Shown one piece after another: positions 1-27,328 of a stretch of DNA of 27,328 bases (within the stretch, counting starts at the first letter, position 1; every line of letters begins with the position of its first letter). This stretch comes from a virus. The position numbers and the translations under genes were made by a program. The stretch lies in IMG/VR virus record IMGVR_UViG_3300027970_000116, positions 1 through 27,328 of that record; one strand, written 5' to 3'. The notes below the pieces were generated by a model that was not told the DNA's origin, did not search any database, and was given only the letters and a program-made list of their open reading frames with translations.

Positions 1-131
1 ACGCTCAGATCCAGGATGGCGGCATCGAGGGAGGCGATCTGCTCCGGAATGGCAGCGAGGACGGCGGTCTGGGTGCGGGTCTCTTCGAGGTGCAGGCGCA
101 GTCCCTTGCCGACCTGCGCGACCTGTCGCCA
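1..131 (-). CDS. Partial coiled-coil protein running off the left edge
   Basis: Read on the minus strand, positions 131 to 3 form an open frame of 43 codons. The composition is typical of a coiled coil: charged and alanine/leucine-rich, with stretches such as LHLEETRTQTAVLAAIPEQI. A TAG stop sits just upstream at 134-132, and no ATG or GTG lies in frame, so the beginning is missing, uses a rare start such as CTG, or has been cut off by a rearrangement. The short motif LAAIPE also occurs in the coiled-coil part of the ATPase at the right edge of the window, so the two may be pieces of one gene or of related genes. No catalytic motif is visible and the function is unknown. Confidence 0.3.
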
Positions 132-273
132 CTACATCCCCAACCCGCGCGGCTGGGGCGGGCTCGGCCGGTGCGCGGTCGTCGCGCCTGCCAGCCTCCT
201 GCCTGGCTCCTGCCTGGCTCGCTGTGGCCGCGTGGTGAGATTCTGTGTAACGTGTGGGTGGCCTCGGTAAATC
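132..273. other. Intergenic region upstream of the late block
   Basis: This 142-base stretch has no convincing coding frame. Rightward frames through it are arginine- and cysteine-rich and look non-coding. It separates the leftward partial frame at the left edge from the rightward late block, so promoters for either direction could lie here. I cannot identify a clear -10/-35 pair. It contains an 11-base tandem repeat, listed separately. Confidence 0.4.
196..217 (+). repeat. 11-bp tandem repeat (2 copies)
   Basis: The unit CTCCTGCCTGG occurs twice in direct tandem, about 60-80 bases before the first late gene. Small terminases often bind repeated sites near their own genes, but nothing here proves this is such a site. 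Confidence 0.5.
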
Positions 274-501
274 ATGACAAAAATAATCGCACTCAATGAA
301 CGCGGAGACCGCTGCGGAGAAGACCACCCCGCGGCAAAGATCCCAGATCGCGAGGTCGAGATTATCCGACGCCTGCGCGATGTCGGGGTGTCCTATGCCG
401 TGTTGATGACCGCGTGGCAGATCCCGAAGTCAACCATCGCGAGCATCTGTCAGTACCGCCGCCGGGCGGTGACTCCAGTCGACTGGAAGGAGTTGGTATG
501 A
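274..501 (+). CDS. Small helix-turn-helix phage protein
   Basis: This 75-residue protein has a predicted helix-turn-helix in its C-terminal half (about residues 28-66): the segment beginning PDREVEIIRRLRD, then GVSYAVLMTAWQIPKSTIASI, then a basic CQYRRR end. This layout is typical of small resolvase- or Xre-like HTH proteins found just before the small terminase in many phages. It is probably a DNA-binding regulator or packaging accessory. Its stop codon overlaps the start of the small terminase (ATGA at 498-501), so the two are probably translated together. The start ATG at 274 has only a weak ribosome-binding sequence. The family call rests on HTH pattern recognition and the precise role is inferred. 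Confidence 0.65.
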   Translation: MTKIIALNERGDRCGEDHPAAKIPDREVEIIRRLRDVGVSYAVLMTAWQIPKSTIASICQYRRRAVTPVDWKELV

Positions 502-995
502 GGGACAAACAGCGGAGATTCGTCGAAGAGTATTTGAAGGACCTGAACGCGACGCAGGCAGCGATCCGGGCCGAGTATAAGGGGGACCCGAACACCGTAG
601 GCCCAAGATTGTTGGTAAATGTTGGTGTGCAGAAAGCCATCGCAGCGCGCATGAAGGAACGCGGGCGGCGCACTGAGGTTACCCAAGACCGGGTGCTGCT
701 GGAGTTGGCGCGGATTGCCTTCGCTGATCCCCGCAAGCTGTTCGGTGACGATGGGAAGCTGCGGACAATCAGCGAACTCGATGACGATACTGCGGCGGCG
801 GTGGCTAGCATGGAAGTGCTGGCGGGCGGCGACGGCGCCGCAACGACGGTGAAGGTAAGACTGGTGGACAAGGGGGCCGCCCTGACCAACGCCATGCGGC
901 ACCTGGGCATGTTCGCCAAGGACGTGCTGAATGTGAACGTCACCGACGCTCTTGCTGAGCGACTGGCCAGGGCCAGGGGCCGTGATGGCGGCTGA
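498..995 (+). CDS. terS: Terminase small subunit
   Basis: This 165-residue protein starts at ATG 498, with AAGGAG at 487-492 as a strong ribosome-binding site. An upstream in-frame ATG at 414 is less likely because it lies inside the previous gene. The N-terminus (MRDKQRRFVEEYLKDLNATQ, followed by AAIRAEY) matches the Terminase_2 family, in which this region is a DNA-binding helical domain. The rest is helical and contains the typical stretch VLLELARIAFADPRKLF. The small subunit recognises the packaging site on phage DNA and recruits the large ATPase/nuclease subunit, which begins 11 bases before this gene ends. Family and context agree well. Confidence 0.9.
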   Translation: MRDKQRRFVEEYLKDLNATQAAIRAEYKGDPNTVGPRLLVNVGVQKAIAARMKERGRRTEVTQDRVLLELARIAFADPRKLFGDDGKLRTISELDDDTAAAVASMEVLAGGDGAATTVKVRLVDKGAALTNAMRHLGMFAKDVLNVNVTDALAERLARARGRDGG

Positions 996-2451
996 TCCCT
1001 ACGCAGAAGTGCTCGCGCTGGCGGCTAAGTGCGACCAGGACCCGGGGCGCTGGGTGCGGCTCGCGTTCGACTGGGGGCACGGGGAGTTGGCTGGGTGCGC
1101 CGGTCCGCGCCAGTGGCAGGCCGAGGTGCTTGGGGCCATCGGCGCCCACCTCCAGTGTCCGCAGACGCGACACCAGCCGTTGATGATCGCGTGTGCGAGT
1201 GGTCACGATATCGGTAAATCCGCGTGCATCGGGATGATCGTCAATTGGGCGCTATCGACCTGCGAAGATTGCCGCATCATCCTCACCGCAAATACAGACA
1301 CCCAGTTGCGGACCAAGACCAGTCCTGAGGTTGGCAAGTGGTCGCGATTGTCGCTCACGGCGTCATGGTTCGACGCGCAGGCAACCAGTATCGCCAGTCG
1401 CGACAAGGAACACAGTAAGACATGGCGCGCTGACTTGGTGCCATGGTCGGAAAACAATACCGAAGCGTTTGCGGGACTGCACAACAAGGGTAAGCGCATC
1501 GTCATTATCTTTGACGAGGCGTCGGCGATCTCGGATAGAGTGTGGGAGGTGGCGGAAGGCGCGCTTCTTGATGAGGATACTGAGATACTGTGGATTGCAT
1601 TTGGTAATCCAACGCGAAATAGCGGCAGGTTTCGCGAATGCTTCAGAAAATTCAAACACAGATGGAATGCTCGGCAGATCGACAGTAGAGCGGTAGAGGG
1701 CACAAATAAGGATAAGATCGCGCAGTGGTCAGAGGACTACGGCGAGGAATCAGACTTCTTCAAGGTCCGCGTGCGCGGGATGTTCCCCTCGTTGTCGAGT
1801 CGACAGTTCATCTCCGATACTGACGTGGCGAAGGCTTACGGGCGCATCCTCAAGCCTGAGCAATACTCCTTCGCCCCGAAGGTGCTCACCGTCGACCCCG
1901 CGTGGGAAGGTGATGACGAGTTCGTCATCGGGTTACGGCAGGGCCTCGTCTTCAGAATCCTCGAGCGGTTCGGGAAAAACGACAACGACCTGATCGCGGC
2001 GGCCAAGGTCGCGCGCTGGGAAGACGCTGAACAGGCCGACGCGGTGTTTGTGGACGCGGGCTATGGGACCGGCATCGTGTCGGCCGGTCAGGGCCTGGGG
2101 CGGGACTGGATGCTGGTGTGGTTCGCCGGGGCGTCGGCCGATCCTGGGTGCCTGAACAAGCGGGCCGAAATGTGGAAGGAGATGCGCGACTGGCTCAAGA
2201 CGGGCGGGTGTCTGCCGGAGGACCCGACCCTGCGCGATGAGTTACAGGCCCCGGAGACGGTGCCGCGGATCGACGGCAAGATCCAGATCGAGGCGAAGAA
2301 GGATATGAAGGCGCGCGGCGTGTCCTCGCCGAACCGGGCGGATGCCTTGGCCCTGTCCTTCGCCTTCCCGGTGTCGAAGCGCAATCCGCTGGATGCCGCC
2401 CGCTCCCACCGCGCGCGCGTCGACTACGACCCCTACGCCCGTCGCGAGTAG
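985..2451 (+). CDS. terL: Terminase large subunit (packaging ATPase and nuclease)
   Basis: This 488-residue protein is the DNA-packaging motor. ATG 985 is preferred over the upstream in-frame CTG or TTG codons because it follows a GGGG-containing ribosome-binding site. The N-terminal ATPase shows a Walker A (ASGHDIGKS, about 71-79) and a Walker B ending in DE (RIVIIFDEAS, about 171-180). The C-terminal RNase H-like nuclease shows the three expected acidic positions: VDPAW (D304), VFVDAGYG (D357) and PNRADALAL (D453). The length fits the family. The enzyme cuts concatemeric phage DNA and pumps it into the procapsid through the portal encoded downstream. All key residues are present, so it should be active. 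A stretch around 1590-1720 is AT-richer than its surroundings. Confidence 0.95.
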   Translation: MAADPYAEVLALAAKCDQDPGRWVRLAFDWGHGELAGCAGPRQWQAEVLGAIGAHLQCPQTRHQPLMIACASGHDIGKSACIGMIVNWALSTCEDCRIILTANTDTQLRTKTSPEVGKWSRLSLTASWFDAQATSIASRDKEHSKTWRADLVPWSENNTEAFAGLHNKGKRIVIIFDEASAISDRVWEVAEGALLDEDTEILWIAFGNPTRNSGRFRECFRKFKHRWNARQIDSRAVEGTNKDKIAQWSEDYGEESDFFKVRVRGMFPSLSSRQFISDTDVAKAYGRILKPEQYSFAPKVLTVDPAWEGDDEFVIGLRQGLVFRILERFGKNDNDLIAAAKVARWEDAEQADAVFVDAGYGTGIVSAGQGLGRDWMLVWFAGASADPGCLNKRAEMWKEMRDWLKTGGCLPEDPTLRDELQAPETVPRIDGKIQIEAKKDMKARGVSSPNRADALALSFAFPVSKRNPLDAARSHRARVDYDPYARRE

Positions 2452-2484
2452 GTGCGCGTAGTGCCGCGCCGGAGCTGGTAGTCT
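2452..2484 (+). promoter_or_regulatory. Candidate phage promoter (motif copy 1)
   Basis: Directly after the terminase stop codon is GTGCGCGTAGTG, followed 18 bases later by TAGTCT at 2479-2484. The same arrangement, with GTGCGCGTACTG and TATCAT, follows the stop of the giant gene at 22873. It occupies one of the few non-overlapping gene gaps in the late block. A start about 7 bases after TAGTCT would place the transcript start at or next to the ATG at 2491. The promoter role is inferred from the repeat and its position. Confidence 0.4.
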
Positions 2485-2490
2485 CGCGCG

Positions 2491-2937
2491 ATGATCGACT
2501 ATCGCCCTGTCTCGTTCGCGGATTTCATGTCCCAGTCCTCAGCGCTCCTGCAAGATCACTGGGTTGAGGTCCGGCGCAGCGCGACCAACTACGCGCCTGA
2601 TCCCATCATCGAGGTGTACCAGGCGCTGGAGGCGGATGGCAAGCTGATCGCCTTTGGTGCCTACTGCGATGGTGAGATGGTCGGCTATTCGGTGGCGATC
2701 CTGGGCAACCATCTGCATTACCGCTTCCTCTACTGCCAGCACGACGTCCTGTTCCTGCGCAAGGATCAGCGGCGCGGCGGGGTTGGTCTGCGCCTGATGC
2801 AGATTACCGAAGAGGCGGCCAAGGAAGCCGGGGCCAAGTTCATGACCTGGCACGCCAAACACGATTCGCCATTCAAGGCGCTACTGGAAAAGCGCGGGTA
2901 TGGGGTCGAAGAGACGCTGTTCTGGAGGGCGCTGTAA
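2491..2937 (+). CDS. GNAT-family N-acetyltransferase
   Basis: This 148-residue protein has the GNAT fold signature. Central strands (LIAFGAYCDGEMVGYSVAI, about 52-70) are followed by the acetyl-CoA binding motif A, FLRKDQRRGGVGLRLM (about 88-103), where the R/Q-x-x-G-x-G-like loop is RRGGVG. A C-terminal segment (SPFKALLEKRGY) matches the end of the fold. GNAT enzymes transfer an acetyl group from acetyl-CoA to an amine. The substrate here is unknown and could be a phage structural protein, a host protein or a small molecule. GNAT genes occur near terminase and portal genes in several BPP-1-like and T7-like podoviruses. A 39-base gap with a candidate promoter precedes it, and the next gene starts in its stop codon (TAATG). 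The family call is firm; the role is not. Confidence 0.85.
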   Translation: MIDYRPVSFADFMSQSSALLQDHWVEVRRSATNYAPDPIIEVYQALEADGKLIAFGAYCDGEMVGYSVAILGNHLHYRFLYCQHDVLFLRKDQRRGGVGLRLMQITEEAAKEAGAKFMTWHAKHDSPFKALLEKRGYGVEETLFWRAL

Positions 2938-3347
2938 TGGCCTGGAGCGCCGCGGCTGCTGCAGTGATGGTGGCTTCCGCCGCCGCGCAACAGAAAGCGC
3001 GCCAAGATCAAGAACACGCGCAGCGCAAGCAGGCCGCAGAGGCGCAGAAAGCAGCGGAAGAAAGCGCCCGGGTGCAGGCGGCGCAAGTGTCCCAGAATGC
3101 GGCTGACGCGAAGGCGCAAGAAGTCGCGCTGCAGGCCAGGGCCGATGCTGCCCGGGCCAAGGACGAGGCGGAGCGGGCGGCGGCCGCTGCCGCTCCGAAG
3201 ATCAACACGCGGTCCACCGCGGCAACAGCGCTGGATAATCAACGGGCGAATGCCAACACTCAGTCTGGCACCCTGCTCACGGGGGCTGCTGGTGTGGACC
3301 CAGAGACGCTCACGCTCGGCAAAAAGACCTTGCTGGGCGGCGGCTGA
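2937..3347 (+). CDS. Small alanine-rich coiled-coil phage protein
   Basis: This 136-residue protein begins with a short hydrophobic alanine-rich stretch (residues 2-17). A long charged alanine/glutamine/lysine coiled coil follows (about 18-85), and then a less structured end. The C-terminus (SGTLLTGAAGVDPETL, then TLGKKTLLGGG) is a pattern often seen in small proteins encoded next to podovirus portal genes, usually annotated as structural or hypothetical. It overlaps both neighbours by one base (TAATG before, TGATG after), which supports its reality and its co-expression with the portal. It could be a minor virion protein or an assembly factor. I do not recognise a specific function. Confidence 0.75.
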   Translation: MAWSAAAAAVMVASAAAQQKARQDQEHAQRKQAAEAQKAAEESARVQAAQVSQNAADAKAQEVALQARADAARAKDEAERAAAAAAPKINTRSTAATALDNQRANANTQSGTLLTGAAGVDPETLTLGKKTLLGGG

Positions 3348-5020
3348 TGATGCCATCAGTGCCACGTGACCGGTTGGTGACACGCTGGGGCGCGCTCAAG
3401 AGCGAGCGCGCATCCTGGATGGCGCACTGGCAAGAGATCAGTGACTACCTGTTACCGCGCTCCGGGAGGTTCTTCGCGTCGGACCGCAACCGCGGCGAGC
3501 GCCGGCATAACTCGATCTACGACAGCACGGGCACCCGGGCGTTGCGCATCCTGGCGGCGGGCATGATGTCGGGGATGACCAGCCCGGCGCGCCAATGGTT
3601 TCGTCTGACCACTGCAGACACTGATCTGATGGAGTATCAGCCGGTCAAGCTGTGGATGGATAGCGTTACGCAAATCATGCTGGCTGTGTTCAACAAATCG
3701 AATACCTACCGGTGCCTTCACACGCTATACGAAGAGCTTGGCGCGTTCGGCACTGGCGCGTCAATCGTGGTTCCCGACTTCTATAACGTCATCCATCATC
3801 ATTCGCTGACCATCGGCGAGTATTGCTTGGCGACCGATTACCGTGGAAATGTCAACACCCTCTATCGCGAGTTTCAGAAGAGCGTCCATGAGTTGGTAGC
3901 GGAGTTCGGTCTGGATAAGGTCAGTTCGCAGGTACGCGCGATGTATGACCGCGGTAACCTCGATGCCTGGGTTACCGTGATTCACGCGATCGAGCCTCGT
4001 GCCGATCGCGATCCATCCCGCTCCGACGCTAAGAACATGCCGTGGCGGTCGGTCTATTTCGAGGTCGGCGCGGGCACAGATCAGTACCTGCGTGAGTCAG
4101 GGTATCGGCGCTTTCCGGCCCTGTGTCCCCGCTGGTCAGTCTCCGGCGGTGACCTCTACGGCAACAGCCCCGGAATGGAGGCGCTGGGCGACATCAAGCA
4201 GCTTCAGCACGCGCAGCTGCGCAAGGCGCAGGGGATCGACTACCAGACGAATCCACCGCTCCAGGTCCCCACCTCGCTGAAGAACCGGAACATGGAGATG
4301 TTCCCCGGCGGGATTACCTTCGTGGACGTGACTGGTTCCGGGTCTGCCATCAAGACGGCGTTCGATGTGTCCCTCAACCTCAGTCATTTACTGTCCGATA
4401 TCCAGGACGTGCGCGAACGCATCCGCGGGGCCTTCTACGCCGACATCTTCTTGATGATGGAGAACCTTGACGGCACGCGCATGACGGCGACTGAGGTGGC
4501 CGAGCGGCACGAAGAGAAGCTGTTGATGCTCGGTCCGGTGCTGGAGCGGCTACAAAACGAGTTGCTGGAACCGCTCATCGATATCACCTTCGACGCGATC
4601 TTGGACGCGAACCTTGCCTTTCCTGCCCCGGACGAGTTGCGCGGTCACGAATTGAACGTTGAGATGGTATCGATGATCGCGCAGGCGCAGCGCTCCATCG
4701 GTACCAACACGATCGATCGGTTCACCGGCAGCCTGGGGGCGGTCGCGCAGATCAAGCCCGAGGTCCTGGACAAGTTTGACCCCGACGCCTGGGTAGACAG
4801 CTACGCCAGTTCGCTTGGCCTCGACCCCAAGATCATCGTTCCCGGCGACCAGGTGAAGGCGGTACGGGAACAGCGCGCACAGGCCCAGCAGGCGCAACAG
4901 CAGTCCGCGATGCTCCAACAGATGTCGGGGGCCGCGCGGAACCTGGCGGCGGCCCGCACCGATCAACCAAGCGCCTTGACCAGTATTGCCGGGGCACTGC
5001 AACAGGGACAGCAAATGTGA
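3347..5020 (+). CDS. Portal protein (head-to-tail connecting protein)
   Basis: This 557-residue protein matches the 'Bacteriophage head to tail connecting protein' family (T7 gp8-type portal). Recognisable segments are the N-terminal RLVTRWGALKSERASWMAHW and DYLLPRSGRFF, the stretch GTRALRILAAGMMSGMTSPA (about 63-82), EELGAFGTGASIV, and the core around NSPGMEALGDIKQLQHAQL. The C-terminus is rich in glutamine and alanine. Twelve copies normally form the ring at one capsid vertex through which terminase pumps DNA and to which the tail attaches. The length is normal for the family. It starts in the stop of the previous gene. Its own stop overlaps the GTG start of the next gene (GTGA at 5017-5020). 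Confidence 0.95.
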   Translation: MMPSVPRDRLVTRWGALKSERASWMAHWQEISDYLLPRSGRFFASDRNRGERRHNSIYDSTGTRALRILAAGMMSGMTSPARQWFRLTTADTDLMEYQPVKLWMDSVTQIMLAVFNKSNTYRCLHTLYEELGAFGTGASIVVPDFYNVIHHHSLTIGEYCLATDYRGNVNTLYREFQKSVHELVAEFGLDKVSSQVRAMYDRGNLDAWVTVIHAIEPRADRDPSRSDAKNMPWRSVYFEVGAGTDQYLRESGYRRFPALCPRWSVSGGDLYGNSPGMEALGDIKQLQHAQLRKAQGIDYQTNPPLQVPTSLKNRNMEMFPGGITFVDVTGSGSAIKTAFDVSLNLSHLLSDIQDVRERIRGAFYADIFLMMENLDGTRMTATEVAERHEEKLLMLGPVLERLQNELLEPLIDITFDAILDANLAFPAPDELRGHELNVEMVSMIAQAQRSIGTNTIDRFTGSLGAVAQIKPEVLDKFDPDAWVDSYASSLGLDPKIIVPGDQVKAVREQRAQAQQAQQQSAMLQQMSGAARNLAAARTDQPSALTSIAGALQQGQQM

Positions 5021-5325
5021 ACAGAGGCATTGACCCATGCGATATCCGAGCACAGGAGGATGCGGCGTGCGAGGCGCGCGAACGGGAAGCCCTGGCGGCC
5101 CAGGTCGCGGAAGAGGACGTGAAGTGGCTGATGTCCAGCAAGCGCGGGCGGCGGATCGTGTGGCAATTGCTCGATACGACGGGCGTGTTTCGGTTGTCCT
5201 ATACCGGTACGGTCGAGACCTATTTCCGCGAGGGGGCGCGCAATGTGGGGCTGGCGTTGCTGGCTCAAATCCATGATGCGTGCCCCGGGAGCTATGCGAC
5301 GATGGTAAAGGAGCAAAAGGCATGA
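5017..5325 (+). CDS. Bbp19-like phage protein
   Basis: This 102-residue protein starts with GTG at 5017, overlapping the portal stop, with AGGGA about 9 bases upstream. The core (EEDVKWLMSSKRGRRIVWQL, then TGVFRLSYTG, then FREGARNVGLALLAQIH and CPGSYATMVKE) matches the conserved small protein named after Bbp19 of Bordetella phage BPP-1. In related genomes that protein sits between portal and scaffold/capsid genes. Its role is not established; its position suggests capsid or portal assembly. A preceding charged segment (about 10-32) looks helical. It ends in an ATGA overlap with the next gene. Confidence 0.8.
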   Translation: MNRGIDPCDIRAQEDAACEAREREALAAQVAEEDVKWLMSSKRGRRIVWQLLDTTGVFRLSYTGTVETYFREGARNVGLALLAQIHDACPGSYATMVKEQKA

Positions 5326-5951
5326 CGGGCGAAATAACGATTCTCGGCGGCGAGTCCGGCATCCCGGCGGAAACCGATGCCGCCGCGACGACCGATCAAA
5401 CTGCTGTTGGCTCCAGCGCGGCCGATCAGGCGTCCGCCGGTGCGGTGTCCGACCAGGCGTCTGCGGCTGAATCTGCACCGGCTGCCCTTCCAGGGGCGCC
5501 CGATAAGTACGTGTGGACGGCGCCGGAAGGCAAGACGCTCGATCCCCAGACGCTCGACGCCTTCGCCGTGGTCGCCAAGGATCTGAACCTGCCGCAGGAT
5601 CAGGCGCAACGGGTGGTTGATGCGATGGTCCCGACGATGGCCGCCCGGCAAGCCGAGCAGTTGACGGCGATCAGCGCTCAGTGGGCGGCGCAGTCCAAGG
5701 CCGATAAGGAGTTCGGCGGCGACGCCTTCGACGCCAACATGGCGACTGCCAAACAGGCGCTGAAGGACTTCGGCACGCCGGAGCTAAACGCCCTGCTCAA
5801 CGAGTCCGGCCTGGGTAATCATCCGGACGTGATCCGCTTCATGGTCCGCGCCGGCAAGGCGCTTAGCGCCGACAAGCATGTCGGCGGCCGTGCGGCTCCC
5901 GGCGCCGGCAGCGACGTAAAGTCGCTCTATCCCAACAGCAAGATGAATTGA
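5322..5951 (+). CDS. Putative scaffolding / capsid assembly protein
   Basis: This 209-residue acidic protein starts at ATG 5322, with AAAGGAG at 5307-5313. An upstream in-frame ATG at 5280 is less likely because it lies inside the previous gene. The first 65 residues are low-complexity A/T/S/D-rich. The middle and end are helical: DKYVWTAPEGKTLDPQTLDA, then NLPQDQAQRVVDAMVPTM, then the segment after KADKEFGGDAFDANMATAK. Immediate position before the major capsid gene, acidity and helical content fit a scaffold. Homologues in similar phages are sometimes annotated as peptidases, but I see no catalytic motif. It would coassemble with capsid protein and leave the procapsid before or during packaging. 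This role is inferred. Confidence 0.7.
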   Translation: MTGEITILGGESGIPAETDAAATTDQTAVGSSAADQASAGAVSDQASAAESAPAALPGAPDKYVWTAPEGKTLDPQTLDAFAVVAKDLNLPQDQAQRVVDAMVPTMAARQAEQLTAISAQWAAQSKADKEFGGDAFDANMATAKQALKDFGTPELNALLNESGLGNHPDVIRFMVRAGKALSADKHVGGRAAPGAGSDVKSLYPNSKMN

Positions 5952-5962
5952 GGTAATCGAGC

Positions 5963-6991
5963 ATGGCAACCTTAAGTGTTGGCGCATTGACGCTCGCGGA
6001 TTGGGCGAAGCGCGTCAGTCCGGACGGGTCGATCGAGACGCGGATTGCTGAAATCCTGAGTCAGCAGAACGAAATCCTGGAAGATGCGGTATTCCAGGAA
6101 GGCAACCTGCCGACCGGTCATCGGGTGGTCATCCGCACCGGGCTACCGACCGTCTATTGGCGCTCGCTCAACATGGGCGTGCCGCGCTCCAAGAGCACCA
6201 CGGTGCAGGTGGATGAAGCGGTTGGGATGCTCGAAGCCTACAGCGCGGTCGACAAGGACCTGGCCGAACTGAACGGAAACACCGCGGCCTTCCGGCTGAG
6301 CGAGGATTCGGCATTCCTTGAGGCCATGAATCAGGCCCAGGCGAATACGATGTTCTACGGCAACCCGGCGAGCGATCCGCGGCAATACCTGGGGATGGCG
6401 CCGCGCTACAGCGCGATCAGCGGCGCCGGCAACGCCGCGAACATCCTGGATGCGGGCGGCACCGCGTCTGCCAACACGTCTATTTGGCTGGTACTCTGGG
6501 GCGAGAACACCGCGTTCTGCACCTTCCCCAAGGGGTCTAAGGCGGGGCTGGTCAGCGAGGACGATGGCGTACTGACCGTCTACGATGTCAACAACAACCC
6601 CTACAAGGCGTATCAGACACATTACCAGTGGAAGAACGGCATGGTGGTCAAGGACTGGCGCTATGTGGTGCGGATCGCCAACATCGACACCGCGACCTTT
6701 GCGGCCATGTCCGGCACCCAAGCCACGACGGCGGTAGCCACCAACCTCTTGCACATGATGCTGCGGGCGCTTGATCGCATCCCGAATTTCAGCATGGGGC
6801 GGCCGTCCTTTTACATGAATCGATCGGTCTACAGTCTGCTGCGGCGCATGTCCCTGGAAAAGAGCGCGAGTGCCCTGGCCCTGGAGGCGGGCGCCAACCA
6901 GTTCGGCACGCCGGTGCGCTGGACCTCCTTCGAGGGGGTTCCGCTGCGCAAGGTCGACGGTCTTCTGAATACCGAATCACGGGTGGTTTAA
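5963..6991 (+). CDS. Major capsid protein (BPP-1 type)
   Basis: This 342-residue protein has the expected position after the scaffold and before the cement gene. Its sequence pattern resembles the BPP-1/epsilon15-like major capsid family: LTLADWAKRVSPDG, EILEDAVFQEGNLPTGHRVV, FYGNPASDPRQYLGMAPRY and the late segment YKAYQTHYQWKNGMVV. In BPP-1 this family forms an HK97-type shell with a rearranged fold topology, and the shell is stabilised by a separate cement protein, encoded here by the next gene. The ATG at 5963 is preceded by GAGG 14 bases upstream and a 9-base gap after the scaffold stop. High expression is expected but no promoter is evident. Confidence in the role is high; family assignment is from memory. 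Confidence 0.92.
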   Translation: MATLSVGALTLADWAKRVSPDGSIETRIAEILSQQNEILEDAVFQEGNLPTGHRVVIRTGLPTVYWRSLNMGVPRSKSTTVQVDEAVGMLEAYSAVDKDLAELNGNTAAFRLSEDSAFLEAMNQAQANTMFYGNPASDPRQYLGMAPRYSAISGAGNAANILDAGGTASANTSIWLVLWGENTAFCTFPKGSKAGLVSEDDGVLTVYDVNNNPYKAYQTHYQWKNGMVVKDWRYVVRIANIDTATFAAMSGTQATTAVATNLLHMMLRALDRIPNFSMGRPSFYMNRSVYSLLRRMSLEKSASALALEAGANQFGTPVRWTSFEGVPLRKVDGLLNTESRVV

Positions 6992-6992
6992 C

Positions 6993-7460
6993 ATGATCCA
7001 AGATGCCTTACTGCTCGTGTCTGGGGCTATCTCCAGCGCGAATGTCATCACCGGCCAGACGGTGACCGGGACCGGCAATGTCCTGTCGACCAACACCATC
7101 GATCTGTCGCAGGCGCGGGATATCGGTGAAGGTAATGATTGTTTCCTGCGTACCCAGGTCGGCACGGCGCAGGCGGGGTGCACGTCGGTCGAGGTGCAGG
7201 CGATTACCGCGGACGATGCTGCGCTCACGTCAAATGTCACGGTGATCGGCACGACGGGGGCCATCCCCTTAGCGTCACTGGTTGCTGGGGCGCGCTTCGT
7301 GGTCGATATCAATCCGCGGATCGCATCCAAGGGTCAACGCTATCTGGGCGCGCGCTACGTCATCGTCGGTACCAGCAGCGCCGGTACCTTCGTAACGGAT
7401 TATGGCCTCGAAATCCAGGATGGCGCCAAGTCATACCCGTCTGGCTTCGCGATCATCTAA
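6993..7460 (+). CDS. Capsid cement/decoration protein (Bbp16-like)
   Basis: This 155-residue, mostly beta-strand protein starts one base after the capsid gene stop. Features such as MIQDALLLVSGAISSA, STNTIDLSQARDIGEGND, and LGARYVIVGTSSAGTFVTDY match the Bbp16 family of capsid cement proteins. In BPP-1 the cement protein has a jellyroll fold and holds capsid subunits together on the outer surface. Order (scaffold, capsid, cement) matches BPP-1-like phages. The length is as expected. Confidence 0.85.
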   Translation: MIQDALLLVSGAISSANVITGQTVTGTGNVLSTNTIDLSQARDIGEGNDCFLRTQVGTAQAGCTSVEVQAITADDAALTSNVTVIGTTGAIPLASLVAGARFVVDINPRIASKGQRYLGARYVIVGTSSAGTFVTDYGLEIQDGAKSYPSGFAII

Positions 7461-7472
7461 GGGGTTATTGCT

Positions 7473-7640
7473 ATGGCGCAGTATCGCGTGATGCAACGCA
7501 GCTTCATCAACAATGCAATCGCCGAAGAAGGCGATATCGTCGACTACGATGGGGCGGTGGCCGATAACCTGGAGCCGATCAAACCGGGCAAGTCGGCGAA
7601 GAGTCCGGAACCGGCGGCACCGGTGGACGGCGCGGCGTAA
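7473..7640 (+). CDS. 55-residue phage protein after cement gene
   Basis: A short frame starts at ATG 7473, 12 bases after the cement stop, with AAGGGG at 7459-7464 as a ribosome-binding site. It encodes MAQYRVMQRSFINNAIAEEG followed by DIVDYDG and NLEPIKPGK, with an alanine/proline-rich tail. The pattern (xYRV...FINxxxxxxGDIVDYDG...NLEP) is common in tiny proteins that follow cement genes in related phages. The function is unknown; a minor capsid-associated role is plausible. A GC-rich hairpin region follows its stop. Confidence 0.7.
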   Translation: MAQYRVMQRSFINNAIAEEGDIVDYDGAVADNLEPIKPGKSAKSPEPAAPVDGAA

Positions 7641-7646
7641 CCAACT

Positions 7647-7679
7647 GGGGGCCTGGTGCCCCCGATGACTTCAGGGGGC
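7647..7679 (+). promoter_or_regulatory. Three-armed hairpin overlapping the adaptor ribosome-binding site
   Basis: GGGGGC (7647-7652) can pair with GCCCCC (7658-7663) over a 5-base loop. The same GCCCCC can instead pair with GGGGGC at 7674-7679, which includes the AGGGGG ribosome-binding sequence of the adaptor gene starting at 7684. The two pairings exclude each other. There is no U-run, so it is not a standard terminator. It may set the translation or transcript level between the strongly expressed capsid genes and the tail genes. The sequence is clear; the regulatory role is inferred. Confidence 0.45.
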
Positions 7680-7683
7680 GCGC

Positions 7684-8058
7684 ATGGCATCGATCGTCGA
7701 CATCTGCAATCTGGCCCTGTCCCATCTTGGGGATTCGGCCACGGTGTCCAGCATCGATCCGCCTGAGGGATCGGCCCAGGCGGACCTCTGCGCGCGCTTC
7801 TTCCCGATCGCCTTGGCGAGTCTGTTGGAGGCTCACTCATGGGGGTTTGCGACGCGCCGTGTCGCGCTGGCGCCGCTGGCGATCTCGGCTGATTCCTTCG
7901 GTGCTGCGCTGCCTGGCGGCAGTAACAGTAATCCCATCGTTCAATCTCCGGTGCAATCAATCATTGGTGGCGTCGGTATTACCATTGTTGATCTTGGTAA
8001 TGGAGTCTACCGCATCAATCGTGATACCACGTCTTCAATTGATGGTGGAACGCCATGA
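7684..8058 (+). CDS. Head-tail adaptor, N-terminal part fused to foreign tail (split gene)
   Basis: Residues 1-72 (MASIVDICNLALSHLGD, DPPEGSAQADLCARFFPIAL, LLEAHSWGFATRR, LAPLAISADSF) are the N-terminal part of a podovirus head-tail adaptor of the T7 gp11/BPP-1 type. These proteins are normally about 200 residues and connect portal to nozzle. After SF at 7894-7899 the family pattern stops. A 52-residue extension (73-124) follows, with fibre-like stretches such as VGITIVDLGNGVYRINRD in AT-richer DNA. The missing C-terminal part is found at 11016-11435. AGGGGG at 7673-7678 is the ribosome-binding site and could be hidden by a hairpin. The stop overlaps the next start (ATGA). Either the two halves work as separate polypeptides, or a gene from which the cassette has been removed is needed for tail assembly. 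Confidence 0.8.
   Translation: MASIVDICNLALSHLGDSATVSSIDPPEGSAQADLCARFFPIALASLLEAHSWGFATRRVALAPLAISADSFGAALPGGSNSNPIVQSPVQSIIGGVGITIVDLGNGVYRINRDTTSSIDGGTP
7894..7900 (+). repeat. Left copy of 7-bp direct repeat bounding the inserted cassette
   Basis: TCCTTCG encodes the SF of the N-terminal adaptor piece, in frame. It is identical to 11022-11028. Confidence 0.6.
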
Positions 8059-9500
8059 TTTCCACGTCGCTAAGCCGATGGTTGCTGACGTTATGTTTTA
8101 TCTGGTTGGTGCTTTCTGAACCGGCATGGGGCGAGACGATCATACTGCGTCGCGGCCTTGCCGCCACCTGGGCCGCGTCGAATCCAATCCTGGCGGCCGG
8201 CGAACCAGGGTATGCCACCGACACCAGCGCCCTAAAGATCGGCGATGGGATGAGGAATTGGAGCGCGTTACCCGTTTATGGCAGCGGCGGCGGGGCAGGC
8301 ACTTGGGGGAGTATCACCGGGACGCTGACCGCGCAACTGGACCTGGCGGCGGCCCTGGCTGGGCTGGCGCCTATCGCCCATACCCAGGCGTGGAGTTCCA
8401 TCACGCTGACGCCAACCACGCTTCAGGGCTATGGCATCGCGGACGCGGTGGCATCAACCGATGCGCGGCTGAGCGATGCGCGGACCCCAACGGCGCATCA
8501 GCACGCGGGCATCGACATCACCTCCGGCCTGGTCGGAGCGGCGCGGCTGGGCAGCGGGACGGCTGACGCATCGACCTATCTGCGCGGCGATCAGACCTGG
8601 GCGAGCGTCGCCGGCGGGGGCGCCACGCAGGCGTTCGGGACCCTGGCAGTCTCTGGCCAAACCTCTGGCCAAACGAATATCGTGGCAGATGCCGCTCCCG
8701 ATACTTTGACCTTGGTGGCTGGAACCAACGTCCAAATCACGACCGATCCCGTGGCCGACGGGCTCACGGTGTCCGCGGTGCACAACCACACCGGGATCTA
8801 CGATCCGAGCGGGACCGCGGCAAGCGCGGTCGCTGCTCATGCCGGTACCGGCGGCACGGCACACGCGAACGCCATCGCGGCGGGTGCGGCGGGGTTCATG
8901 ACCGGGGCCGACAAGACGAAACTGGATGGCATTGCCGCGGGCGCCACAGTGGAGGGCGCAACGGGAGATGCCTTTGCCACCTCGCACCTGTCGGCCTTCA
9001 ACCATGCCCTGATCGCGTCCGCGCTCCAGCCGGCGGCCGTTGGCGTCTCGGTGCAGGGGTATTCCGCAGCGTTGACGACCTGGGCGGGGACCTCGCCCGC
9101 GGCGTTCGCGACCGCCGCCCAGGGCATTGATGCCCGAACGCCGACTAGTCATTCGGCTACTCACGCCTTAGGGGGCGCCGATCCGGCCCTGCTCGCCGGT
9201 ACCTATGCCCTGACCGATTTAGGCAACATCGGCGATGCGACGCTGCCCGCCAACGGCACCGTTTACACCGGCACCGTTACGACCTCGGGCACGTTGACGA
9301 TCTCAAGGCCGGCGGCGGGGGTGCGGGTGACAACGCTCTTTCTGAGCGGCGATGGGACCCATGAGCTTGCGGTAGGCGGGGTCCAGAAGTGGCCCGGCGG
9401 CACTCCGTTCGGCCTCAAGCCGGCGATCGGCGAGTTGTGGCCGATCACCATCATCTGTGCGCCTACCTGGTGCACCATCTCCACCCGGAGTTATTACTGA
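8055..9500 (+). CDS. Tail-fibre-like protein with Mtd-type N-terminal domain and apparent signal peptide
   Basis: This is a 481-residue protein. Residues 1-26 look like a signal peptide: Arg8, a hydrophobic run WLLTLCFIWLVLS, and a possible cleavage site after AWG. Residues 27-76 match the major tropism determinant N-terminal pattern (ETIILRRGLAATWAASNP, LAAGEPGYATDT, KIGDGMRNWSALP), normally at the very start of fibre proteins. The middle has phage fibre repeats, including LQGYGIADAV, DARLSDARTPTAH, TYLRGDQTWASV and GFMTGADKTKLDGIAAGA. The C-terminus is a beta-rich segment ending RSYY. An in-frame tandem repeat SGQTSGQT occurs near 8651-8674. It probably binds a surface receptor or forms a fibre stem; the secretion signal is odd for a virion protein. 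A later GTG start inside the hydrophobic run is an alternative. Start and stop overlap both neighbours. Confidence 0.75.
   Translation: MISTSLSRWLLTLCFIWLVLSEPAWGETIILRRGLAATWAASNPILAAGEPGYATDTSALKIGDGMRNWSALPVYGSGGGAGTWGSITGTLTAQLDLAAALAGLAPIAHTQAWSSITLTPTTLQGYGIADAVASTDARLSDARTPTAHQHAGIDITSGLVGAARLGSGTADASTYLRGDQTWASVAGGGATQAFGTLAVSGQTSGQTNIVADAAPDTLTLVAGTNVQITTDPVADGLTVSAVHNHTGIYDPSGTAASAVAAHAGTGGTAHANAIAAGAAGFMTGADKTKLDGIAAGATVEGATGDAFATSHLSAFNHALIASALQPAAVGVSVQGYSAALTTWAGTSPAAFATAAQGIDARTPTSHSATHALGGADPALLAGTYALTDLGNIGDATLPANGTVYTGTVTTSGTLTISRPAAGVRVTTLFLSGDGTHELAVGGVQKWPGGTPFGLKPAIGELWPITIICAPTWCTISTRSYY
8651..8674 (+). repeat. 12-bp tandem repeat inside the fibre-like gene
   Basis: CTCTGGCCAAAC is repeated twice in frame, giving SGQTSGQT. 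It is probably a recent slippage duplication in a repeat-rich stem. Confidence 0.6.
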
Positions 9501-10258
9501 TGCGCAAGCGCACGCTGATCCTGGGGCTGGTCGCGGCCTGGGCCGCGGTGACTGGCGGGCTGGAACTGCCGCGCGTCGCGCAGGCGATGTACGGCCGCGC
9601 CGCGCCGCATCCGGCGCCGGTCGCGCGCATCACGGTCCGGGCCCCTGCCACCGTGCACCGGGCCGGGGCGCTGTGCGGGGATGGCGCCGATTGCCGGCGC
9701 AATCCGCACTGGCCGGCGTGGCCGCCGGGGGTGCCGGCCCCGGGGCGTGAGTCGGCGGTGCTGGTCGGCGACCTGCTGGGCAGCGGCAACCTGGTGTGGA
9801 GCGCCCGCGAGGCCACTTTCAGCGGCGATGTCATTAATGAGGCCGGTGGCAACCTCACGCTGGAAATTGAGTCTGGGCTGATTCAGACGCTGGCAGGGTC
9901 CAATACCTACACCGGCACGACCGCGGTCCGCACCGGCGGGACCTTAGTCGCCAGTTGGCTCGCTTCCATGGGGGTGGAGATTGAGACGCACGCGCGCGTG
10001 TATTTGACGGCCGCGTGGATGCCAGCGGCGGATACGGTGCTGACCTTCGGCGCCGGGGCGCCGGCCGGCCTGCTGGTGTGCGCCGGGACCCTCACGGCCC
10101 CCGCGGGCGGGCTGGTGACGGTGACCGGTACGCCGTCGATACTGCCGCAGCGGCTGATTGTCGCGACGGCGCTCACAGGTAGCTGGACCGCCGGCGACTT
10201 GCCGGCGGGCACCCATCTGGAACAGGGCGCTGCCGATCTGTGGTTGGTCAGCAACTGA
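9500..10258 (+). CDS. Secreted autotransporter-repeat protein
   Basis: This 252-residue protein starts at ATG 9500 with GGAG at 9487-9490. The N-terminus is a clear signal peptide: MRKR, a hydrophobic run (LILGLVAAWAAVTGG), and VAQA before residue 30. An arginine/proline-rich linker contains two cysteines (60, 65). The stretch AGSNTYTGTTAVRTGGTLVA (about 132-151) matches the passenger-associated repeat of autotransporter beta-helices, flanked by beta-strand-rich sequence (FSGDVINEAGGNLTLEIESG; GTLTAPAGGLVTVTGTPS). The autotransporter barrel is absent. A secreted or virion-associated beta-helix that helps the upstream fibre is possible; so is a surface protein affecting infection of the lysogen. 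The role is unknown. Confidence 0.6.
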   Translation: MRKRTLILGLVAAWAAVTGGLELPRVAQAMYGRAAPHPAPVARITVRAPATVHRAGALCGDGADCRRNPHWPAWPPGVPAPGRESAVLVGDLLGSGNLVWSAREATFSGDVINEAGGNLTLEIESGLIQTLAGSNTYTGTTAVRTGGTLVASWLASMGVEIETHARVYLTAAWMPAADTVLTFGAGAPAGLLVCAGTLTAPAGGLVTVTGTPSILPQRLIVATALTGSWTAGDLPAGTHLEQGAADLWLVSN

Positions 10259-11019
10259 TGGCGCCGCTGCTCTATCGGCTGGTGGGTGAGTCCCTGGAGC
10301 CGCTCGAACTCCATCATGTAGTGCACGTCGCTGGCCGTTACAGCGTATCGGTTGCCGGCCTGCTGTCGCGCCTGGGTGAAGGAATGCTGAGCGTCGCTGA
10401 CGCGGCGGCGTCCGGCCTGCTGCTGCCGGAGCCCAACCCGGCCCCCGCCCCCTGGGGCGCGGTGCCAACCCTGGGGCAGGACGCCCAGGGGCGCGCCTGC
10501 GTGGTGCTGGTGCCGCGGCCCGCGCCGCCGCCCCCGGAGCCGCCGCCCGCGCCGGAGCCGCCGCCCCAGCTTACGCTGCCGGTGGCGGTCGAGGCCCTGG
10601 AAGCGGCCTATGCCGCGCGGCTGGCCCAGGGCTGGTGGTACGAGCATGACCTGGGCCAGGGCGCGCAGTGGTATCTGTACGCCGGGCTGCCGGCGGATAC
10701 CCGCGCGCTGCTGGCCGGCGCGGTGCTGGTGGCCCAGCGGCGGGTGGCGGCCGGGGCGGCGGACGCCTTCCAGTATCGCTGCATCGCGGCGGCCGAGGTC
10801 GCCGCGGGCTGGCCGCCAGTGCTGCGCACGCACACGCTCGCCCAACTGCAGGCGGTGATGGACGCCGGGGCTACGCTGCTCGGGATCGCGGGCCAGATCT
10901 ACGATGTGGCCCGGGCACAGATGGATGCGGCGCTCGACCAGATAGAGTTGGAGTCTGCATTGGGTAACGCAGAGGTTACCTTGGCGGGCGCCTGTCTGCC
11001 CCCTGTGAGTGAGCCATGA
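10258..11019 (+). CDS. Proline-rich protein of unknown function in the fibre cassette
   Basis: This 253-residue protein starts in the stop of the previous gene (TGATG). The N-terminus (MAPLLYRLVGESLEPLELHH; then RYSVSVAGLLSRLGEGMLSV) is unassigned. Residues 60-110 are proline-rich (PEPNPAPAPWG; PPPPEPPPAPEPPPQ). The C-terminal half is helical (VAVEALEAAYAARLAQGWWY; HTLAQLQAVMDAGATLLGI; YDVARAQMDAALDQIE). The end loosely resembles the DUF4376-type domain found in fibre assembly proteins, but this is only pattern similarity. As the last gene of the cassette, a chaperone or adaptor for the fibre is a reasonable guess. Its stop overlaps the start of the C-terminal adaptor piece (ATGA). Confidence 0.55.
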   Translation: MAPLLYRLVGESLEPLELHHVVHVAGRYSVSVAGLLSRLGEGMLSVADAAASGLLLPEPNPAPAPWGAVPTLGQDAQGRACVVLVPRPAPPPPEPPPAPEPPPQLTLPVAVEALEAAYAARLAQGWWYEHDLGQGAQWYLYAGLPADTRALLAGAVLVAQRRVAAGAADAFQYRCIAAAEVAAGWPPVLRTHTLAQLQAVMDAGATLLGIAGQIYDVARAQMDAALDQIELESALGNAEVTLAGACLPPVSEP

Positions 11020-11435
11020 CATCCTTCGACTACGCCTACGCCGCACCGGCCGATGCCGTCAATATCCTGGCCATCTTGCCGCCGGGGGCTACCGACGATT
11101 ACCAGATGGCAGGCTTTCCCGTGCCGGTCCCCTTCTCGCAAGAGATCGGCGACGACGGAATGCCCCTGATTTACACCGACCAGGCGGCGGCCGTGTGTCG
11201 GTATGTGGCCTACGTGAACGATCCTGCGCGCTTTAGTCCGTTGTTCACGATGGCCTTGTCTTGGCACCTGGCGGGATTCCTTGCCGGGCCGCTACTCAAG
11301 GGGACGGCGGGGGCTGCGATGGTCAAACACTGCACGGCGATGATGCAACAGTACCTCGCTCAGGCGGTAGCGTCAGACAGCAATCAGGGGCCGGTAAATC
11401 GCGCCTTTGTCCCATCCTTGATTTCCAGGCGTTAA
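11016..11435 (+). CDS. Head-tail adaptor, C-terminal part (split gene)
   Basis: This 139-residue protein starts at ATG 11016, which lies inside the inserted cassette and overlaps the previous stop. From residue 3 (SFDYAYAAPADAVNILAILP, then PGATDDYQ) it matches the C-terminal two-thirds of the adaptor family. It includes FSQEIGDDGMPLIYTDQAAA, VCRYVAYVNDPARFSPLF and SWHLAGFLAGPLLKG. The sequence lacks the N-terminal helices found in the frame at 7684. Together the pieces cover the whole family with no missing central part. It ends 4 bases before the nozzle gene. It is well preserved, with no stops or frameshifts, so it is probably made and functional as a separate chain. Confidence 0.85.
   Translation: MTSFDYAYAAPADAVNILAILPPGATDDYQMAGFPVPVPFSQEIGDDGMPLIYTDQAAAVCRYVAYVNDPARFSPLFTMALSWHLAGFLAGPLLKGTAGAAMVKHCTAMMQQYLAQAVASDSNQGPVNRAFVPSLISRR
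11022..11028 (+). repeat. Right copy of 7-bp direct repeat bounding the inserted cassette
   Basis: TCCTTCG is identical to 7894-7900 and is in the same codon phase. It may be a target-site duplication or the microhomology used for insertion. Confidence 0.6.
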
Positions 11436-11439
11436 AGCC

Positions 11440-13494
11440 ATGGGCAGCGTCCGAACCATTCAGCGCTCGTTCGGTGGAGGCGAGGTCTCGCCGGAACTGT
11501 GGGGGCGCTCCGACGACTCCAGTTATGCGTCCGGCCTGGCTACCTGTCGCAACTTCGTCACCAAGGTCCAAGGTCCGGCCGAGAACCGGGCCGGGTTTGA
11601 GTTCGTCTGTGAAGTGAAGGATTCAACCAAAGCGGTGCGCCTGATCCCGTTCACCTATTCTTCAACCCAAACCATGGTGATTGAGATTGGGGCCGGATAT
11701 TTCCGCTTCCATACCCAGGGCGCTACGCTGATGGATGGCGACGTGCCCTATGAGATTGCCAACGCCTTCGCGGAATCTGATCTGTTTGATATCCACTATG
11801 TGCAGTCCTCGGATGTGATGACACTGGTTCATCCGCTGCACCCACCGGCGGAACTGCGCCGACTCGGGGCGCTCAACTGGCAATTGATTAGCGTTAGTTT
11901 CGGTACTTCGCTCGTGCCTCCGGGTAACGTCATTTTGACACCGGTCGGAGTTCCGACGGGGGTGGGCCTTTATCTTTATCGATATGTCATCACGACGGAA
12001 TCGCTTGATCGCCTCAACGAGTCGCGGCCGAGCGGAGAAATTGCGTGCGCCAACAATCTTGGGTATACCGGGTCCAGGAATGAGCTAGTCTGGTCTTTTG
12101 TCGCGCCGAATATCTATTACAACATCTATAAAGAGATGGGTGGGTTATATGGCTTTATCGGCCAGACGGCGGAACTGGCGTTCATCGACGCCAACATTTC
12201 ACCTGACCTGAGTAAAACCCCGCCGCTTCGTGATTATGCACTCACAAAAGTCAACAACTACCCGGCGGCCGTGTCCTACTTCGAGCAACGCCGGTGTTTT
12301 GCCGGGACGCTGAATAAGCCGCAAAACCTGTGGATGACGCAATCAGGAACGGAGTCCGGAATGTCATACTCATTACCGACGCGCAACGATGATCGTATTT
12401 CTGTAAGGGTCGCCGCGCGTGAGGCCAACATCATCAGGCACATCGTGCCCCTGAGTCAGTTGTTGTTGCTGACCAGCGCCGCGGAATGGCGCGTCGGCTC
12501 GGTTAATTCCGATGCTATTACCCCGGCATCAATCAACGTCAGCCCGCAGTCTTATGTCGGCGCGTCAAACGTCCAGCCGTGCATTGTCAACAACTCACTG
12601 GTCTATGCGGTAGCGCGCGGCGGGCACATGAGAGAGTTGGCCTATTCCTGGCAATCCAGCGGATTCACCGGCGGCGATCTGTCGCTACGCGCGGGGCATC
12701 TGTTCGACGGGCTGAACATCATCGACATGGCCTATGCCAAGGCCCCGATTCCGCTGGTGTGGTGCGTCTCCTCCGGCGGCAACCTGCTGGGGCTGACCTA
12801 TGTCCCGGAGCAACAGGTAGGCGCCTGGCACCGGCACGACACCGACGGGGCCTTTGAGTCGGTTGCCGTGGTCGCCGAGGGCCTTGAGGACGTGCTTTAC
12901 GCCGTGGTGGCCAGAACCATCAACGGCACCGCGGTGCGCTACATCGAGCGGATGGCGTCGCGGCGCTTCGCCACCCCGGCGGACGCCTTCTTTGTCGACT
13001 GCGGCCTTACCTACCGCGGAGCCCCGGCGGTCCGCATCAGCGGCCTGGACTACATCGAGGGAAAGACCGTCAACATCCTCACGGACGGTGCGCCGCATCC
13101 GCAGCGGGTTGTCAACGGCGGGGCGGTCACGCTCGACTATCCCGCCGCAGTGGTCACCGTGGGGCTGCCGATCGTGGCGGACCTGCAAACGCTCCCCATG
13201 GCCGTGCAGGTTGACAGCGCCTTGGGGCAGGGGCGGGCGAAGTCGGTCAACCGCGTGTGGTTGCGGGTCTGGCGATCGTCCGGGATCTGGGTGGGGCCCG
13301 ACGCGGATCACCTGGTGGAGTCCAAGCAGCGCACCACAGAGCCTTTCGGGTCACCGCCCGCGCTCAAAAGTGCCGAGGTCGAGGTGGTCCTGTCCGCCAC
13401 GTGGGCACAGGATGGGCAGATATTCATCCGGCAACGCGACCCGTTGCCGCTGACGGTGGCATCGCTGGCGGCCGAAGTGGCCTTGGGGGGATAG
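11440..13494 (+). CDS. Tail nozzle protein (T7 gp12-like / stabilisation protein)
   Basis: This 684-residue, beta-rich protein follows the adaptor directly. The N-terminus (IQRSFGGGEVSPELWGRSDD, then YASGLATCRNFVTKVQGPAE and NRAGFEFV) is the conserved start of podovirus nozzle proteins. Later segments (RRCFAGTLNKPQNLWMTQSG; LLLLTSAAEWRVGS; YVPEQQVGAWHRHDTDGAFE) match the same family. Six copies form the narrow tube below the adaptor through which DNA and ejection proteins leave. The length fits the family. DNA around 11890-12560 is AT-richer than the ends of the gene, so this part may have recombined. The ATG overlaps nothing and lies 4 bases after the adaptor stop. Confidence 0.88.
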   Translation: MGSVRTIQRSFGGGEVSPELWGRSDDSSYASGLATCRNFVTKVQGPAENRAGFEFVCEVKDSTKAVRLIPFTYSSTQTMVIEIGAGYFRFHTQGATLMDGDVPYEIANAFAESDLFDIHYVQSSDVMTLVHPLHPPAELRRLGALNWQLISVSFGTSLVPPGNVILTPVGVPTGVGLYLYRYVITTESLDRLNESRPSGEIACANNLGYTGSRNELVWSFVAPNIYYNIYKEMGGLYGFIGQTAELAFIDANISPDLSKTPPLRDYALTKVNNYPAAVSYFEQRRCFAGTLNKPQNLWMTQSGTESGMSYSLPTRNDDRISVRVAAREANIIRHIVPLSQLLLLTSAAEWRVGSVNSDAITPASINVSPQSYVGASNVQPCIVNNSLVYAVARGGHMRELAYSWQSSGFTGGDLSLRAGHLFDGLNIIDMAYAKAPIPLVWCVSSGGNLLGLTYVPEQQVGAWHRHDTDGAFESVAVVAEGLEDVLYAVVARTINGTAVRYIERMASRRFATPADAFFVDCGLTYRGAPAVRISGLDYIEGKTVNILTDGAPHPQRVVNGGAVTLDYPAAVVTVGLPIVADLQTLPMAVQVDSALGQGRAKSVNRVWLRVWRSSGIWVGPDADHLVESKQRTTEPFGSPPALKSAEVEVVLSATWAQDGQIFIRQRDPLPLTVASLAAEVALGG

Positions 13495-14244
13495 ATGGGT
13501 TACGGCGGTGTGGTATCCAGTGTCCTGGGGGCGGTTTCATCTGCCCAAGGGGCGCTCAGTTCCGCGAAGACCACGCAGGCCAACCTGCGCTTGCAGGCGA
13601 TCGAATCCGACGCCCAGGCCACCTACGCCAAGACGCAAGCGGCCATGGCCAGGGCCAATGCCGGATTGGTCCGGGCGACCGGCAACGTCAATGCGCAGAT
13701 GGCGACCCTGACCGGGGAGACGAACGCCCGCACCGCCGAAGCCGCAGCGGCGAACGCCCTGGAAATCGGGCAAGACCAGGTGGCCGCCCTGACCCTAAAG
13801 GCAGGCCAACTCAAGGGGGCGCAGCGGGTTGCACTGGCGGCCAACGGAATCGCCATCAACGAGGGCAGCGCGCGCGAGGTACAGGCCAGCACCGACGTGC
13901 TGAAGCAGGCCGACATGGACACCCTCACCGCCAATGCCGCCCGGTCAGCCTGGGGGTATCGCACGCAAGCCGCGAACGATCGGACCGCGGCCGACTGGCA
14001 GGCGCTCAACTACCAGAACAACGCGGCGAACGAGGCGCGCAACCTCGACCAAGGGGCACAGATGCAAGGGATCACGGCCGCGAGCTACGAGCGCTCGGCC
14101 GGCTCCCAGTTGGCGACCGCCAGGGCGATCAGTCCCAACCTGGCGGCGGCCACATCACTGCTCGGGAGCGCGGGCAGCGTGGCATCGTCCTGGTACCGCT
14201 ACAGGAAGGAAATACAGGACAGTAAGAAGGAGAAAAAGCCGTGA
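13495..14244 (+). CDS. Internal virion (ejection) protein, gp14-like
   Basis: This 249-residue alanine-rich helical protein starts directly after the nozzle stop, with GGGGGGA just upstream. The central stretch (LEIGQDQVAALTLKAGQLKG, AQRVALAANGIAINEGSARE, VLKQADMDTLTANAARSAWG) is typical of T7 gp14-type core proteins of podoviruses. These are ejected into the host envelope and form part of the DNA channel. A glycine/alanine-rich segment near the C-terminus (SLLGSAGSVASSW) could insert in a membrane. A basic tail (KKEKKP) follows. It overlaps the GTG start of the next ejection protein. Confidence 0.82.
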   Translation: MGYGGVVSSVLGAVSSAQGALSSAKTTQANLRLQAIESDAQATYAKTQAAMARANAGLVRATGNVNAQMATLTGETNARTAEAAAANALEIGQDQVAALTLKAGQLKGAQRVALAANGIAINEGSAREVQASTDVLKQADMDTLTANAARSAWGYRTQAANDRTAADWQALNYQNNAANEARNLDQGAQMQGITAASYERSAGSQLATARAISPNLAAATSLLGSAGSVASSWYRYRKEIQDSKKEKKP

Positions 14245-16487
14245 GAGTCCCTGAGTATGGCGGCTTCCAGGCCCAGACATCGGCGGCGCCTCAGCCCCAG
14301 ATGACCGCACCGAAACTGACCGACACGCCGTTCACTGCCACTGCGCCCCGGATGGAGATTACCCCACAGCACGACATCGCGGGCGCGCAGGCCGGGGCCC
14401 TGGGGCAAGCAGCCGCGAATCTCGGGCAACATCTGAGCGCCATCGGTACCGACATGGCGCACGAGGCCAATCAGTATCGGTTGGCGGACGCAACGAATCA
14501 GGCGCAGGTGCACATCCAGGACCTGACCTACGATCCGAAGACGGGCTACACCAGCCTGCAGGGCAAGGACGCGCTGGAGCGGCCCGACGGCAAGCCCCTG
14601 GCCGATGAGTACGGCGCCAAGCTCAAGGGCAAGCTCGACGAGATCGCCGGCACCCTGGGCAACGACGCGCAGCGCCGGGCCTTCGCCCAGACCTCGGCCA
14701 ACCTCATGGCGCAGTTCCACGGGCAGGCCCTGGCGCACGAGGCGCAGCAGTTCAAGGTCTACAAGCAGAGCGTCACCAGTGGCACGGTGGACACCGCGGC
14801 GCGTCAGATTGGGCTGGGGTGGTCTGATCCCGCTATCACGGATGAGTCGATCGGCAGGATTGCCGCGGCGACCCGCATCCAGTACGCAGGGATGGACCCG
14901 ACGTTCGTAATGGCCAAGACCATCGAGGCCGTAAGCCCGGCGGCCAAGCTCGCCATCGAAAGCGCCCTCGACAACCATCAACCCGACATGGCGGCGGCCT
15001 ACCTGAACCGCTACTCGCAGTTCATGGGCGAAGACGACATCTACACGACGAACCTGCGCATCACCAAGGCGAAGGACGCCCAGGCGGCGCTCGGGGCCGC
15101 GGCCGACGTTATGCAGTCATCGCAGCCGGCCACACCGCTCGATCATCTGTTCGACGCGCTGTTGTGGTCGGAGTCCAGGAAACAGCACTTCGGCCCCGAT
15201 GGGCGCCCGACCACCAGCCCCAAGGGGGCGATCGGGATTGCACAAATCATGCCTGCTACCGGCCCGGAGGCGGCCAGGCTCGCGGGGGTGGACTGGGACC
15301 CGGAGCTATTCAACCGCGGGAGCACCGGCGACCCGGCCAAGGACGCCGCAGCGCAGGCCTACAACCTGAAGCTCGGCCGGGCCTACTTCAGCAACCAGTT
15401 GTCCCAGGCGGGCGGGGACCCGGCGAAGATGCTCGCCGCCTACAACGCCGGGCCGGGCAGCGCCAAGAAGGGCACCGGGCTGGCCGGGGCGATGCGCAAG
15501 GCGGCGGATGCCGGTCAGCCGGACGCCTGGTTGAACTACACCCCCCAGGAAACGCAGGACTACGTGAAGAACACCCTGGCGCGCGCCAAGTCGGCGCAGG
15601 ACAGCCCCGCGGCGCGGCCCACGCTGGAAGACCACTATGCCCGGTTGCAGGCCCATCCAAGCGTTGCCGGCAGCCCCGAGCGACTGAAGCTCGCGCAGAG
15701 CGAAATCGACGGGCAGGTGTCCCGGCAGACCGCGGCCATCAAGCAGCGCGAGGCGGAAGGCGTTACCGCGGCCATGCGCGAACTGGAGCAGAACGGCGGA
15801 AGCCTGGCCGGCCTCTCGGGGAACGCCGTGGCGGGTATCCCCGCGGGGCGGATGGGCGAGATCAAGGACTATGCCGCCAAGCTCGCCAAGGGCGTGCCGG
15901 TGGAAACCGACATGGCCCTCTATGGGCATCTGACCGCGAACCCTGATGAGTTGGCGAAAAAGTCGGATGCGGAGTTCGGCGCCCTGTCGGCGAAGATCGC
16001 CAAGGGCGATTTGGCGGTGCTCGCGGCCAAGCGCGCCAAGGCCCTGAACCCGACGGCGACCGCGGTCACCAACCCGGGCGAACTGAATTCGCCTGCCATC
16101 AAGAGCGGTTTGGATGAGCGGCTGCGGATGCTCGGCATGGACCCCACCCCGAAAGATGACAGCCCTGACGCCGGGCGGGTCGGGGCCATCCGGCAGTTCG
16201 TCGATCGTTCGATGCTGGATGCGCAGGCGCAGGGCGGCAAGAAGTTCACGGATGCGGAAGTCAACGCGCACCTGGACCGACTGTTCGCGCAGAACGCCGT
16301 CACTCCCGGCGGCTGGTTCTCGGCCGACACCTCGGGGCCGATGCTCGCGCAGAAGGTCAGTGACATCCCCAGCGAAGCGCGCAATGGCATCAAGGCGGCC
16401 TTCGTTAAGGCGGGGGTATCGAACCCAACGGACGGGCAAATCATCACCGCCTACTGGACGGCGATGACAAAGCGGGGCGGACGATGA
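14241..16487 (+). CDS. Ejection protein with lytic transglycosylase domain
   Basis: This 748-residue protein starts with GTG at 14241 (AAGGAG at 14227-14232) and overlaps the previous stop. Residues about 300-410 form a soluble lytic transglycosylase (SLT) domain. The catalytic glutamate is E311 in LLWSESR, followed by GAIGIAQIMPATGPEAARLA (about 329-348) and the substrate-groove motif AAYNAGPG (399-406). The rest is helical, as in internal core proteins of T7-like phages (gp15/gp16 roles). The enzyme would cut peptidoglycan locally so that the ejection channel can cross the cell wall. The next gene starts in its stop (ATGA). Confidence 0.88.
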   Translation: MRVPEYGGFQAQTSAAPQPQMTAPKLTDTPFTATAPRMEITPQHDIAGAQAGALGQAAANLGQHLSAIGTDMAHEANQYRLADATNQAQVHIQDLTYDPKTGYTSLQGKDALERPDGKPLADEYGAKLKGKLDEIAGTLGNDAQRRAFAQTSANLMAQFHGQALAHEAQQFKVYKQSVTSGTVDTAARQIGLGWSDPAITDESIGRIAAATRIQYAGMDPTFVMAKTIEAVSPAAKLAIESALDNHQPDMAAAYLNRYSQFMGEDDIYTTNLRITKAKDAQAALGAAADVMQSSQPATPLDHLFDALLWSESRKQHFGPDGRPTTSPKGAIGIAQIMPATGPEAARLAGVDWDPELFNRGSTGDPAKDAAAQAYNLKLGRAYFSNQLSQAGGDPAKMLAAYNAGPGSAKKGTGLAGAMRKAADAGQPDAWLNYTPQETQDYVKNTLARAKSAQDSPAARPTLEDHYARLQAHPSVAGSPERLKLAQSEIDGQVSRQTAAIKQREAEGVTAAMRELEQNGGSLAGLSGNAVAGIPAGRMGEIKDYAAKLAKGVPVETDMALYGHLTANPDELAKKSDAEFGALSAKIAKGDLAVLAAKRAKALNPTATAVTNPGELNSPAIKSGLDERLRMLGMDPTPKDDSPDAGRVGAIRQFVDRSMLDAQAQGGKKFTDAEVNAHLDRLFAQNAVTPGGWFSADTSGPMLAQKVSDIPSEARNGIKAAFVKAGVSNPTDGQIITAYWTAMTKRGGR

Positions 16488-19400
16488 GCGAGTGGGACGA
16501 CGCGGTAAGCGCGACGATGGGGGCGGCGGCGCCGGTATCGCCGGCGCTCGATGCACAGCCCCCCGGGGCGGCGACAGCCCCTGGTCAGGCCCCAAGCCAA
16601 GCCCCCGACTGGGATGCCGCCGTTGCCGCGTCAATCCAGCCTCAGGCCACTCCCGCCCGCGCCGGCTACCTGGCGGCCCAGGGCACCAACCCCGACCAGT
16701 ACGCCGCCGCACAGGACCTGGCCCGCCGGCTCGGGGTCCCGGTGCAGACCGCCATGGGCGCCGAAGGCGAAGGGCTCAAGCGCAAGCTGGCGATGGGCGA
16801 GATCGACTTCGACAAGATCGCCCGCGAGCAACCGGCGACGAACAACCGGCTGGCTAACCCCGACCAGGCGAAGCTCATGCACGACGACGTGCACACCCTC
16901 ACCGGGGTGGAACAGGCCGTGCAGCCGACCAAGGGCCTCCTCGCGGACATCGCCGGAATGCCGATGGAGTTCGCGCGGGGTTCCGGCGGCGCGACCACGC
17001 GCGCGGCGGCGGCCCTCAACACCGTGCTTGGCGCCTTCCCCGTCGTGGCCGACGCCACGGCCAACCTGTTCGGCGCCAAGACCACGGCGGCCGAAGACTG
17101 GTGGTTCTCCAACATGGTCGCGCCGACGGTCGCGCGCCAACCGCTGTTCGCCCCGGCCCCCGACGCCGGATTCCTCGGCAAGGCGGCCAACACCGCCGGC
17201 TCACTGCTCGGGGTCCTGTCGCAGATCGTGCTGAGCGGCGGCGGCGGGGCGGCCGTGCCCTTGTCCGGGACGGCCGCGGCGGGCATCGTCCCGGCGGCTG
17301 AAGCCACGGCGGCCGACGTCATCGCGGGCGCGGTCGCGCACGGGTCCAAGGCCATGCTGTTCCCGGCCCTGACCGATGCGGTCAACACCGCGCGCGAGGT
17401 CCACGGCGCGACCGGTGATCCCTGGGCGGCGGCGCGCGCGGCGCAGGTGCAGTATCTTGCCACCACGGGTATGGGCGTCCTGCCGATGTCGGTGCCGGGC
17501 GGCCTGGTCAAGCGGATGGCGTCCGGCGCGCTCTCGGGCATGACGGCGGGCGAGGCCTCGCGGGCCGCGATGAATCTTGCGCTCCCCGTCCAGATGCAAC
17601 AGCCGTTCACCGGTGAGGGCCTGGCCCTGTCCGCCCTGGCTGGTTCGGTCCTGGCGCTTGGCGGTCCCCGGGGGGAGGTCAAGGGCTATCAAGATGCCGT
17701 GCGGCGCACCTACACCGCGGCGGCCAAGGCGCAGCAGGCACAGGCCGACGCGGCGCGGCTCGGGACCCTCGGGCAACTCTCCGCGGCCAGCAAGTACCGG
17801 GAGCGCGATCCCGCGGCCTTTCACCAGTTCGTGCAGGATGCGGGCGAGGGCGGCGGGCTCAAGGAGGTCTATGTGGACGTGGCCACCCTGGGCGAGGTCC
17901 TGCATCAGGCCGGCGTCGACCGGGCGGCCCTGGCGGCCAAGCTCCCCGACCTGGAAGCCCAGATCCATGAGGCCGAGCAGACCGCGGGCATGGTCCGCAT
18001 CCCGGTGGCAGACTACGCCACCCACATTGCCGGCGGGCCGGTCGATGCCGCGCTGCTGCCGCATCTGCGCACCGACCCGGACGGGATGACCTTCAGCGAG
18101 GCGACCGCCTTCCACCAAGGCCAGGTCGAGTTGTTCACCCGAGAGGCCGACCGGGTGTTGGCGCAGCACGAGTCCGACACCGCGTGGAAGACCTCCAGCA
18201 ACGAGGTACGCGACCACATCGCCGAGCAGTTGACGGCCACCGGGCGCTTTACGGCTGATGTGGTGCGGGTCTACGCCGACCTGCATCAGGCCTTCTTCGA
18301 GGTCCTGGCGGACCGGATGCGCACCACACCGGACGCGGCCTACGCCCAGTTTGGGGCGCGGATCGTGGCCGAGTCGCTGGGCGGCCGCGGGCTTCACCAG
18401 CCGGAGGGCGAGAGTGCCACGGCACCGGAACAGCCGCGGGTGGGTCCGTTCGGGCCGATCCTTACAGAGCATGTGCACGACGCCCAGGGGGCCGTTGCCA
18501 AGCTCATGGAGATGAAGACCGGCGAGGCGGTAGGGGCGCTACATCACCCGGAGATAGGGGACATTGATCTGGTGTGGGGCCAAGAGGGGACCGGTCATCA
18601 CGACGGCTATGGCCTGTCAAAAATCGTTGCTTGGCACCCCGAGGTGGTCAACAACTTGCAGTCGATAATTTCAGGGATGCGGGTTACGAAGCGCAGCGCA
18701 AATCGGGCTCAACTGGAGTCGGAAAGCCACCAAGGAGCCGTTCGGCTTCAGTGGGACGGACAGTCAAAGCATTGGTTGTTAACTGCTTTCGAGAAAGGTA
18801 AGGAGGGGGACGGAAGCGGCGCCGAACCGAGGACAGACACGCCCGGCACTGGTAAGAAAGGTGACTCGCTTTCTCTCGCTCCCGCATCAATTGTAGAGCA
18901 GCAGATCAGTAAGTTCTACCAGAAGACCGGTGCCCCCCGCGGCGCCTACGACCCGGCAACCCGCACCATCGCCCTCCTGAAAGACGCCGACCTGACCACC
19001 TTCACCCATGAGTCGGGCCACTTCTTCCTCGACACCTACGCCAAGCTCGCGGCCCTGGCCGACGCCCCGGCCGGGGTCCGGGCGGACGTTGACGCCCTGC
19101 TGCGCTGGTTCGGCATCGAGGGCGCGCCCGAGTTGTCGGCCCTGGACGCCTGGCACCTGATGGACCTGGACGCGCAGCGTGCCCATCACGAGACCTTTGC
19201 CCGCGGCTTCGAGCAGTACCTGTTCGAGGGCAAGGCCCCGAGCGTCGAACTCAACGGGGTCTTCGGTCGCATCCGCTCATGGATGGTGCGCGTCTACCAG
19301 AGACTCGAGGCCCTGGGCGCCCCGCTCACTGCCGAGGTGCGGCAGGTCTTCGGCCGGATGCTGGCGAGCGAGGATGCCATCAAGACCGCCGAGCACGCGC

Positions 19401-22400
19401 GCGGCTATGCCGAACTGTTCAGAACCCCAGAGGACGCGGCGCGGCTCGGGATCGACCCGGCCGAGTACCGGGCCTATCAGGAGCAGGGCCGGGAGGCGAC
19501 CGCGGATGCGGTGGGCGATCTGCAAGCGCGGGCCGTGCGTGACCTGCGCTGGCTCACCAACGCCCGCAACAAGGCCCTGGCCCAGGTGCAGCGGGAGGCG
19601 CGCGGACTGCGGCAGGCGGCCCAGATGGACGCCCGGCGCGAGGTCATGTCGCAGCCGGTCTATCGGGCGTGGCAGTTCCTCACCAGCAAGCTGGGGGTCG
19701 ACGACAAGTTGCCGTCTGCTGAGCGGCCCAAGTCCGATCCAAAGACCCTGGACCCGGCCGCCCTCAATGCCGGGCGCCTGGATGAGGGCGCCCTTCACGA
19801 GGTCCTGGTGGAGAGCGCCGCGACCCCGGAAGACGGCGCGCGCATCGCCGCCCGGTTGGCGGCTGAGAAGATGATCGGCACGGGCGGGATGCACCCTGAC
19901 ATCGTGGCCGACCTGTACGGGTTCGACTCCGGTTCTGACCTGGTGCGGGCCCTGGCCGATGCCGCGCCCCCCAAGGCGGCCATCGAGGCGGCAACCGACC
20001 GGCTCATGCTGGAGCGCCACGGCGACGTAGCCACCCCCCAGGCCATGGCGCGGGCGGCCGAGGAGGCGATCCACAGCGATGCGCGGGCGCGCGTCATGGC
20101 GACCGGCATGAAGCTGCTGGGCAAGCTGGCCGGACCGGCGCGCGAGATCGCCCGGGCGGCCAAGGAAGCGGCAGAGGCGGCCATCGGCGCCAAAAGGGTT
20201 CGGGATCTGCGCCCCCTGCAGTACACCGCGGCCGAAGGCAAGGCCGGCCGGGCTCTGCTCAAGGCCATCGAGAAGGGCGACATCCCGCGGGCGGCACAGT
20301 TGCAGCGGGCGCAGTTGCTCAACAACCGGCTGGCCCGGGCGGCGGGGGAGGCATCAAAGGAGGTTGGCGGACTGCTCGCGCAGTGGGGCCGGTTCTCGCG
20401 TCGCGCCGATGACCGGCTAAAAGGGTCCTATGACATGGACCTGGTGAACGCGGTGCGGTCGATCCTCGGGCAATACGGCGTGGCACCAATCCAGGCCAAG
20501 AAGGCCGGCGAGTACCTGGGCGTGCTGGAACGCGAGGACCCCGACACCTACGCCACCGTCGCCGCGGCGGTACAGCGCGCAGAGGCCGGCGCCAAGCCGT
20601 TCCAGCAGATGACGGTCGATGAGGTGCGCGGCCTGGCGGCCGACGTGGACGCGCTCCTGCACCTGGCGCGGCGCTCCCGGCAGGTAGAGACCGACGCGGG
20701 CCGGATGGCGCTCGATCGCGTGAAAGACCACCTCGTGGGGCGCCTTGAGGACATCGGGATTCCTGATCGCGTACCCGGCGAGGGCCACGCGGTGACGCCC
20801 GGCGAAGAACGGATGGCGCAGTTCCGCACAGCCCTGGCGTGGGTGACGCGGGCCGAGGCGTGGGTGGGACGGATGGACGGGGCTCAAGCCATGGGGCCGT
20901 TCCGCCGCTTCCTGTTCAACCGCATCAAGGACGGCGCAGACGCCTACCGCCGGGACAAGGGGATCTACCTGAAGGAATACCGGGATCTGCTTGACCGGGT
21001 TGCGCCGACGCTGACGGGCGGGAAGATCGCGGCGCCTGAACTGGGTTACCGCTTCGGCGAGGCGCAGAAGAATTCTGCGATCCCCGAGATACTGCACGCC
21101 ATCCTGCACACCGGCAACGAGTCGAACGCGCGCAAGCTGCTGCTCGGCCGCGGCTGGGGGGAAGAACGCCCAGACGGCACGCTGGACCGCTCCCGGTGGG
21201 ATGCCTTCATCGCGCGCATGATCGCAGAGGGCAAGATCACCAAGGACCATTTCGACTTCGCGCAAGGCGTCTGGGACCTGTTGGAGCGCCTGAAGCCGGC
21301 GGCGCAGCAGGCGCACCGCGACGCCTATGGGCGCTATTTCGCTGAGGTCACCGCCGACCCGGTAGCAACCCCGTTCGGGGAGTACCGGGGCGGGTACGTG
21401 CCGGCCAAGACTGATCCGCGCGTCGTCAAGGATGCGGCGCTGCGTGAACTTCTCGACAAGGAAAATGCGGGGATGGCCTACGCCTTCCCGGCGACATCCA
21501 AGGGGTTCACCAAGGGGCGCGTCGAGTACAACAAGCCCTTGCTGCTGGACCTGCGCTCGCTCGCCCAGCACATCGACCAGGTGTTGCTGTTCTCGCATCT
21601 CGACAACCCGGTGCGCGACACCCAGCGGATTATCCGCGCGATCGGCGGTCCGCTGGAGCGGGTCCAGCCCGGCGTCGTGTCAGGGATGCTCATCCCCTGG
21701 CTGAACCGCACCGCCAAGCAGCAGGTGGTAACGCCCGTCAGCCATGATGCGGGGATGTCGCGGTTTTTCACGGTGCTGCGGTCGCGGGCCGGGGCCGCGG
21801 CGATGTTCGGCAACATCTCGAACGCGCTGCAGCAGGTGTCCGGATTTGGCCTTGCCGCGCTCAAGGTCCCCCCGGGTCACTTGCTGTCGGCCATGGTCGA
21901 TTATGCGAAACATCCCCGTAAGCTGGCCGCGGCGGTAGCTGATGCCTCTATTTACATGAAGGATCGGCTTGACAGTGACACCATGAGCATGAGCGATGAC
22001 ATCAGGCAAATACTGATGAACCCGTCAGTCTTGGCGCGCGCGCAAGATTGGACGCTGCGCCATGCTTACTTCATGCAACTGGCCGTTGATAGCGTAATGA
22101 GCCCGGTAGTATGGACGGGCGCCTATAACCATGCTATTGCTAAAAGCATGAGTCATGCCGATGCGGTACGCCTGGCCGACTCAGCGGTGCGCGAAACCCA
22201 AGGCAGTTTCCTCCCGGAAGACGTGAGCCGGATCGAAGCGGTAAACGCTTTTACCAGGCTGTTCACCCAGTTTGCCGGCTACTTCAACACCTGGGCCAAC
22301 CTGCTTGGCACCGAATTCTCTAAGGTCACCCACGAGGCGGGGCTGGCGCAGCAATACCAGCGCGGTTTCTATGTCTTCATGGTGGGCTATCTGGCCCCCG

Positions 22401-22873
22401 CGGTGGTCGCCGAATTGGTGACTCAAGTATTTCGTGGCGGACCGCATGATAATAACGACGATGGAAGTTATCTTGATGACTGGTTGCGGCAATTATTCGT
22501 AATTGGACCCGTGCGCAGCGCAACCGCGATGATCCCAATCGGCGGGTCAGCCATCAACGCGGGTGTTAATACTTGGAATAGCAAGCCCTATGATGATCGC
22601 ATCGCCACCTCACCGGCAATCTCAATGATTGAGGCGACGGTAAGAGCGCCGGTATCGGCCTATGACGCTATCGTGAATGGCAAGAGCGGCCAGAAGGCCA
22701 TCCGCGACGTGGCCACCTTGATATCTCTGACGATCGGGGTCCCTCTTACGTTGCCCGCGCGGCCGGTCGGTTATCTCGCGGACGTGGCCGGCGGGAAAAT
22801 CCGCCCGTCCGGCCCCGTTGATCTTGCCCGCGGCGTCGTAACGGGGATCGCCAGTCCGGGCAGCAAGGACTAA
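16484..22873 (+). CDS. Giant ejection protein with PBECR-type nuclease and metallopeptidase motifs
   Basis: This 2129-residue protein is the largest gene and probably the gp16-like ejection protein. Residues 1-60 are proline/alanine-rich. Residues about 160-400 are glycine/alanine-rich and partly hydrophobic. About 656-772 match the phage barnase/EndoU/colicin/RelE-like (PBECR) nuclease pattern: GDIDLVWGQEG, GYGLSKIVAWHPEVVNNLQ, AVRLQWDG, KHWLLTAFEK. This part (about 18540-18900) is AT-richer than its flanks. At 842-846 is HESGH, a zinc metallopeptidase HExxH motif, followed by HETFARGFEQYLFEG with E903 as a possible third ligand. This pair is common in large phage polyvalent proteins. The long middle is helical and the C-terminal 380 residues have hydrophobic helices (VFMVGYLAPAVVAELV). 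It would be injected with DNA and could act in the host envelope or cytoplasm. Catalysis is inferred from motifs only. Confidence 0.82.
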   Translation: MSEWDDAVSATMGAAAPVSPALDAQPPGAATAPGQAPSQAPDWDAAVAASIQPQATPARAGYLAAQGTNPDQYAAAQDLARRLGVPVQTAMGAEGEGLKRKLAMGEIDFDKIAREQPATNNRLANPDQAKLMHDDVHTLTGVEQAVQPTKGLLADIAGMPMEFARGSGGATTRAAAALNTVLGAFPVVADATANLFGAKTTAAEDWWFSNMVAPTVARQPLFAPAPDAGFLGKAANTAGSLLGVLSQIVLSGGGGAAVPLSGTAAAGIVPAAEATAADVIAGAVAHGSKAMLFPALTDAVNTAREVHGATGDPWAAARAAQVQYLATTGMGVLPMSVPGGLVKRMASGALSGMTAGEASRAAMNLALPVQMQQPFTGEGLALSALAGSVLALGGPRGEVKGYQDAVRRTYTAAAKAQQAQADAARLGTLGQLSAASKYRERDPAAFHQFVQDAGEGGGLKEVYVDVATLGEVLHQAGVDRAALAAKLPDLEAQIHEAEQTAGMVRIPVADYATHIAGGPVDAALLPHLRTDPDGMTFSEATAFHQGQVELFTREADRVLAQHESDTAWKTSSNEVRDHIAEQLTATGRFTADVVRVYADLHQAFFEVLADRMRTTPDAAYAQFGARIVAESLGGRGLHQPEGESATAPEQPRVGPFGPILTEHVHDAQGAVAKLMEMKTGEAVGALHHPEIGDIDLVWGQEGTGHHDGYGLSKIVAWHPEVVNNLQSIISGMRVTKRSANRAQLESESHQGAVRLQWDGQSKHWLLTAFEKGKEGDGSGAEPRTDTPGTGKKGDSLSLAPASIVEQQISKFYQKTGAPRGAYDPATRTIALLKDADLTTFTHESGHFFLDTYAKLAALADAPAGVRADVDALLRWFGIEGAPELSALDAWHLMDLDAQRAHHETFARGFEQYLFEGKAPSVELNGVFGRIRSWMVRVYQRLEALGAPLTAEVRQVFGRMLASEDAIKTAEHARGYAELFRTPEDAARLGIDPAEYRAYQEQGREATADAVGDLQARAVRDLRWLTNARNKALAQVQREARGLRQAAQMDARREVMSQPVYRAWQFLTSKLGVDDKLPSAERPKSDPKTLDPAALNAGRLDEGALHEVLVESAATPEDGARIAARLAAEKMIGTGGMHPDIVADLYGFDSGSDLVRALADAAPPKAAIEAATDRLMLERHGDVATPQAMARAAEEAIHSDARARVMATGMKLLGKLAGPAREIARAAKEAAEAAIGAKRVRDLRPLQYTAAEGKAGRALLKAIEKGDIPRAAQLQRAQLLNNRLARAAGEASKEVGGLLAQWGRFSRRADDRLKGSYDMDLVNAVRSILGQYGVAPIQAKKAGEYLGVLEREDPDTYATVAAAVQRAEAGAKPFQQMTVDEVRGLAADVDALLHLARRSRQVETDAGRMALDRVKDHLVGRLEDIGIPDRVPGEGHAVTPGEERMAQFRTALAWVTRAEAWVGRMDGAQAMGPFRRFLFNRIKDGADAYRRDKGIYLKEYRDLLDRVAPTLTGGKIAAPELGYRFGEAQKNSAIPEILHAILHTGNESNARKLLLGRGWGEERPDGTLDRSRWDAFIARMIAEGKITKDHFDFAQGVWDLLERLKPAAQQAHRDAYGRYFAEVTADPVATPFGEYRGGYVPAKTDPRVVKDAALRELLDKENAGMAYAFPATSKGFTKGRVEYNKPLLLDLRSLAQHIDQVLLFSHLDNPVRDTQRIIRAIGGPLERVQPGVVSGMLIPWLNRTAKQQVVTPVSHDAGMSRFFTVLRSRAGAAAMFGNISNALQQVSGFGLAALKVPPGHLLSAMVDYAKHPRKLAAAVADASIYMKDRLDSDTMSMSDDIRQILMNPSVLARAQDWTLRHAYFMQLAVDSVMSPVVWTGAYNHAIAKSMSHADAVRLADSAVRETQGSFLPEDVSRIEAVNAFTRLFTQFAGYFNTWANLLGTEFSKVTHEAGLAQQYQRGFYVFMVGYLAPAVVAELVTQVFRGGPHDNNDDGSYLDDWLRQLFVIGPVRSATAMIPIGGSAINAGVNTWNSKPYDDRIATSPAISMIEATVRAPVSAYDAIVNGKSGQKAIRDVATLISLTIGVPLTLPARPVGYLADVAGGKIRPSGPVDLARGVVTGIASPGSKD

Positions 22874-22905
22874 GTGCGCGTACTGACGCCCCGCGGCGCT
22901 ATCAT
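22874..22905 (+). promoter_or_regulatory. Candidate phage promoter (motif copy 2)
   Basis: Directly after the TAA of the giant gene is GTGCGCGTACTG, followed by TATCAT at 22900-22905, which resembles a sigma-70 -10 box. It mirrors the motif after the terminase stop at 2451. The gap of 62 bases before the fibre gene is the longest in the rightward block, and fibre genes often have their own promoter. The role is inferred. Confidence 0.45.
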
Positions 22906-22935
22906 GTCCACAACCAAACCGGAGCGCCCCGCCCC

Positions 22936-23703
22936 ATGACGATTGCCGCGACCCTGCGCAAGGCCGGACCCTATGACGGCACCGGTGTGCGGACTCTGTT
23001 CCCGTTCCTCTTCAAGGTGTTCGTCGCGTCTGACCTGCTGGTCATCCGCACCGATGCCGCCGGCACCGAGTTCACGCTGGTGTTGGACCACGACTACACC
23101 GTCTCTCTGTCGCAGGATCAGGACGCCAACCCGGGCGGGTTTGTGATACTCACCGAAGCCGCAGCAGTCGGCGAGTTGGTGACCCTCACCAGCGCCGTGC
23201 CCTACATCCAGCCGCTACAGTTGACCAATTCGGGGGGATTTTACCCAAGCGTCATCAACGCGGCCTTCGATCGCGTGTGTATGCAGATTCAACAACTCGC
23301 TGAGCAATCTGCCAGAACCTTCAAGGTTCCTATTTCGTCGGTTCCTGCCGCCGTGTTTTCGATCATGGAGTATCTCAATGCGTCAAGTATTGCCGCCACT
23401 CTCGCCAATACCGCCGCGGTCAATGCTGGGATCTCTGCGGAGGGCGCCCGGCGATACTATGAAGCAACCATGGCGGCAGCGGAGACAGCACTGGGGTTGC
23501 GGGAGCCGGTAGACCTGGCGATTGCCTATATCGACTTGCACTCCGTGCCGCGGATAACCTTCGAGGCCATGTATACCGCCGGCGGGTGGAACATGGGCGG
23601 GCTTCCCGGTGCTGGTCTGGCGTTCAGTAGCGAACGCGGCGCTTCCCGCGCGGCCAGCTTCGCATTTGGCACCTCTACGATTGATCTTGGTGCGCCAACT
23701 TAG
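22936..23703 (+). CDS. Tail fibre/spike anchoring protein
   Basis: This 255-residue protein begins with the T7 gp17-like tail-attachment domain seen in many podovirus fibres: TIAATLRKAGPYDGTGVRTL, FPFLFKVF, LVLDHDYTVSLSQDQDANPG, and FYPSVINAAFDRVCMQIQQL. A helical region rich in alanine (about 150-185) follows, then a short glycine-rich end (GWNMGGLPGAGLAF). It lacks a large receptor-binding domain, so it probably anchors the next protein to the tail. GGAG at 22920-22923 is its ribosome-binding site, rather far from the ATG (12 bases). Confidence 0.82.
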   Translation: MTIAATLRKAGPYDGTGVRTLFPFLFKVFVASDLLVIRTDAAGTEFTLVLDHDYTVSLSQDQDANPGGFVILTEAAAVGELVTLTSAVPYIQPLQLTNSGGFYPSVINAAFDRVCMQIQQLAEQSARTFKVPISSVPAAVFSIMEYLNASSIAATLANTAAVNAGISAEGARRYYEATMAAAETALGLREPVDLAIAYIDLHSVPRITFEAMYTAGGWNMGGLPGAGLAFSSERGASRAASFAFGTSTIDLGAPT

Positions 23704-23712
23704 GTAACAAAT

Positions 23713-24693
23713 ATGCCTGACCAGATACAATGGCGCGGCGGCAGCACTGCCGAGCACGCGGTTTTCACCGGCGCGGTGCGCGAGATCACCGTCGACACGA
23801 CCAAGAAGACGTTGGTGGTACATGACGGCGTGACGGTGGGCGGCTTGCCCTTGATGCGCGAGGACATGGCGAACTCAACCGCGTCAGTGGGTGTGCTGCA
23901 AAACCTGAGCGGGCATTCCGGCGCGCTCATCACCAACGGGGTGTCCTTATCCTGGCTTGACGGACCGCTCGGAGAACGGAACTTCATCCACAACAGTTGC
24001 TTTTCCGTCAACCAGCGGGCCAAGTCCGGAACGGTGACGCTCGCGGCCGGCGCCTATGGCCATGATCGCTGGAAGGCTGGGGCAACCGGTTGCACCTATA
24101 ACTTTGCGGTAGTCGCCGGTCTGACGACGGTGACAATCACGGCGGGATCGCTGATCCAGGTCATCGAGTCGTGCAACCTTCCGGGCGGCACCGGCAACTG
24201 CACGCTGTCGTGGACCGGCGCCGCGCTGGGTAAGATCGGCGGCGGCAGTTACGCGGCCTCACCGATTATCGCCGCAGTGACCGGCGGCGCTAACCTCAAT
24301 GTCGAGTTCTACGCCGGGACCCTGACCAAGGTCCAGCTTGAACCGGGGTCAGTCGCTACCCCGTTTATTCGCCCGAATTATACTGATGACCGGCGGCGGT
24401 GCCAGCGGTATTACCAACAGATAGGCGGAAAAGTCGCTGGCGACATCTGGGTCAATCAGTATACCGCGGTCGGCGGAACTGAGATTGTAGGAACTTATTC
24501 GTTCGGAACAGAAATGGCTAGAATTCCGACGATGACGGTGGTCGGTACCTGGACGGTGCTGCGTGCGGGGCAGCCGACGGTTATCACCGTCACGCCATTT
24601 AATTTCGTGTGGCAAGCATCATCAACAACTGTCGGGGTTGCCAGTGTGGCATCGACGTTGACCGCGTATTTTACAGCATCTGCTGAGCTGTAA
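23713..24693 (+). CDS. Receptor-binding tail fibre protein
   Basis: This is a 326-residue protein. The N-terminus (DQIQWRGGSTAEHAVFTGAV, then REITVDTTKKTLVVHDG) is the Mtd-type fibre N-terminal pattern that recurs at the start of phage fibres. The body is beta-rich, with RNFIHNSCFSVNQRAKSGTV, GAYGHDRWKAG and QLEPGSVATPFIRP, as in phage carbohydrate-binding fibre tips. The segment DDRRRCQRYYQQIGG follows. It probably binds the host surface. No reverse transcriptase or template repeat of a diversity-generating system is visible near it. Nine bases separate it from the anchor gene, and its stop overlaps the next start (TAATG). Confidence 0.8.
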   Translation: MPDQIQWRGGSTAEHAVFTGAVREITVDTTKKTLVVHDGVTVGGLPLMREDMANSTASVGVLQNLSGHSGALITNGVSLSWLDGPLGERNFIHNSCFSVNQRAKSGTVTLAAGAYGHDRWKAGATGCTYNFAVVAGLTTVTITAGSLIQVIESCNLPGGTGNCTLSWTGAALGKIGGGSYAASPIIAAVTGGANLNVEFYAGTLTKVQLEPGSVATPFIRPNYTDDRRRCQRYYQQIGGKVAGDIWVNQYTAVGGTEIVGTYSFGTEMARIPTMTVVGTWTVLRAGQPTVITVTPFNFVWQASSTTVGVASVASTLTAYFTASAEL

Positions 24694-25028
24694 TGGATCT
24701 TGCAGAAGAACGCAGAGCAAACCCAACCTGCGCCGAAGAGGTTTCGCTCATACGTCACCAGGTGAATGCCTTAGTCGACGAAATAAACGCTGACCGTATC
24801 TGGCGTGATACTCATGAAAGAGAAAGCGCTGTCTGGCGTGATACTCATGAAAGAGAAAGCGCTGATTTGATGGCAATGCAGCATGAAATACAGTCGCTGA
24901 TTGATGCTCTTGGATGGATGCGTACCACGGTTCGCATTGTCAAATGGGGGGGCGGCGCACTATTGGCCTTGCTGCTGTTGTTCAATGAAGCGATCCCGTG
25001 GCTCGACAAGATTAATTGGCGGAAATGA
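24693..25028 (+). CDS. Membrane protein of the lysis region
   Basis: This 111-residue protein has a charged helical N-terminal part (about 1-75) and one transmembrane segment near the C-terminus (VRIVKWGGGALLALLLLFNE, about 80-99), followed by a short basic end. Residues 37-58 are a tandem repeat (WRDTHERESA twice). Just before the endolysin, it could be a holin, antiholin or spanin-like protein, and the layout resembles small XhlA-type proteins. I cannot assign it firmly. It overlaps the fibre stop and the endolysin start. Confidence 0.65.
   Translation: MDLAEERRANPTCAEEVSLIRHQVNALVDEINADRIWRDTHERESAVWRDTHERESADLMAMQHEIQSLIDALGWMRTTVRIVKWGGGALLALLLLFNEAIPWLDKINWRK
24799..24864 (+). repeat. 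Exact 33-bp tandem duplication
   Basis: The unit starting TCTGGCGTGATACTCATGAA repeats exactly with a 33-base period (24799-24831 and 24832-24864). It duplicates 11 residues in frame in the membrane protein. Exact identity suggests a recent event. Confidence 0.95.
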
Positions 25029-25411
25029 GCGCTTACACCCTCAGCGACAAATCGCGCTCCCGATTGATCGGCGTGCATCCTGATCTGGTGCGCGTGGTCG
25101 AGCGGGCAATCCAGATAACCAGCACGGATTTCGCGATCTCTGAAGGGCTGCGCACCAAGGCACGTCAGGCCGAGTTGGTGCGGGCCGGCGCCTCCCAGAC
25201 CCTGCGCAGTCGCCACATCGACGGGCACGCGGTGGACCTGGTGGCCCTGGTGGGTGGCGTGGTCCGCTGGGACTGGCCCTTGTACGCGCGCCTGGCCAAG
25301 GCCATGAAGGCCGCCGCGGCCGAACTGCAGATCCCGCTTGAGTGGGGGGGCGACTGGCGCACCCTGCGAGACGGGCCCCACTTCCAACTGCCTTGGAGCA
25401 AATACCCATGA
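25025..25411 (+). CDS. M15-family endolysin (L-Ala-D-Glu endopeptidase-like)
   Basis: This 128-residue protein starts at ATG 25025, overlapping the previous stop (ATGA). The M15 (VanY/DD- or LD-peptidase) zinc site is complete: SRHIDGHAVDL (H64, D71) and GPHFQL (H119), plus the typical ISEGLRTKARQAELVRAGAS before and LEWGGDWRTLRDG between. Such enzymes cut peptide bonds in peptidoglycan at the end of infection. No signal peptide is visible, so it needs the holin for access to the cell wall. The length is normal for single-domain phage endolysins. Confidence 0.93.
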   Translation: MSAYTLSDKSRSRLIGVHPDLVRVVERAIQITSTDFAISEGLRTKARQAELVRAGASQTLRSRHIDGHAVDLVALVGGVVRWDWPLYARLAKAMKAAAAELQIPLEWGGDWRTLRDGPHFQLPWSKYP

Positions 25412-25581
25412 TCGCTTACCTCATCGCCCGGGCTCGCGAGGCGTCCACCTGGCGCGGCCTGATCCTCATCATCACATCGCTTGGGATCGTCATCAGCCCT
25501 GACCAGGCGGCGGCCATCACTTCCGCTGGTATGGGCCTGGCCGGCCTGGCGGGCGTCGCCCTGCCCGACCTGGCGAAATGA
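25408..25581 (+). CDS. Holin
   Basis: This 57-residue protein overlaps the endolysin stop (ATGA at 25408-25411). A short N-terminal helix (LIARAREASTWRG) is followed by two hydrophobic segments: LILIITSLGIVIS (about 18-30) and AAAITSAGMGLAGLAGVALP (about 34-53). The pattern 'STWRG...SPDQAAAI..G...' is typical of small holins encoded next to endolysins in proteobacterial phages. It would form pores in the inner membrane and release the endolysin. The short length is normal for this type. Confidence 0.8.
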   Translation: MIAYLIARAREASTWRGLILIITSLGIVISPDQAAAITSAGMGLAGLAGVALPDLAK

Positions 25582-25904
25582 TCGCCGACAAATTCCGTCT
25601 CCTCTTGCCGTGGAACATTCTGCGGCGCATCTCAACCATTGAAGGAAACTACAACACCATGAGCGAAATCATCAACGAACTTGAAAAGGCGTCCGATGCC
25701 AACACCGCTGCTGTGGCGCAGATTGCCATCGATTTCCAGGCCCTCGCCGAGCGCGCTGCGCAGGCTCACTCCGACGGCGACGAAGAGATCCTCAGCGAGG
25801 TCTTGACCGAGATGCAGCAGAGCACCGCCGCCCTCGTCGCCCTGCACCCGGTTGCGCCGCAGACCGATCCCGCCGCCGAACTCGCCGGCACCACTGAAGG
25901 TTAG
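25578..25904 (+). CDS. Last late gene: small helical protein of unknown function
   Basis: This 108-residue protein starts at ATG 25578 in an overlap with the holin stop. Alternatively ATG 25659 (MSEIINELEKASDANTAAVA) gives an 81-residue protein preceded by GAAGGAAAC. The latter half is helical and acidic (DFQALAERAAQAHSDGDEEI; EVLTEMQQSTAALVAL). The position at the end of the lysis genes would suit a spanin or regulator, but there is no lipoprotein box and no clear membrane helix. The function is unknown. Confidence 0.6.
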   Translation: MIADKFRLLLPWNILRRISTIEGNYNTMSEIINELEKASDANTAAVAQIAIDFQALAERAAQAHSDGDEEILSEVLTEMQQSTAALVALHPVAPQTDPAAELAGTTEG

Positions 25905-25919
25905 GCCCTGAGACGGAAA

Positions 25920-25940
25920 AGGCCCGCGCGATGCGGGCCT
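25920..25940. terminator. Hairpin terminator between late block and attachment region
   Basis: AGGCCCGC (25920-25927) pairs perfectly with GCGGGCCT (25933-25940) over a 5-base loop. Read on the minus strand the stem is followed by TTTTCC, so it best terminates leftward transcription from the genes at the right edge. Read on the plus strand only a weak TAAATT follows. It probably works for both converging transcripts. Confidence 0.7.
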
Positions 25941-25947
25941 AAATTCG

Positions 25948-26007
25948 TGGGAATATCGCAAACTGTGTGCTAGAAAAATCAACGATTTAAGCGCGTCCGA
26001 TATTCCC
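25948..26007. repeat. 10-bp perfect inverted repeat beside the attachment core
   Basis: GGGAATATCG (25949-25958) and CGATATTCCC (25998-26007) form a perfect inverted repeat 39 bases apart. Extended by one base each way, both carry ATATTCCCA, which occurs a third time at 26144-26152. Likely arm-type sites for an integrase or excisionase. Confidence 0.7.
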
Positions 26008-26053
26008 AGAAAAAGCGCCTTACGTCATGTTATTGTTGCCCATTAGCGCCCGC

Positions 26054-26098
26054 CTCTTAATCCATCGGTCGTAGGTTCGAATCCTACACGACCCACCA
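26054..26098 (+). other. 3' half of tRNA-Lys(CTT): attachment core
   Basis: The sequence contains the anticodon CTT (26056-26058) with flanking loop bases, then TCCAT, a variable loop, the T arm GTAGG-TTCGAAT-CCTAC (26071-26087), the acceptor strand ACGACCC (26088-26094), A73 and an encoded CCA (26096-26098). The 5' half is absent: the bases before 26054 do not pair with the anticodon stem. So this is not a working tRNA gene but the shared core by which the phage restores the host tRNA-Lys gene on integration. The crossover is probably in the anticodon loop or T arm. Confidence 0.85.
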
Positions 26099-26102
26099 AT
26101 AA

Positions 26103-26138
26103 ATCAGCCGGTTGGCTTCATTGCTGATCGGCTTTTTT
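26103..26138 (+). terminator. Hairpin plus T-run after the tRNA-Lys fragment
   Basis: AGCCG (26106-26110) can pair with CGGCT (26129-26133), and ATCAGC (26103-26108) with GCTGAT (26123-26128), as alternative stems. Six T residues follow at 26133-26138. It lies right after the encoded CCA, as expected for the terminator of the tRNA transcript, and may be copied from a host tRNA-Lys gene. Confidence 0.6.
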
Positions 26139-26195
26139 CGTTTATATTCCCAAATTGGTTATCCTCGCGCGGCAGGAACCTGGGCGCAGCGTCAA

Positions 26196-26453
26196 TCATA
26201 TTCGTTCTATCTCGTTCCGCAAAAATTCAGCCTCGACAAACAACCTACGTCCCTTCTGCATAGTTTTAATGGCTTCGTCAATACGCTCAAGATAATCTTT
26301 GTAATTATTTTTATATCCTTTCACGCCATACATTGAAAGCCCATTGTGGTGGTTTGTTGTAATCATTAGATGATGCGTTTTTCTGATCGCAATAACAAAA
26401 GATTGCGCGGCCCCTTCCCATCGCTCAAAGGCCAATGTGTCAAACTTACTCAT
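26196..26453 (-). CDS. Small protein of unknown function, coupled to ATPase gene
   Basis: This 85-residue protein on the minus strand starts at ATG 26453-26451, overlapping the ATPase stop (ATGA), with AGAAGG about 8 bases upstream. It is basic and rich in charged residues (MSKFDTLAFERWEGAAQSF; KNNYKDYLERIDEAIKTMQK). The DNA is clearly AT-richer than the late genes. I recognise no family. Overlap with an SbcC-like ATPase suggests a role in phage DNA replication or recombination. A plus-strand frame over the same bases is rejected. Confidence 0.6.
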   Translation of the reverse strand: MSKFDTLAFERWEGAAQSFVIAIRKTHHLMITTNHHNGLSMYGVKGYKNNYKDYLERIDEAIKTMQKGRRLFVEAEFLRNEIERI

Positions 26454-27328
26454 ACCGACCTTCTATAGTCAGCCAAGTCAATAACGTAATCAGCCAACGC
26501 CCACGCATCCGGATTATGCGAAATGAAATACTTTCGCGCATACCCGCCAATCTCCAGGGCGGCGCGGTCCATCTGGTAGAACTGCGTCTTGCGTTCAGCG
26601 GTCAATCCGTCTTCGGCCTCGTCGGCGAACAGCGTCTCATAGTGCACCCCGGCGGATTCCTGGTGGTACAGGCCAACCGCATCAGTCAACGCCTTATCGA
26701 GCCACACCGATTCACCGCCGCTCTTATGGATGATGGACGATTCGGTTCCGGTCTCTGAATCCAGCACCGTGATATCGAAACACTCAACCGTCTTGCCGTT
26801 CGCCTGCTCGCGCTGGGTGACGATCCGCACCGAGAACCGCGGCCCGTAGGCCTCAGCGAGCAGGCGGTTCGCGCTCGCGGCGATCCCGGGGCCAGCGTCC
26901 TCAATCGACAGGTCAATGACCCCGCGCAACCCAAGCCCCAACATGGTCCAGTCGGCGATCTCGGACTCCAGGCGGCGGGCGCGCTCCAGGACCGCGGCGC
27001 CCTGGGCGAGGGCAGCGCTCAGGGCGGCGACCTCGGCGGCGTGCCTGGCCTTGGCGGCGGTGGCCTCGTCCATGGCGCCCTTTGCGGTTTCGACAGCGGC
27101 CTCGGCCTGGGCCAGGGCTGCGCGGGCGGCGATCACAGCCTGATCGGTTCCGGGCTCGGGGATGGCGGCGAGTTCGGCGGCGAGGGCTGCGCAGGTGGTC
27201 TCGGCGGCGGCCTGGGCGGTGGCGACGGCGGCGCGGGCGGTCTCCGCATCAGCCTCGAGGCTGTAAATCTGCGTGGCGGCCGCGGCCTGGGTACGCTCCA
27301 GCCGGGCAGTCAGGTCGGCGACTGCGGC
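26450..27328 (-). CDS. SbcC/Rad50-like coiled-coil ATPase, C-terminal part (partial)
   Basis: The frame is open from the right edge (27328) to TGA at 26450, giving 292 residues; the N-terminus with Walker A lies outside. The first half is an alanine/glutamate-rich coiled coil. The C-terminal part has the SMC/Rad50-type ATPase elements in order: the signature KSGGESVWLD (about 26700-26725), Walker B and D-loop in ETLFADEAEDGLTAER (about 26594-26640), and an H-loop in FISHNPDAWALADYV. Such ATPases pair with Mre11/SbcD-like nucleases in DNA end processing. In phages they occur in recombination or replication modules. It is transcribed leftward towards the attachment region and ends at a hairpin terminator. 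The GTG at 27136 is not a start, because the frame continues upstream. Confidence 0.8.
   Translation of the reverse strand, partial: AAVADLTARLERTQAAAATQIYSLEADAETARAAVATAQAAAETTCAALAAELAAIPEPGTDQAVIAARAALAQAEAAVETAKGAMDEATAAKARHAAEVAALSAALAQGAAVLERARRLESEIADWTMLGLGLRGVIDLSIEDAGPGIAASANRLLAEAYGPRFSVRIVTQREQANGKTVECFDITVLDSETGTESSIIHKSGGESVWLDKALTDAVGLYHQESAGVHYETLFADEAEDGLTAERKTQFYQMDRAALEIGGYARKYFISHNPDAWALADYVIDLADYRRSV

Follow-up and report, generated by a model that had tools for sequence, protein, structure and literature searches.

A head-tail adaptor gene split in two by inserted genes in a virus with BPP-1-like gene order

Split phage genes usually result from homing endonucleases. 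Excerpts of a published account of T4-like phages (PMC2988022) describe "genes in pieces" that arose through homing endonuclease insertion, namely nrdA/mobE of phage Aeh1, topoisomerase gene 60/mobA of T4, and gene 43A/43B of phage 25. According to these excerpts, split nrdA is fully functional, the 43A and 43B products co-purify with polymerase activity, and inserted genes in T4-like phages can have overlapping start and stop codons. Split phage genes that retain their function are known, from these excerpts, for enzymes interrupted by homing endonucleases.

Our analysis concerns a stretch of 27,328 nucleotides (the window), record IMGVR_UViG_3300027970_000116 of an uncultured virus, whose gene order resembles that of Bordetella phage BPP-1. 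One adaptor gene of the family PHROG 394 (the Bbp14 family) is split in two by inserted genes (Table 1). Its place, between a Bbp15-like gene and the nozzle gene, is the one that it has in BPP-1. The protein encoded at 7684-8058 matches positions 1-64 of the 190 positions of the PHROG 394 profile (E 2.4e-18), and the protein encoded at 11016-11435 matches positions 70-188 (E 1.2e-19); the two pieces jointly cover nearly the whole profile. They retain 20 of 22 and 17 of 18 conserved columns, respectively. The adaptor is not one continuous chain here, as the C piece lies behind three genes and in a frame that differs from that of the N piece.

The initial annotation had claimed that deletion of the cassette gives a continuous adaptor, and this claim holds. 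Once 3128 bp are removed, codons 1-70 (7684-7893) and positions 11022-11432 together encode 207 residues, compared with 207 for the intact adaptor of the relative L043 and 208 for that of the relative L004. The stretch LAPLAISADSFDYAYA has the same length as LAQLGTAWPEWDYAYA of L004.

Table 1. Features of the split adaptor locus, in window coordinates
Feature	Position	Strand	Evidence or remark
N piece of head-tail adaptor gene, codons 1-70	7684..7893	+	PHROG 394 positions 1-64; 74-75% identity over 65 residues to intact L043 and L007 adaptors
TCCTTCG, left direct-repeat copy (left insert border)	7894..7900	+	
54 codons and stop, fused in frame to adaptor N piece	7894..8058	+	G+C 49.7% vs 60-73% in neighbours
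Fibre-like gene, 481 codons, hydrophobic N-terminus	8055..9500	+	Pfam Mtd_N at residues 29-65, E 3.7e-13
c2, signal-peptide-like N-terminus	9500..10258	+	weak PATR repeat, E 3.3e-4, below PATR cut-off
c3	10258..11019	+	weak similarity to third gene of Mu-like trio, E 1e-4 in one comparison
C piece of adaptor gene: own ATG, then Met-Thr and 137 adaptor residues	11016..11435	+	PHROG 394 positions 70-188; 48% identity to BPP-1 Bbp14
TCCTTCG, right direct-repeat copy (right insert border)	11022..11028	+	
Nozzle (tail protein) gene, usual next gene after adaptor	11440..13494	+	PHROG 376, E 1.7e-205; same order in BPP-1

Two further records carry this locus, one of them in part. Record G001 equals the window across 113-26099, with 1 mismatch (at 119) in 25,987 bases, and spans both borders of the insert. 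Record G003 matches the window across the right border only. Window bases 1-112 diverge from the continuation of G001. With a profile built from 32 intact adaptors, no further adaptor gene was detected in any of the three records (the window, G001 and G003). The regulator region of the window has a YdaS/Cro-like match, which suggests a temperate phage that is able to persist as a prophage. Scans for promoter-like sites gave 0, and those for terminator-like sites gave 1, vs 2.3 expected; the promoter, signal-peptide and HU-like labels are the analyst's reading and not family matches.

In all 53 other loci for which the two halves were found, they adjoin in one frame, and the adaptor is full length in 110 of the 111 relatives readable from start codon to stop codon (42 distinct sequences at 95% identity). 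Nine loci lie outside the 111: L001, L002 and L041 are the window's own virus, L003 is without the N piece, the start of L020 is off the contig, and L040, L042, L090 and L119 run off the contig. Of 398 sampled genomes, 19 gave 21 matches, none of them a split adaptor, and the literature searched yielded no example. The annotators' concern that the protein starting at 11016 might be an unrelated look-alike can be laid aside: intact relatives exist, yet this protein belongs to the same family.

Sequence divergence was compared among 13 hand-picked records, of which L006 and L007 are identical over their common part. Both window halves are closer to L007, L004, L008 and BPP-1 than are the halves of intact L043: the identities are 75, 72, 75 and 66% vs 65, 65, 65 and 60% for the N piece, and 60, 59, 57 and 50% vs 49, 52, 50 and 44% for the C piece. 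For the nozzle, the corresponding values are 69, 68, 62 and 66% for the window vs 69, 70, 63 and 68% for L043. L043 is no clean sister, however, because its capsid gene is the closest to that of the window (84%) and its nozzle is not (66% vs 69% for L007). The C piece of intact L007 is closer to the outgroups than is that of the window (68, 65 and 62% to L004, L008 and BPP-1), and its nozzle is likewise closer. The absence of decay in the two halves may mean just that the insertion is recent.

The borders of the insert are well pinned by the repeat together with the exact length of 207 residues. Both copies of TCCTTCG read TCC TTC G in frame, in agreement with the codon phase initially annotated. 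This word occurs five times on the + strand of the window (1867, 2356, 6926, 7894 and 11022) and once on the other strand (15070). Random zone pairs of matching size have a 7-mer in common, in any register, in 5.4% of cases, and 0.1% of random junctions have at least 7 bp of homology across the junction. Because of these chance rates, the repeat alone is modest evidence. An inverted repeat across the insert (7830-7858 with 10987-11015, 72% complementary) was judged to be due to chance, as it is 1 of 317 such pairs in the region.

The insert consists of 54 codons, followed by three genes that encode a fibre-like protein, an exported-looking protein (c2), and c3. Thus, the term "fibre cassette" of the initial annotation is apt for one gene, but two other genes and the 54 fused codons are also present. 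The 54 codons encode residues 71-124 of the N chain, of which the first two, Ser-Phe, come from the repeat; a tblastn search of phage records, with E up to 1, gave no match to this stretch. The fibre-like protein also matches PHROG structural, tail and hyaluronidase families. It has no significant BLASTP similarity to the resident Mtd_N protein encoded at 23713-24693, though both carry Mtd_N. In N-terminal hydrophobicity, the fibre-like protein ranks first and c2 second among 25 listed frames, one of which (25425-25581) was taken in the wrong frame. The c2 query used in the PHROG, Pfam and NCBIfam searches started at 9497, one codon early. For c3 there was no PHROG match, and nothing significant in Pfam or NCBIfam. 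Neither a recombinase family nor a homing endonuclease is found among the PHROG, Pfam and NCBIfam matches of the insert proteins. An intein is ruled out by the TGA stop at 8056-8058 and by the frame change between the halves, and a group I or group II intron was rejected because the window has 0 Rfam matches at the gathering threshold.

Gene junctions in the insert overlap by 1 or 4 bases, with ATGA at 8055 and 11016 and TGATG at 9498 and 10256. At 11016, the ATG of the C piece overlaps the TGA stop (11017-11019) of c3; the cassette does supply the start codon of the C piece, as had been proposed.

A similar gene trio is carried by IMGVR_UViG_3300028581_000327 (L122, L208), a contig of a Mu-like phage from the same IMG sample as G001. 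The gene order is equal, the fibre proteins are 39% identical over 325 residues and the c2 proteins 39% over 84, the similarity of c3 is weak, and in both trios a hydrophobic segment starts the fibre protein and c2. Unlike the insert, the Mu-like trio lies upstream of a Mu-type portal gene and splits no gene as far as can be read, and its fibre has collagen repeats and is without an Mtd_N match. When genome_contigs was scanned once with the fibre alignment, 9 loci came up, which have short stretches only in common. With c2, the scans recovered the window's own virus and a single Mu-like phage, the latter as two contigs (L233 and L208 agree at 100% over 4960 bases), and scans with c3 found the window's own virus only. 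A block of ~4 kb upstream of the intact L046 adaptor resembled a second fibre module but is not counted as support, because its PHROG matches, apart from one head protein, are weak.

In a predicted model of the intact L004 adaptor (pLDDT 85), the break site falls within residues 66-73, flanked by strands 63-65 and 74-77, which places it in a predicted loop; length varies among relatives at this site. The model resembles the Carin-1 connector 8ck1_E (Z 22.7, rmsd 3.4, 195 residues). When the C piece is modelled alone, strands and helices are kept, but their native arrangement is lost (pTM 0.48; TM 0.42 to 8ck1_E); thus, the C piece would depend on the N piece.

We consider it rather probable that a module was indeed inserted and gave rise to a two-chain adaptor, a further case of "genes in pieces." The module would comprise the fibre-like gene, two companions, and the 3' end of whatever preceded them in the source, and it would have entered a podophage resembling BPP-1, at a loop-coding spot of the adaptor gene. 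The route was probably illegitimate recombination, at or near the 7-bp microhomology. Because of the overlaps of 1 or 4 bases, ribosomes that finish c3 could restart on the ATG of the C piece, so that translation of the two would be coupled. Chain 1 would have residues 1-70 and the 54-residue tail, and chain 2 would have Met-Thr and the last 137 residues. The two chains presumably pair non-covalently and so rebuild each ring subunit, by analogy with known split phage enzymes. In sequence and model, the retained conserved residues, the loop site, and the start/stop overlap point toward two working chains, and this outcome is better supported than removal of the insert.

Head-tail adaptors are expected to be essential (T7 gp11, P22 gp4). 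Therefore, the insertion might have killed the adaptor and left a non-viable or decaying variant, such as a defective prophage or a helper-dependent genome. We hold this alternative to be unlikely, if far from negligible. The split has been met in one virus only among the loci and sampled genomes examined, and persistence as a prophage would fit the YdaS/Cro-like match. However, the halves retain conserved residues and, like the other examined genes, are open frames, the start codon of the C piece is supplied in a coupled position, and a near-identical genome recurs in a second record and partly in a third. These same records bear on the worry of an assembly error, already raised with the initial annotation, here in the form of two phages wrongly joined in the contig. 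The differing first 112 bases imply that assemblies of this virus do include joins, made at short repeats, that are wrong or variant, and the G+C content of the insert differs as well. However, both borders are identical to the base in the second record, and the right border in the third, and a shared word of 7 bases is a small overlap for an assembler to use. A chimeric assembly is very improbable, because G001 is arranged in the same way at both borders.

The initial annotation had left a choice between two working chains and a cassette that can be removed in part of the population, and the evidence has favoured the former. Removal would require that recombination at the 7-bp repeats restore the gene in some genomes, by phase variation or developmental excision. 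The direct repeat in equal codon phase, and a length without the insert that equals that of relatives, are as expected for such a process, but the insert proteins have no recombinase-family match and the repeat is only 7 bp long. Moreover, 0 viral_contigs have the exact 30-base uninterrupted site, in a set that may lack records highly similar to the window, and the relatives include no close intact copy; after the window's own virus, the next one is 57% identical. We therefore regard removal as quite improbable. Repair at the level of RNA or translation, in which the insert is removed by splicing or bypassed by the ribosome, is scarcely credible: it has the frame arithmetic in its favour and nothing else, and against it are the lack of Rfam matches noted above, the three overlapping genes in the insert, and halves that lie in different frames.

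The two-chain adaptor can also be considered in light of the adaptor of phage PhiM1, which contacts the portal and the tail fibres (excerpts of PMC11440229); given this contact, it is a suggestive coincidence that a fibre module landed within an adaptor gene. We offer as a doubtful speculation that the adaptor loop serves as a docking slot, in which the foreign, possibly fibre-derived tail of the N chain holds the imported fibre on a two-chain ring. One event would then have split a virion protein and added a host-contact module.

If the two-chain reading is true, a structural protein that forms a closed ring may tolerate production as two chains, and the locus would show where such a protein can be split in nature, which would be of use in engineering or in the study of fibre gain beside the adaptor. 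If the phage is dead, the locus is a mere curiosity of recombination. The split gene resembles the adaptor/tail tubular protein A family (PHROG 394; BPP-1 Bbp14; Carin-1 connector 8ck1; T7 gp11) in sequence family and in gene-order place, and the likeness in fold is a predicted one, for the intact relative L004. It differs from this family in encoding two chains rather than one, with a foreign tail of 54 residues on the N chain. The T4-like genes in pieces encode split enzymes, whereas the protein split here is a virion ring protein, and the insert is a fibre-like module without an endonuclease match. As in the T4-like phages, however, a single gene has been divided by an insertion so that two open frames result, and relatives carry that gene unsplit.

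The genes of the window, a virus record of 27,328 bases, are arranged as in Bordetella phage BPP-1: portal (Pfam Head-tail_con), GP7-type capsid protein, Bbp16, a Bbp15-like small gene, adaptor, nozzle and internal proteins. Its adaptor gene is in two pieces. The protein encoded at 7684-8058 matches positions 1-64 of the adaptor family PHROG 394 (E 2.4e-18), and the protein at 11016-11435 matches positions 70-188 of 190 (E 1.2e-19). Removal of 3128 bases (7894-11021) leaves 70 + 137 = 207 adaptor codons, which compares with 207 residues in the intact adaptor of the relative L043 and 208 in that of L004. The initial annotation had described an adaptor gene interrupted by 3.1 kb whose reading frame can be restored, and the two family matches and the rejoined length bear this out. 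TCCTTCG, also reported there, is indeed read at both borders in the same codon phase. By itself this repeat is weak evidence for the borders. A shared 7-mer is expected in 5.4% of random zone pairs of this size, and at least 7 bases of homology across the junction in 0.1% of random junctions; it is the repeat combined with the exact rejoined length that marks the borders. The repeat fits microhomology-mediated recombination or target-site duplication, between which the sequence does not discriminate.

Both halves of the adaptor were seen in 55 loci among L001-L120, a set that includes the relatives. Two of these (L002 and L041) are G001, a twin record of the same virus; in all 53 others the halves adjoin and share a frame, the aligned parts being -2 to 34 bases apart. 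Of 111 relatives whose adaptor was read from its start to its stop codon, 110 have at least 185 residues; 42 are distinct at 95% identity. This count leaves out nine of the 120 loci: L001, L002 and L041, which belong to the virus of the window; L003, which lacks the N piece; L020, whose start lies beyond its contig; and L040, L042, L090 and L119, which extend past the contig end. The sole exception is L059, where the adaptor frame (5919-6164) comes to a stop at 78 codons, with nine bases of contig left; either another disruption or an error at the contig end may account for this. The L059 stop falls just beyond the equivalent of the window split site. PHROG 394 matches occur in 19 of 398 genomes sampled from a single bacterial phylum, and none of the 21 matches is a two-piece adaptor; one has an internal TGA and two cover the profile partially.

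In the relative L046, an intact adaptor is immediately preceded by about 4 kb of extra genes (1995-6001), with matches that include a head protein and, more weakly, others. The nozzle tblastn alignments of L004, L008, L044 and L047 are interrupted near residues 100, 195 or 530, with ~220 to 380 extra bases between, which suggests that these nozzle genes of relatives carry variable inserted domains.

The first 54 codons of the insert are fused to the adaptor N piece, are lower in G+C (49.7%) and have no match in phage records. Three genes follow (see table), and all insert gene junctions overlap (ATGA at 8055 and 11016; TGATG at 9498 and 10256). By N-terminal hydrophobicity, the fibre-like protein and c2 rank first and second among the 25 listed frames. 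Virion fibres normally assemble in the cytoplasm, so an export-signal-like start on a fibre-like protein is odd.

Genes of the insert and other features of the window
Feature	Coordinates	Description
Fibre-like gene	8055-9500	Mtd_N domain
c2	9500-10258	signal-peptide-like start, weak PATR repeat
c3	10258-11019	no family match
2129-residue protein	16484-22873	LPD22 and PBECR1 (nuclease-like) domains
Resident second Mtd_N protein	23713-24693	in the usual tail-fibre region; BLASTP gives no significant match with the insert's Mtd_N protein
Small gene	24693-25028	
Tandem repeat of 33-base unit	24799-24864	inside the small gene

Three similar genes in the same order, adjoined by a Mu portal, are present in a Mu-like phage contig (IMGVR_UViG_3300028581_000327, locus L122) from the IMG sample of G001. 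The fibre proteins match with E 1.7e-38 over 325 residues and the c2 proteins with E 1.9e-9; c3 matches the third gene with E 1e-4 only. Given this trio, the insert is most readily interpreted as a module passed between unrelated phages, although the two copies are distant. Hydrophobic N-terminal segments are also found on the Mu-like fibre (L122 4978-6993) and c2 counterpart (L122 7023-8201). Signal-peptide-like starts on fibre-like and companion proteins occur in two unrelated phages and are unusual for virion fibres.

A model of the intact L004 adaptor, built from 32 relatives (pLDDT 85.2, pTM 0.78), resembles the Carin-1 connector (Foldseek TM 0.85/0.86, Z 22.7) and also matches an LME-1 phage protein and T7 gp11. 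In this model the break site maps to residues 66-73, which form a loop flanked by strands 63-65 and 74-77; the N piece is predicted to provide two helices and the first strands, and the C piece the remainder. A model of the C piece by itself retains the strands and two helices and loses the native arrangement (pTM 0.48; TM 0.42 to 8ck1_E), which would fit a chain that needs a partner and also a poor model.

An assembly error is improbable as the source of the split because both borders are spanned by G001 (IMGVR_UViG_3300028581_000148, 32,113 bases), which is identical to window 113-26099 except for one mismatch at 119. A third record (G003, IMGVR_UViG_3300028571_000191) is identical to window 10525-27328 except for three mismatches; it spans the right border and starts within c3, the left border lying outside it. 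In favor of such an error, the first 112 window bases disagree with G001, and assemblies of this virus therefore do contain odd joins. Window 1-124 probably reflects a faulty or variant join at the end of the contig. Window 1-128 recurs at G003 17699-17827 with one gap, and an inverted 21-base copy of window 105-125 lies at G003 17266-17286.

We lean toward a phage that produces its adaptor as two chains pairing into a ring. The module inserted at a loop-coding spot and left both halves open, and the stop of its last gene overlaps the new start codon (ATG) of the C piece; the two chains would then pair. The pieces retain 20/22 (N) and 17/18 (C) conserved columns, and leave-one-out values for 23 intact rows range from 15/23 to 22/22 and from 12/19 to 18/18, respectively. 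The pieces are also closer than the intact L043 adaptor to L007, L004, L008 and BPP-1, with nozzle distances alike; L007 is closer still. Neither the retained columns nor these distances point to decay, but as much would be expected of a recent insertion. A non-viable or helper-dependent variant is an unlikely though credible alternative. The window, G001 and G003 yielded no further adaptor gene. Excision of the insert, which would rejoin the 207 codons, is quite unlikely, and repair at the RNA level would be extremely so. In a bolder and unlikely reading, the N chain would use its foreign tail to dock the imported fibre to the adaptor ring. The PhiM1 adaptor, according to PMC11440229, touches both portal and tail fibres.

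Working split phage genes are already known. The review PMC2988022 describes Aeh1 nrdA, which remains fully functional although mobE splits it, the co-purifying polymerase pieces of phage 25, and T4 gene 60 as a further split gene. A limited search of the open-access literature turned up no account of a fibre-like module interrupting a virion adaptor. In the cases described by PMC2988022, homing endonucleases or untranslated sequences interrupt genes for enzymes, whereas here a fibre-like module splits a virion adaptor gene.

Follow-up and report, generated by a model that had tools for sequence, protein, structure and literature searches.

We analysed a window of 27,328 bases, a virus record with podovirus late genes, and found that the PBECR1 domain of its giant protein occupies one fixed slot, which in the relatives of this phage holds varied cargo or none. 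The separate insertion of the domain, which an earlier note on this DNA had suggested from base composition, therefore holds beyond the window phage. We read the domain as an exchangeable RNase effector that is delivered with the virion and freed by an adjacent peptidase, with a probability of roughly 0.68 for this reading as a whole, in which the RNase activity, the cleavage and the target are what we infer.

The PBECR1 domain and its setting

The late genes of the window encode the small terminase subunit, portal, major capsid, tail and internal virion proteins, an SLT transglycosylase, the giant protein and tail fibres, so that the giant ORF sits among virion genes (terminase, portal, capsid, tail, internal virion; Table 1). 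Around the giant gene, the gene order is that of Bordetella phage BPP-1, whose orthologue Bbp10 shares about 36% identity with the giant protein over 80% of its length. Based on gene order, position and homology, the giant protein is presumed to be packaged and injected with the phage DNA; a literature search found no virion proteomics covering it. Pfam identified PBECR1 and LPD22 in the giant protein and nothing else, and a large multidomain protein that combines an effector (PBECR1) with an LPD domain (LPD22) in 2129 residues is a feature of polyvalent proteins. PADLOC and NCBIfam scans gave no relevant match, and the public label "crystallin beta/gamma motif-containing", found on Bbp10-like proteins, gets no support from Pfam here.

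Elsewhere in the window, a GNAT-type acetyltransferase gene (PF00583, phrog_1249; 2491-2937) lies between the ORF at 952-2451 and the portal gene. The product of 23713-24693 starts with an Mtd_N domain, which the BPP-1 tropism determinant also has, but the rest of it is a different tail fibre (phrog_4492); among the window ORFs scanned, none was identified as a reverse transcriptase.

Table 1. Features of the giant gene and its surroundings in the window (aa, amino acids; res, residues of the giant protein)
Feature	Position	Strand	Basis
Internal virion protein	13495..14244	+	phrog_418
SLT transglycosylase virion protein, overlaps giant gene start	14241..16487	+	PF01464 E=2.1e-9; phrog_10475
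Giant protein, 2129 aa, presumed ejection/internal virion protein; orthologue of BPP-1 Bbp10	16484..22873	+	ORF; phrog_9880 over res 800-2122
LPD22 domain, res 60-150, typical of polyvalent proteins	16661..16933	+	Pfam E=1.7e-14, above cut-off
N-side backbone module (anchor), res 414-634, found in filled and empty alleles alike	17723..18385	+	Profile search, alignment, model
Cargo slot, variable between orthologues	18386..18937	+	Profile survey, DNA alignment of pairs
First tether, res 639-650, predicted disordered (pLDDT <50)	18398..18433	+	Model
PBECR1 nuclease domain (predicted), full conserved extent, res 655-774	18446..18805	+	Pfam, homologue alignment, model
Pfam core of PBECR1, res 686-773	18539-18802	+	Pfam
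His718, predicted catalytic His	18635..18637	+	98% His, 2% Arg in 104 homologues (98% partly conditioned because one locus-finding pattern contained the His); 13/13 aligned slot alleles
Arg741, probable active-site Arg	18704..18706	+	77% of 104 homologues; 11/13 slot alleles
Thr767, predicted catalytic Thr/Ser, last strand	18782..18784	+	94% Thr, 4% Ser in 104 homologues (absent from every search pattern used to find loci); 13/13 slot alleles
Second tether, res 770-816, predicted disordered; RTDT tail motif at 18830-18841	18791..18931	+	Model; motif search
C-side backbone module, res 819-1090, begins with zincin-like metallopeptidase (predicted)	18938..19753	+	Alignment, profile search
HESGH motif, res 842-846, predicted metallopeptidase active site	19007..19021	+	H, E, H invariant in 16 aligned orthologues
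Tail fibre protein, 62 bp from giant gene	22936..23703	+	ORF list; PHROG match

The earlier note had placed a PBECR-type nuclease domain at 18450-18905, quoting the strings GDIDLVWGQEG, GYGLSKI and KHWLLTAFEK, all of which are in frame within the giant ORF. A profile search of the PBECR families confirmed the assignment, with PF18809 (PBECR1) matching well above its curated cut-off (E=5.9e-10, 40 bits versus 27.6); the slot scanned alone against Pfam gave E=1.8e-11. The domain does lie where it was placed, but the proposed span included about 100 bases of disordered linker. Scans of viral and genome contigs yielded 80 and 43 loci, respectively. In 104 dereplicated homologues, the conserved unit starts 30 residues ahead of the Pfam model (F656, G657, A670, G680) and the near-invariant positions include G657, A670, G692, G699, G710, H718 and T767.

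According to a previous study, the PBECR1 active site consists of a His in a helix and a C-terminal Ser/Thr (PMC5512222). The same arrangement is found in the window, where H718 ends a predicted helix and T767 lies in the last strand. A conserved His and Lys had been suggested as the residues to mutate; the His is borne out by His718, whereas Lys713 of the window stands at a position occupied by K in 75% of the 104 homologues and by H in the other 25%, and the second conserved residue is Thr767. The PBECR1 family is under purifying selection, with dN/dS below 0.6 in 18 of 18 independent pairs and at or below 0.21 in 15 of them, the window's own nearest pair being saturated.

An AlphaFold2 model of residues 649-780 reached a mean pLDDT of 89.8. 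Its best neighbour in the PDB was CdiA-CT BWH57 (Z 5.0, 81 residues, 3.5 A), followed by CdiA-CT NC101 (Z 4.7), BrnT (4.3), RelE, CdiA-CT Kp342, YoeB and HigB, nearly all of which are BECR toxins. The scores are weak singly (Z <=5.0, Foldseek E >0.1), and it is the agreement across the list of neighbours that points to a BECR fold. The retention of catalytic residues in a structural model had been raised as a check on the assignment, and the predicted active-site residues are kept here, in a model of high confidence that among solved structures comes closest to BECR RNase toxins. A sequence search of solved structures detected no similarity of the domain to CdiA-CT, BrnT or RelE, and a match to olivetolic acid cyclase (35 residues, E 0.13-0.6) was taken as chance; neither this search nor the literature yielded a PBECR1 member with an assay or a solved structure.

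Among phage records, the best match to the domain is BPP-1 (65%), followed by Pseudomonas phage Itty13, Sinorhizobium PBC5, Agrobacterium Atu_ph08, Burkholderia BcepMigl and many Helicobacter and Campylobacter prophages. A plasmid search returned no PBECR1 relative at E 1e-3, and the PBECR2 profile matched nothing in the window, but it left the control genomes unmatched too, which makes this negative uninformative. Two relatives carry the domain in other forms. In one (L033, ORF at 1022), PBECR1 occurs in tandem at ORF residues 1823 and 1994, the copies being 92% identical (dS 0.105, dN/dS 0.58), which is a recent duplication. In the other (L064, 6839-7375), PBECR1 stands alone beside a giant protein, as an ORF of 178 aa that closely precedes one of 1766 aa.

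One slot with exchangeable cargo

In a BLAST search with the giant protein, orthologues aligned on either side of the domain and not across it. We surveyed this slot by searching all loci with profiles of the N-side module (residues about 405-642) and the C-side module (819-1090), and obtained 105 ORFs with both modules, or 84 after dereplication at 90%. The distance between the modules ranged from 8 to 1241 aa. Comparison with relatives lacking the domain, as the earlier note had proposed, was thus possible, since six of the 84 orthologues are empty at the slot (8-28 aa). The others hold PBECR1 (14, a set partly found by PBECR1 searching), ART (23), PBECR5 (6) or other cargo (36), one slot having both ART and PBECR5. 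In a sample selected by the C-side module only (76 contigs, not dereplicated), there were 7 PBECR1, 19 ART, 5 PBECR5, 1 ART plus PBECR5, 6 empty and 38 other slots. Pfam assigned the 78 filled slots to ART-PolyVal (23), PBECR1 (14), PBECR5 (6), LPD3 (6), PBECR3 (5), GNAT (about 5) and MuF_C (3), with single cases of RadC and zeta toxin, and our custom profiles agreed with it exactly for ART, PBECR1 and PBECR5.

Seven slots (L194, L165, L184, L177, L158, L149 and L212) carry cargo of 97-301 aa that has no Pfam match at E 0.01, and these are candidates for unnamed effector domains. Limnohabitans phage DC33 (GenBank PQ492659, L002) is filed under Inoviridae, yet it encodes a podovirus-type giant protein of 3133 aa, and its taxonomy line looks wrong.

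Pairs of relatives document the exchange itself. Over the 8.4 kb that lead to the slot, the DNA of L173 (ART) and L182 (PBECR3) is 85.5% identical, and beyond the slot end it is 89.3% identical; inside the slot it cannot be aligned. The empty L202 and the ART-bearing L167 align on both sides, with 36 bp and about 890 bp in between, respectively, so that the ART cargo of L167 is an insertion relative to L202; L176/L166 and L012/L013 are further ART/PBECR5 pairs. The relatives are in general mostly metagenomic contigs, in which a chimeric assembly could fake one swap, but not the whole pattern. On a tree of the C-side (peptidase) module, a quick tree with some long branches, the cargo labels change 37 times, where 5 changes would be the fewest possible and shuffling gives a mean of 42.2 (5 of 200 shuffles were as low as 37), so the cargo is only weakly tied to lineage. 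The histories of domain and backbone also differ, since their identities to the window disagree in opposite directions: L156 has a backbone of 52/54% and a PBECR1 of 38%, while L031 has a backbone of 24/32% and a PBECR1 of 63%. Giant proteins that otherwise share little or nothing with that of the window also carry PBECR1, with an identity of about 47-63%.

The DNA of the slot is AT-richer than both sides, as had been noticed, with GC of 0.60 and GC3 of 0.67 against 0.70 and 0.90 in the flanks. The same tendency is seen in 68 of the 78 relatives with a filled slot (mean difference 3.5 points, Wilcoxon p=4.5e-11). A second AT-rich stretch is present in the giant gene, at about 21900-22800 of the window (residues ~1800-2100; GC3 0.62-0.70). 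Because of it, composition alone would not prove insertion, and an AT-rich stretch might be a fast-evolving, vertically inherited segment instead of a separately acquired module. This explanation is refuted by the empty alleles and the near-identical pairs with different cargo, which show the insertion independently of composition, as well as by the discordant identities of cargo and backbone and by the presence of the same domain in otherwise dissimilar giant proteins, and we regard its chance of being correct as negligible.

Proposed release, activity and competing explanations

In a model of residues 414-1082, built from 19 sequences (mean pLDDT 75.8), the N-side module is folded, and the cargo fold that follows it lies between two disordered stretches (639-650 and 770-816), after which comes a helical C-side module with HESGH. 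The predicted peptidase identity of the C-side module is based on the HExxH motif, whose His842 is retained in empty-slot alleles as well, and on the literature (PMC5512222), where such metallopeptidases were proposed to release the remaining domains of polyvalent proteins, either ahead of injection or after it. The Bbp10 region has also been grouped with zincin-type CLCA metalloproteases (PMC3650047). Pfam matched no peptidase domain in the giant protein, and Foldseek of the 669-residue two-module model gave weak matches only, with PprI and a lethal-factor entry among many. Cargo held on two tethers that the peptidase may cleave is the simplest reading of this arrangement.

Behind PBECR1, 32 of 96 tails contain a short motif of the form TDT-x-DDTA at a nearly constant distance, compared with a mean of 1.7 after shuffling, a contrast that is overstated because the pattern was written after seeing the tails, and the tails carrying it may be related by descent. 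In filled slots with other cargo the motif was present in 4 of 64, and the window tail is a variant, RTDT...GDS. The tail appears to travel with the domain, because such tails sit in otherwise unrelated giant proteins; one guess is that it serves as a recognition or cleavage signal. Its action as a cis-inhibitor was considered and found no support, since the tail is predicted to be disordered.

We propose that residues 655-774 form a metal-independent endoRNase effector of the BECR fold, carried as cargo in one slot of the ejection protein. The giant protein would be packaged with other internal proteins and enter the cell as infection begins, and the adjoining HExxH module might then cut one or both disordered tethers and free the nuclease. 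The freed enzyme would cleave an RNA that is important in the first minutes, which may be host mRNA or tRNA, or a host-defence RNA, and within-gene recombination would swap the cassette (ART, PBECR3, PBECR5, LPD3, GNAT-like) in response to changes in host targets or defences. Iyer et al. suggested mRNA or CRISPR RNA as the target of PBECR domains (PMC5512222), and the BECR RNases with the nearest folds cleave tRNA or ribosome-bound mRNA (PMC9086364); we favour no particular target, other than an RNA of importance early in infection. If the RNase acted specifically as a counter-defence against RNA-based host immunity, such as CRISPR RNA or similar, and not on host mRNA or tRNA, this would fit both the proposal of Iyer et al. 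for PBECR diversity (PMC5512222) and the fast turnover of cargo on a stable backbone, as expected in an arms race. However, most of the closest folds belong to tRNases and ribosome-dependent mRNases, and such a restriction to defence RNA appears doubtful, though worth keeping in mind.

Membership in a PBECR family does not guarantee activity, because an inactive PBECR domain was described in the MuF protein of phage Mu by Iyer et al. The domain might likewise be catalytically dead or mainly RNA-binding, as a structural part of the ejection protein, and no activity data for PBECR1 were found in the literature. Against a dead domain, H718 and T767 are kept throughout the slot alleles and in nearly all of the 104 homologues, and selection on the family is purifying; against a structural role, the cargo is not needed to build the giant protein, because six orthologues do without any. 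A dead or structural domain is thus unlikely. The comparison with polymorphic toxins, drawn in the earlier note, holds for an exchangeable module on a conserved backbone, but fails at the immunity gene and at the internal position of the cargo. In its strict form, a killing domain with a cognate immunity gene would protect lysogens and target competitors. This agrees with the temperate lifestyle of BPP-1, the closest isolate, and with the nearest solved folds, which are BECR toxins with immunity proteins. Temperate phages with MuF toxins provide a precedent (PMC5576092). However, there is no room for an immunity gene beside the giant gene, which overlaps the preceding gene and leaves 62 bp to the next, consistent with the earlier remark that none was evident nearby; the downstream gap is usually about 60 bp across orthologues, whatever the cargo, and no neighbour recurs systematically among them. 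L173 and L182, with their different cargo, show no second swapped gene in the 8.4 kb upstream or directly downstream, while the tail-fibre region further on differs. In addition, the domain is internal and not C-terminal, ending at residue 774 of 2129. Because of the missing partner gene and the internal position, a polymorphic toxin in the strict sense is quite improbable, although the logic of exchange is the same.

In one relative (L166), a 188-aa antisense ORF (13135-13701, minus strand) lies between the giant gene and the tail fibre gene. It has no Pfam or PHROG match and is absent in the near relative L176, and this single case was not counted as immunity.

Relation to known systems and meaning

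Since the description of PBECR domains in polyvalent proteins by Iyer et al. in 2017 (PMC5512222), the PBECR1 family, its predicted activity and its place in such proteins have been known. The domain studied here resembles that description in its Pfam family, its predicted His and Ser/Thr site and its giant virion-context protein with LPD and HExxH. The mosaicism reported there concerned mainly Helicobacter prophage proteins, and Bordetella is unmentioned in the text (PMC5512222), whereas here one conserved slot has empty states and states with unrelated cargo. BPP-1 has the same arrangement, with an orthologous giant protein, the same gene order, and LPD22 and PBECR1 at the same positions, and differs in sequence, the domain being 65% identical and the whole proteins about 36%. 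The CdiA-CT toxins of Serratia BWH57, E. coli NC101 and K. pneumoniae Kp342, together with BrnT and RelE, are the best structural neighbours and suggest a shared BECR RNase fold (PMC9086364). They differ in belonging to contact-dependent inhibition or toxin-antitoxin pairs, with immunity or antitoxin partners. In MuF systems, the toxin is C-terminal on the MuF head protein. These toxins of temperate phages are also toxin-like domains on a phage particle protein that are exchanged between phages (PMC5576092), while the cargo here is internal to a podovirus ejection protein and no immunity gene was found.

The new detail is the exchange of cassettes at a single slot, with empty alleles and near-isogenic swaps. 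No description of such a slot in the Bbp10-type family was found in the literature searched, whose partial coverage makes this weak evidence of novelty. It is possible, at a little short of even odds, that Bbp10-type ejection proteins use the single slot as a delivery platform, in which unrelated effectors, several of which belong to no Pfam family, are inserted, removed and exchanged as whole units between disordered tethers beside a processing peptidase; the TDT-x-DDTA-like tail would in that case belong to the cassette, perhaps as its cleavage or recognition signal. The unnamed cargos can be used directly as a list of candidates for effector or counter-defence domains. Since isolates with the same backbone exist, namely BPP-1 (Bordetella bronchiseptica, PBECR1) and DC33 (Limnohabitans, ART), cargo deletions are directly comparable, and the fixed slot, the natural empty alleles and the near-isogenic swaps make the function of phage-injected enzymes testable.
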